Part shown: positions 1-40,664 of the stretch, in pieces
Layout of the letters: each line of letters opens with the position of its first letter
How positions within the stretch are numbered: position 1 is the first letter of the stretch
IMG/VR virus record: IMGVR_UViG_3300046642_001019
Coordinates: 1 to 40,664 of that record
Reading direction: 5' to 3' (one strand)
DNA: 40,664 nucleotides
DNA from: a virus
The notes under the pieces: model-generated
The model's database searches: none
What the model was told of the DNA's origin: nothing
Seen by the model: only the letters and a program-made list of their open reading frames with translations
Made by a program: the position numbers and the translations under genes

Positions 1-54
1 GGCAGTGTATCTACCATTTTGATGCGTCACACATCAAGATGTGGTAGTGTTTTT

Positions 55-76
55 GGTGACGTATCGATACGTCACC
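55..76. promoter_or_regulatory. Perfect 22-bp palindrome, operator candidate
   Basis: The arms GGTGACGTATC and GATACGTCACC are exact reverse complements with no spacer. A partial copy (TATCGATA) follows at 79-86. The site lies between the minus-strand RHH gene and the plus-strand PAS gene, where a lysogeny switch operator would be expected. In the second copy (about 40315-40336) two base pairs of the palindrome are broken, so it may be a variable repressor site. A recombinase attachment site is a less likely alternative. Confidence 0.55.
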
Positions 77-117
77 GTTATCGATACGAGAACTCTCGCT
101 ACCTGTGACGGGCCACG

Positions 118-146
118 CTGACCCGAAACAGTGTAGAACATATGCT
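118..146 (+). promoter_or_regulatory. Candidate sigma70-type promoter for the early operon
   Basis: CTGACC (118-123) and TATGCT (141-146) are separated by 17 nt. Each matches 4 of 6 consensus bases. Both elements are unchanged in the second copy of the region. Downstream, between about 151 and 183, a GC-rich inverted repeat (AGAC/CCGCG paired with CGCGG/GTCT) could form a leader hairpin before the ribosome site GAGGTGAAGG (191-200). Confidence 0.45.
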
Positions 147-209
147 CTAGACAAGACCGCGGGGGGTAGGGGTCGCGGAGTCTGTCGCACGAGGTGAAGG
201 GGTGCGGCG

Positions 210-992
210 ATGGGTGGAGCGCAGAGGGACGAGGCGTGGCAGGCGTATACGGTGCGGTTAGCCTGGGCCACCGACGCGCGCGGCGTACTGGTCAACGCGA
301 ACCAGGCGTTCTGTGCGGTCATGGGCTACAGCCAGCAGGAAGTGGCCGATCATCCCGGCATGTTGTTGCTGCGGCCCCACACCTCGTCAGACGACCCGGA
401 GATCCTGGCTCTGACCGCGGCCAAGCATCGACTCGAGCGGCGCCAGTCGGTCGAGGAACATCTCGTGTCGTGGATCGAAACCAGGGACGGCCAGCGCATC
501 GACCTGCCCGACGCGGTCATGACGTACGACGCGGTCCACTTTCTGTGGGAAGTCGCGGCCGATGTCACGCTTACCTCTATCCCGTCGGGGCCGCAGTTCC
601 GGACGCCGTGGCAAAAGGAGCTGCTGTACCAGTGGCAGCTCGAACATCTCACCCGCACGGTGCAGGACATGGGCAAACGCTTCAAACAGGTGCCCCTGGA
701 AGAGGACCTGCTCGCCGATCACCTGCTGCGCCTGAAAAAGAAACCGCAGCGGCGCAAGCCGCGGCCGGACAAGGGAGCGCGAGCGGTCTCTGAAGCCGAC
801 TTCGACCAGCGCCTGCGGGTAGCCCTCGGCGACGGCAAGGTCACGGTCAAAGCCGTGCTCGAGGCCACCCACGTGGGGCACCACGTCACGCTGCATGGCT
901 ACCTTGCGCCGTACCGTGGCGACCGCGAGGAGACGCCGGGGCAGACGATCAATCGCCTCCGCCTCGAGTGGTTCCCGGACCGGTACTTCTAG
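210..992 (+). CDS. PAS-domain protein, putative phage sensor/regulator
   Basis: 260 aa. Residues about 14-115 read as a PAS fold: a T-D-A-R-G-V-L-V-N-A-N-Q-A-F strand-helix segment, then M-G-Y-S-Q-Q-E-V, and a PAC-like close with E-T-R-D-G-Q and W-E-V-A-A-D-V-T. PAS domains bind small ligands, flavin or haem, or mediate dimerisation. No kinase or cyclase domain follows. The basic C-terminal part (about 155-260, with K-K-K-P-Q-R-R-K) may bind nucleic acid. It is the first gene of the plus-strand early operon, behind a strong ribosome site and a palindromic control region. The second partial copy shows only synonymous changes, so the protein is under purifying selection. A transcriptional or lysis-lysogeny regulator is likely; the ligand is unknown. 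Confidence 0.7.
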   Translation: MGGAQRDEAWQAYTVRLAWATDARGVLVNANQAFCAVMGYSQQEVADHPGMLLLRPHTSSDDPEILALTAAKHRLERRQSVEEHLVSWIETRDGQRIDLPDAVMTYDAVHFLWEVAADVTLTSIPSGPQFRTPWQKELLYQWQLEHLTRTVQDMGKRFKQVPLEEDLLADHLLRLKKKPQRRKPRPDKGARAVSEADFDQRLRVALGDGKVTVKAVLEATHVGHHVTLHGYLAPYRGDREETPGQTINRLRLEWFPDRYF

Positions 993-1005
993 CGCCGGCC
1001 CCGTG

Positions 1006-1040
1006 GTCAGCGGATAGCAAGCACTGACCGGACTGACGTC
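1006..1040 (+). promoter_or_regulatory. Shared 35-bp control element, early copy
   Basis: GTCAG (1006-1010), 11 variable nt, then CACTGACCGGACTGACGTC (1022-1040). The same arrangement occurs on the minus strand at 40035-40069, with the 19 bases identical. The 19-mer contains ACTGAC twice, 8 nt apart, and GTCAG/CTGAC form an inverted pair. Such spacing suits ribbon-helix-helix or similar dimeric repressors. It lies 33 nt before the start at 1074. Confidence 0.65.
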
Positions 1041-1073
1041 TCTTTCGGGTCCGTCCGTCGCAGACTGGGCGGC

Positions 1074-1253
1074 ATGCCGATGCTCTCCCTACCGATTACG
1101 CACAGCGCGTGGGCAAAACTGGAGAAGGTCGCCGAACGCGAAGGCGTTGCGGTCCGCACCCTGATCATCTACAGGATCCGCGATGTCGTCGCCGAGGGCG
1201 ACGCACTGATCGCCACCAGCCCGTCCGAGTCGCTCGAGCCCGCCGCGGCCTAG
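1074..1253 (+). CDS. Small ribbon-helix-helix-like protein
   Basis: 59 aa, ATG at 1074 (a second ATG at 1080 is possible). The N-terminal strand M-L-S-L-P-I-T is followed by two helices (A-W-A-K-L-E-K-V-A-E-R-E-G and R-T-L-I-I-Y-R-I-R-D-V-V-A), the layout of Arc/MetJ/CopG-type repressors. The family match is by shape only. It sits directly behind the 35-bp control element that also precedes the recombinase module, so it may bind that element itself, or be controlled by the phage RHH protein at 40087. The gene ends 4 nt before the Gp157 gene and is probably in the same operon. Confidence 0.55.
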   Translation: MPMLSLPITHSAWAKLEKVAEREGVAVRTLIIYRIRDVVAEGDALIATSPSESLEPAAA

Positions 1254-1257
1254 TTCG

Positions 1258-1851
1258 ATGGCCGACACCGACCCTGGCACCGCCGTGTCCGTTGCCGAAG
1301 CCAGCCGCTCGTTCGTGGCGGCCGCCCAGCGGCTGCCCACGCTCTTCGACCTCGAGGACACGGCATACCAGTTGCTGGCGTTGCTCGACGACACCGACGA
1401 TCCCGTCGAGCTCGCCGACGTCGAGGCGGTCGCCGAGGTCAAGGCCCAGCTCGCCCTGGTCGACCAGATGCTGATGGAAAAGACCGAGTCGTACGTCAGC
1501 GTCATCCGCTCGCTGGAAGCGATGGCCGAGGCACGCAAGGTCGAAGCCGACCGACTCAGGGACCGCGCGAAGACCGCCGAGCGCCACGCTGACTGGCTCA
1601 AAGCACGGTTGCTGACGCACATGCAGACGACCGGGCGTGAGCGCATCGAGACGTCGCGGTTTACGTTGACGGCCCGCACCAATCCGCCGTCGGTGGTGGT
1701 CGTGGATGCCGCCGCGGTACCCCACGAGTTCGAGCGCACGCGGTGGATCATCGACGTCGATAAGCGGGCCATTCTGGCGCACGTGAAGGCCACGGGCGAG
1801 ATCCCCGCGGGCGTGGACATTACCCGCTCGTCACGACTGGAAGTCCGATGA
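1258..1851 (+). CDS. Siphovirus Gp157-family protein
   Basis: 197 aa. The N-terminal two thirds is helical and charged (coiled-coil, about 60-130). The C-terminal part has the family signature: T-L-T-A-R-T-N-P-P-S-V-V-V, then P-H-E-F-E-R, I-D-K/R-x-x-I-L-A-H-V-K-A-T-G-E and a final R-S-S-R-L-E-V. Gp157 proteins lie in the replication or early region of many phages, were linked to phage resistance in Streptococcus thermophilus, and are of uncertain biochemical role. ATG follows the RHH-like gene by 4 nt and the stop overlaps the next ATG (ATGA). Confidence 0.8.
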   Translation: MADTDPGTAVSVAEASRSFVAAAQRLPTLFDLEDTAYQLLALLDDTDDPVELADVEAVAEVKAQLALVDQMLMEKTESYVSVIRSLEAMAEARKVEADRLRDRAKTAERHADWLKARLLTHMQTTGRERIETSRFTLTARTNPPSVVVVDAAAVPHEFERTRWIIDVDKRAILAHVKATGEIPAGVDITRSSRLEVR

Positions 1852-2048
1852 AACGACACCAGCGCGTGCGCTGCGACTACGCCTTTTTCAACTTGAGAGG
1901 CCTGGAGGGCTCGTGGATGAAGCTCAACCGAATCACGCGTGGCGCGATCCAACGCGGCGAGTTCGTCCACTGGGTGGACGCCTGCGTTTTACCGAGCGGC
2001 CACGAGGGTGACCACGTGCTGCCGACCATGCCCCAGGTGACTCGCTAG
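1848..2048 (+). CDS. Hypothetical protein with GHxGDH motif
   Basis: 66 aa. ATGA overlap with the Gp157 stop sets the start; an internal ATG at 1917 is an alternative. The C-terminal part contains C-V-L-P-S-G-H-E-G-D-H-V, a Cys/His pattern common in short phage proteins and possibly a metal site. It overlaps the next gene at its stop (TAGTG). No function can be assigned. The tight packing in the operon is the main argument that it is real. Confidence 0.55.
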   Translation: MKRHQRVRCDYAFFNLRGLEGSWMKLNRITRGAIQRGEFVHWVDACVLPSGHEGDHVLPTMPQVTR

Positions 2049-2467
2049 TGGCCAGGTTCGCGGTCGGCGTGGTGTTCGGCATCGTCGTCGGCTCGACGCT
2101 CGGAGCCGCGCTGGCCATCCACGCCTCAGATGCTGACGGGCATCTCGTGTCCGCTGCAACGGACGAGGAGTCCGACGCACCGGACGTCGTCGCCGAGCCA
2201 GAGCCGACACTGGAGCCGATACCGTCCGTGTGGCTGCGCCTTGCCCAGTGTGAGTCCACCGGTAACTGGGGCATCAATACGGGCAACGGGTACTACGGCG
2301 GGCTCCAGGAAGACCTGAGCTTCTGGCGCAATCACGGTGGGCTGGCGTACGCGTCGCGTCCCGACCTGGCATCGCCAGCCGCGCAGATCGCCGTCGCCGA
2401 GCGAGGCCTGGCCGTCCAGGGGTGGGGAGCCTGGCCGGCGTGCTCTCGCCGACTGGGGTTGCGGTGA
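2048..2467 (+). CDS. Resuscitation-promoting factor (Rpf)-like transglycosylase
   Basis: 139 aa, GTG start overlapping the previous stop. Residues about 3-25 form a hydrophobic signal or membrane anchor (F-A-V-G-V-V-F-G-I-V-V-G). After an acidic Pro/Glu linker, residues about 60-138 match the Rpf catalytic domain: W-L-R-L-A-Q-C-E-S-T-G-N-W with the catalytic Glu, N-T-G-N-G-Y-Y-G-G-L-Q, and the end G-W-G-A-W-P-A-C-S-R-R-L-G-L. Rpf enzymes cleave peptidoglycan and wake dormant actinobacteria. The location in the early replication operon, away from the late lysis genes, is odd. It could act at the wall during early infection or in lysogens, or be a lysis factor that has moved. Confidence 0.85.
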   Translation: MARFAVGVVFGIVVGSTLGAALAIHASDADGHLVSAATDEESDAPDVVAEPEPTLEPIPSVWLRLAQCESTGNWGINTGNGYYGGLQEDLSFWRNHGGLAYASRPDLASPAAQIAVAERGLAVQGWGAWPACSRRLGLR

Positions 2468-2772
2468 AGTACCGCGCTGCCGACCACATCTCGGTCCGCG
2501 AGTGGCTCGCGTTCGTCGCGATTTTCTCCATTGTGCCGCTGCTCGTCGCCGCGGTCATTGCCATCGTCATCCGTGTGTTGAAGGGTTTTTCACCAGTGGC
2601 GAGCGCGGCGCCATATCCGCGCGTGTGGGCAGGAATCCCAGCATGCCGCAAAAACCAACCAGCGCATTCGCGCCGTCGATCGACGTCGACGATTCCAACA
2701 AGTACCTCGTCGAGCTCGTCGCCATGGACGAACAGCCATCGCAATTTCGCGACAAAAGAAAAGACGCCATGA
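2464..2772 (+). CDS. Small single-pass membrane protein, possible truncated/extended tail
   Basis: 102 aa from the GTG at 2464, which overlaps the Rpf stop (GTGA). Residues about 13-40 form one strong membrane helix (W-L-A-F-V-A-I-F-S-I-V-P-L-L-V-A-A-V-I) ending in R-V-L-K-G-F. A small membrane protein beside a muralytic enzyme could be a holin-like partner. The last 43 residues run through the start of the next gene and are Ser/Thr/Arg-rich without structure, so the original stop was probably lost or a small frameshift occurred near 2600-2640. The membrane segment is credible and the tail is doubtful. Confidence 0.5.
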   Translation: MKYRAADHISVREWLAFVAIFSIVPLLVAAVIAIVIRVLKGFSPVASAAPYPRVWAGIPACRKNQPAHSRRRSTSTIPTSTSSSSSPWTNSHRNFATKEKTP

Positions 2773-3161
2773 TGTGCACCTACAAATTCAACATGTGGGA
2801 CATGGAGACCGGGCAGGGGATCATCGACGACAACACCGGCGAAATGTTCGAGCTCTGGAAAATTACCAACGACCTGACCTACGACAACCCGGCGACCAAC
2901 AAGATTGCGCCGGGCCGCGAGATCGCCAACGCCCTGGTCGGCCACCGGTTGACGGACGACGAGGTCAACGAGATGCTCGACTCCGGCTGGGAGGACGCGC
3001 TCGTCGGCAAGAAAGCCATCGCGGACGTGGAGTGGGCCGAGTTGTCCGACGGCGACCAGCGGCTGCGTCTGCTGCGCCTCAAGCCCTACGTGAAGAAGGC
3101 GCGCCAGCCTGTCGCGGCAGCCGCAAGCAAGCGCAACGTGCTCGAGGAGGATGACCAGTAA
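2643..3161 (+). CDS. Hypothetical early protein
   Basis: 172 aa. The ATG at 2643 is preceded by AGGA and begins M-P-Q-K-P. The sequence is acidic and compact, with D-D-S-N-K-Y-L-V-E-L near the start and a middle part rich in Asp/Asn. It ends with a basic patch (R-L-K-P-Y-V-K-K-A-R) and an acidic tip E-E-D-D-Q, a tip seen in many single-strand-binding proteins. Its position between Gp157 and the primase would suit a replication or ssDNA-binding accessory protein, but I do not recognise the family. The gene following starts 3 nt after its stop. Confidence 0.7.
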   Translation: MPQKPTSAFAPSIDVDDSNKYLVELVAMDEQPSQFRDKRKDAMMCTYKFNMWDMETGQGIIDDNTGEMFELWKITNDLTYDNPATNKIAPGREIANALVGHRLTDDEVNEMLDSGWEDALVGKKAIADVEWAELSDGDQRLRLLRLKPYVKKARQPVAAAASKRNVLEEDDQ

Positions 3162-3164
3162 GCC

Positions 3165-3386
3165 ATGACCGACGTTGCCGTGTCGCGTGCTGAGCAGGCA
3201 GAGCTCTACGACCTGGTACAGACGGAGATGGATCGCGTGTTCGCGAAGATGAAGGCGCCGACTCGGAAGATTCCCCCGATTGTTATCGGCGGAATCGATT
3301 GCACGCCGTCGCACGAGAGACTGCATGAACTGCGCTGGCAGAAACTCGAGGTTCTCGCTGCGTTGAGGGCCAAGTTGAGCGCATGA
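3165..3386 (+). CDS. Hypothetical protein
   Basis: 73 aa, ATG 3 nt after the previous stop. It is mostly helical (A-E-Q-A-E-L-Y-D-L-V-Q-T-E-M and H-E-R-L-H-E-L-R-W-Q-K-L-E-V-L), with a short I-P-P-I-V-I-G-G-I insert. No catalytic or metal motif is visible. The stop overlaps the next start (ATGA), and co-expression with the replication genes is likely. Confidence 0.6.
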   Translation: MTDVAVSRAEQAELYDLVQTEMDRVFAKMKAPTRKIPPIVIGGIDCTPSHERLHELRWQKLEVLAALRAKLSA

Positions 3387-3649
3387 GTCGGTGGCTCCTG
3401 GTCGAACTCGACGAGGACCTCGCCGCTCAACACACCACCCCGACCGGGGTGTTCGTCTCGATCAAGTTGGTATCGGGAGTGGTGCGCGTGGTCGACCTGT
3501 CGGCGATCTCGCGCGAGACGCTCGGCTTGATGCTCCTCCCCGAAGAGCAGACGTGGGAGTACACCCAGCGCAAGGGCGGCACGTCCTACAACGCTATCCG
3601 TAACCACAACAAGCGCAAGCGGCAGCCACCCCTGCCGCTAGAGCCGTGA
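3383..3649 (+). CDS. Hypothetical protein
   Basis: 88 aa, ATGA overlap with the previous gene. The N-terminal part alternates strands (W-L-L-V-E-L-D-E-D-L, G-V-F-V-S-I-K-L, V-V-R-V-V-D-L). The C-terminus is strongly basic (N-K-R-K-R-Q). This suggests a small beta-rich nucleic-acid-associated protein. The family is not recognised. The stop overlaps the GTG of the nuclease gene. Confidence 0.6.
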   Translation: MSRWLLVELDEDLAAQHTTPTGVFVSIKLVSGVVRVVDLSAISRETLGLMLLPEEQTWEYTQRKGGTSYNAIRNHNKRKRQPPLPLEP

Positions 3650-4047
3650 GCCAACGGAAGCTCACGCAGCCACCGCTGGACGGTCCCGACTTCCGTCGGC
3701 TGATGGACGGGCGGCTCAGCGAAGCCGCCTGGCAGAAACAGGTCGAAGAGCGGCTCACCGTCTTCGGCTGGTGGTGGTTGCACATCCCGCCCAACGTGGT
3801 GGTGTGTACGCGCTGCCACACGAAGATCTACCGCGGTATCGAAAAAGGCTTCCCGGACATCTTCGCGATCAAGCCTCCGTACATGCTGTGGCTCGAGCTC
3901 AAGGCAGAACGCGGCCATCTCGAGACGGAGCAGCGGCGCGTGGGCGCCATGTTGACCGCGTGCGGTCAGACGTTCGTGCAGGCCCGGCCGCGCGACCGCG
4001 AGCGCGTGCTGCAGTTGATCACTCATCCCGAGGTTCACGTCCTATGA
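3646..4047 (+). CDS. VRR-NUC domain nuclease
   Basis: 133 aa, GTG start in a GTGA overlap. The domain covers about residues 25-125. The PD-(D/E)xK core is visible: E35 in the first helix, G68-F-P70-D71 as motif II, E84-L-K86 as motif III, and T-E-Q96-R-R in the following helix. VRR-NUC proteins are Holliday-junction or flap-type nucleases, and many phages carry them beside replication genes. A C-T-R-C pair at 54-57 may hold zinc. It overlaps the primase-helicase gene by 4 nt, so the two are translationally coupled. The probable job is resolving replication or recombination intermediates. Confidence 0.85.
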   Translation: MSQRKLTQPPLDGPDFRRLMDGRLSEAAWQKQVEERLTVFGWWWLHIPPNVVVCTRCHTKIYRGIEKGFPDIFAIKPPYMLWLELKAERGHLETEQRRVGAMLTACGQTFVQARPRDRERVLQLITHPEVHVL

Positions 4048-5939
4048 CGACCACCGAGACCGACGCGCTCGTCCTCGCTGCCCTGAACTACGCCGAGATC
4101 GGCTGGCCGGTGGTCCCGCTGCACACGCCGGTGGACGGGGTGTGCGACTGCCCCAAGCGCGCCCGCTGCGAGAGTCCGGGAAAACATCCGCGGACGCTGC
4201 ACGGCCTCGACGACGCGAGTTGCGACGAGGCAACCATCCGTCGCTGGTGGACGATGTTTCCGCGGGCCAACATCGGCATCGACCTGGCGCGCGCCGGCCT
4301 GGTCGACATCGCGCCGGACTCGCTCGAGTGGTTCGCCGAGTTCACCGCGCGCGGCTTGCCGTCGACGCCGCGGTTTGCCTCGGGCGGCGGCGAGGGCCAC
4401 GCGCATCACCTGTACCGACGGCCGGAGCACTGCGAGGTGTATCGCGACTGCCACACCGGGGAGTACGACGTGCTGAGCGCCGGCTACGCGGTGATGCCGC
4501 CGAGCCTGCACCAGAGCGGGCGTCTGTACACGTGGCTCGAGCCCGCCAGCGGCATCCTGCTGGAGACGGCCAGGAAGATGGCGCCGGAGTGGGGTGTGGC
4601 GATGCTGGCGCGCCACCGACGGCCGATCGCGGCGCCGCAGGCTGACGACGAGGACGCGCCACCGGTGGTGCTGTCGCTCGAAGGCATGGAGCGCTGGTCG
4701 GGGCGGGTCTATGACCGTCGGCTGAACGGACACGTCGATCGCAGCCACTCGCTGTGGTCGCTGGCGGTGCGCCTGCTCGAGGCGGGCTGTCGGCCGTCGT
4801 TCGTCGAGGAGCTGCTCGCCGAGCGCGACGTGGCCCTCGGCTGGGAGAAGTTTTCGAAGCGCGGCGACGCCGCCGAGCGGTATCGCATCATCACCGCGGC
4901 GGCGGTAGCTGGCCAGGGACCGGGGCGGATTCGGCTCAAGCCGAAGGCGCCAGCGCAGCCGGTCGCGACACGCTATGGCTGGATGACGGCCCAGGAGATC
5001 CGGGAAGTCGAAGAAGAAGACATCGCGTGGTACGCGACCGGGTTCGTGGGCAATGGGCTGATCACGCTGCTTGACGGCAAGGCAAAGCTTGCAGGCAAGA
5101 CGACGCTGTTGCTTGCCCTGGTGCATGCGGTGCTGCACGGCGAAGAGTTCCTGGGGCAGCGGACCACCTACAGCCCCGTGGTGTATCTGACCGAGCAATC
5201 TGGACCGAGCTTCCGCCGCAATCTGTCGCGTGCGGGTTTGCTTGATCGGGCAGATCTCCACGTGTTGATGTGGAGTCGTATCGAAAATCCCGAGTGGCCG
5301 GCGATCGTGGCTGAAGCGTGCGTACAGGCACGAGGCTGGGGTGCTGGCGTGATGATTATCGATACGTTGCCGCAGTTCGCGTCACTTCGCGGCGAGGACG
5401 AGAACCGGTCCGGGGCGATTCTGGAGATGATGAAGCCGCTCCAGGCAGCAATCGGGGGTGGACTCGCGGTGCTGGCGAGCCGTCATGATCGCAAGAGTGG
5501 TGGCGAGGTAGGTGACAGCGGGCGTGGGTCAGGGGCTGGCACCGGGATCGCCGACATCATCCTGCACGTGCAGCGGTTGCCTGGCAACGAGGTAGGCAAG
5601 GAGCGCCAGCGGTTGATGGATACGGTCAGTCGGCTCGAGGAGACGCCCGAGCGGATGCTGATCGAGCTCGAGCCAGGCACCGCGGAGACGCCGAACGTGT
5701 TCCGACTCGTGGGCGATGCGCGAAGGGTACAGCACGAGGAGATGCGCATCGAGATTCTGGCGGCGCTGCCGACCGCTGATCACCGGGAGGACGCGCCAGA
5801 ATTCGAAGAGCTCCGCAAAGACCTGGGTATCCGTGCGTTGGAATTGCGGCGTGAACTGAACGGTCTGATCGTCCAGGGGCTGGCGGCGTACTTTGGACGG
5901 CCGCGGCGCTACTACCAGCCGGCCCGTGACGATGACTGA
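4044..5939 (+). CDS. Bifunctional primase-polymerase / RepA-like helicase
   Basis: 631 aa from the ATG at 4044 (ATGA overlap). Residues 1-200 are a Prim-Pol domain: G-W-P-V-V-P-L at 20-26, a C-D-C...C...G-K-H-P-R zinc-knuckle-like stretch at 34-50, the acidic motif V-D88-I-A-P-D92, and S-G-G-G-E-G-H-A-H-H at 113-122. After a helical linker, residues about 330-560 form a RecA-fold AAA_25/RepA-type ATPase, with Walker A around D344-G-K...A-G-K352-T and Walker B V-M-I-I-D440. A winged-helix-like tail follows. Such fusions act as combined primase and replicative helicase in phages and plasmids. This is the core replication protein and no separate polymerase is seen, so elongation probably relies on the host. 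Confidence 0.88.
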   Translation: MTTTETDALVLAALNYAEIGWPVVPLHTPVDGVCDCPKRARCESPGKHPRTLHGLDDASCDEATIRRWWTMFPRANIGIDLARAGLVDIAPDSLEWFAEFTARGLPSTPRFASGGGEGHAHHLYRRPEHCEVYRDCHTGEYDVLSAGYAVMPPSLHQSGRLYTWLEPASGILLETARKMAPEWGVAMLARHRRPIAAPQADDEDAPPVVLSLEGMERWSGRVYDRRLNGHVDRSHSLWSLAVRLLEAGCRPSFVEELLAERDVALGWEKFSKRGDAAERYRIITAAAVAGQGPGRIRLKPKAPAQPVATRYGWMTAQEIREVEEEDIAWYATGFVGNGLITLLDGKAKLAGKTTLLLALVHAVLHGEEFLGQRTTYSPVVYLTEQSGPSFRRNLSRAGLLDRADLHVLMWSRIENPEWPAIVAEACVQARGWGAGVMIIDTLPQFASLRGEDENRSGAILEMMKPLQAAIGGGLAVLASRHDRKSGGEVGDSGRGSGAGTGIADIILHVQRLPGNEVGKERQRLMDTVSRLEETPERMLIELEPGTAETPNVFRLVGDARRVQHEEMRIEILAALPTADHREDAPEFEELRKDLGIRALELRRELNGLIVQGLAAYFGRPRRYYQPARDDD

Positions 5940-5961
5940 GTTTAGTTCTAAAGCGGACGTC

Positions 5962-6005
5962 CCGGCGTCCCATTCCTATACCGGACGCGGGACGCCGGAT
6001 TTTTT
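5962..6005 (+). terminator. Rho-independent terminator after the primase-helicase
   Basis: Perfect 10-bp arms CCGGCGTCCC (5962-5971) and GGGACGCCGG (5989-5998), a 17-nt loop, then A and six T (6000-6005). It would divide or attenuate the early operon between the replication gene and the nuclease gene group. Confidence 0.85.
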
Positions 6006-6016
6006 GGGGGAAAAAC

Positions 6017-6303
6017 GTGGCAAAGCAGGCGTGGATTTACGAAGCGAAAGGGTGGGTGCTGAGGACGCTTCAGCCCGTGGACGAGCCGACGTTCCGTCGT
6101 CTGGGCTGGTGGCGGATCGTCGAAACCGGGAAGTTCGTGAACGAGCAGGACGAGATGAGGGGTACTGGCCCCCGAAAGTGATCTGGGGTCGCGAGCAGGG
6201 CTGGCTGAACGTGCGCGACCCGTGGGGGCAGTGGCACTCGATCCTGGCCAGGGAAGCGCCGACGGGCTATGCGCGGCTGGCCACGCTGGCGAAGCGCCGA
6301 TGA
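6017..6303 (+). CDS. Hypothetical Trp-rich protein split across two frames (apparent -1 shift)
   Basis: From the GTG at 6017 (ribosome site GGGGGAA at 6006) one frame gives M-A-K-Q-A-W-I-Y-E...F-V-N-E-Q-D-E-M and stops at 6179-6181 after an unlikely tail. The -1 frame continues naturally as G-Y-W-P-P-K-V-I-W-G-R-E-Q-G-W...L-A-K-R-R to 6303. The change falls near A-GGG-GT at about 6157-6163. A programmed slip, a sequence error or a natural lesion could explain it. Alternatively these are two coupled genes, 6017-6181 and 6178-6303, because GTGA at 6178-6181 is a possible restart. No function is recognised. The stop overlaps the next start. Confidence 0.5.
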
Positions 6304-7037
6304 GCCAGATGCCGCACTGGAGCGCCACCCGCTTCATGCTCTTCGAACAATGCCCGATGCTCTTCAAAGCCCATTACGTCGACGGCGAAGCGACGGAGGT
6401 GACCGAAGCCATGGCGTTCGGCTCTGCCGTCCACCACGGGCTGGAAGCGCATTACCAGGGTCAGGACGGGGTACGCGCCTTCAGAGACATGTGGAAGGGC
6501 TATCCCACGGAAAACCGTGGGCTGACCGCGGTCGGCCTCGAGCTGCTCGAGCAAACCTTCGCCCTCAAGCTCGAGGGCATTCCGGAGCGCGGTTTCAGCA
6601 TCGACACCGAGAACGAGCTCGGCGCCCCGATCGTGGGCGCGATCGACCTGTGGGGCGCCGACGGCGTCATCTACGATTTTAAGACGACCCGCGGGGCGTG
6701 GTCGCAGGAACGAGCGCAGCGCGAGCAGTGGCAGCCGATCCTGTACACGTGGGCGCGGTGGAACGCCGAGCCCGAGTACGCGGCCGCCTTCGAGTACATC
6801 GTCCTGGATCGCGTCAGGGGCACGCTCAGTCGTTTCCGACGGGAGTGGACCCCGCTGGAGTGGCTCGAGCAGATCAACGGGCTGTGGCTGCGCATGCAGC
6901 GTATTTCGGTGGACGTGGCCCAGAACCGGTACGTGTGCTCTGGCGACCACACGAATTGTCCGGAGTGTGGGGCAAAGTGGGAGCACGGCCACGAGTGCGA
7001 ACTGCAGGCGCAGCGGAGGATTCGACGGCGTGCCTGA
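6300..7037 (+). CDS. Cas4/RecB-like PD-(D/E)xK nuclease
   Basis: 245 aa, ATGA overlap start. The N-terminus has the RecB-family S-A-T-R-F-M-L-F-E-Q-C18-P pattern. The core shows H45/H46, G-A-I-D116, Y-D126-F-K128-T-T and the Q145-P-I-L-Y149-T-W motif, the order typical of Cas4/AddB/RecB nucleases. A C-terminal cluster C213-x6-C220-x2-C223 together with C18 could bind an iron-sulfur cluster, as in Cas4 and AddB, although C233 is also near. Phage members act in recombination or DNA-end processing. It pairs logically with the VRR-NUC and Prim-Pol genes. Confidence 0.82.
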   Translation: MSQMPHWSATRFMLFEQCPMLFKAHYVDGEATEVTEAMAFGSAVHHGLEAHYQGQDGVRAFRDMWKGYPTENRGLTAVGLELLEQTFALKLEGIPERGFSIDTENELGAPIVGAIDLWGADGVIYDFKTTRGAWSQERAQREQWQPILYTWARWNAEPEYAAAFEYIVLDRVRGTLSRFRREWTPLEWLEQINGLWLRMQRISVDVAQNRYVCSGDHTNCPECGAKWEHGHECELQAQRRIRRRA

Positions 7038-7125
7038 AGCGCTCGCGTGGTTTCTGGGGGGCTGGCTGGTGGCGAGCCTGGTACTGGCCGCGGTGCTGTC
7101 GCGCTGGTTGCGGAGGATGCGATGA
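7030..7125 (+). CDS. Tiny membrane protein
   Basis: 31 aa, GTG at 7030 overlapping the end of the nuclease gene by 8 nt and ending in ATGA with the next gene. It is one hydrophobic helix (A-W-F-L-G-G-W-L-V-A-S-L-V-L-A-A-V-L) followed by R-W-L-R-R-M-R, a topology that places the basic end in the cytoplasm. Real small phage membrane proteins look like this. The role is unknown. Confidence 0.5.
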   Translation: MPEALAWFLGGWLVASLVLAAVLSRWLRRMR

Positions 7126-7319
7126 CGGACTACGCGATCGTGCAGCTACGCGAGCTGGCGAAAAAGATGATCTTCTTAGAGCACGCGGCCAGGCAGGCGC
7201 TCGAGCGAGGCGATCAGGTAGCGGCGCGGCAGTTGTGGTTCGAGCGGGTACAGATCACGAGCTTGCGGTCCGCCAAACTGCGGGAGTACTGGAACACAAC
7301 AACGCCCTCGGTGGACTGA
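7122..7319 (+). CDS. Hypothetical helical protein
   Basis: 65 aa from the ATG at 7122 (ATGA overlap). Two amphipathic helices are rich in Glu, Arg and Leu (L-R-E-L-A-K-K-M-I-F-L-E-H-A-A-R and Q-L-W-F-E-R-V-Q-I). It is the last gene of the plus-strand early operon. Its 3' end runs into the terminator hairpin shared with the convergent operon. No family is recognised. Confidence 0.6.
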   Translation: MTDYAIVQLRELAKKMIFLEHAARQALERGDQVAARQLWFERVQITSLRSAKLREYWNTTTPSVD

Positions 7320-7332
7320 CCCGAGGGCGTTG
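7300..7332. terminator. Convergent-operon hairpin, 12-bp perfect stem
   Basis: CAACGCCCTCGG (7300-7311) and CCGAGGGCGTTG (7321-7332) pair perfectly around a 9-nt loop. The site lies between the plus-strand operon ending at 7319 and the minus-strand operon ending at 7368. On the minus strand the stem is followed by a T-rich TTGTGTT run. It probably stops transcription in both directions. Confidence 0.75.
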
Positions 7333-7367
7333 CCGCGGTAAAAGGAAAGGGGCCTGCGGCCAGTGTA

Positions 7368-7577
7368 TCAGGGGTGGTCGACCTGTTCGTAGGCATGGAC
7401 CAGGCTGGTCAGAACCTGATCGTCGAAGACACCCAGTCGGCCGAGCGCTCGGAACTCGAGGTATTTAGCCTTGGCGTAGTCGTCCCAGTCCCAGCCGAGT
7501 GCCTCGGCAAACTGGTGGCCGCTGAGCATGTTGGCCGCGTGTTGCAGCCGTCGCAATTGTGGGATGAGTTCATCCAT
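7368..7577 (-). CDS. Hypothetical protein, last gene of minus operon
   Basis: 69 aa, all helical (I-P-Q-L-R-R-L-Q-H-A-A-N-M-L then A-L-G-W-D-W-D-D-Y-A-K-A-K). Its start overlaps the end of the helix-turn-helix gene by 8 nt, so the two are probably co-translated and may interact. No catalytic motif is seen. Confidence 0.6.
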   Translation of the reverse strand: MDELIPQLRRLQHAANMLSGHQFAEALGWDWDDYAKAKYLEFRALGRLGVFDDQVLTSLVHAYEQVDHP

Positions 7578-7908
7578 GAGTGGGCGTATCTACCGTTCGT
7601 TCAGTCTGAGACTCGAGGCCTTTGAGGGCGAGGTGGAGATAGGGAGGGATGGCCTGCGCGCCGGTTTCCCAGCGCTGGACCGTGATCCAGTACACCCCGA
7701 GGACACTGGCCAGGGCTTTGAGGGTGAGCCCGTGGCTACGGCGCCAGGCGCGGAGATCGAACGCGGGCACTTGCCGGGAGTGGAGCGTTGCCACATACGC
7801 ACTCGCGGCCGAAGCCCCGGACGCACCGGGGCCGAACTGTTTGACGACAGAACCGCTGTCGTCCAGGACGCGCCACCCGGAAGGGTGACGCTCGGTGACG
7901 TAGGTCAT
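7570..7908 (-). CDS. Helix-turn-helix transcriptional regulator
   Basis: 112 aa. The N-terminal 45 residues look beta-rich (W-R-V-L-D-D-S-G-S-V-V-K-Q-F). Residues about 52-98 form an XRE-type helix-turn-helix: L-R-A-W-R-R-S-H-G-L-T-L-K-A-L-A, then V-Y-W-I-T-V-Q-R-W-E-T-G recognition helix and I-P-P-Y-L-H-L-A-L. This matches the DNA-binding half of antitoxin or Cro/cI-like regulators. It lies in a minus-strand operon opposite the early genes, so a repressor or late-switch role is reasonable. The start is set by an ATGA overlap. Confidence 0.8.
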   Translation of the reverse strand: MTYVTERHPSGWRVLDDSGSVVKQFGPGASGASAASAYVATLHSRQVPAFDLRAWRRSHGLTLKALASVLGVYWITVQRWETGAQAIPPYLHLALKGLESQTERTVDTPTHG

Positions 7909-8093
7909 ACGTGATTGGCGGGGGTGTAGGTGGTCGAGCCGTCCACGTGGTGGTGGATGACCGGCACGTACGAGCCGAGGTGGTATTCGCTGACCACGTG
8001 GCCGGTTGTCGTACTGTGAGCCATGGCAGACTCGATGGTTTCACAGCCGTAGACGCACGCGTCACACACGAAACCATAGGTGTAGGTGGTCAT
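7905..8093 (-). CDS. Small C2H2-like zinc-finger protein
   Basis: 62 aa from the ATG at 8093, overlapping the upstream stop (ATGA). V-C-D-A-C-V-Y-G-C then A-M-A-H and T-T-G-H form a Cys2/His2-type metal site at residues about 10-32. This is a common fold in tiny phage proteins, where it can bind nucleic acid or protein. The C-terminal half is Tyr/His/Val-rich (V-P-V-I-H-H-H-V-D-G). The specific function is unknown. Confidence 0.6.
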   Translation of the reverse strand: MTTYTYGFVCDACVYGCETIESAMAHSTTTGHVVSEYHLGSYVPVIHHHVDGSTTYTPANHV

Positions 8094-8290
8094 GACGTTG
8101 GCTCGTCGACGGGTATGACGGTATGGGCGAGGACCATCACGCCGGTACCGTCCGGGCGAGAGCACATCAGCGCCGGCTCGACGCGGATGACCGTGAGCAC
8201 GGTCTCGGTCCCGTCGAGCATGCAGACCACGCGAGCGCCCGGCACGAGCACGGCCGGGTCGATATACGCGGGCAATTCGAAGGTGGTCAT
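8090..8290 (-). CDS. Hypothetical small beta-rich protein
   Basis: 66 aa with alternating strands: V-L-V-P-G-A-R-V-V-C-M-L-D-G-T-E-T-V-L-T-V-I-R-V, then G-V-M-V-L-A-H-T-V-I-P-V. The pattern suits a small beta-barrel. Both ends overlap neighbours by 4 nt (ATGA), supporting the frame. No family is recognised. Confidence 0.6.
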   Translation of the reverse strand: MTTFELPAYIDPAVLVPGARVVCMLDGTETVLTVIRVEPALMCSRPDGTGVMVLAHTVIPVDEPTS

Positions 8291-8490
8291 GCCAGACCAC
8301 CTGGCAGCACGGTGGTAGTGCAGACGACGCCGGCGAGAAACATCACCGCGCCAAAGATGAGTGTGGCCAACAGCCGGTTAATGCGGCCGAAGGTGGTGGA
8401 TCCGGGCGAGGAAGCGACCGCGGCGTCCGGAAGGGCCGGGGGTTGAGCCCGTCCGAGCAACGTACGGTCATCCATATCAATACGAGTCAT
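8287..8490 (-). CDS. Small single-pass membrane protein
   Basis: 67 aa from the ATG at 8490, chosen because AAGGA lies about 12 nt upstream; a TTG at 8502 is also open. One C-terminal membrane helix is visible (L-L-A-T-L-I-F-G-A-V-M-F-L-A-G-V-V). The N-terminal half is polar and Ser/Pro-rich. It sits between the GP88 gene and small regulators in one operon. Possible roles include superinfection exclusion, but nothing in the sequence proves this. Confidence 0.55.
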   Translation of the reverse strand: MTRIDMDDRTLLGRAQPPALPDAAVASSPGSTTFGRINRLLATLIFGAVMFLAGVVCTTTVLPGGLA

Positions 8491-8523
8491 GGGTGGTGCC
8501 AATCCTTTTCGAGAGTGAACGCT

Positions 8524-8542
8524 CCGGGCCTACGCGGCCCGG
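8524..8542. other. Short GC hairpin at the GP88 stop
   Basis: CCGGGCC and GGCCCGG pair perfectly around TACGC, across the stop codon of the minus-strand GP88 gene. It has no T tract, so full termination is unlikely. It could lower expression of the downstream genes or protect the message end. Confidence 0.35.
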
Positions 8543-9432
8543 GCAGGTAGTCGGATAACGAAACCGGACGTATCGCGCTTGCCTCTGCCCTTGGCGCTCA
8601 GGCCAACGAAGACGCCGGTAGGATCTAAGAAACGCAGGTCGTCGTTGTCGCCGTCGACGACCGGCCGCCCGGCATACGCCGTCGGTAATTGGTGGGGCTT
8701 GACGCCGAAGACGGCGGCCACATTCGCGCCGGCAGCGAGTACTCGCGAAACGTCGTCGTGGTTGCTCTCAGCACGCGAGAACGTCAACGAATAATTGGCC
8801 GGGTGCTCGCCCTGGACGTTGGCGATCGCACGTGCCGGGTGCTTCGTGTAGTCGTAGAACTGTATCTCTGGGAATGTCTCGAGCACGGTCCGTCCGTCAT
8901 TCAAACGGATGCGTTCCCATGGGAGATCGGAGGTGCCGTTGAGGCGCACTACCGGGATGAGACCATTCCGAAGCGCTCGCCGGATGTGTGTCTCAATTGA
9001 GCGCACGAGAAGTTGGTTGAAGAGAAAACGCTGAAGAAAATACATCCGCGTGCGAGCAATACGGGCCCGTTGGATGTCGTTCAAACCGTTTTCGTCCAGC
9101 TTGATACCGCCATGGCCGGCCGTGTTCAGACACGACGCCCGGCAACCATCCGTGGCGTACTGACAGACGTCATAGCCCGAGAGACCAGCTGGCGCAAAGT
9201 GGAGGATCGCGGTCGAGTACCCACGCGCCCGGCCCTTTTTGGTCTTCGGGTTGTAGCCATCGGGTGTGAGCAATTCCACGAAGCCGAATTGTCGGTACCC
9301 GTCTTTGCCAGAGAGCAGCGTCTTCTGTGCCATCACGAACGTGTCGAGCTCGGAAAACTCACGAACAGACGGAGTGGCGCGATTCGGGAGAATGACGATA
9401 GCGCCAGTAGCGCCGAGGTGTTTGAGTGCCAT
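8530..9432 (-). CDS. GP88-family phage protein
   Basis: 300 aa. The family pattern is clear: L-S-G-Y-D-V-C90-x6-C97-R-A-S-C101-L-N-T-A-G-H-G-G, later R-L-N-G-T-S-D and F-Y-D-Y-T-K, then Y-S-L-T-F-S-R-A-E-S-N, R-P-V-V-D-G-D-x-x-D-L-R-F-L-D-P and a G-x-G-K-R-D-T-S-G-F-V end. Proteins of this type are common in phages and plasmids. The three closely spaced cysteines suggest a bound metal or iron-sulfur centre, and the barrel-like order of motifs resembles TIM-barrel enzymes, but no activity is established. It is first in its minus-strand operon. Confidence 0.72.
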   Translation of the reverse strand: MALKHLGATGAIVILPNRATPSVREFSELDTFVMAQKTLLSGKDGYRQFGFVELLTPDGYNPKTKKGRARGYSTAILHFAPAGLSGYDVCQYATDGCRASCLNTAGHGGIKLDENGLNDIQRARIARTRMYFLQRFLFNQLLVRSIETHIRRALRNGLIPVVRLNGTSDLPWERIRLNDGRTVLETFPEIQFYDYTKHPARAIANVQGEHPANYSLTFSRAESNHDDVSRVLAAGANVAAVFGVKPHQLPTAYAGRPVVDGDNDDLRFLDPTGVFVGLSAKGRGKRDTSGFVIRLPARAA

Positions 9433-9438
9433 GACAGG

Positions 9439-9467
9439 AATATATCAGGACGATATAGAGTCTGCAA
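9439..9467 (-). promoter_or_regulatory. Promoter for the minus-strand operon, apparently leaderless
   Basis: On the minus strand TTGCAG (9467-9462) and TATATT (9444-9439) are exactly 17 nt apart, with 3/6 and 5/6 consensus matches. The -10 box ends only 6 nt before the GP88 start codon (9432-9430), so transcription would begin at or beside the ATG. Leaderless messages are frequent in actinobacteria. Confidence 0.6.
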
Positions 9468-9511
9468 GGATTCTCAGGTTACGGGACGATTACAGCGTCC
9501 AGGACATCACG

Positions 9512-9541
9512 TTGACGTGCGCCAGCTTGGAATGCTTCTAT
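9512..9541 (+). promoter_or_regulatory. Weak promoter candidate for the late region
   Basis: TTGACG (9512-9517, 5/6) is followed after 18 nt by TTCTAT (9536-9541, 3/6), just before the terminase small subunit gene at 9555. The region is divergent to the GP88 promoter. A phage-specific factor could also be involved. Confidence 0.35.
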
Positions 9542-9554
9542 CCTTTAAGCGCCT

Positions 9555-10040
9555 ATGACTGCTGATCGTCCCACGGATCACGTCCGCTCTACCAGTACTG
9601 CCCTCAGACTTCGTCCTTCAGGCCAGAACTTAACCCCTGCACAGGCTAGACGTGCCAAACATGCGTTCCTGAAAGACTACGTAGCGTGGGCGAACATTTC
9701 GAGTGCATGCGTAGTAGCTGGCGTCATGCGACAGACTTATTACACGTGGTTAGAGAATGACCTTGAATTCGCTGCAGCGGTCAAACTCGCCGGCGAAGCT
9801 GCTACTGAACGCTTAGAGCGTGAAGCGTGGAGACGTGCTACCGAAGGTAGCCCTTACACTCGCACCTCTTACTGGCACGGTGAACCGGTCGGTACTGACT
9901 CTAAAATCGAGTACTCAGACCAGTTACTGATGCTGCTACTACGAGCCCGGAAACCTGACCTGTACAGAGAAAAAGTCGACGTTGCGGTCAACCAGATCAT
10001 CAAGTCAATCGCAGGTGTTGACCCTGCATCCGTGCTCTAA
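9555..10040 (+). CDS. terS: Terminase small subunit
   Basis: 161 aa. Residues about 28-75 contain a helix-turn-helix (F-L-K-D-Y-V-A-W-A-N-I-S-S-A-C-V-V-A-G-V, then Q-T-Y-Y-T-W-L-E-N-D), followed by the oligomerisation helices (A-A-A-V-K-L-A-G-E-A-A-T-E-R-L-E-R-E-A-W) and the family end D-Q-L-L-M-L-L-L-R-A-R-K-P. TerS recognises the packaging site and feeds DNA to TerL. It begins the late region, one small-gene gap before TerL. Codon use is visibly less GC-rich than in neighbours (CCT, CTT, TTA, ACT are frequent), which suggests separate origin. Confidence 0.82.
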   Translation: MTADRPTDHVRSTSTALRLRPSGQNLTPAQARRAKHAFLKDYVAWANISSACVVAGVMRQTYYTWLENDLEFAAAVKLAGEAATERLEREAWRRATEGSPYTRTSYWHGEPVGTDSKIEYSDQLLMLLLRARKPDLYREKVDVAVNQIIKSIAGVDPASVL

Positions 10041-10065
10041 CAACACCCTCTAACTGTTGTTGCCA

Positions 10066-10091
10066 CCTACGTTTGTGCAAGCAAGCGTAGG
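10066..10091. other. Hairpin in the terS-downstream gap (10041-10240)
   Basis: CCTACGTTTG and CAAGCGTAGG form a 10-bp stem with one G-U pair and a 6-nt loop. The 200-nt gap from 10041 to 10240 has no convincing gene on either strand. It may hold a packaging (cos/pac) site, which often lies next to terS, or a transcript-processing hairpin. I see no tRNA. Confidence 0.4.
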
Positions 10092-10240
10092 ACCATTCTT
10101 TGTAACGGGGCCTCAGAACAACCGTGCCATCACGGAGCGCCTGGGCGGTCACGCTCACCAGGACGAGGGCCACTCCCCCACGTGCCCCGATCCGTTCGCG
10201 AGCCCGGAATCCTAATAGGTCCAGAACGGTACATCCCGAG

Positions 10241-10393
10241 ATGAGCGAAACCAAAACCCCGAACCTCTGTTCTACATGCAGGCAGTGGTACTACGGTGGG
10301 GCGTGTGCTCGATGCCGGGTGAAGGACGAGCGACTGAAGCGAGGAGGGCGAAAGCCGCATCTCGTCGTGCGCAGTTCGTCCGGAGTGTCCTAA
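10241..10393 (+). CDS. Small zinc-ribbon protein
   Basis: 50 aa from the ATG at 10241. C-S-T-C...G-A-C-A-R-C (about residues 10-25) is a four-cysteine zinc ribbon, followed by a basic tail (R-L-K-R-G-G-R-K). An upstream in-frame ATG at 10124 would add an arginine-rich segment that looks non-coding. Such ribbons in packaging regions can be HNH-like accessory or nucleic-acid binding proteins. The function is not known. Confidence 0.55.
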   Translation: MSETKTPNLCSTCRQWYYGGACARCRVKDERLKRGGRKPHLVVRSSSGVS

Positions 10394-10397
10394 CTAA

Positions 10398-10421
10398 ATT
10401 GTTTCACGACAATGTTTCACG
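10398..10421. promoter_or_regulatory. Direct and inverted repeat before the terL cluster
   Basis: GTTTCACG occurs at 10401-10408 and 10414-10421, 13 nt apart, and ATTGT/ACAAT (10398-10402, 10409-10413) form an inverted pair around the first copy. The site lies in the short gap before the gene at 10440. It may be an operator or part of the packaging site. Confidence 0.4.
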
Positions 10422-10439
10422 GTTGAGATTTCGGGTAGC

Positions 10440-10616
10440 ATGCCGGCGTTGAGAGCGTTGCTGGTGCTGTTGCACGATGTGGGTGCGCAGTTAGCGATGT
10501 CGTCAGATCGGGTACAGCACTACTGGGGGTTGCACCTGCTCGAGGACTGGCGTGGATTGGAGCTGCTGGCGCATCGGGCTGAGGTAGACACGGTGGTGAA
10601 GGATGCCGCCGAGTAA
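10440..10616 (+). CDS. Hypothetical protein upstream of terL
   Basis: 58 aa, ATG at 10440. It is leucine-rich and helical (L-R-A-L-L-V-L-L-H-D-V-G, then Y-W-G-L-H-L-L-E-D-W-R-G-L-E-L-L-A-H-R). It overlaps the terL start by 14 nt, which argues for translational coupling. No family is recognised. Because it is short and lacks a strong ribosome site, it is a moderate call. Confidence 0.5.
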   Translation: MPALRALLVLLHDVGAQLAMSSDRVQHYWGLHLLEDWRGLELLAHRAEVDTVVKDAAE

Positions 10617-11949
10617 CAAACTGAGCCAGGTGGGCAGGCCTGCGACGGTAGAGTGGGGGACCGAATCGTCACCGGATGAGGCGCCCTATCAACCTCACGG
10701 GGCGGCTCTGGAATTGTTCAGAAGTCGGCGTCGTGAGGTCTTACTTTCGGGGCCTGCCGGGACGGGAAAAAGCCGGGCCTGTTTAGAGAAATTGAACCTG
10801 ATTGCGATGCAGAAACCGATCCGTGCGGCTATCGTCCGGAAGACCCGGAAAAGCCTCACGCAGAGTGCCATGGCGACCCTGGAAAACAAGGTTCTTCCCA
10901 GGCCGAATCAGGTCCGATTTCACGAGGGAGATCAGGAATATCGCTACCCCAGTGGGGCACGAATTATGGTCGCTGGACTGGACGATCCGGAGAAAATCGG
11001 GTCCACGGAATTCGACGTCGTGTACGTCCAGGAAGCCACGGAATTAGACGAGGACGACTGGGCGATGCTCCTCCGTGGGCTCAGAAATGGGGTGCTGAGT
11101 TACCGGCAAATTGTGGCCGATTGCAACCCCAGTTCTCCCGATCACTGGCTGAAACAACGCTGTAATGCCGGCGAGTGCGAGCTGCTCGAAAGCACCCACG
11201 AAGACAACCCGATGCTCTATCAGCAGGGAGAGTGGACCGAGTTCGGTAAGGAGTACATCGCCACCCTCGATAGTCTGACCGGCTTTCTGTACCAGCGCCT
11301 CAGGCTCGGGCAGTGGGTGGCGCCCCAGGGGCAATTCTTCGTCGAGTGGGATCCCTCGCTGCACATCTGCCCGAGGTTCGAGATCCCCGACGACTGGCCG
11401 AGGTGGACCTCCACGGACTACGGCTTCAGTGCCCCGTTCACGTGTCTCTGGTTCACCCGTTGTCCGGAAGATAAGCGCATCTACGTCTATCGCGAGCTGT
11501 ACGGCAGTGGCTACCGCGACGAGGTGCAGGCGTACAAGATTCTCGAGGCCAGCGGCGACGAGCGCATCGTCCAGAACATTCTGGATCCCGCTATGTTCAA
11601 TCCTCGAACGGAAGCACAGCGCCCCTCGATCGCCGCGGTCTACTGGACGTGTGGCGTGCGGCCCCTCTTTCCCGGCATGAATTCCCGGATTCCGGGCTGG
11701 GCCCTCACCCGACGAGCGCTGGCCCACGACGACGGGCCGCCACGGCTGCGGATCCTGTCGGGAGCCGCTCCGAATCTGGTGCGGACCTTGCCCAGCATGG
11801 TCGTCGATCCGCTCGACGGCGAAGACCTCGCCGATACCCTCGGCAGTACCAAAACCGAAGACCACAGCGTCGATGCCCTGCGCTACGGCCTCGCCTACGA
11901 AGCCCAGCCCCCGCGTCCCACTACCCCCCGGCCTCTCCGATTCGGCTAG
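10603..11949 (+). CDS. terL: Terminase large subunit
   Basis: 448 aa. The ATPase half has Walker A G50-P-A-G-T-G-K-S57 and Walker B V-V-Y-V-Q-E-A (about 140-146), where the usual Asp before Glu is Gln. The RNase-H-like nuclease half begins with T-S-T-D272-Y-G-F-S and ends with D420-H-S-V-D424-A-L-R-Y-G. This enzyme cuts and pumps DNA into the prohead. Length and motif order are normal for phage TerL. It directly follows the small leucine-rich gene and precedes the RAMP-like gene. Confidence 0.93.
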   Translation: MPPSNKLSQVGRPATVEWGTESSPDEAPYQPHGAALELFRSRRREVLLSGPAGTGKSRACLEKLNLIAMQKPIRAAIVRKTRKSLTQSAMATLENKVLPRPNQVRFHEGDQEYRYPSGARIMVAGLDDPEKIGSTEFDVVYVQEATELDEDDWAMLLRGLRNGVLSYRQIVADCNPSSPDHWLKQRCNAGECELLESTHEDNPMLYQQGEWTEFGKEYIATLDSLTGFLYQRLRLGQWVAPQGQFFVEWDPSLHICPRFEIPDDWPRWTSTDYGFSAPFTCLWFTRCPEDKRIYVYRELYGSGYRDEVQAYKILEASGDERIVQNILDPAMFNPRTEAQRPSIAAVYWTCGVRPLFPGMNSRIPGWALTRRALAHDDGPPRLRILSGAAPNLVRTLPSMVVDPLDGEDLADTLGSTKTEDHSVDALRYGLAYEAQPPRPTTPRPLRFG

Positions 11950-11950
11950 T

Positions 11951-11977
11951 TGCTACACGTATAGATGGCGTGTAGCA
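11951..11977. promoter_or_regulatory. 9-bp inverted repeat before the RAMP-like gene
   Basis: TGCTACACG (11951-11959) and CGTGTAGCA (11969-11977) are perfect arms around TATAGATGG. The element ends 7 nt before the GTG start at 11985. It can be an operator of about 27 bp or an RNA hairpin controlling ribosome access. It suggests that the RAMP/array unit is regulated apart from terL. Confidence 0.55.
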
Positions 11978-11984
11978 TCGGAAT

Positions 11985-12572
11985 GTGCGTATAGACATTA
12001 CGTTGACGGGGACGACGCCGTTGCTGATGCACAACGTGCAGTTGGCGGATCCGGACAATGCCTTTACGAAGGCGATCGCGGCGATCAATGCCAAGGCGTC
12101 CGAGATGACCGAGGACGATCGACGGGAGAAAGCGAAGCTGCAGTGGTTTGGCGGGTTGTACATCGGCCGCAACGGCCATGCGGGACAGCCGGTCATGCCG
12201 ACGGCAAACTTGCGGCGCTGTTTTCGTGACGCGGGCGGGGCGACGCGCGAAGGCAAGAAGATCCTGCGGGCGATTATCCCGTTCGAGCTCGAAGTCCCGC
12301 TGCTCTATGACGGACCGACCGACATCGAGCAGTTGTTCAAACTCCCCCAGTTCGCCTTCACCACCATGGTGGGGATCAATCGCGGCAAGGTCCAGGGCAC
12401 CCGCCCGCAGTTCCCGCAGTGGCAGGTGCGCGCTCAGTTCGAGTTGATCACCGAAGTGCTGGACTACGCCAAATTCGTCACCATCGTTCAGCGCGCCGGA
12501 ATTTCGGAAGGCCTGGGTGACAATCGCGTCAATGGCTACGGCCGCTTCACGGCCGCGGTTAAGCAAGCATGA
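11985..12572 (+). CDS. Cas7/RAMP-like protein of phage, candidate repeat-RNA binder
   Basis: 195 aa, GTG start. The N-terminal strand I-D-I-T-L-T-G-T-T-P-L-L-M-H resembles the first strand of RAMP ferredoxin folds. Residues 69-84 (P-V-M-P-T-A-N-L-R-R-C-F-R-D-A-G) match the Cas7-group P-x-x-P-G-S-S-L-K-G-x-x-R pattern with T-A-N replacing G-S-S. Near the C-terminus, E175-G-L-G-D-N-R-V-N-G-Y-G-R-F188 is a glycine-rich loop of the G-x-G-x5-G-x-G type used by Cas5/6/7 proteins to hold RNA. No CRISPR array or other Cas gene is present. The stop is followed after 4 nt by the GGCNN arrays. I infer a nucleic-acid-binding protein that works with the arrays; activity is unknown. The RAMP assignment is by motif and is not proven. 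Confidence 0.6.
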   Translation: MRIDITLTGTTPLLMHNVQLADPDNAFTKAIAAINAKASEMTEDDRREKAKLQWFGGLYIGRNGHAGQPVMPTANLRRCFRDAGGATREGKKILRAIIPFELEVPLLYDGPTDIEQLFKLPQFAFTTMVGINRGKVQGTRPQFPQWQVRAQFELITEVLDYAKFVTIVQRAGISEGLGDNRVNGYGRFTAAVKQA

Positions 12573-12576
12573 GCAC

Positions 12577-12661
12577 GGCCGGGCTGGGCTTGGCAAGGCA
12601 TGGCCTGGCGGGGCTCGGCAGGGCATGGCACGGCTGGGCTAGGCTTGGCAAGGCAAGGCAG
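12577..12661 (+). repeat. GGCNN array 1 (17 units)
   Basis: The NN series is CG TG TT AA AT CT GG TC AG AT AC TG TA TT AA AA AG. It begins 4 nt after the RAMP-like stop and runs into GG-TTTTC and a GTG at 12669. Confidence 0.9.
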
Positions 12662-12682
12662 GGTTTTCGTGATTCGGTCCGC

Positions 12683-12737
12683 GGCCGGGCATGGCACGGC
12701 GTGGCTCGGCTGGGCGAGGCGCGGCATGGCAGGGCTT
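12683..12737 (+). repeat. GGCNN array 2 (11 units)
   Basis: The NN series is CG AT AC GT TC TG GA GC AT AG TT. It ends in a T run and a GTG at 12741. Confidence 0.9.
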
Positions 12738-12753
12738 TTTGTGGACAACGCAC

Positions 12754-12818
12754 GGCGAGGCCGGGCAGGGCCAGGCTCGGCGCGGCATGGCTTGGCCGGG
12801 CGCGGCAGGGCAGGGCAG
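12754..12818 (+). repeat. GGCNN array 3 (13 units)
   Basis: The NN series is GA CG AG CA TC GC AT TT CG GC AG AG AG. It runs into GG-TTTTT and the ATG at 12826 that opens the downstream gene. Confidence 0.9.
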
Positions 12819-12825
12819 GGTTTTT

Positions 12826-13428
12826 ATGACTCGATCCCAGAACACGGCTGGGCGTGGCCAAGCACGGCAAGGCTCGGCAGGGCTTGGCGTGGCAGGGCAA
12901 GGCTTCCCGATACCAGAACCGGAGCGCGAACGGTTCGTTCCCCGACGTGCCGATGGACGCGCCTTCTGGCGCGTCCTGTACGAGTACCTGCTCGCGGTTG
13001 CGCCAGGCGAAGTCATTCCGTACGCCGATCTGCTGGCGTTGCTCGAGATGGATACCTCGGCCAAACCGCTGCTGTACGCCAGCATGTCCCGCGCGCTTCG
13101 CGAGTTACGCAAAAGCGACGCGAAACGCGAGGTCGCCACGTTGCGCGGTGTCGGCTACCGCGTCCTGCACGCCAACGAGCACATCACGAAAGCCGAATTG
13201 CACAAGGATCGCGCCGAACGTCAGCTCAAGATCGCCAACGATGTCATCGATTCCACTGACCTCGCCGCGCTCACAGCCAGCGAACGCGATCTGTGGTCGC
13301 AGGTCAGGCGTGGCATGGTCCTGCTGTATGCCGCGGTGAGTACCCACGAGCTCGCTCTGTCTCGTCACGAAGAGCTCATTCACTCCCTCCAAGAACGCGT
13401 AGATACGCTCGAGCAGTCGCCGCCGTAA
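12826..13428 (+). CDS. Winged-helix-like/coiled-coil protein following the arrays
   Basis: 200 aa if started at the ATG at 12826, whose CAGGG-TTTTT spacing looks like a ribosome site. The first about 28 residues then come from spacer 3 and array 4 and are low-complexity Gly/Ala/Arg. The conserved-looking part starts near residue 30 (P-E-P-E-R-E-R-F). Residues about 45-120 form a winged-helix-like domain: F-W-R-V-L-Y-E-Y-L-L, P-G-E-V-I-P-Y-A-D-L-L-A-L-L, L-L-Y-A-S-M-S-R-A-L-R-E-L-R and the wing R-G-V-G-Y-R-V-L. A charged coiled-coil tail follows. No normal start lies between array 4 and the domain. A DNA-binding partner or regulator of the RAMP/array unit is my inference. Confidence 0.6.
   Translation: MTRSQNTAGRGQARQGSAGLGVAGQGFPIPEPERERFVPRRADGRAFWRVLYEYLLAVAPGEVIPYADLLALLEMDTSAKPLLYASMSRALRELRKSDAKREVATLRGVGYRVLHANEHITKAELHKDRAERQLKIANDVIDSTDLAALTASERDLWSQVRRGMVLLYAAVSTHELALSRHEELIHSLQERVDTLEQSPP
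12846..12905 (+). repeat. GGCNN array 4 (12 units, one degenerate)
   Basis: The NN series is TG GT CA AC AA TC AG TT GT AG AA TT; the fourth unit begins with A instead of G. The 60-nt length is a multiple of three and keeps the frame from the ATG at 12826 open. Confidence 0.88.
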
Positions 13429-13440
13429 ACTCTGCGTATC

Positions 13441-15567
13441 TTGGCTACACTCACCCGTTCGTCCGGTCCGGCGGGGTGGGGTAAGTCCGCGTCCGCGGAA
13501 GAGACCATGCAGCAGCTCACGTGCGAGCTCGCCGACCAGTTGCAGCGCGACTTCCACGATCGCGACGTCCTGTACCGCGACATCGACGCCACCCTGTTTT
13601 CGAATTTCCCGATCGAGATCCCCGAGGCCTACAGGAAGACTGCGGTGGAGGTCCGCGCTCCACTGGCTCTGCACATCGCCCAGAACGTGGCCGCCGCCCT
13701 GAGCGTGAACGCCCCCACGGTGGGGTTCCGACCCGTCGGCTTCGGCGACGTCTACCAGGAGAACTCCACGAGACGAGAGCGTTTCTTCGAAGCAAGCTGG
13801 CAGCGCCAGGAACAGGAAGCCCGACGGCAGCTCTCCCGCCTCTTCATGTGGTCCCTGGCCGTTAAAGGCGAGGGAATCTTAAAAACCCTGGAAAGAAGCG
13901 CCGCGGCGTGGAGCACGTACGCGCTCGACTCCGAGACGTACCAGAAAGAGCTCGAGCAGGACGGCCTCGACCAGCACGCCCAGGACATGGCCTACGACAA
14001 GCACACCGAGAACCTGAAGCTCGGCCTGCCCTACCCGATCGCCACTACCGACGTCCCACCCGAATCCTTCTATTACACGCGCAACGAGAACGGCTACACG
14101 TCGGTGGTGGAGATCAAGGACGTGCCCTACCTCGAAGCTCTCGAGCGTTTCGGCGCCGAGCTCGACTCCTCGGGCAATGTCCGCGCTCCGTCAAAGGACC
14201 GCAGCTTCGATCCGCAGGCAGCCCAGCTCGCGCGGCCCGAGTGGAGCCACATCATGAAGACGGCCGGCTCCACCACCTTGAAATGCATCGAGGCCTGGGA
14301 CGAGCACGTGCAGGTGGTGTGCCTGTCGGGACCGAATCAGATCGCGAAGGGCAACGACCAGTCCACCCTGTGCAAGGTCACCCAGCACAGCTACGGCGAT
14401 CCTCACCTGCACACGCTGCGAGGCCCGTACTTCCACGCCCTCGGTATCACCACCGCCAGCAGACTCCCGGAGCACGCCGGCCTGAGCGTCCTGTATGGCT
14501 ACCTGCAGCTCTTCCGGTTGATCGACTCTCTGCTCACCATGCAGGGCAACAGCGCCTACCTGACCGGCTTCCCGGCCTGGAAGCAGACCACCAACCCGAA
14601 CCAGATCCCCGGTTTGCCGTACGGGGCCAGCGGTCAGGAGCAGGCCGTGCAGGACCGCCTCGAGCCCGGCAAGCTCTACCCCTTCGACGTCACTCCCGTC
14701 GACCAGCCCCAGTCCGGCCAGGACGCGTCGAAGCTGCTCACCAACGTGCAGCAGTTGGTCGAACGGGCTATGCCGGCCGCCTTCAGCGGCGCGGTGGGCG
14801 CCGACCAGTCGGGCTACGCCCTCAACCAGGCCGCCTACCTCGCCGGGCTCGCCTTCAATCCCATCGTCTCCAACGCTGAGGTCGCCCTCGCCGAGAGGAC
14901 CGGCTTCGAGTCGTGGCTGATCGAGAACCGGATCGCCGAGTCGGTCTATGCCTGGGGCGAACAGCCCGGCAAAACCGGTGGTCGAGGCGCCGGCCAGACC
15001 AAAGGCTCCTGGCTGCGCATGGACCCCGCCGACCTCGAGGGGATTCACCGCTACACCGTGCGGTTGAGCCCGTCTACCCCGAGCAACGAGATCATCCAGA
15101 TCCGCTCCATCGGCGAGAAGATGCAGCTCAAGTTGATCACCTACGAGGACGCGGTCACCGAGGCCGGCGGCAACCCCGACGAGGTGGAACGCTCGTGGCT
15201 GCTGCACGATCTCAAACAATCCCCTGAGATCCAGCAGCAGTTGAAGGACGCCGTCTTCCAGAAACTCGGCACCATCCAGGCCAAACGCGTCAACGCCGCG
15301 GGCAACCCCAGCCCGGCCGAGATGGCCGGTCTGCAGACCGGTGCCGTCACCAGCGTGCCGGGGACGCCCGGTACTCCGCCGTCGGGTCCCATGCCTGGCG
15401 GCATGCCCCCGAACCCGGTGCCGTCGCCCGGAGCCGGCCTGCCTCTCGCACCACCCCCTCCCGGCGGTCAACCAGGGCTGGCCATGCCTCCCGGCGGCGC
15501 GCCGGCCGGCAACGTCGTCGTGCCTAACCCGCCGCCCAACATGCTTCCGATAGGCCCGGGGCGTTAG
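13441..15567 (+). CDS. Portal protein
   Basis: 708 aa from a TTG. The ATG at 13507 has a better ribosome site (GGAAGAG) and would give 686 aa. The protein has the portal layout: an N-terminal helical wing (V-E-V-R-A-P-L-A-L-H-I-A-Q-N-V-A-A-A-L), a middle stem region, a glutamine-rich crown, and a Pro/Gly-rich tail from about residue 625. The position right after terminase and before scaffold and capsid is classic. Portals form the dodecameric DNA entry vertex. The Pro-rich tail is longer than usual. Confidence 0.8.
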   Translation: MATLTRSSGPAGWGKSASAEETMQQLTCELADQLQRDFHDRDVLYRDIDATLFSNFPIEIPEAYRKTAVEVRAPLALHIAQNVAAALSVNAPTVGFRPVGFGDVYQENSTRRERFFEASWQRQEQEARRQLSRLFMWSLAVKGEGILKTLERSAAAWSTYALDSETYQKELEQDGLDQHAQDMAYDKHTENLKLGLPYPIATTDVPPESFYYTRNENGYTSVVEIKDVPYLEALERFGAELDSSGNVRAPSKDRSFDPQAAQLARPEWSHIMKTAGSTTLKCIEAWDEHVQVVCLSGPNQIAKGNDQSTLCKVTQHSYGDPHLHTLRGPYFHALGITTASRLPEHAGLSVLYGYLQLFRLIDSLLTMQGNSAYLTGFPAWKQTTNPNQIPGLPYGASGQEQAVQDRLEPGKLYPFDVTPVDQPQSGQDASKLLTNVQQLVERAMPAAFSGAVGADQSGYALNQAAYLAGLAFNPIVSNAEVALAERTGFESWLIENRIAESVYAWGEQPGKTGGRGAGQTKGSWLRMDPADLEGIHRYTVRLSPSTPSNEIIQIRSIGEKMQLKLITYEDAVTEAGGNPDEVERSWLLHDLKQSPEIQQQLKDAVFQKLGTIQAKRVNAAGNPSPAEMAGLQTGAVTSVPGTPGTPPSGPMPGGMPPNPVPSPGAGLPLAPPPPGGQPGLAMPPGGAPAGNVVVPNPPPNMLPIGPGR

Positions 15568-15729
15568 ATGCCAGAACACCCGATGACCGATGAAGAAGCG
15601 AAAGTCTGGCTCATGAATGAATTGAATGAATTGAAGCAATCACCGCAGTTTCAGGAACAATTCTTGGAGCAGATCGGACTCAGCTTTCTTTCGTTTGCTA
15701 TCAAACGCGACCCCGAGCCACTCGACTGA
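15568..15729 (+). CDS. Small hypothetical structural-region protein
   Basis: 53 aa directly after the portal stop (TAGATG). It is acidic and helical with L-M-N-E-L-N-E-L-K-Q repeats and a C-terminal F-L-S-F-A-I-K-R. The stop overlaps the next ATG (TGATG). Base composition is less GC-rich than in neighbours. The function is unknown. Confidence 0.6.
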   Translation: MPEHPMTDEEAKVWLMNELNELKQSPQFQEQFLEQIGLSFLSFAIKRDPEPLD

Positions 15730-16160
15730 TGCCGGGCGAACCCACTCTCCTCGATAGCGTCTCCACCGACCTCGCCCTGTGGCTGGACCAGGAGTCGACG
15801 CGCATCGCCGCGGCCATGGCTCCCCAGGGCAACGCCCCGTTCGCGGCCCAGATCTCCGAGACGGACAAGCTCGAGTACTACCGGGCGCAGCTCTTCAATC
15901 CCGACGGGACTCCGAATCTGCAGGGCCGCCAGCAGGAGATGCAGCGCCTCGGGCCGCAGGGTTTCACCCAGGTCTACAAGACCGTGCTCAAGGCGTACCC
16001 GCAGCTCAGGCTGCCTACCCCGCCCGGTATGCCGAGCGGGCCGGTCACCGAGATGACCCCGCCCCAGGCGCCCAGTGGCGTGCCGGTGCCGGCCGTGCCG
16101 CGCGGCATGCTGACCGCGCCGAATCCCAACATCACCCCGGTGGTCCCGTTCGGAGGCTAA
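15729..16160 (+). CDS. Hypothetical virion-region protein
   Basis: 143 aa. A helical N-terminal half (L-A-L-W-L-D-Q-E-S-T-R-I-A-A-A-M) is followed by a Pro-rich half (T-P-P-G-M-P-S-G-P, P-P-Q-A-P-S-G-V-P-V-P). The Pro-rich style is shared with the portal tail and the next two proteins, suggesting a set of interacting virion proteins. No family is recognised. Confidence 0.6.
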   Translation: MPGEPTLLDSVSTDLALWLDQESTRIAAAMAPQGNAPFAAQISETDKLEYYRAQLFNPDGTPNLQGRQQEMQRLGPQGFTQVYKTVLKAYPQLRLPTPPGMPSGPVTEMTPPQAPSGVPVPAVPRGMLTAPNPNITPVVPFGG

Positions 16161-16163
16161 GCC

Positions 16164-17759
16164 ATGGCCCAGTACACCGTTCCTATCACTGGTCCGGACG
16201 GCACCCCCGGCACGATCACCGTTAACGCGTCCGACGCGGCCGCCGCCGTCGACAACGCCAAGCAGGGCAAGAACACCCCCACCGGCAGCGCCACCCTCGT
16301 CGGCGGCACCCCCAGCGCTCCCAGTTCTCCCTCGAATCCGAGCACGCCCTCGAACCCGAACGGCCCGGTCGGCACCAACCCGGCCGTCGACCAGGCCATC
16401 CTCAACAACCTGCAGCAGAAGGCGCAGCAGGAATACCTGAACGCCAAACTGGCGCTCGACACCGACCAGGAGGCGTACCAGAAAGCCGCCCAGTCGATCG
16501 CCAACGACCTGTCGGTCGCCGGCGCCACCGGCACCTACAACGGCATGCCGACGCAGGCCGCCATCAAGCAGCTCGCCGACATCGCCCAGCAGCAGGCCGG
16601 CACCATGCTGGCCCAGGCCCAGGCCTTCGGCACGTGGGGCGCCCCGCAACAGGGACAGCAGACGCTCGCCGCCCAGCAGCAAGCCTTCGACCAGGCCTCC
16701 AAAGCCGCCGAGCTCACCGGCTGGTACACCCCGCCGACATATTCGCCGGTGCCGCCGATCACCCAGCCGGCCACCGTCGGCGGAGCGACGGCCGCGGCAG
16801 GAGGAGGAGCCGCGCCAGCAGCGCTGACACAGGCGTCGTACCTGGCCGCGCGCACGGCCCAGTTGCAACAGATCGGCCAGAGCGCGCAGCAGGCTCAGCA
16901 AACGGCTCAGGCCGAGTGGGCTCAGGGGTTCGCCCAGTCCGGCAACGTGGCCTACGGGATGCCGTCCGGCCTGACCTCTACTCCGTCGGCAGCCGCAGCG
17001 ACCGGCGCAGCCTGGCAGGCCCCCACCTCCGACCAGTGGATGACCGCGCGTGTAGCCCAACTGCAGCAGAACGGCCAGAGCGCCCAGCAAGCGACCCAGA
17101 CCGCGCAAGCCGAGTGGGCGCAGGGCTTTGCCCAGTCCGGCAACGTCGCCTACGGCATGCCGAGCGGCATCAGTTTCACGGCTCCGCCGGCGCAAGCGAC
17201 CGCACCCGCGGCGACGACTCCCGCAACGACCACGCCAGGAACCACTCCGCCGGCCTCGGCCACGGGACAGCCCGGTGGACAGCCGGTGCAGACCCTCGCC
17301 GCGTGGACGGCTCAGCAAACCGCCGCCCAGAACTACCTGACCATGATGAGCAACCTGCGCGGCCCGTCCGATTACGCGCAGTACCAGAAGGTGCTCGGAG
17401 CGACCCCCGGCGGAATGAAAGACCTCGTCGCTGCCGCCGCTGGTCAGTACATCCCCGGCGGCGGGGCCACCACGGGAGTGCAGCCCACCGCGGTCAACAT
17501 GAGCAACTTCCTCGGCAGCGCCACCGGCGGCCAGCCCACCGATCCCTCCGGCCAGGCCGCCCTGAACACGCTGGTGGCGCCCAATCAGATGGCGCCGCAG
17601 ACGTGGAATGCGCTCACCCCGAGCCAGCAGCAGCTCCTGCTCGGCCAGTGGGAATCCCAGGGCTACACCAAAGACGACGCCCAGGCGCTGTTCAACCAGA
17701 GTTTGCCCAAATACGCCCCGCAGACGGGCATCGGCGCGGGAACCTTCAAGCTCCAGTAG
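16164..17759 (+). CDS. Glutamine/alanine-rich virion-associated protein with internal repeat
   Basis: 531 aa, ATG 3 nt after the previous stop, ribosome site GGAGG. Residues 1-70 include a beta-rich start and a Ser/Pro/Asn linker. A Gln/Ala-rich helical body follows. Two 41-residue copies (nt 16848-16970 and 17046-17168) share 38 residues. The end L-T-P-S-Q-Q-Q-L-L-L-G-Q-W-E-S-Q-G-Y-T may dock another protein. Its place between portal and the giant protein suggests an ejected internal or core protein of a short-tailed phage. Direct evidence for virion location is lacking. Confidence 0.6.
   Translation: MAQYTVPITGPDGTPGTITVNASDAAAAVDNAKQGKNTPTGSATLVGGTPSAPSSPSNPSTPSNPNGPVGTNPAVDQAILNNLQQKAQQEYLNAKLALDTDQEAYQKAAQSIANDLSVAGATGTYNGMPTQAAIKQLADIAQQQAGTMLAQAQAFGTWGAPQQGQQTLAAQQQAFDQASKAAELTGWYTPPTYSPVPPITQPATVGGATAAAGGGAAPAALTQASYLAARTAQLQQIGQSAQQAQQTAQAEWAQGFAQSGNVAYGMPSGLTSTPSAAAATGAAWQAPTSDQWMTARVAQLQQNGQSAQQATQTAQAEWAQGFAQSGNVAYGMPSGISFTAPPAQATAPAATTPATTTPGTTPPASATGQPGGQPVQTLAAWTAQQTAAQNYLTMMSNLRGPSDYAQYQKVLGATPGGMKDLVAAAAGQYIPGGGATTGVQPTAVNMSNFLGSATGGQPTDPSGQAALNTLVAPNQMAPQTWNALTPSQQQLLLGQWESQGYTKDDAQALFNQSLPKYAPQTGIGAGTFKLQ
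16848..17168 (+). repeat. 41-codon in-frame duplication within the 531-aa protein
   Basis: Copies at 16848-16970 and 17046-17168, 198 nt apart. The proteins differ at 3 of 41 residues while the DNA differs at more, mainly third, positions. Selection has therefore kept both copies. Confidence 0.85.
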
Positions 17760-17765
17760 GCCGTC

Positions 17766-20700
17766 ATGCCTGGATTACCGGACGTCCCGCAGCAGGACTG
17801 GCAGAGCTTTTCGGCCGACCGCTGGTTCAAACAATCCACCGACCGCATCAACAGCATCGGCGCCATGCCCGCCGCGCCGGGCCTGGGTTTTCTGACGTCC
17901 TCATCGAATCGCATCAACAGCCTGCCGCAGATCACGGGACCCCAGATTCAGATCCCGCCGATCCAGATCCCGCAGCCGACGCTCCCCCCGCTGCCGACAC
18001 CGGCTCCGACACCGGCTCCAGTCCCGGCGCCGGAGCCGGCTCCCCTGCCGTCGCCGCTGCCGGCACCCGCGCCGAGCCTGCCATCGGCTCCCTCGGGGCC
18101 GATCGGCCTGCCTCCGTCGTCGACACCCTTCCCGCAGCAGGGGCCGCCACCGGATCAGGGACCGCCGCAGGGCTTGCCGACCCCGGTCACGCCGCAGACG
18201 CCGGTCACGCCCGGTCCGGCGCAGCCGTCCCTACCCACCCCACCCGTCATGGCGCCGCCAGCGCCTCCCCAACCACCGGTGGAGAGTCCGTTCGGCGGCG
18301 AGGCCACCGGTCCGTTCGCCCCCGGCACGCCCGAGAAATACGTCCCGCCGGGCACCGGCGCTCCGGCAGCACCTCCCTCCCTGGGGACGATCGATAGCTC
18401 CACGCCTACGGCATTTGCCAGGAGCTTCGCGCCGTATGCGCAGTACGCCGCGAAGCAACTGGGCGTCGACCCGAGCTGGGTCACGGCCATGGCCGCCTCC
18501 GAGTCGAACTACGGCAAGGCCGGCGGCAACGAGCTCTTCGGCATCAAGGCGCTGCCCGGGCAAGCGGGCACCAGCATGATGACGCACGAGGGCGAATACG
18601 GCGGGACGAACATGAACCAGACGTTCGCCAGCTACGACTCGCCACTCGATGCGGTCAACGCGTACGTCAACCTGCTCAAGAATCACTACCAGGGCGCGCT
18701 CGGCGCGCCGACGCTGGACGACTTCGTTCACGGACTCAAGCAGGGCGGCTATTTCACCGCAGCCGAGGCCGAGTACCGCGGCATTCTGGATGCGATCGCG
18801 AACCGCGGTGACATCCAGCAGGGACTCCAGCAGGGACTCGGCAACACCCAGTCTGTCACACCGTCGTCACAAACAGGAGCAGGACCGGCGCCGACGGCGA
18901 TGGCGCAGAGCCAGTTCGGCGACCCGCAGCTCACCAGCGACGAAGCCTACGCGGCCTGCGGCCCGGCTGCCGCGGTCAGGTTCGCCCAGGCCTACGGCCG
19001 CAACCCCACCTTAAGAGAGGCGACCGACCTGGCGAAAACCGTGGGCTGGACGCCCGGTTCGGGCATGGCCGGCATCGCCTCCGAGCAGCAGTTGCTCGAC
19101 AAGATGGGCGTGCCCACCCGACTGGTGGGGGCGAACTCGGACGCGATCGCCCGCGAAGCCCAGACCGGCAACCCCGTCACTATCAGCACCAGCGGCCACT
19201 ACTTCTATGCCGACGGCTACAACCCGCAGACCCAGCAGTTCCACGTCGGACGGAGCGGTCTCGACCTGAAGAACGGCAGCGAGTGGATGACGCTGTCGCA
19301 GATGCAGAGCCTGATGGGTCCCGTCCAGGGGGCGCTGTTCGCCAATAACCCGAGCGTGCCGGCCACCTCCACCAGCGCGCCGCTGACCGACCACCTCGAC
19401 CAGACGCGTCAGGCGCTGAGTGCCGACCTGACCGGCACGCCCATCCCGAAGCAGGCGATGACCGACTTCGGCCGCAGTCCGGATCCCGCGCTGCAACAGC
19501 TCGACCAGGCCGTGCAGACGGCGAACCGGCCAGCATCCCCGCAACAGCGCCCCGGCTACCTGTCGGTCTTCGACCAGGCCCCGTCGACGGCAGCCTCGAG
19601 CGGCAATCCCCTCGACAACCTCGGCAGCCTGATCGGCAACGCCATCCAGAGCGCCTTGCAGAGCGCGCTCGGTGGCCCCGGCGGCTTCGGTCCAAAGGGC
19701 TCGGGCAACCAGCAGGATCAGCAGCAACCCGCCGAGCCCGCTCCAACAGACGTGGGGTCCCGTGCGCGGCAGATGATCGAGCAGATCCAGACCCTGCCCG
19801 GTGGACGGAAAGTCAGCGACTTCACCGGCGTGCCGGACCTGCTGCCGCCGGACCTGAAGAACATGTCGATCGCCGACGCGCTCAAGGAAGCTGTGGACCG
19901 CGCCGGCGCGACGGCCATGAACCTGCCGCGGCCGAGCATGGGGCCGGGCGGTCTCGGGATCTTCGATCCCCGCCTCGGCAACGACCCGCGCATGGACATC
20001 CCGGACATGATCGAGCCCATCGGCCAGGCTCTCCACGGGCTCGGCGACGTCACAGGACTCAGTCGCCTGCTCGAGCGCGGCGCACCCGAACGTGCCGCGG
20101 GCACCCTCGATCAGGCATTCGAACGCGAGGCCGGAGCACAGGCTCGTGGGCTGACCGGTGGCATTACCCGCTCGGCACTCGACGACCTGGGCGGCGGCGT
20201 TGCCCGAGCCGTCAGCGACGCTGGCGCGAGAACCGCTGCCCCGTCCCGACTCACCACCGAAGCCCAGCAACTGATCGACGCCGCGGATCGCGGAGGCGTG
20301 CCGGGCTTTATCAGCAACAACGTCCGCCGCATCGCCGAGGAGAATGGCGTGCGGATCACCCCGGACATGACGCCCAACGACGTGATCGACGCGCTGCGGT
20401 CGGCGGGACAACCCTCCGCGGCCGAGACCGCGTTCAGTGGCGCACGCGCTGCTCCGGGCGAATCGGTCACGGCCACGACTCCCAGCGCGACGGTCACTGC
20501 GCGCCAAACGCTGTCGTCGAACGTGTTCAGCGGCGGCAACAGCCCCATCCAGCAACTCACCACCCAGGGGCAGCAGAGCGTGGCCAGCGGTCTCAGCCGC
20601 ACCCGTGCCCAGCAGGCCTGGGACACGTCGGTGCGCAACCTGACCGACAGCGGCACCGACCTGAACAACATCGAAAAAGCCCTGGCTCAGAAACTGGGCC

Positions 20701-23700
20701 GCCCGCTCACCGACACCGAGCGTGTCGGCTTGCTCGCGCGCGTGGACCCCACCCACCAGGCTGAGAACATGGTGGAGCACGCCATCGGGCCGCAACTGCG
20801 CGCCATCGGCGACCAAGCGCTCCCGGACTTCTATAACCTCGTCGAGCATCGTACCAACCAGTCCGTCGCCGAAGGCCTGGCCAAACAGGTCGAGCAGCAA
20901 GCGCTCGAGGCCGGCATCGCCCCGAGCACCGAGCAACGGCTCACCACCGCGATGAAGAACTGGAACACGGCCCAGAACGTCCTCGACGAGGCGCAGGCTC
21001 AGGCCGCCAATCCCCGCACGCGCGGACAGATCAACCTGAACACGGCACAGGCCCGTGTCGACGAAGCGCGGACGCAGCTCGAGGCCGCGGCGGAGGTGGC
21101 GCGCCAGGCGAACGCGGACGCCGCGCGTGAACAGGTCATGACCGCGCCGGGCTCGAAAGTCACCACCCTGCCCGAGTACCGCGACCTGAGTATCGCCGAG
21201 GACAACGCCAAACGCCTGAACCAGCAGTACGACCGGCTGTACGCCCGCAACCCCGACAGCCCGTACCTCGAGACGCTGGCCAGGCAGGTGGGGCGCGCCG
21301 AGGACAAAGCGAGCCAGTTGCGATCCGCTATGGGCGAATCGTCAGCGACCAGAGGCGCCGCGATCGAAGGGCGCGCGCAGACCGCCGCCGACCGGGCGGC
21401 CGCGCAACAGCCGCGCTACAACCCCACCCCCGAGTACGCGGGCGCCAGCGTCAAACTCCGCTACGAACAGCAGAACCTCGAGCGGCTCCAGGCCGCCCAG
21501 GCACGCGGCCAGCGGGGCCTGACGAATGACGTAGCGGTTGCCGAGAACCGCGTTAGGAAAGCCTTCGCCGACGTGCAGCAGGCACACGCGGACGTGCCTG
21601 CCGCGGCTCGAGCGCAGGGATTGGCCCAGCTCCACGGCCGCGAGTTCGCCGGCCCCAATGGCGAGACCTGGCACTACGACGACATCATGCAGCACCTCGC
21701 CGATCTCCAGGACAAGTACCGCGACCAGCCCAGAAAATGGCAGCAGATGCAGGACGGACTGACGGCCCTGCAGGACTTCCGCAAGCAGATGCTGCAGGAG
21801 AAGGTCGACCACGGACTGCTGCCGCAGGCCAAGATGGACGGCTTGCTCAAAACCTACGACTTCTGGACCCCCACCCACATGACCGACTTCATGTCGGACG
21901 AGCGTCCGGGCATGGGCCTGCAGCGCGGCAGTTCGTTCAACGTCGCCGACCCGGGGCTGCACACCTACACGCCAGAGGGCTCGTCGCTGCAGCACGAGAA
22001 CCACGTCGCCGCGATGATCCGCGAGGCCTACGCGCACAAGTCGGGCATCGCTAAAAACGACGTCACCTCCGCGCTGGTCAAGGGCTTCGGTAACGACAGC
22101 ACCGTCATGCGCAGGATCGCCGACAACGTCAGGGAGTACGTCGACTCCGGCGGCAAGAACGGTCCATTGCTGCACCCCGACTACCCACTCAGGGGCGACG
22201 AGCAGAAGGTCACGGGCATCATCAACGGCGATCGCAAGGACTACGTCACCAGCAACACGCTGCTGAAGACCGCGCTCGACCAGATGGCCCAGACCGGCGA
22301 CCCCAGCGTGATGCAGAAGATCCTGCAGGCGCCCGCGAAAATCGTCCGGGCGACGGCCACCGAGCGCAACCCCGCGTTCCAGGGGGTCAACCTCGTGCGT
22401 GACGCGTACACCTATGCGGCGCGGCAGACGGCCGCGGGTGGAGCTCGCGGCATCCCCGGCAATCTGGTGAGCACCGGCCTCCACCTCGGGCCGGCGGCGG
22501 TCACCGCGGCGATGACCCCGGACGACGATCCGAACCGCAACCAGAAGATCGCCGCCGCGCTGGCGCTCGGCATGGGCACGCGGATCGGCATCGGCAAAAA
22601 CCTGGGCCTGGGGCCGAGCGCGGCGCGGGCGTATCTGCTTGCCTTTGCCGATGCGATGCGCGGCACGGGCAGCGGGCGGATGACCGGCGAAGGCGTGCGC
22701 GCGCTCGAGGCTGCCGGCGGAGGCATGGGCAGTGGCGGCGCCGGCGCCAGGATGACCCAGTCCCAGGCTCAGGAGCAGCTCCGCAAGTTGACCCGCCAGA
22801 ACGCGGTGAGCGTGCGGAACGTCCTGACCGTCAATGGCCGAGGCGACCTGAAGCAATTGCTCAATGACGTGGCCGCGTTCGGCTGGGTCAAGGCGCTCGG
22901 CAACCGCTTCGAGCAAGTGCCGCGGGTTGCCGCGCGCGAGATGGAGCTGGCGCGCGGCAGCAGTCCGCTCGAAGCCATGCGGCAGGCACGCGAGGGCACG
23001 ACCGACTTCAGTCGCGGTGGCCGTCTCAGCAAGGAGATCAACCGCTACGTGCCCTTCTTTAATGTGGGCACGCAGGCGCCCGCGCAACTCGGACGTCTGC
23101 TCAAAGAGCATCCAGCGGGCGCGGCCTTCGCCGGATTGACGTTGCTCGGCGCGCCCTCGTCCGCGACCGAGGCATACAACTACTCCGACCCGCAACGCGC
23201 CAAAGACTACGAGGACGTGCCCGAGTACCTGAAGAAGCAGGGCATCGTCCTCATGGTGCCGGGCGAGGCGCCGCGTGACGCCAACGGCAACCGCAACCCG
23301 CAGAAGATTCTGATCCCCATCCCGAACGAGTTCATGCCGTTCGTCGAAGCTGGCCGCGAAGCGTTCCACCACATCCAGGACGTGCGCGGCGTGCCCGACC
23401 AGGGTAAGCCGCGGGATGTGGGAGAGCTGGCCTCGACGCTGACGCAGGAGCTCAGCCCGATCAACGCGGGCAGCCGCAACAGCGTGGCGAGCTCGGTCTA
23501 CGGCTTCGTCCCGCCAGGACCGGGCACCCTTGCCGAGCTGTCGGCGAACAAGGACTGGTATCGCGATAGCACGATCGCCAACAAGTTCTCGGACGAGAAC
23601 GCCTCGAGCCTGAGCAAAGCGGTGGCGCCCGCGCTCGAGGATGCCGTTACCCAATTACCGGGCATGTCGTCGGCGCGCGTGCGTCCGTCACAGGTCGACT

Positions 23701-24209
23701 TTGCGATCAAAGACCTCCTGAACGGGCTGGGCCAGCAGGGACTGAATCTGTCGGACTACCTCGCGCAACGGGCGCCGCGGGTACCCGGCACCGCGTCGGA
23801 ACTACCCGTGGTGGGGAGTCTGGCCAGCCGTTTCGTACGCGGCACCGGGGGCCAGCAGTGGCAGGACCTGACCACGCCCGATGCCATGATGGCACCCGAT
23901 GTTCGTCGGCAGATGCGCGCCCTCGGCGATACGTACGAGCCGAGCTCGGTCCCGTCCGACATCCAGAAGATCCCGCTGCGCCAGGAGGAGCAGGCCGAGT
24001 ACCAGCGCCTGACTAACCAGTACTTCGACCAGCAGATACGACGCTACATGGACCTGCACGCGTTCAGTAATCCAGCCGTGCGCGACTCGCTGCGGCAGCA
24101 GGCGATGACCGACGCGCGCGAACTGGCGGCTGCCCACGTCATGCGCCAGATTCGAGAGAGCGGTTCTAATCTGGCGCAGCGTTACCTGAAGCAGTCATCG
24201 GCAGCGTAG
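17766..24209 (+). CDS. Giant internal virion protein with glucosaminidase and C39-like peptidase domains, LPD38-like region
   Basis: 2147 aa. A Pro-rich stalk covers about 55-210. Residues about 213-340 form a glucosaminidase/FlgJ-type domain (V-D-P-S-W-V-T-A-M-A-A-S-E-S-N-Y-G-K with catalytic Glu, then N-E-L-F-G-I-K). Residues about 390-520 look like a C39/papain-like peptidase with A-C398-G-P-A-A-A-V and S-G-H478-Y-F-Y-A-D-G-Y-N. Long coiled-coil segments follow. From about 1530 to 1850 the sequence resembles LPD38 of large polyvalent proteins (E-R-N-P-A-F-Q-G-V-N-L-V-R-D, then R-Y-V-P-F-F-N and I-P-I-P-N-E-F-M-P-F). This fits an ejected core protein that opens the wall during DNA entry. 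Confidence 0.78.
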   Translation: MPGLPDVPQQDWQSFSADRWFKQSTDRINSIGAMPAAPGLGFLTSSSNRINSLPQITGPQIQIPPIQIPQPTLPPLPTPAPTPAPVPAPEPAPLPSPLPAPAPSLPSAPSGPIGLPPSSTPFPQQGPPPDQGPPQGLPTPVTPQTPVTPGPAQPSLPTPPVMAPPAPPQPPVESPFGGEATGPFAPGTPEKYVPPGTGAPAAPPSLGTIDSSTPTAFARSFAPYAQYAAKQLGVDPSWVTAMAASESNYGKAGGNELFGIKALPGQAGTSMMTHEGEYGGTNMNQTFASYDSPLDAVNAYVNLLKNHYQGALGAPTLDDFVHGLKQGGYFTAAEAEYRGILDAIANRGDIQQGLQQGLGNTQSVTPSSQTGAGPAPTAMAQSQFGDPQLTSDEAYAACGPAAAVRFAQAYGRNPTLREATDLAKTVGWTPGSGMAGIASEQQLLDKMGVPTRLVGANSDAIAREAQTGNPVTISTSGHYFYADGYNPQTQQFHVGRSGLDLKNGSEWMTLSQMQSLMGPVQGALFANNPSVPATSTSAPLTDHLDQTRQALSADLTGTPIPKQAMTDFGRSPDPALQQLDQAVQTANRPASPQQRPGYLSVFDQAPSTAASSGNPLDNLGSLIGNAIQSALQSALGGPGGFGPKGSGNQQDQQQPAEPAPTDVGSRARQMIEQIQTLPGGRKVSDFTGVPDLLPPDLKNMSIADALKEAVDRAGATAMNLPRPSMGPGGLGIFDPRLGNDPRMDIPDMIEPIGQALHGLGDVTGLSRLLERGAPERAAGTLDQAFEREAGAQARGLTGGITRSALDDLGGGVARAVSDAGARTAAPSRLTTEAQQLIDAADRGGVPGFISNNVRRIAEENGVRITPDMTPNDVIDALRSAGQPSAAETAFSGARAAPGESVTATTPSATVTARQTLSSNVFSGGNSPIQQLTTQGQQSVASGLSRTRAQQAWDTSVRNLTDSGTDLNNIEKALAQKLGRPLTDTERVGLLARVDPTHQAENMVEHAIGPQLRAIGDQALPDFYNLVEHRTNQSVAEGLAKQVEQQALEAGIAPSTEQRLTTAMKNWNTAQNVLDEAQAQAANPRTRGQINLNTAQARVDEARTQLEAAAEVARQANADAAREQVMTAPGSKVTTLPEYRDLSIAEDNAKRLNQQYDRLYARNPDSPYLETLARQVGRAEDKASQLRSAMGESSATRGAAIEGRAQTAADRAAAQQPRYNPTPEYAGASVKLRYEQQNLERLQAAQARGQRGLTNDVAVAENRVRKAFADVQQAHADVPAAARAQGLAQLHGREFAGPNGETWHYDDIMQHLADLQDKYRDQPRKWQQMQDGLTALQDFRKQMLQEKVDHGLLPQAKMDGLLKTYDFWTPTHMTDFMSDERPGMGLQRGSSFNVADPGLHTYTPEGSSLQHENHVAAMIREAYAHKSGIAKNDVTSALVKGFGNDSTVMRRIADNVREYVDSGGKNGPLLHPDYPLRGDEQKVTGIINGDRKDYVTSNTLLKTALDQMAQTGDPSVMQKILQAPAKIVRATATERNPAFQGVNLVRDAYTYAARQTAAGGARGIPGNLVSTGLHLGPAAVTAAMTPDDDPNRNQKIAAALALGMGTRIGIGKNLGLGPSAARAYLLAFADAMRGTGSGRMTGEGVRALEAAGGGMGSGGAGARMTQSQAQEQLRKLTRQNAVSVRNVLTVNGRGDLKQLLNDVAAFGWVKALGNRFEQVPRVAAREMELARGSSPLEAMRQAREGTTDFSRGGRLSKEINRYVPFFNVGTQAPAQLGRLLKEHPAGAAFAGLTLLGAPSSATEAYNYSDPQRAKDYEDVPEYLKKQGIVLMVPGEAPRDANGNRNPQKILIPIPNEFMPFVEAGREAFHHIQDVRGVPDQGKPRDVGELASTLTQELSPINAGSRNSVASSVYGFVPPGPGTLAELSANKDWYRDSTIANKFSDENASSLSKAVAPALEDAVTQLPGMSSARVRPSQVDFAIKDLLNGLGQQGLNLSDYLAQRAPRVPGTASELPVVGSLASRFVRGTGGQQWQDLTTPDAMMAPDVRRQMRALGDTYEPSSVPSDIQKIPLRQEEQAEYQRLTNQYFDQQIRRYMDLHAFSNPAVRDSLRQQAMTDARELAAAHVMRQIRESGSNLAQRYLKQSSAA

Positions 24210-24220
24210 GAGAAACCCCC

Positions 24221-26296
24221 ATGGTCGACGTCACCAAACAGCCTGCTGACACCACCCCCCGCAGGACCGGGCCAGAGGTCCAGGCGCCGCCAACCCCGGG
24301 CTCCGACCTGTACGACTGGCAGACGATCAACACCGCGCTGCGCGCGGCCGGTCTTGACGGCTGGCAGATCGCGGGCGCCAGCCACCAGCCGGTCAACCAG
24401 GGGCGGACGGTTCCCAACCCGGCCTACAAGAGCATCCCTGGCGCGACGCAAGCCGATCTCGACGAGCTCAATAAGGGCGTGCCGCCGTTCATCGTGCAGC
24501 CCAGCGCCGACTACGTCATCGGGGTCGTCAACCCGCAGACGAACCAGATGCTCAAACTCACCATGGGGCGCCAGGGTGACGCTGCCAGCGGGTACTCGTA
24601 CACGATCACCGATCGATCGCCCCAGGGCACCATCGACACCAAGCAGGGCGGCTACACCGGGATTCAGCGCGAGCAGTTCAACGACGGCCACGAAGAACTG
24701 TGGGGCACCAACAGCGCCACCGGCGCGTTCGAGAAGATGCCCAACCAGCCTCAGGGTCTCGGCACCACGCCCAAGGGTTGGAACGACATCAAGCAGGTCG
24801 ACGACGGCAGCGGTCACCTCATCTGGGTCGGCACCGACCCGAGCGGCAAGCCGATGCAACCGGTGCCGGGGGCACCGCCACCAATCAACACGGCGAAGTA
24901 CGTTCCGGGCTCGGTCAAGCAGATCAACCGCAACGGCAAGTTGATCTACGTCGGCACGAACGCCCAGACGCAGGCGATCGAGGACATCCCCGAGTACGGC
25001 TCGGAGAACGCGCCGAACCAGACCACCACCGTCGGCGGGACCATCTACAAGACGAACCCCAAGGCAGGCCAGCCCGGCGAGCCCGACCTCGTCAGGGTCA
25101 CCGGTGTCGCCTCGCCGAACGACAACGACGAGCAGTGGATCGACGCCGGCGGCGGCTACGCCAAGCATCAGGTCTACCTGAACGGCGCCTGGCACGACGA
25201 CACGGACACGCCGCAGAAGCCCGTCAGCCCGACCACCACCCGTGCCGAGGGCGCGATCAAACCGAAGGGCGAAAAGTACTGGGTTCCGCTGCCCAGCAGT
25301 CCCGACAAACTGATCGAGGTCACTGCCGACGGCAACGGCTCGTACACCTACGAGACGGGGCCGAACGGCGAAGCCCCGCGCACCATGACCGTGCCCGGCA
25401 TCGCCCAGCCGACCACCGTCACCGGCGCGGGCACCGACGAGTTCCTGCCGCAGCGGCGGGCTCCGGATGGAACCCTGCTCCCGCCCGAGAAAAACCTGAA
25501 CTGGACGCCGACCAACGTCGGCGACCGCGTCCGTCAACTGCAGCAGACCGCGCAGCAGAAGCAGCAGGACCTCCACGCCCAGGTCGTGAGCGGCGCGCTC
25601 ACCGAGGCCGCCGCCGACAAGCAGTTCAACGACTGGTGGGACGCGAGCATCGAGCCGGCCAAAGCCGAGATCGCCCAGGCCCAGCAGCAGAAGCAGACGG
25701 AGCTCGAGCAGAAGGCCGGCGCCGAGCAGCGCGCCAACCTCCAGGTCGCCCAGCAATCAGGGGCGAACGCCGTCGAGGCCTACAAGGCCCAGTTGCCCAA
25801 CATGGTGGGGCCGGGTTTCGGCAAGGCGTTCGGCCAGCTCGCCGACGCGTGGAGCTCGGGCAAGCCGGCGACGGGGATCGACTGGTCGAGCGCGCTGACG
25901 TACCAGATGCCCGACTTGAATCAACTGGCGTCGCAAGTGACGAATCAGGCGCTGGCGCACCTGTCGCCGACGGCGGCTCAGAACATGAACGACACCCACG
26001 GCGTGCAGGCGGCTCCCGCGTTCGGCCAGCAGCAACAGCCCTACGACTTCACCCAGTCCCTGCAGCGCGACCGCTACCAGCCCGGCGCCACGACCACGAT
26101 TGCGCCGGACGGCACGGTGACTATCAACCACCAGGCCGCTCCCGCTGCCGCTGCTCCGGCTCCGACGGCTCAGGTCCAGACGCCACAGCGCCCGTACTAC
26201 CCCGGACTGCAGCAGGGGTACGGGGTCGCGCCGCAACAGGATTTCCGCGGCCTCGCGCAGGGAGCCGTCATGCCCCCGTACCAGCCCAGTTTCTGA
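24221..26296 (+). CDS. Large hypothetical virion protein
   Basis: 691 aa, ATG after GGAG. The N-terminal part has polar beta-rich repeats about 40-60 residues long of the form Y-V-P-G-S-V-K-Q-I-N-R-N-G-K-L-I-Y-V-G-T, alternating with H-L-I-W-V-G-T and Q-W-I-D-A-G-G-G, suggestive of a beta-repeat fibre or hub. Residues about 420-530 are a Gln/Ala coiled coil. The C-terminus is Pro/Gln-rich. It lies between the giant internal protein and the scaffold, and is probably packaged in or on the virion. No enzymatic motif is seen. Confidence 0.6.
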   Translation: MVDVTKQPADTTPRRTGPEVQAPPTPGSDLYDWQTINTALRAAGLDGWQIAGASHQPVNQGRTVPNPAYKSIPGATQADLDELNKGVPPFIVQPSADYVIGVVNPQTNQMLKLTMGRQGDAASGYSYTITDRSPQGTIDTKQGGYTGIQREQFNDGHEELWGTNSATGAFEKMPNQPQGLGTTPKGWNDIKQVDDGSGHLIWVGTDPSGKPMQPVPGAPPPINTAKYVPGSVKQINRNGKLIYVGTNAQTQAIEDIPEYGSENAPNQTTTVGGTIYKTNPKAGQPGEPDLVRVTGVASPNDNDEQWIDAGGGYAKHQVYLNGAWHDDTDTPQKPVSPTTTRAEGAIKPKGEKYWVPLPSSPDKLIEVTADGNGSYTYETGPNGEAPRTMTVPGIAQPTTVTGAGTDEFLPQRRAPDGTLLPPEKNLNWTPTNVGDRVRQLQQTAQQKQQDLHAQVVSGALTEAAADKQFNDWWDASIEPAKAEIAQAQQQKQTELEQKAGAEQRANLQVAQQSGANAVEAYKAQLPNMVGPGFGKAFGQLADAWSSGKPATGIDWSSALTYQMPDLNQLASQVTNQALAHLSPTAAQNMNDTHGVQAAPAFGQQQQPYDFTQSLQRDRYQPGATTTIAPDGTVTINHQAAPAAAAPAPTAQVQTPQRPYYPGLQQGYGVAPQQDFRGLAQGAVMPPYQPSF

Positions 26297-26308
26297 GGAT
26301 CGATTACG

Positions 26309-27043
26309 ATGCAACCAGCAGCACCAGAGCCTTCGAGCGCCGAGTCATCCGCGGATGTTCAGGCAGCAGAGGTTTCTTCCGAGCAGAGCCGACCGGCTTC
26401 CCGCACCTTCCTGCAGCGGTTGTTCCGCAACGGACGGGGGAGCCAGGAGCTCGAGCCCGAGGAGCAACCCGAGCCTACGCCACAGCCGTCCAGCGCGATC
26501 ACGCTGACGCAGGAGGAGCTCGATCGTCGGATCCAGGCTGAGACGGACCGCCGCGAAGCCAAACGCGCGACCCAGGCTTCCGCCGAGCGACGCCGCAAAC
26601 TCCGCGACGAAGACCCGTGGGCCTTCGCCGAGGAAGAGCGCAAGGCCGAGCAGATCGCTCACCTCGACCAGCAGAACGGCGAGATCCTCGGCAACATCGG
26701 CGCTACCCACGACCGCTTCACGGTCGACCCGGTGGTGCTGGCCTTACCTCAGGCCGAGCGGAACCGCATCATGGCCATCGAGGGCGCGGGTCTCGGTCTC
26801 GAGGGACGCAAGCTCATCGTCGAAGAAGGGCTCAAAGCCCTGGAAAAACACTGGAAGGCCGAGGGCGCCAAAGACGCGGAAGACAAACTGCGCCGCAACC
26901 CCGCTTTCCGCAAACAGGTTCTGAACGAGTTTCGCCGGGGCATGAGCGAGCCCGAGTTCATCGGGAGTGGCGCTCCCTCGGCGAATGACAAGAACGTCTC
27001 GAACTTGCTTCGAGGCCAACTGGGCTCCAGACGCTCACTGTAG
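26309..27043 (+). CDS. Scaffolding-like protein
   Basis: 244 aa. It is highly charged and helical, with a Pro/Glu-rich linker (about 48-63), a basic-acidic coiled coil (L-D-R-R-I-Q-A-E-T-D-R-R-E-A-K-R) and a C-terminal basic segment (L-R-R-N-P-A-F-R-K-Q-V). Composition, size and position immediately before the major capsid gene are those of phage scaffold proteins, which guide capsid assembly and then leave. No protease domain is visible. The call is by context and shape, not by motif. Confidence 0.65.
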   Translation: MQPAAPEPSSAESSADVQAAEVSSEQSRPASRTFLQRLFRNGRGSQELEPEEQPEPTPQPSSAITLTQEELDRRIQAETDRREAKRATQASAERRRKLRDEDPWAFAEEERKAEQIAHLDQQNGEILGNIGATHDRFTVDPVVLALPQAERNRIMAIEGAGLGLEGRKLIVEEGLKALEKHWKAEGAKDAEDKLRRNPAFRKQVLNEFRRGMSEPEFIGSGAPSANDKNVSNLLRGQLGSRRSL

Positions 27044-27056
27044 GTAGGTAACACAC

Positions 27057-28064
27057 GTGCCGTACAACACGATCAGCACCCGAGCCACGCCAGGTACGGG
27101 TCCTTTAATTCCCGAGGACGTTCAGAAAGAGATCGTCCAGTCCGTCGAACAGAAGTCAGCGGCGATGCGACTCATGCCGCACACGACCATGAAGCGCGCG
27201 CAGCAGCGCATCCCGGTCATGAGCCAGCTCCCGGTGGCCTACTGGCTCACGGGCGCCAGCCTGGACGCGCGCGACATCGGTATGAAGCAGACCACTCAGT
27301 TGGCCTGGGACAACGTCTACTTGAACGCCGAGGAAATGGCCGTGATCGTGCCGATCAGCAAGAACTTGCTGGACGACATCGACTACGACTTCTGGACCCA
27401 GGTCAAGCCCAAGGTCACCGAAGCGTTTGGCGTGGCGTTAGATGAAGCGATTTTTTTTGGAAATAACGCCCCGTCCACTTTCCCGACCTCGATCGTTGCC
27501 TCGGCCTCGGCCGCGGGCAACCTGATCATCGCGGGCGCCACCACCCCCGACTACCTCGCCGACGTCAATGCGGCCATGGCCGCGGTGGAATCCGACGGCT
27601 TCGACATCACCGGCTTCTGGGCACGGCGCCAGGTCAAGAGCAAACTGCGCGGCTTGCGCGCCACCACCAACGAGCTGCTGTGGTATCCCGACACGGCCCC
27701 GACGGCGTCAGCCGACACGGGCAGCCTGTACGGCGAGCCGATCATTTTCTCGAACGCCGGCCTCAGCGGGTACGTCACGGGCGCCGCCAACTACTCGATG
27801 ATCATGGGCCAGTGGGACCAGTCGATGCTCGCCATTCGCGAGGATATATCGATGGAGCTTTTTGATACTGGCGTTATTACCGATAACAGTACTCCGCCAG
27901 TTATCCAGTTCAATCTCCTGCAGCAAGACATGGTGGCTTTGCGTGTAATTGCTCGGTTTGCGTGGGCTGTTCCCAATCCAACTAACCGTCAGCAACCGAC
28001 CAAAGCTTCGAGGTACCCTTTTGGAGTTGTGCAGCAAAAAGCTGCCGTGGGAGGCGAGGGTTAG
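27057..28064 (+). CDS. Major capsid protein, HK97 fold
   Basis: 335 aa, GTG start. The HK97-family order is seen: N-terminal arm, I-P-V-M-S-Q-L-P-V-A-Y-W-L, then A-E-E-M-A-V-I-V-P-I-S-K-N-L-L-D-D (the spine/E-loop region), A-L-D-E-A-I-F-F-G, the P-domain helix and a late L-Y-G-E-P-I-I-F-S-N segment. The C-terminal V-A-L-R-V-I-A-R-F-A-W-A-V motif is typical. The 3' end from about 27840 uses AT-richer codons than the rest, as does the following HNH gene, and may have been exchanged when that gene entered. Confidence 0.88.
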   Translation: MPYNTISTRATPGTGPLIPEDVQKEIVQSVEQKSAAMRLMPHTTMKRAQQRIPVMSQLPVAYWLTGASLDARDIGMKQTTQLAWDNVYLNAEEMAVIVPISKNLLDDIDYDFWTQVKPKVTEAFGVALDEAIFFGNNAPSTFPTSIVASASAAGNLIIAGATTPDYLADVNAAMAAVESDGFDITGFWARRQVKSKLRGLRATTNELLWYPDTAPTASADTGSLYGEPIIFSNAGLSGYVTGAANYSMIMGQWDQSMLAIREDISMELFDTGVITDNSTPPVIQFNLLQQDMVALRVIARFAWAVPNPTNRQQPTKASRYPFGVVQQKAAVGGEG

Positions 28065-28102
28065 TCGTATTTGGTCAGGCCATGTGCGTGGTATTTTGTG
28101 GG

Positions 28103-28582
28103 CTATTGAACGTGTTTCCAATTGATACCGTGGGCGATTAGGTAGATGGTGTTGTTAGACACACCGTATTGCGTAGCGATACTTGGTGCTGGTGTGTTAT
28201 TCGCCCACAGGTCTCGAATGGCGCGCACGTCTGCTTCGGTGAGTTTTGCATTGCCTCCACGTTCGCCCCGGGGCGCGCGCCCCTCGTCTCGCATGAATGC
28301 CATGTTCTCGCGCTGTGTGCCGAGACGAAGATGGGAAGGACGGATGCACGTTGTTCTATTGCACAGATGCATCACCACCCAACCTTCCAACGACTCAAGG
28401 CTCACTGCATGCTCGATGGCATAAGCCAGTCGATGTACCAATATGGGGCCAAGCTTCCGACTGAAATTCAGTTGTCCGTAGGGAGTGCTGCCCACAGGGC
28501 CAGTCCAGACCCAACAACCAGTTGCCAGATCGCATACTACCCGCTCATGAAGCCGGGCCAGAAGCGCATCGCCACGTTCCAT
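28103..28582 (-). CDS. HNH homing-type endonuclease, antisense to the late genes
   Basis: 159 aa. The HNH_3-type core is visible: G-C-W-V-W-T-G-P, Y-G-Q-L, V-H-R-L-A-Y, V-M-H-L-C-N-R-T-T-C-I-R-P-S-H-L-R-L-G-T with the His and Cys pairs, followed by a helix-turn-helix with L-T-E-A-D-V-R-A-I-R-D-L and I-A-T-Q-Y-G-V-S-N-N-T-I. Such enzymes cut DNA lacking the gene and spread by repair. It is opposite in direction to the whole structural operon, with lower GC than neighbours. It is complete, with no sign of decay. Confidence 0.85.
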   Translation of the reverse strand: MERGDALLARLHERVVCDLATGCWVWTGPVGSTPYGQLNFSRKLGPILVHRLAYAIEHAVSLESLEGWVVMHLCNRTTCIRPSHLRLGTQRENMAFMRDEGRAPRGERGGNAKLTEADVRAIRDLWANNTPAPSIATQYGVSNNTIYLIAHGINWKHVQ

Positions 28583-28627
28583 GGGAGGATCTTATACCCC
28601 CAATGCTCAAGTTGAAGAGATGAGTCC

Positions 28628-29041
28628 ATGAGTAGCGTCATCTTCCTGGCGAGCGTCCAGGATCCGACCACGCCCACGCTGATCCACGGCGTGGGCGATC
28701 AGGCCACCGTGACCGACGAGAATGCCGTGCGCGCCATGTTGCGCGACGGCAAACTCTCGCTCGCCGGCGCGACGGTGCGCGGCCAGTCGGTCACGCCTAT
28801 CGCGGCCACCACGGCGACCGTCAACTGGACGGTGGATCAGCCGTGTACCGCGATGGCGGTCAACTACGGGACGACGACGGCGTACGGCTCGAATCAGGCG
28901 GCAACTCCGTCTGCCGGGTCGGGCGCCATCGTCGCCAACCTGACTGGTCTGACCACCGGCACGCTCTACCACTACCGCATCACCGTCACGGTCGGCACGG
29001 CCGTCACCCTGTCGCAGGACGCGACGTTCACCACGAGCTGA
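28628..29041 (+). CDS. Fibronectin-III-like capsid decoration protein
   Basis: 137 aa. Residues about 58-137 form an Fn3-like beta-sandwich (T-A-T-V-N-W-T-V-D, A-M-A-V-N-Y-G-T-T-T, L-T-G-L-T-T-G-T-L-Y-H-Y-R-I-T-V). The N-terminal part has a small beta domain with A-L-A-type turns. Ig-like domains on capsids are thought to help attach to cell or particle surfaces. Its position after the capsid gene suits a decoration protein. Confidence 0.65.
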   Translation: MSSVIFLASVQDPTTPTLIHGVGDQATVTDENAVRAMLRDGKLSLAGATVRGQSVTPIAATTATVNWTVDQPCTAMAVNYGTTTAYGSNQAATPSAGSGAIVANLTGLTTGTLYHYRITVTVGTAVTLSQDATFTTS

Positions 29042-29044
29042 GTC

Positions 29045-29212
29045 ATGCCCGGCGGACGACCCTATAAACGCCCGGTGTCGAAGGCCCAGGCGCGCTTCTT
29101 CGGGTTCGCCGCGGGCGGTGGCGTGCCGGGCTTCGACGCCACCGACGCCCAGAAGAAACTCAAAGGCGTCAAAGAGAACAAGCTTCCCGCCAGAAAGGGC
29201 AAGAAGACGTAA
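29045..29212 (+). CDS. Small basic protein with SKAQxRFF motif
   Basis: 55 aa. S-K-A-Q-A-R-F-F-G-F-A-A, then D-A-Q-K-K-L-K-G-V and a K-L-P-A-R-K-G-K-K end. The S-K-A-Q-x-R-F/L...L-P arrangement is seen in many short phage structural-region proteins of unknown role. ATG 3 nt after the Fn3 gene. Probably packaged or DNA-binding, by charge only. Confidence 0.6.
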   Translation: MPGGRPYKRPVSKAQARFFGFAAGGGVPGFDATDAQKKLKGVKENKLPARKGKKT

Positions 29213-29382
29213 TGCCCGTCCGCAAGACTGCCAAACCGAAACTGACGCCCAATCCGCTGTCGCCGTCGCTGGGTCCGCCCCCCGGCGCGACCGCTCTGCC
29301 ACCGTATATTCCACCGATGGTCAGCCGTAAAGTGACGGCAAAGGCTGCCGGGACGAAAAAACCCAGGGGGAAAACCACATGA
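29212..29382 (+). CDS. Small proline/lysine-rich protein
   Basis: 56 aa, TAATG overlap with the previous gene and ATGA overlap with the next. It is a basic N-terminus, a Pro-rich centre (L-S-P-S-L-G-P-P-P-G-A), then a basic end (K-K-P-R-G-K-T-T). It lacks any fold signature. Overlaps on both sides argue that it is translated. Confidence 0.5.
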   Translation: MPVRKTAKPKLTPNPLSPSLGPPPGATALPPYIPPMVSRKVTAKAAGTKKPRGKTT

Positions 29383-29663
29383 CCGCAGTCCGCGCACTGG
29401 CGCCACTCGAGGATGCCGAGGGACCGATCGCCCCCGGCACCGTGTTCGAGACGACGGACGAACAGGCCGCCGCGTGGAAAGCCGACGGCAAGGTCAGCCT
29501 GCTTACCGACGAAGCGGCGAATGCGAAAGTCGCCGAGGCGGGCCACTACGGCGAACGCACCGGTCGCGAGGACGTCGAGTCCACCGGTGAGTATGGCGAC
29601 CGCACGGGGCGTAGCGACACGAAGCCGCTCGAGCCCGAGGACACGAAAAAGGGGAAGAAGTAA
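29379..29663 (+). CDS. Hypothetical structural-region protein
   Basis: 94 aa. The N-terminal part (P-L-E-D-A-E-G-P-I-A-P-G-T-V-F) resembles small beta domains of head completion proteins. The C-terminal half repeats G-x-Y-G-E/D-R-T-G-R and ends in K-K-G-K-K. The stop overlaps the next start. The function is not known. Confidence 0.55.
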   Translation: MTAVRALAPLEDAEGPIAPGTVFETTDEQAAAWKADGKVSLLTDEAANAKVAEAGHYGERTGREDVESTGEYGDRTGRSDTKPLEPEDTKKGKK

Positions 29664-29890
29664 TGGCGAGAGTGCGATTCCTGGCGCCCGCTGCCGATCC
29701 GCGCCCCGGCCAGGAGGGCATCGTCTACGGCCCGCAGCACGAGACCGACTTCAGCGACGAGGACATCGAGTACGTCAGGAGCCTCTGGCTGGACGGGAAG
29801 GTAGAGATTCTGGACGCCACCGGTCTCACCCCACCGGCTACGCAGGCCACGGAGACGGAGACGGATAGGGAGAAACGGTCGAAGACGTGA
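29663..29890 (+). CDS. Hypothetical structural-region protein
   Basis: 75 aa, start overlapping the previous stop. A short beta-rich fold (V-R-F-L-A-P-A-A-D-P-R-P-G-Q-E-G-I-V) and helix (D-E-D-I-E-Y-V-R-S-L-W-L-D-G-K-V) is followed by a Thr/Glu tail. It resembles the N-terminal part of the gene before it, so the two may be ancient duplicates. The role is unknown. Confidence 0.55.
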   Translation: MARVRFLAPAADPRPGQEGIVYGPQHETDFSDEDIEYVRSLWLDGKVEILDATGLTPPATQATETETDREKRSKT

Positions 29891-30807
29891 GCACCACGCT
29901 CGCACAGCTCGAGCAGGACACCGCGCGGCGGTTGGGGCCGTACTCCTCGGCGTTCACGGATCGGCAGATCCCCAACACCGCGCAGTTCACGTTCGCCTCG
30001 TTCCCGATGCTGCAGTCGCAGATCGACCTCGACTCGGTCACCAACCTGTGGCTGTTGCGCCGCGGCGTCACCTGGGACGGCACGCCGATCACGCTCGACG
30101 TCGTCGACCGCCAGCGGCTGGTCGCGAGCTACGACCCCGACATGGGCCGCGTCTATCCCGACCACCCGTGGGGCACGATCCCGTCACCCGGCGAGGTGTG
30201 CGAGTTCCATCACCTGAACCCGGAGCAGGAGCTGCGCGTGGCCGTTCTGGCCGGACTGCGGCGTTGTTTCCTGCCCGACCTGATCCAGGTCCAGCCGACC
30301 GCGCAGTACGGCGGCATCGACGTGACGGCCCAGTTGCCGTGGCTGACCGACCCGTGGCAGATCGATCGCGTCCAGTACGGCTGGCTGCAGCCGTGGACGG
30401 ACGCGCCATTCGAAGCCGTGTCTCAGGGCGGGCACATCATCCTGATGGGTAGCGCCTACTGGGCGGCGCCCGTGTCGATGTGGCTCAGCGTGTGGCGGCC
30501 GGCCTGGTCGCGCGTGAACGGGCTTGACTCGAGCGGGCCGACGGCTGATGACGACGTGCTCGACGTCGACCTCGACTATGCCGCCGCCGCCGGCCACATC
30601 GAAGCCTGGCACCGCTTTCCCGCGCGATTGATGACCGCTGCCGCGGGCGGCACGCAGGCCACCCAGGTGATGGCCGCGGCCGAGTTCAGCTACCAGGCGC
30701 GGATGTTCGGCCCCAGTCGGCCGACCACCATTGGCTTCCGCTCGAGCATCGGCTTGCGGCCGAGCACCCTGCGGTGGAGCGGCAGCCGCACGTGGGTCAA
30801 TCGGTGA
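29887..30807 (+). CDS. Putative head-tail connector / tail tube-like protein
   Basis: 306 aa, GTG start in a GTGA overlap. The N-terminal helix [13 protein letters not shown] resembles head-tail adaptor proteins (gp4/gp6 style), followed by alternating strands ([13 protein letters not shown]) and a W-rich middle. The position after the decoration and completion genes and before the fibre is right for an adaptor or tubular tail component. No motif is diagnostic. Confidence 0.55.
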
Positions 30808-31526
30808 TCGATCCCGCGGTCATCAACGGCAGCGTGCTCGGGGTTCCCGCCGGGCCGCCGTCGTGGTCGCAGGGACCGCCAGGCCCGCAGGGGCAACCCG
30901 GCGCGGTGGGGCCGGTTGGCCCGGCGGGACCAGCCGGCCCTCAGGGCCAGCCAGGACCCCAGGGGTCGCTCGGTCCGGGCTGGGTCGTCGACACGCGTAA
31001 CCCGTTGCCCCAGGACTACACCCTGAGTGTCGGCACGCTGTGGCTGAACGCGTGGAACGACCAGTACTGGCTGTTGACGTCCAACGTCATCAACGCGGCC
31101 AACTGGCAGTACATGGGCAACCTCGGCGGCCCAGCCGGTCCGCTCGGTCCCACCGGACCACAGGGACCGCAGGGAATTCCGGGTCCGACCGGTCCGCAGG
31201 GAGCCACCGGCAATACTGGCCAGCAGGGGCCGACCGGCAGCGCCGGCCCGACCGGCAGCCAGGGACCCGCCGGTCCTCAGGGAGCAACGGGGCCTCAGGG
31301 CACTCTGGGAAATACCGGGCCGCAGGGCAATCCGGGCGTGGCCGGTCCTCCTGGACCTACCGGTCCGCAGGGCGTCGCGGGACCGCAGGGAGCCGTTGGG
31401 CCAGCTTGGACGCCCACGCCGATCACGATCAGTGGACGCCGCGGCATGATCCGCAGCACGGTGCTGACCGACCTGCTCGTCGCCCTGCAGAGCCAGGGCA
31501 TCATCATCAACACCACCACCACGTAG
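30804..31526 (+). CDS. Collagen-like tail fibre protein
   Basis: 240 aa from the GTG at 30804 (GTGA overlap). Two Gly-X-Y blocks (about residues 23-52 and 103-200) carry G-P-P-G-P-Q, G-P-T-G-P-Q and G-P-A-G type triplets. They are interrupted by a 48-residue beta module ([18 protein letters not shown]) and closed by a C-terminal cap ([17 protein letters not shown]). Phage collagen-like sections form trimeric shafts. The module between blocks may bind a receptor or neighbouring fibre. Confidence 0.85.
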
Positions 31527-31528
31527 CT

Positions 31529-33670
31529 ATGGTCACATTGAGCAGTAGGCGTCGTCCCTGGCCGTGGGATCTCCGACTGGGCCTGATGGACCAGCCAATC
31601 ACGGGACCGCACACCATCGGCGACCTGCGGCCGAAGACAATCGGCCAACTGCGGCCGCAACTGATCGGCCACACCCGTCAGACCACCGCGCAGCAGATCT
31701 TCCGCCAGGGACTGATGCTGATCCCCGGGCAGACGGGGCTGCTGGTGGGCAAGAAACAGAAACCGGTCGATCCATACTTTCCGCCCGCCCAGGACTACGA
31801 CTCGGCGCCGATCTATAAGGAGCGCACGTTCATGTTCAAGCCGACCGGCGGCATGGGCGAAAGCGTGCAGTCCTCCAATACCGACCGCCGTTACCACTAC
31901 GCCATGGACTGCTGGGTCACCGGCGGATTGTTCGGCCAGGGACCGCTGGTGCATCCGATCGTGCCGCCGAGCACTGGGCCGGTACGCCGCTTCGTCGAAG
32001 CGCTGAATGCCTCGGGCACGCTGGCCGTGTTCCTCCTGGCCGGCCAGTACGTGCTCGTCCGCAACGACGACACCAATGCGGGCCAGGTTGCGGTGATCAC
32101 CCGCGCCGGTCAGGTCGCTACCGACGCGGCACGCTACAAGGGGGCCTACGCGGGAGCGGTCGACGCGCTGTACGTGGCGTGGAACGACGGCGTGCTGCAG
32201 GAGCGCGCGGCCGGCGTCACCACCACCTGTGCCTTGCCCGCGGGCTTCTCGGCGAATCTGCTCGAGATCGTCGGCGACGAGCTCTGGGCGGCCGACTCAG
32301 CCGCGTGCGTCATCCGCAAATGCACCAACGACCCCAAGGTCGCCGGGTCGTGGTCGGGGCCGATCCTGATCGGCAACCCGTCGATCCCGATCACCGCGAT
32401 CAGGCAGACCACCAACCGTCTGTGCATCTTCAAAGCCAATGGCGACGTGTTCACGACCAATGGCGACGGGTCCGACAACGACCTGTTCCCGGGCCTGCAG
32501 AGCACCGTCGATCCGGACAACGCCCGCACCGCGTCCGCGTGGCAGGGCAGTCTGTGGTTCCGCACCGACCATGCCTTCTGGCGATTAGACATGCAGGGCG
32601 GCGCCGTCCTGACGGCCGAAGGGCCGGGCCGCGCTCTCAGCAACATCAGCGAGGTCAAAGGCCCCGTCCAGGCCTTCGAGGGCTGGAACAGCCAGATGGC
32701 GTTCGGCGTGATCTACAACGCCGCGAAGAACACCAGCTACCTGCTGACGTACGGCAACTGGGAGCCGGGCCAGACCGACACGGGCACCAGCTACAGTTTC
32801 GCCGACCAGTGGGATGGGTGTATCGCGCACTGGACCGGCCGCAAGGCCACCGCGCTGTGGGTCTCGAACATCCCATCCGACGCGCGTCTCTACATCGGCT
32901 TCGCCGACGGCGGCTACGACTGGATCAAACTGGTGCCGTTCCCGCTCACGCCCGACTCGGGCGCCGAGTTCACCCTGGGACCGAGCTACGTCGTCGTCCC
33001 GTTGCACCACGCCATGTTCCAGGCCGACAACAAGCAGTTCGTCGGCGCCAGCGTCTTCGGCCCGTGGTTTCCGCAGGGAGCCGAGGTCGACCTGAGCTAC
33101 CGATTGCGCGGCTCCGCGGGCATGCCGCCGACGACCCCTCCTCCCACCAGCGATTTCATCGCGTGGGACACGCCATTTACCTTCAACGGGCAGCGTCAGG
33201 ACCTCGGGCAGTCGATCGCGGGCAATGCCATCGAGCTCAAGATCACGATGAGCTCGACGAGCACGGCCAGCAGCATGGTGCTGCAAGGGGTGGGCCTCCA
33301 CGAGCGCCTCGTGCCGCAGTTTCGCCGAGACTTTACTTTCTCGGTGGCCGCCCAGGATTTCGTCGCGCGGCGTGACGGGGCGAGCATTCGGCAGAGCGGT
33401 CGTGTCATCCGCGACATGGTGATGCAGGCTGCCGCGGCGCCGGCCACGATCGCGCTCGAGTTCCCCGACGAGACGATCCTCAACGTGGCGCTGTTCGACT
33501 ACACCGAACGCATGGTGGCGCACTCCGCGTTCGGGGGGCAGGCGTGGGCGCTCGACATCAACGCGACCCAGTTCGGGATCCTCGAGATCCTGGGCGTGAT
33601 CGGCCGCACGCGCGGTACCCGTATCGGCGACCTGCGCGGTTTTCCCATTGCCCAGACGCGCTTTCTTTAA
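31529..33670 (+). CDS. Large tail protein (hub/tube-like)
   Basis: 713 aa from the ATG at 31529, 3 nt after the fibre stop. The N-terminus repeats T-I-G-D/Q-L-R-P-K/Q (about 30-45), and the C-terminus ends with G-D-L-R-G-F-P-I-A-Q, which hints at a closed ring. The body is beta-rich with blade-like strands (A-L-Y-V-A-W-N-D-G-V, L-C-I-F-K-A-N-G-D-V-F, S-L-W-F-R-T-D-H-A-F-W-R-L). This could be a beta-propeller-like or tubular tail component (B-type nozzle). Not motif-proven. Confidence 0.6.
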   Translation: MVTLSSRRRPWPWDLRLGLMDQPITGPHTIGDLRPKTIGQLRPQLIGHTRQTTAQQIFRQGLMLIPGQTGLLVGKKQKPVDPYFPPAQDYDSAPIYKERTFMFKPTGGMGESVQSSNTDRRYHYAMDCWVTGGLFGQGPLVHPIVPPSTGPVRRFVEALNASGTLAVFLLAGQYVLVRNDDTNAGQVAVITRAGQVATDAARYKGAYAGAVDALYVAWNDGVLQERAAGVTTTCALPAGFSANLLEIVGDELWAADSAACVIRKCTNDPKVAGSWSGPILIGNPSIPITAIRQTTNRLCIFKANGDVFTTNGDGSDNDLFPGLQSTVDPDNARTASAWQGSLWFRTDHAFWRLDMQGGAVLTAEGPGRALSNISEVKGPVQAFEGWNSQMAFGVIYNAAKNTSYLLTYGNWEPGQTDTGTSYSFADQWDGCIAHWTGRKATALWVSNIPSDARLYIGFADGGYDWIKLVPFPLTPDSGAEFTLGPSYVVVPLHHAMFQADNKQFVGASVFGPWFPQGAEVDLSYRLRGSAGMPPTTPPPTSDFIAWDTPFTFNGQRQDLGQSIAGNAIELKITMSSTSTASSMVLQGVGLHERLVPQFRRDFTFSVAAQDFVARRDGASIRQSGRVIRDMVMQAAAAPATIALEFPDETILNVALFDYTERMVAHSAFGGQAWALDINATQFGILEILGVIGRTRGTRIGDLRGFPIAQTRFL

Positions 33671-33679
33671 GGAGGAGAC

Positions 33680-34726
33680 ATGAGCGGATCAACCACAGAA
33701 CTGAATCTGGCGACGGCGGTCGATACCGATGACAATGCCGACTATTTAACACTGTCGCTGGCGAATTCCCTGCGGACGGTGGACGCGCTGTTCAACAACG
33801 TGACCGGCCACAACCACGGCGGGGCGCACCAGGGTGGGGCGATTGCTCCAGCAGCGATCCCGGGCGGCTCGATCACCAACGCCATGCTGGGCGCGGACGT
33901 CGCGCGCGACAACCAGCTGACCAACGGCGGGTTCGAAATCTGGCAGCGGGGAGCTGGGCCGTTTGTGAATGCGGTGTACGCGGTCGATCGGTGGGGGTTT
34001 GGGCAGGCTGCTGGCGACACCCTGTCGATCAGCCGCGATTCGGCAAACGCTGACACAGGCAGCCAATACGCTGCGGCCTGCACCTACACGAAATCAACTG
34101 GCGGGAGCAATCTCGCCCAGGTCTTCGGCGCAGACCGCATCCCATTTCTTGGCCGCACCATCACGCTTTCGATCCGGGTCAAATGCTCGACTGCAAACGC
34201 CGTGAAACCAGCCATTTACGACGGCACGTCCTGGGCGTATGGGAGCTACCACACTGGTGGCGGGGCGTATGAAACGCTGACCTTGACGCGGGCGATTGGC
34301 AGCGCCGCGACAGCGGTCAACACCGGTGTTGGGTTCGACGCTTCCTGCGTGGCGTACCTCGACAACGCCATGCTGGTGGTGGGCAGCCAGGCGGCCAACT
34401 ACGTGCCCATGCACCCGGCCGACGACTTCGCCAGATGCTTGCGGTACTACGAAGTGGTCGGGGCGCTCCAGAACGAAATTGTGTTCACCTTCTATGGGGG
34501 GGCAGGGATCACCACCGGCACGCTCTTCGGCTTCAAGGCGAGGAAGGCGATCACTCCAACCTTTACGAAGAATGCCACCTGGCTTGTCTCGAATTGTGGT
34601 CAACCCATCATCCTGTCAGGGTCTGTCGACACCGTCTCGTTGGCTGTCTTGGTTACCGCAACGGGGACCACGAGTTACAACAACAATATCGCGGGGGCCA
34701 ACGTGGTCATGGAGGCGAACCCTTAG
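33680..34726 (+). CDS. Tail fibre / receptor-binding protein
   Basis: 348 aa behind a consensus ribosome site (AAGGAGGAG at 33669-33677), suggesting high expression. The N-terminus includes T-G-H-N-H-G-G-A-H-Q-G, a fibre hinge motif often seen near trimer tips. Residues about 78-235 form a jelly-roll-like domain opening with L-T-N-G-G-F-E-I-W-Q-R-G and closing with A-M-L-V-V-G, the pattern of carbohydrate-binding modules on phage fibres. A C-terminal beta domain follows. Likely host recognition. Confidence 0.7.
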   Translation: MSGSTTELNLATAVDTDDNADYLTLSLANSLRTVDALFNNVTGHNHGGAHQGGAIAPAAIPGGSITNAMLGADVARDNQLTNGGFEIWQRGAGPFVNAVYAVDRWGFGQAAGDTLSISRDSANADTGSQYAAACTYTKSTGGSNLAQVFGADRIPFLGRTITLSIRVKCSTANAVKPAIYDGTSWAYGSYHTGGGAYETLTLTRAIGSAATAVNTGVGFDASCVAYLDNAMLVVGSQAANYVPMHPADDFARCLRYYEVVGALQNEIVFTFYGGAGITTGTLFGFKARKAITPTFTKNATWLVSNCGQPIILSGSVDTVSLAVLVTATGTTSYNNNIAGANVVMEANP

Positions 34727-34728
34727 CC

Positions 34729-35124
34729 ATGTCTGTAAAAGTCACCTCCTTCGACGACCCGTCAGCATGGGAGTACCAGCACGATGATGCCTATGGCGGT
34801 AGCCACGGCGGCACGCTCGACCCGACCACGGTCACGTACGGGGAAAACGTGGACGGCACGCCCAACGAGAACGTGGTGGTAGTGCCGTGCCCGTTCGACG
34901 GCTGCGGCTCGGTGAGTTACTGGCCGCCAGGTGGTGGTGCCGACGCGCTGCTGGGCCAGTCGCTGCACGTCATGCTGGCGATGCAGCCCGGTCTGGGACG
35001 TTTGGCAAAAACGGCCGAGCAAGCCGCGGCCGAGGTCAAGCAGCGTGTGATCGACACCGACGGTGAAGCGCGCTGGATCCTCGACGATGCCGCGCTGGCG
35101 GTGCTGGAGGCGACTCAGGCATGA
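34729..35124 (+). CDS. Hypothetical tail-region protein
   Basis: 131 aa from the ATG at 34729. P-C-P-F-D-G-C-G-S-V-S-Y-W-P-P-G-G-G resembles half of a zinc ribbon. The C-terminal helix includes V-K-Q-R-V-I-D-T-D-G-E-A-R-W. It may be a fibre-associated or chaperone protein. The stop overlaps the next start (ATGA). Confidence 0.55.
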   Translation: MSVKVTSFDDPSAWEYQHDDAYGGSHGGTLDPTTVTYGENVDGTPNENVVVVPCPFDGCGSVSYWPPGGGADALLGQSLHVMLAMQPGLGRLAKTAEQAAAEVKQRVIDTDGEARWILDDAALAVLEATQA

Positions 35125-35303
35125 CCGACTACAACATCGGGCCAGGTGTGCAGGCTGCCATCGACGAAAACAACGATTCCGCTCGCAGCGATGAGCAGTA
35201 CGTGATCCTCGAGCCCGGTCGCAAAGTGAGTCTCACGCTCGCGAGAGACGCACAGTACTGGTATTACGAAGAAGACAACAAGGTCAATCGACTGGCTTTC
35301 TAG
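35121..35303 (+). CDS. Hypothetical small protein
   Basis: 60 aa, ATGA overlap. It is acidic with an L-E-P-G-R-K-V-S-L-T-L strand and a Y-W-Y-Y-E-E-D aromatic patch. It is followed by a hairpin before the lysis genes. No function is recognised. Confidence 0.55.
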   Translation: MTDYNIGPGVQAAIDENNDSARSDEQYVILEPGRKVSLTLARDAQYWYYEEDNKVNRLAF

Positions 35304-35308
35304 CAGGG

Positions 35309-35336
35309 ATCGAGCCGGCACCACCGGCGGTTCGAT
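35309..35336. other. Hairpin before the lysis cassette
   Basis: ATCGAGCCG and CGGTTCGAT form a 9-bp stem with one G-U pair and a 10-nt loop. It has no T run. It may process or protect the transcript between the tail genes and lysis genes. Confidence 0.4.
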
Positions 35337-35353
35337 GGGATCCCTACACACCG

Positions 35354-35779
35354 ATGGAGCCTCAGTTGACCGATTGGAGCTGCTCGGCCTGCGCCCTGGA
35401 CTGGGTGCTCGTGGCGACAGGCAAGCGCGGCACCGACCGCTACCTGACCACGATGGAGATCGGCTACACCGAGAACATCAACCCGACCTACGGGCTGATG
35501 GACGGCTCAGGCGTCGAGTTGCAGCGGGTGCTCGGGGAGTACGGCCACGCGACCCAGCAGGGGTGGCTGGACTTCGATTCGGTCTATGCCCTGGCGCGTG
35601 AGACGACTGGCATGCTCAGCGGGTCGGCGATGTATCACTGGATGTCTCTGCGGGGAATAGAGGGCACCAATATCTGGGTGGCCAACAGCGCTCCCGGATA
35701 CAAAGGCATCTATTCGATACTGTCACGTGACGACTTCTACCGCTTGGGCGGCTGGAGTGTGGTCTGGTTGGTGCGATAG
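35354..35779 (+). CDS. Papain/C39-like cysteine peptidase, endolysin candidate
   Basis: 141 aa. The likely nucleophile is in T-D-W-S-C10-S-A-C-A-L-D-W-V-L, with a His in S-A-M-Y-H-W-M-S-L-R-G and a following N-I-W-V-A-N-S-A-P-G-Y. This order is that of papain-fold peptidases (C39/NlpC-like). The gene precedes two tiny membrane proteins and ends the late operon, as endolysin-holin cassettes do. It probably cuts peptide bonds of the wall. An alternative is a protease used in virion assembly. Confidence 0.65.
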   Translation: MEPQLTDWSCSACALDWVLVATGKRGTDRYLTTMEIGYTENINPTYGLMDGSGVELQRVLGEYGHATQQGWLDFDSVYALARETTGMLSGSAMYHWMSLRGIEGTNIWVANSAPGYKGIYSILSRDDFYRLGGWSVVWLVR

Positions 35780-35788
35780 GAGAGGTCA

Positions 35789-35941
35789 ATGAACATCGCT
35801 ATGCCGCCCATCACGGTGGGCTTGATCATCGCCCTGGTGGTGCTGCTACTGGCCATCCTGGGGTTGGTCAGCGTGCTGCCGCTCAACCCCTTGATCGTGT
35901 TCGGCCTCATCGCTGGGCTGGCCATCTCGCGCATGCTCTGA
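35789..35941 (+). CDS. Holin-like protein with two membrane helices
   Basis: 50 aa, with a GGAGAGG ribosome site. Two helices are visible (V-G-L-I-I-A-L-V-V-L-L-L-A-I-L-G-L-V and P-L-I-V-F-G-L-I-A-G-L-A-I), joined by a short S-V-L-P-L-N-P turn. Size, topology and position after the peptidase match a holin that forms membrane lesions. Holins share no motif, so this is by context. Confidence 0.65.
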   Translation: MNIAMPPITVGLIIALVVLLLAILGLVSVLPLNPLIVFGLIAGLAISRML

Positions 35942-36018
35942 TGGTGTACGGCGTCGGCGGGCTGATCATCACCGTACTCATCATCGTCATCCTGCTCAGA
36001 GTCCTGGGCCTCGTCTAG
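35941..36018 (+). CDS. Tiny single-helix membrane protein
   Basis: 25 aa, start overlapping the holin-like stop (TGATG). It is one hydrophobic helix with a G-V-G-G-L-I-I-T-V-L-I-I-V-I-L-L-R-V-L-G core, as in small phage membrane partners or antiholins. Translation coupling supports it. The role is only suggested. Confidence 0.5.
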   Translation: MVYGVGGLIITVLIIVILLRVLGLV

Positions 36019-36225
36019 CGGTCAAGCAGCGCTGGAGTGTACGTCGCAGGGCGGCGGCATTGCGTGCGCCTGCTCGAGCGCGTACACCCATCGTTCCAGG
36101 GCAAACGGGAGCGATTTGGCCAGCGCGAGGAGTGTAGGTCACGAGCGCATCACTGCAGGAGTTTGGCCTGTGTCACAGGTGATAGAGCACCGTGAAACGT
36201 TCAGATAGAAGTGCTCATAGGTCTA
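36019..36225. other. Convergent gap with gene remnant and palindromes
   Basis: No clear gene is present. On the minus strand 36022-36138 an open run reads like protein (L-A-L-A-K-S-L-P-F-A-L-E-R-W-V-Y-A-L-E-Q-A-H-A-M) but lacks a start codon, so it may be a gene remnant. CCTGTG/CACAGG (36167-36179) and GTGTACG/CGTACAC (36037-36043, 36081-36087) are inverted repeats. They may serve as operator or transcription end sites. Confidence 0.35.
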
Positions 36226-36489
36226 TCAAGCCTGGTCGTCGAGCAGTGCTGCCAGGTCGCGCAGCACCTGTTGCGGTGTCTCCGCGACCAGGGTGAACGC
36301 CGGCCGGCGTGAGCGATTGTCATAGAACACGTCTGCTCTGAAGCCAGACTCAAGGTCTACGCCACCGGGCTTTGTTACGGCGCGCATCGACCCTTGCAGC
36401 ACGATCCTGATGCCGCCCTCCCACTTGCGCGCCTTGACGCGTTCGGCTAATTCGCCTGCCGCCGCGAGCATGTCAGGTTTGCTAGACAT
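36226..36489 (-). CDS. Hypothetical protein
   Basis: 87 aa from the ATG at 36489, which overlaps the upstream stop. A helical start (L-A-E-R-V-K-A-R-K) is followed by strands (I-R-I-V-L-Q-G-S and A-F-T-L-V-A-E) and a closing helix. Last gene of a minus operon opposite the lysis genes. No family is recognised. Confidence 0.55.
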   Translation of the reverse strand: MSSKPDMLAAAGELAERVKARKWEGGIRIVLQGSMRAVTKPGGVDLESGFRADVFYDNRSRRPAFTLVAETPQQVLRDLAALLDDQA

Positions 36490-36769
36490 TCCGGGATTTA
36501 GCGCTATCAAGCTCGCCATCGTCTGCGGACTGGTAGTTATGGGCATCGAGCCACGCCTTGCTGACCAGGCGATCTTGGAGTGGGAGTTCAGGGAGAGCGG
36601 TGCGCGCTTTGTGGACGCCAGCCCAGAAGACCTCTTCGCTGGATGCCTGGGCCGGTTCCCCGTATTTGCGCATGAACGCCATGATCGTCGCCTTGTCCAG
36701 GCTCAGCAGTGCTTCGCGGCGGTCCCGCTTGAACAACGCGAGTTTGATCTCGAAGTCATCGGTTGCCAT
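36482..36769 (-). CDS. Hypothetical protein
   Basis: 95 aa. Helical and charged (K-L-A-L-F-K-R-D-R-R-E-A-L-L-S-L-D-K-A-T-I). G-E-P-A-Q-A-S-S-E-E-V-F-W-A-G-V-H-K-A-R resembles a common segment in phage-encoded proteins of unknown function, placing Trp-Ala-Gly-x-His after a helix. A stop 3 nt upstream links it to the previous gene. Role unknown. Confidence 0.55.
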   Translation of the reverse strand: MATDDFEIKLALFKRDRREALLSLDKATIMAFMRKYGEPAQASSEEVFWAGVHKARTALPELPLQDRLVSKAWLDAHNYQSADDGELDSAKSRNV

Positions 36770-36772
36770 CGT

Positions 36773-37105
36773 CTAACTCGCTTTAGGTGCATCAAGCAGC
36801 GCCGCTATCTGCCGCGAAGCTTGTTCAGTCTCAGCGATGGCCTTATGCCAGCGTTCCTTCGCGGGTGTTGCTGGCGTGTCCCACTCGTGGATGCCGCCAC
36901 GAAAGTAGACCAGCGACATGAACGACTCGGCGAGGGTGACCGCTGCGCCCCAGTAGGCCAGTTGCTCTCTCCCAACCTCGATCACCGTACTGTCCATGGG
37001 TCTGGCTCGCCAGCCTGCTTCAAAGAAGCCGAACGGCGTCAATTCGTTGACTTCGGGGTTGTGCCCGAACCGTCGGCGAAACGCATCAAGGATCACGTTG
37101 GTCAT
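36773..37105 (-). CDS. Hypothetical protein
   Basis: 110 aa. It begins with I-L-D-A-F-R-R-R-F-G-H-N-P and includes F-G-F-F-E-A-G-W-R-A-R, similar in layout to the neighbour's F-W-A-G-V-H-K-A-R, and a C-terminal helix. The two may be divergent relatives. ATGA overlap with the upstream gene. No activity predicted. Confidence 0.55.
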   Translation of the reverse strand: MTNVILDAFRRRFGHNPEVNELTPFGFFEAGWRARPMDSTVIEVGREQLAYWGAAVTLAESFMSLVYFRGGIHEWDTPATPAKERWHKAIAETEQASRQIAALLDAPKAS

Positions 37106-37407
37106 AGATAATTGGCCTTACCGCTGGCAAGCGTGTGGGCGGGACACTGCAACCAGCCAAGGAATGCGAACCGTTCACAGGAGCCACAGACATCGGAGAG
37201 CGCCTGACACTCAGGGCAGCGCACCTTGTAAACGCTCGCCTGGTCGCCGCACAGGGCACACGGTTCGGAGCGCGGCGGGTTGACGCAATCGCACGTCTCG
37301 ACTGGGCCGCAGTCATGGGGGATGATGTGCGCCTGGTCGATGCGCGGATCGTGGGCTGGCTGACACCCGTCGCCGACGTGGTGAGTCTGCCCTTCGTCTA
37401 GCGACAT
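37102..37407 (-). CDS. Cysteine-rich zinc-binding protein
   Basis: 101 aa from the ATG at 37407, overlapping the upstream stop by one base. Eleven cysteines occur, including C-D-C, C-A-L-C-G, C-P-E-C and C-G-S-C, with several histidines. Two or more zinc sites are likely. Such proteins bind nucleic acid or other proteins. It lies in a run of three Cys-rich genes. Confidence 0.6.
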   Translation of the reverse strand: MSLDEGQTHHVGDGCQPAHDPRIDQAHIIPHDCGPVETCDCVNPPRSEPCALCGDQASVYKVRCPECQALSDVCGSCERFAFLGWLQCPAHTLASGKANYL

Positions 37408-37682
37408 CACGCGTGCCAGCCCAGGTCGCGCATCAACCGGTACGCCTTCTTGAGCTCGTCCACGTCCAGCTCCAGCACATCGCCGCAGCCTGAACAGCGC
37501 GAGCCGATGATGGCGTGCTCTGGAACCGCGGCCAGTTGCGACTCGTGCAGGTGCATCTGCGCGTCGCACGAGCACTGGATCGTCAGCGGCGCGGAGCCAT
37601 CGTGACAGGATGGCGTGAGTTGCTCAGGCGTGCGGTCGCCATAGGCGGGATTCTTGACGACGGCAAACAGATGTCTGGTCAT
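37407..37682 (-). CDS. Small zinc-ribbon protein
   Basis: 91 aa. C-S-C (37-39) and C-S-G-C-G (63-67) could form one ribbon with a His between. The C-terminal helix D-E-L-K-K-A-Y-R-L-M-R-D-L-G-W follows. It overlaps both neighbours by 4 or fewer nt. Function unknown. Confidence 0.55.
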   Translation of the reverse strand: MTRHLFAVVKNPAYGDRTPEQLTPSCHDGSAPLTIQCSCDAQMHLHESQLAAVPEHAIIGSRCSGCGDVLELDVDELKKAYRLMRDLGWHA

Positions 37683-37891
37683 GGCAGCGGCTTGAACCCC
37701 TCGAGGGCGGCTTCGACCTCGTCGTCATCGAGCACGCGACTGGTGTTGAAACGCATGGCACTCAGGCAGACATGTCCGTCTGGCAGCTCGTCGTGTTCGA
37801 GACAAAAACAGCGCAGGCACAGAGGACAGAAAGTGGCGATCGTCGCCTGACAACCAGCGCGATCGCATTGCTCAGGCACAGACATAAGCAT
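37679..37891 (-). CDS. AN1-like zinc-finger protein
   Basis: 70 aa. C-D-R-A-G-C, then C-P-L-C-L-R-C-F-C-L-E-H and G-H-V-C form a compact Cys/His pattern close to AN1-type zinc fingers, which are mostly eukaryotic or archaeal and rarer in phages. The C-terminus is acidic. It is the first gene of its minus operon, just downstream of the recombinase terminator. Confidence 0.6.
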   Translation of the reverse strand: MLMSVPEQCDRAGCQATIATFCPLCLRCFCLEHDELPDGHVCLSAMRFNTSRVLDDDEVEAALEGFKPLP

Positions 37892-37912
37892 CAGCGTACA
37901 TCGTTCCGCATC

Positions 37913-37947
37913 AAAAAGAATCCCCTGCCCTCATAGGAGGACAGGGG
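37913..37947 (-). terminator. Terminator downstream of the recombinase gene
   Basis: On the minus strand CCCCTG-TCCTCC and GAGG-GCAGGGG form a hairpin (37922-37947) followed by ATTCTTTTTG (to 37913). It stops transcription from the recombinase gene. The 49 nt from 37948 to 37996 hold nothing clear, and an attachment site could be near here or upstream. Confidence 0.75.
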
Positions 37948-37996
37948 CTGCAGCGAGCGGATTGGCACCCAAACACACTGCGTCACTCAGTATGAC

Positions 37997-39847
37997 TCAC
38001 GCCGCGGAGCCGCGTCGAGATGAGGGCAGGCTGATTTCGCGGACGATGACGAATTCCTCCTGCTCGATCTGGGGATTGTCCTCCGCGTAGGTCACTCCAA
38101 CACGGGCCAGTTTCGCGGGATCCTGAGATTGGAGTTGTTGATTGTCAGACGCTTCTTGACCTGAGCGTGAATCTATCGAACCTATGTGTGGGACTGTCGA
38201 GCCCAGATCGATGGCGGCGCCCAGTCGCAATTCCAGCCTGATCGTTGGACGACCGTTGACAGTGCGCACCTCGGCACTTTTGACCACGGCGCGGATGAGT
38301 GCCGCTTTCCGTTTGCGGTCATCTGCTGCCTCGATCTCGTCCAGTTTTTCGGCGATGTCGGCGACGGTGATGGCACTGCGCTCGGCAGCGACCCGGTCCA
38401 TGCCGATCGAACGCAACTGGAGCTCGATCACCTCCTGCCGCTCGTACAGCGCGTTGGTCTGGTCGATGACCTCTTTCACGCGTACCGCGGTGCTCGCGTA
38501 ATCGCGGAGTCCCAACTCACCCGACCGCAGGACGTTTTCGTGCTCGGTCTTCGCGCGCTGGATCTGCGCGGCAATCTGTTGCAGCTCTGCGTCAAGCTGG
38601 ATGCGCAACTGTTCGCTGCGTCCGTCATCGAGCATGGCCAGGTACGCGTGGGGATCGCGAACCACGGCTTTGACTTCGGCCCACACCGCATCTTCCGCGT
38701 CCCCGGCGCGCAGCATTTTTGCGGTGCAACCAGCCTGCGATGGCGAGTGCGCCTGCTTCATCGTGCGGGAGCAGTAGTAGTAGGTGTAGTTCGCCTGATA
38801 CTTGTGGCGGGCCTCAGTGCGGCCGGTGAACACGCGTCCGCAGATGCCTTCGCCATTCGGCTCGTGGCAGATCAGGACATGGCTGAGAAGGTAATCGTAA
38901 TGACGGTTGCGGCTGGAGTTCTTTTTGTTGTTAGCGAGCGCGGCCTGGGCTGCATCCCACACCTCGGGCGTGACCACCTGCGGGGGCGGGTTGCTGGCTG
39001 CGTTCGTCCACTCGCCATTCTTGTCGAGGATGCCGCCTTCACCCTTATAGCGGACGTTGTGCAGCATCCAGTTCAAGCGACGGTCGGTGACCCCGATACG
39101 CTGGGCTTCGCGCCATGCGGTCGAGCCGTGCAGGGCGATGTTCTCGAAGACGCTCTGAACGACCTCGTAGCGCATCATCTTGAGGTTCTCGTCGTAGGTC
39201 GTGTCCAGGGCCAGGTGCCCGTTGCTGTCAGTGACGAGCCCATAGGCTTTGCGGCCGCCCACAAATTTGCCCTCCGAAGCTTTCTGATGCTTGCCGGCCA
39301 CGGTGCGCTCGAGGATCGTGCCACGCTCCCACTGGGCGATCGAGGCAATCACGTTGAACACGAGCCGTCCTGATTCGGTCGACGTGTCCATGCCCGGATC
39401 CATGCACACCAGCGCAACGCGATGAGCGGTCAGGAAAGAGGCGATGTTGATCAGGATCTGCAGGCTGCGCGCCAGTCGGTCGAGCTTGGTGATCCAGACC
39501 TGATCGATCTGGCTGCCCATGCAGTTGCCGTCGCAGTCGGTGGTGCCGTAGCTGCAGATCAGGGCGACGAGACGGCGCCCTTCGGGTCGGTGTTCGAGTG
39601 GGATGGTGCCGCTGATGCCTTCGTCCCAGCAGGAGTCGATGAGCTGCAACTGGTCCTTGTCGGGCAGCTCGGCGTTCTCGCGAATGCGGATGGTGCTCTC
39701 GAGCTTGAGCACCTGAACTTTGATCGACTCGGCTTCGCGCTGGACGTCAGTGGATACGCGGCCGTACGCCGCGACGCGCTGTGGACGGATAAAAATCGTT
39801 AGCGGGCCGAGGGTTGTTCGTCGGCGTGCTGGCGGTCTGGGTGCCAT
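37997..39847 (-). CDS. Large serine recombinase (integrase)
   Basis: 616 aa. The resolvase domain (about 20-190) holds R30-V-S32-T-D-V-Q with nucleophile S32, D-E-G-I-S-G (75-80), and W-I-T-K-L-D123-R-L-A-R127. A recombinase domain (about 195-320) and a zinc-ribbon (L-I-C-H, C-G-R-V, Y-Y-C-S-R, G-C-T-A) follow, then a long coiled coil (about 420-510). These enzymes join attP and attB for integration and need a direction factor for excision. The minus strand start is overlapped by its neighbour. This is the main proof of a temperate life style. Confidence 0.93.
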   Translation of the reverse strand: MAPRPPARRRTTLGPLTIFIRPQRVAAYGRVSTDVQREAESIKVQVLKLESTIRIRENAELPDKDQLQLIDSCWDEGISGTIPLEHRPEGRRLVALICSYGTTDCDGNCMGSQIDQVWITKLDRLARSLQILINIASFLTAHRVALVCMDPGMDTSTESGRLVFNVIASIAQWERGTILERTVAGKHQKASEGKFVGGRKAYGLVTDSNGHLALDTTYDENLKMMRYEVVQSVFENIALHGSTAWREAQRIGVTDRRLNWMLHNVRYKGEGGILDKNGEWTNAASNPPPQVVTPEVWDAAQAALANNKKNSSRNRHYDYLLSHVLICHEPNGEGICGRVFTGRTEARHKYQANYTYYYCSRTMKQAHSPSQAGCTAKMLRAGDAEDAVWAEVKAVVRDPHAYLAMLDDGRSEQLRIQLDAELQQIAAQIQRAKTEHENVLRSGELGLRDYASTAVRVKEVIDQTNALYERQEVIELQLRSIGMDRVAAERSAITVADIAEKLDEIEAADDRKRKAALIRAVVKSAEVRTVNGRPTIRLELRLGAAIDLGSTVPHIGSIDSRSGQEASDNQQLQSQDPAKLARVGVTYAEDNPQIEQEEFVIVREISLPSSRRGSAA

Positions 39848-40002
39848 GTGTTCGATTGTACTACAGATTGATCCTGGCGTGCCCGGTCTTCGCGGATCCA
39901 GCCGGCGATGAGCCTCAGGGCTTCGACATAGAGCAGTTCATCGTCCGCGCTGCGAACGTAGGTGACCTCGACCATGGGCGGCAGCGCGAGTTTTCTGGGC
40001 AT
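39799..40002 (-). CDS. Small recombinase-partner protein
   Basis: 67 aa from the ATG at 40002. An earlier ATG at 40032 is open, but the later start gives the same distance to the 35-bp element as in the early operon, and both leaders share CAGACT just before the start. The sequence V-E-V-T-Y-V-R-S...E-A-L-R-L-I-A-G-W-I has a strand-helix shape. It overlaps the recombinase gene by 49 nt. Position suits a direction factor or a regulator, but no motif proves it. Confidence 0.55.
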   Translation of the reverse strand: MPRKLALPPMVEVTYVRSADDELLYVEALRLIAGWIREDRARQDQSVVQSNTWHPDRQHADEQPSAR

Positions 40003-40034
40003 GCTCCGAGTCTGGCCTGTGACCAGGCTCATGT

Positions 40035-40069
40035 GACGTCAGTCCGGTCAGTGATCGTGGAGCACTGAC
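40035..40069 (-). promoter_or_regulatory. Shared 35-bp control element, recombinase copy
   Basis: Minus-strand copy of the element at 1006-1040: GTCAG (40069-40065), 11 nt, then the identical 19-mer (40053-40035). It lies 32 nt before the 40002 start. On the plus strand GTCAGTG and CACTGAC also form an inverted repeat here (40047-40053, 40063-40069). Confidence 0.65.
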
Positions 40070-40086
40070 GATGCCGGCAAACCGCG

Positions 40087-40257
40087 TCATTTCGGCGGTT
40101 TCGGGGTTGACTGCCTGGCAAACCACTCTTCGACCATGAGGGCCACCTGAGCGCTCAGGCTACGTTTCTGTTCTCGGGCGAGGATCTCCAGCCGACGGAA
40201 CATCGCCTGGCTCAGGCGCACGCTGACAAGTTTCTCTCCTACCACTGCGTCAAGCAT
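40087..40257 (-). CDS. Ribbon-helix-helix (CopG/Arc-like) repressor
   Basis: 56 aa from the ATG at 40257; an upstream GTG at 40290 is open but its added codons have changed amino acids between the two copies of the region, unlike the PAS gene, so I prefer the ATG. K-L-V-S-V-R-L-S is the DNA-contacting strand, followed by A-M-F-R-R-L-E-I-L-A-R-E-Q and S-L-S-A-Q-V-A-L-M-V-E-E-W-F helices. No normal ribosome site is seen. It lies at the control region and may repress the early operon and itself. Confidence 0.72.
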   Translation of the reverse strand: MLDAVVGEKLVSVRLSQAMFRRLEILAREQKRSLSAQVALMVEEWFARQSTPKPPK

Positions 40258-40275
40258 AGTGGCAGTGTATCTATC

Positions 40276-40300
40276 ATCTTGATGCGTCACACATCAAGAT
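40276..40300. promoter_or_regulatory. Inverted repeat in the RHH leader
   Basis: ATCTTGATG and CATCAAGAT are perfect arms around CGTCACA. In copy A the left arm has a changed base. It overlaps a weak minus-strand promoter (TTGATG and TAGATA, 18 nt apart), so autorepression of the RHH gene is possible. Confidence 0.45.
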
Positions 40301-40468
40301 GTGGTAGTGTTTTTGATGACGTATCGACACGTCACCGTTATCGATACGAGAACTCTTGCTACCTGTGACGGGCCACGCTGACCCGAAACAGTGTAGAACA
40401 TATGCTCTAGACAAGACCGCGGGGAGAGGGGCCGCGGAGTCTGTTGCACGAGGTGAAGGGGTGCGGCA

Positions 40469-40664
40469 ATGGGTGGAGCGCAGAGGGACGAAGCGTGGCA
40501 GGCGTACACGGTACGTTTGGCGTGGGCGACCGACGCGCGCGGCGTCCTGGTCAACGCGAACCAGGCGTTCTGTGCGGTCATGGGCTACAGCCAGCAGGAA
40601 GTGGCCGATCATCCCGGCATGTTGTTGCTGCGGCCCCACACCTCGTCAGACGACCCGGAGATCC
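40469..40664 (+). CDS. PAS-domain protein, partial second copy
   Basis: The first 65 codons of the PAS-domain gene, running off the window end. The protein is identical to residues 1-65 of the first copy, while eight codons differ silently. The ribosome site and spacing are the same. It is either the same gene after a full circle in a variant genome, or the start of a tandem second phage. Confidence 0.85.
   Translation, partial: MGGAQRDEAWQAYTVRLAWATDARGVLVNANQAFCAVMGYSQQEVADHPGMLLLRPHTSSDDPEI

Follow-up and report, generated by a model that had tools for sequence, protein, structure and literature searches.

A 1.5-kb cassette in the genome of an uncultivated phage is a VIPR system, a kind that has already been described, and its first guide array appears to be aimed at the terminase gene of related phages. 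The best explanation of the locus as a whole, which is very probably correct, is that the RNAs of its arrays guide the protein Vipr, that guide 1 (g1) binds the terminase gene of related phages, and that guide 2 (g2) probably binds a gene in another group. What appears to be new here is that the natural target of a guide has been read out, with independent controls, and that it is an essential packaging gene of related phages.

VIPR stands for Viral Interference Programmable Repeat. As far as a literature search shows, a single preprint describes it (bioRxiv 2026.04.26.720920 / PMC13142463, first posted 27 April 2026). It is a new class of RNA-guided DNA recognition. A VIPR system has a small RAMP protein called Vipr, a vap gene, and guide RNAs (vrRNAs) of alternating GGY and NN motifs (PMC13142463). 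The vrRNAs read double-stranded DNA as NNxNNxNN, with a skip of one nucleotide that is usually the wobble base, and competing phages are repressed (PMC13142463). The initial annotation took the present locus for a possible undescribed system, but the anatomy in the preprint is the same.

The Vipr of such systems is a single-domain RAMP with an RRM core, a thumb and a G-loop. The arrays hold 9–16 GGY/NN units and lie near vipr, on the same strand, and the guide RNA ends in a conserved structured 3' tail. There are types I to VII, and vap is DNA-binding in types II, VI and VII. Reference members are Escherichia phage SUSP1 and a Pseudomonas fulva prophage (type II). Array transcription, binding of vrRNA by Vipr, DNA binding and repression have been shown in these or other members (all PMC13142463).

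The phage and its cassette

The window is the whole 40.7-kb virus record (40,664 nt), which comes from soil. Because it has genes for a terminase (Pfam Terminase_3, E 2.2e-16), an HK97-type capsid protein and a serine recombinase, its source is a tailed phage, and probably a temperate one. The host is likely actinobacterial. The closest terminase among cellular genomes is that of an Actinomycetota MAG (56% identity), and other Actinomycetota are prominent in the remaining matches.

The cassette sits between the terminase gene (10603–11949) and the portal gene (13441–15567). A 195-aa ORF (11985–12572) is followed by four GGCNN arrays and then by a winged-helix ORF that ends at 13428. The features are:

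11400–11949, plus strand: C-terminal part of the terminase large subunit, a divergent allele (by amino acid identity) contiguous with the VIPR cassette
11556–11609, minus strand: the phage's own version of the g1 target site, central unit mismatched
11985–12572, plus strand: vipr, 195 aa, GTG start, Cas7/RAMP-fold protein (phrog_4652, AF2, Foldseek)
12577–12661, plus strand: guide array 1 (g1), 17 GGCNN units; AGCAC just before them is possibly a degenerate unit
12662–12682, plus strand: short tail after array 1, GGTTTTCGTGATTCGGTCCGC, resembling the array 3 tail
12683–12737, plus strand: guide array 2 (g2), 11 GGCNN units, 9 of them before AG.TT tail units
12754–12818, plus strand: guide array 3 (g3), 13 GGCNN units, then the tail GGTTTTTATGACTCGATCCCAGAAC
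12826–13428, plus strand: vap (Vap1-like), winged-helix DNA-binding domain and long helices (phrog_5926, homology, AF2)
12846–12905, plus strand: guide array 4 (g4), 12 units including one AGC, in frame within the probable vap ORF

A strong 10-bp hairpin (11951–11977, −16.9 kcal/mol, z −3.1) lies between the terminase stop and the vipr start. It could be a terminator, a processing site or a translational control. Elsewhere in the window, positions 1–405 and 40261–40664 form an imperfect direct terminal repeat (95.6% over 405 bp), which may be terminal redundancy, a duplicated segment or an attachment-site-like repeat of a temperate phage. The serine recombinase is at 37997–39847 on the minus strand. 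Further genes encode a PD-(D/E)XK (RecB/Cas4-like) nuclease (6222–7037), a small HTH protein with a weak likeness to Aca2/YdiL (7570–7908, minus strand), a polyvalent protein of 2,147 aa with glucosaminidase and LPD38 domains that is probably ejected (17766–24209) and, in the tail region, a collagen-like Gly-x-y repeat protein (30774–31526, Pfam Collagen, E 1e-19).

The two proteins

The 195-aa protein carries PVMPTANLRRCFR and a C-terminal GLGDNRVNGYGRF loop, the Cas7-type motif and terminal G-rich loop first noticed from the letters alone. It belongs to phrog_4652 (PHROG profile search, E 7.8e-29) and has no match in Pfam or PADLOC. Its AlphaFold (AF2) model, built from 21 homologues, has a pLDDT of 95.1. 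All of the top 50 Foldseek matches to this model in the PDB are CRISPR class 1 subunits or complexes, the best being Csm3/Cas7-type chains (E 1.9e-6, TM about 0.5). Loop residues G172, G176, D179, R181 and G186 are conserved in the 21-sequence alignment. The predicted fold is thus that of a Cas7/Csm3-type RAMP, which bears out what the initial annotation had inferred from the motif.

Homologues of Vipr were found in 126 phage records, at 28–38% identity. For phage wV8 it is 28.6% (E 3e-13). The carriers are Felixounavirus-type Escherichia coli and Salmonella phages, Gordonia phages Trine and MakoManhole, and Mycobacterium phages LittleE and prophiBWHA-1. Directly 3' of the vipr homologue, the records inspected have a smaller gene, and these partners are homologous to the one in the window. 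SUSP1 and wV8 have Vipr proteins that are 97.9% identical, and both the Vipr and the partner of wV8 are homologous to those in the window. One record stands apart: the Vipr gene at 91679–92263 of GU169904 (Staphylococcus phage SA1) and its counterpart in E. coli Felix-type phages are 99.5% identical, which suggests a mixed or mislabelled sequence.

The partner gene, vap, is open from 12691 to 13428, through arrays 2–4. Its probable start is the ATG at 12826, after AGGGCAGGG, and the GTG at 12889 is also possible. Vap belongs to phrog_5926 (PHROG profile search, E 1.2e-6) and is homologous to wV8 gp94 and LittleE gp33. Its AF2 model (pLDDT 86.7) has a disordered N-terminus, a winged helix and then long helices, in line with the winged-helix/coiled-coil gene that had been seen after the arrays. 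The fold search is led, weakly, by OmpR/PhoB-type DNA-binding domains (E 0.04–0.06, probability 0.9–1.0).

The arrays

The first GGC is at 12577, four nucleotides past the vipr stop, as had been observed. The four arrays hold 52 exact GGCNN units; the initial annotation was right about the number of arrays and counted 53 units. Array 4 is composed of three units, one AGC unit and eight further units. In Markov-1 shuffles of the whole window, the longest GGCNN run is 4.

Of the 16 possible NN dinucleotides, 15 are seen. Because NN is nearly unrestricted, the fixed GGC with free NN is not a simple microsatellite and does not come from slippage of a single unit, and a simple microsatellite reading was rejected. 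A wider version of this idea takes the arrays for degenerate tandem repeats of an ordinary kind, or for low-complexity sequence that is translated as part of vap. Array 4 does keep to the reading frame of the vap ORF, as do its differences from a near relative (15 and 3 nt). Yet arrays 1–3, with their free NN and conserved GGC, lie outside the inferred vap gene, and a coding reading of arrays 2–4 leaves the information in NN unexplained. The N-terminal segment that array 4 encodes is predicted to be disordered (pLDDT about 53–64), and arrays are tied to vipr in many phages. This makes the repeat reading hardly credible, and the arrays are treated here as guide arrays of a VIPR system.

The tails are about 20–28 nt and do not fold strongly. 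Tails 1 and 3 have GGTTTTYRTGAYTCGRTCC and a weak 5-bp hairpin in common, with fold z-scores near or above zero. Rfam has no match in the locus. A CRISPR-array reading was rejected, given the 5-nt units of the window and PADLOC defence models that match none of the seven window proteins scanned, Vipr and its partner included. This agrees with the earlier observation that no Cas1/2, CRISPR or effector is near; the flanks are the terminase upstream and the portal downstream.

Association of arrays with vipr

To gauge the association, 119 viral loci (L001–L119) were selected solely by nine consecutive GGCNN units. Vipr is encoded in 80 of the 119 (profile E<=1e-3), and in 78 of these 80 it is on the strand of the array. 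Of the 316 arrays on the same strand as Vipr, 313 are at most 2 kb from it. Another 234 loci, consisting of target matches and of portal, capsid and terminase relatives, served as comparison. In this set the sole contig with Vipr is that of L120/L194, a relative nearly identical to the window phage. There Vipr is the same (99% aa) and the arrays are partly rewritten and shortened, with array 1 largely in common with the window.

The association of homologues with GGCNN arrays proposed in the initial annotation therefore stands. The converse worry, that most genomes with a homologue would lack arrays, is not borne out in those checked: wV8 and SUSP1 have GGT-type arrays. A GGC-only scan had put wV8/Felix-type phages down as lacking arrays, which was rejected when a GGY rescan found their GGT arrays. 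No clear array of at least 8 units accompanies the prophiBWHA-1 homologue. As a control, the same array detector was run on SUSP1 (KT454805). Of the four GGY/NN arrays that it detects, one is upstream of vipr-vap and three are downstream, in agreement with the preprint (PMC13142463).

The same counts bear on whether the arrays could be DNA operators, bound by the winged-helix protein in autoregulation, with the RAMP unrelated. Vap is a predicted DNA-binding protein that adjoins the arrays, and a 5-bp period is half a helical turn. But the vap of the window's family is found in just 17 of the 119 array-selected loci, against 80 for vipr. In addition, the NN bases carry information that matches a gene of related phages, and arrays are transcribed in the characterised VIPR members (PMC13142463). 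Operators are thus a very improbable explanation when compared with guide RNAs.

The survey also yielded some further observations. The other 39 of L001–L119 (for example L036, L055, L056, L060 and L109) have long GGCNN arrays, of up to 43 units, where the profile detects no Vipr. These may have more divergent Vipr types, be cut off at the locus end, or be something else. Across L001–L128 there are arrays far beyond the published 9–16 units, with one run of 140 and several of 30–60. In Mycobacterium phage LittleE (L127, 3660–5300), a vipr-vap pair with GGCNN arrays on both sides lies antisense among tail genes, which from its sequence is another insertion into a structural operon. In wV8 (L128), the 'DR_4' repeats at 2750–2807 and 4143–4200 adjoin or overlap GGT-type guide arrays (2827, 4097) and are probably parts of vrRNA units. 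The GGCNN pattern alone works well for finding such systems in unannotated viral contigs.

The probable target of guide 1

Exact matches of 8 units were searched with the one-nucleotide-skip code over 2.9 million viral contigs. This gave 36 contigs for array 1, 11 for array 2 and 10 for array 3. Many of the array 1 matches are the terminase gene in relatives of the window phage. Every position was then scored in 157 relative loci (2.0 Mb).

The NN series of g1 reads AC CG TG TT AA AT CT GG TC AG AT AC and so on. In the terminase genes of L217, L229, L235 and L236, 22 of 24 bases agree with it over 12 units. A score of 22 is reached by none of 1,411 unit shuffles (max 18), none of 551 base shuffles (max 17) and none of 336 guides from unrelated phages (max 19). 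With a 0-nt skip g1 scores 15 and with a 2-nt skip 13; a 3-nt skip finds solely the array itself.

Written as codons, g1 is GTx ATx CTx GAx CCx AGx ATx TTx AAx CAx CGx GTx. The site in L217 is GTG GTG CTC GAC CCG AGC ATG TTC AAC CAG CGC GGC (VVLDPSMFNQRG). The skipped base is the codon wobble position throughout, and the register is identical in every terminase listed. The site covers VLDPSMFNQR, a nuclease motif of the terminase that lies in its C-terminal half, the RNaseH-like nuclease part of the protein (a weak Terminase_6C match). Because D328, P329, M331, F332 and N333 are invariant in an alignment of 10 terminases, g1 sits on a nearly immutable protein motif.

A full 18-unit target would encode ..FF(N/K)Y(H/Q)VILDPSMFNQRV. 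Units 13–18 match no terminase among those compared, so the exact natural target of g1 is unsampled. Two matches of the 3' half of g1 (L351, L352) and matches in AT-rich contigs (for example L144, L146 and L147) do not extend, and were rejected as chance.

The other guides

Guide 2 matches at 9 of 9 units in five contigs (L184, L187, L188, L190 and L191). The site is antisense to a small ORF (IASQDTVIR), and again the wobble base is skipped. In four of the five, the gene beside the site is 65–68% identical to window 7122–7310, and the full L188 record has a terminase 55% identical to that of the window. The window itself does not have the small ORF. The probable g2 target is therefore a small gene of phages that have genes in common with the window phage. 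Its significance is moderate because chance 8-unit matches are expected at that database size.

No target was found for g3 and g4 in the viral sequence searched. The 8-unit matches of g3 (L173–L182) have nothing in common with the window phage and were rejected as chance. More generally, 343 other guides show no tendency to match their own flanking genes (35 observed, 38 expected). An all-versus-all guide search in 129 mixed loci (the first 1.1 Mb) gave 22 matches against 7–16 in shuffles. Because this is no clear excess, no general claim on targets is made from it.

These null results, together with the confinement of the g1 match to units 1–12, are what speaks for a locus that is a VIPR system whose match to the terminase is a coincidence, with its true targets elsewhere, for example in host genes. 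That reading is improbable, if less so than the two above. No shuffled or unrelated guide reaches the g1 score, in every relative the site falls in the same gene and the same register, where the skipped base is always the wobble base, and many exact matches in the 2.9-million-contig search turned out to be relatives of the window phage. The terminase of related phages remains the preferred target of g1.

Self and sisters

At the centre of the site, the phage's own terminase departs from g1 and most relatives by two bases, with GCT (Ala) in place of AGx (Ser). Overall it matches g1 at 17 of 24 bases. Its sisters (L195–L197 and L159) have the Ser form, with 8 contiguous perfect units and 18 of 24 overall. 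Since the totals are this close, discrimination between self and these sisters would rest on one central unit. Judged by sequence, the contrast with the sisters is real but small, while that with L217-type targets is large.

The N-terminal part of the sister terminases is 97–98% identical to that of the window. Towards the C-terminus, the identity of the window and L194 to the sisters drops to only 70%; the sisters there are 98–99% identical among themselves and 87–88% to the outgroup L198; the window is at 68% to L198. The sisters do not have the cassette, and have 64–188 bp between terminase and portal. Because of this, the divergent terminase end and the VIPR cassette are taken as one contiguous recombinant tract, which would fit a guide and a resistant allele having been acquired together. 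Other VIPR loci show no general adjacency of guide array and matched gene. Judging by a common IMG sample number, the VIPR carrier L120 probably co-occurs with a sister fragment that has the Ser site (L159/L223).

It is possible, though we would put it at rather less than even, that the cassette is a self-protected exclusion module, inserted with a foreign terminase C-terminal allele that lacks the LDPS site of its own g1. If true, the carrier would be immune and relatives with the common allele silenced, making this a poison-and-antidote element built from an RNA-guided repressor.

Proposed mechanism

Transcription of the arrays, downstream of vipr, would yield short guide RNAs. Each guide would be coated by Vipr, a minimal Cas7-type RAMP, at one subunit per GGCNN unit, such that the GGC bases are kept out of pairing and the NN pairs are presented. 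The NN pairs would then recognise double-stranded DNA as NNxNNxNN, one base being skipped per unit, and the bound DNA would be blocked for transcription, with Vap as a helper. Transcription, RNP formation, DNA binding and repression are all carried over from other VIPR members. One subunit per unit with NN exposed, as the initial annotation proposed, is near the published VIPR model, and the one-nucleotide-skip target match agrees with it.

In this phage, g1 would bind the terminase large-subunit gene of competing relatives across VLDPSMFNQR, where synonymous changes would give no escape because the wobble bases are skipped. Guide 2 would probably bind the small gene in another group of gene-sharing phages.

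The locus supports the VIPR decoding rule independently, from uncultivated phages. It indicates that guides can be directed at the most conserved protein motif of a late, essential packaging gene, and it is a concrete example of a carrier whose copy of the targeted gene is a distinct allele that arose by recombination. Both the avoidance of self-targeting by VIPR and the choice of guide targets become experimentally approachable.

Comparison with known systems

Vipr shares its fold, and a conserved loop with a G-rich C-terminal motif, with Cas7 backbone subunits (Csm3, Cmr4, type VII Cas7). Unlike CRISPR-Cas class 1 systems, the window has no repeat-spacer CRISPR array, no multi-gene cas operon, and no Cas1/Cas2, Cas10 or other effector. 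Its repeat is 5 nt with 2 bases read, against the 6-nt period of CRISPR complexes. PHROG, where the two proteins belong to phrog_4652 (vipr) and phrog_5926 (vap), lists no function, array or RNA link.

With VIPR the locus has in common that it is phage-borne, with one small RAMP gene and one DNA-binding vap that encode homologous proteins. The G-loop RAMP is supported by AF2, Foldseek, alignment and SUSP1-type homology, and beside it lies a Vap with a winged helix, whose homologues include wV8 gp94 and the partners in other phages. Also in common are same-strand pentanucleotide GGY/NN arrays near vipr, here of 17, 11, 13 and 12 units, and, as sequence evidence from g1 and the relatives' terminase, a wobble-skipping target in competing phages that is read with a one-nucleotide skip and without contiguous pairing.

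There are also differences. The units are GGC only, where SUSP1 has mostly GGT, and the tails are short compared to the longer pseudoknotted tails of SUSP1. The arrays lie between vipr and vap, whereas known VIPR arrays are outside the pair, and array 4 overlaps the vap reading frame, unlike in known members. The target is the terminase of related phages, versus a satellite or a lysogeny regulator in known VIPR, and the cassette is directly beside its own allele of the target gene, again unlike known members. The Vap1-like partner and the homology to SUSP1 suggest a place in VIPR type II or a neighbour of it.
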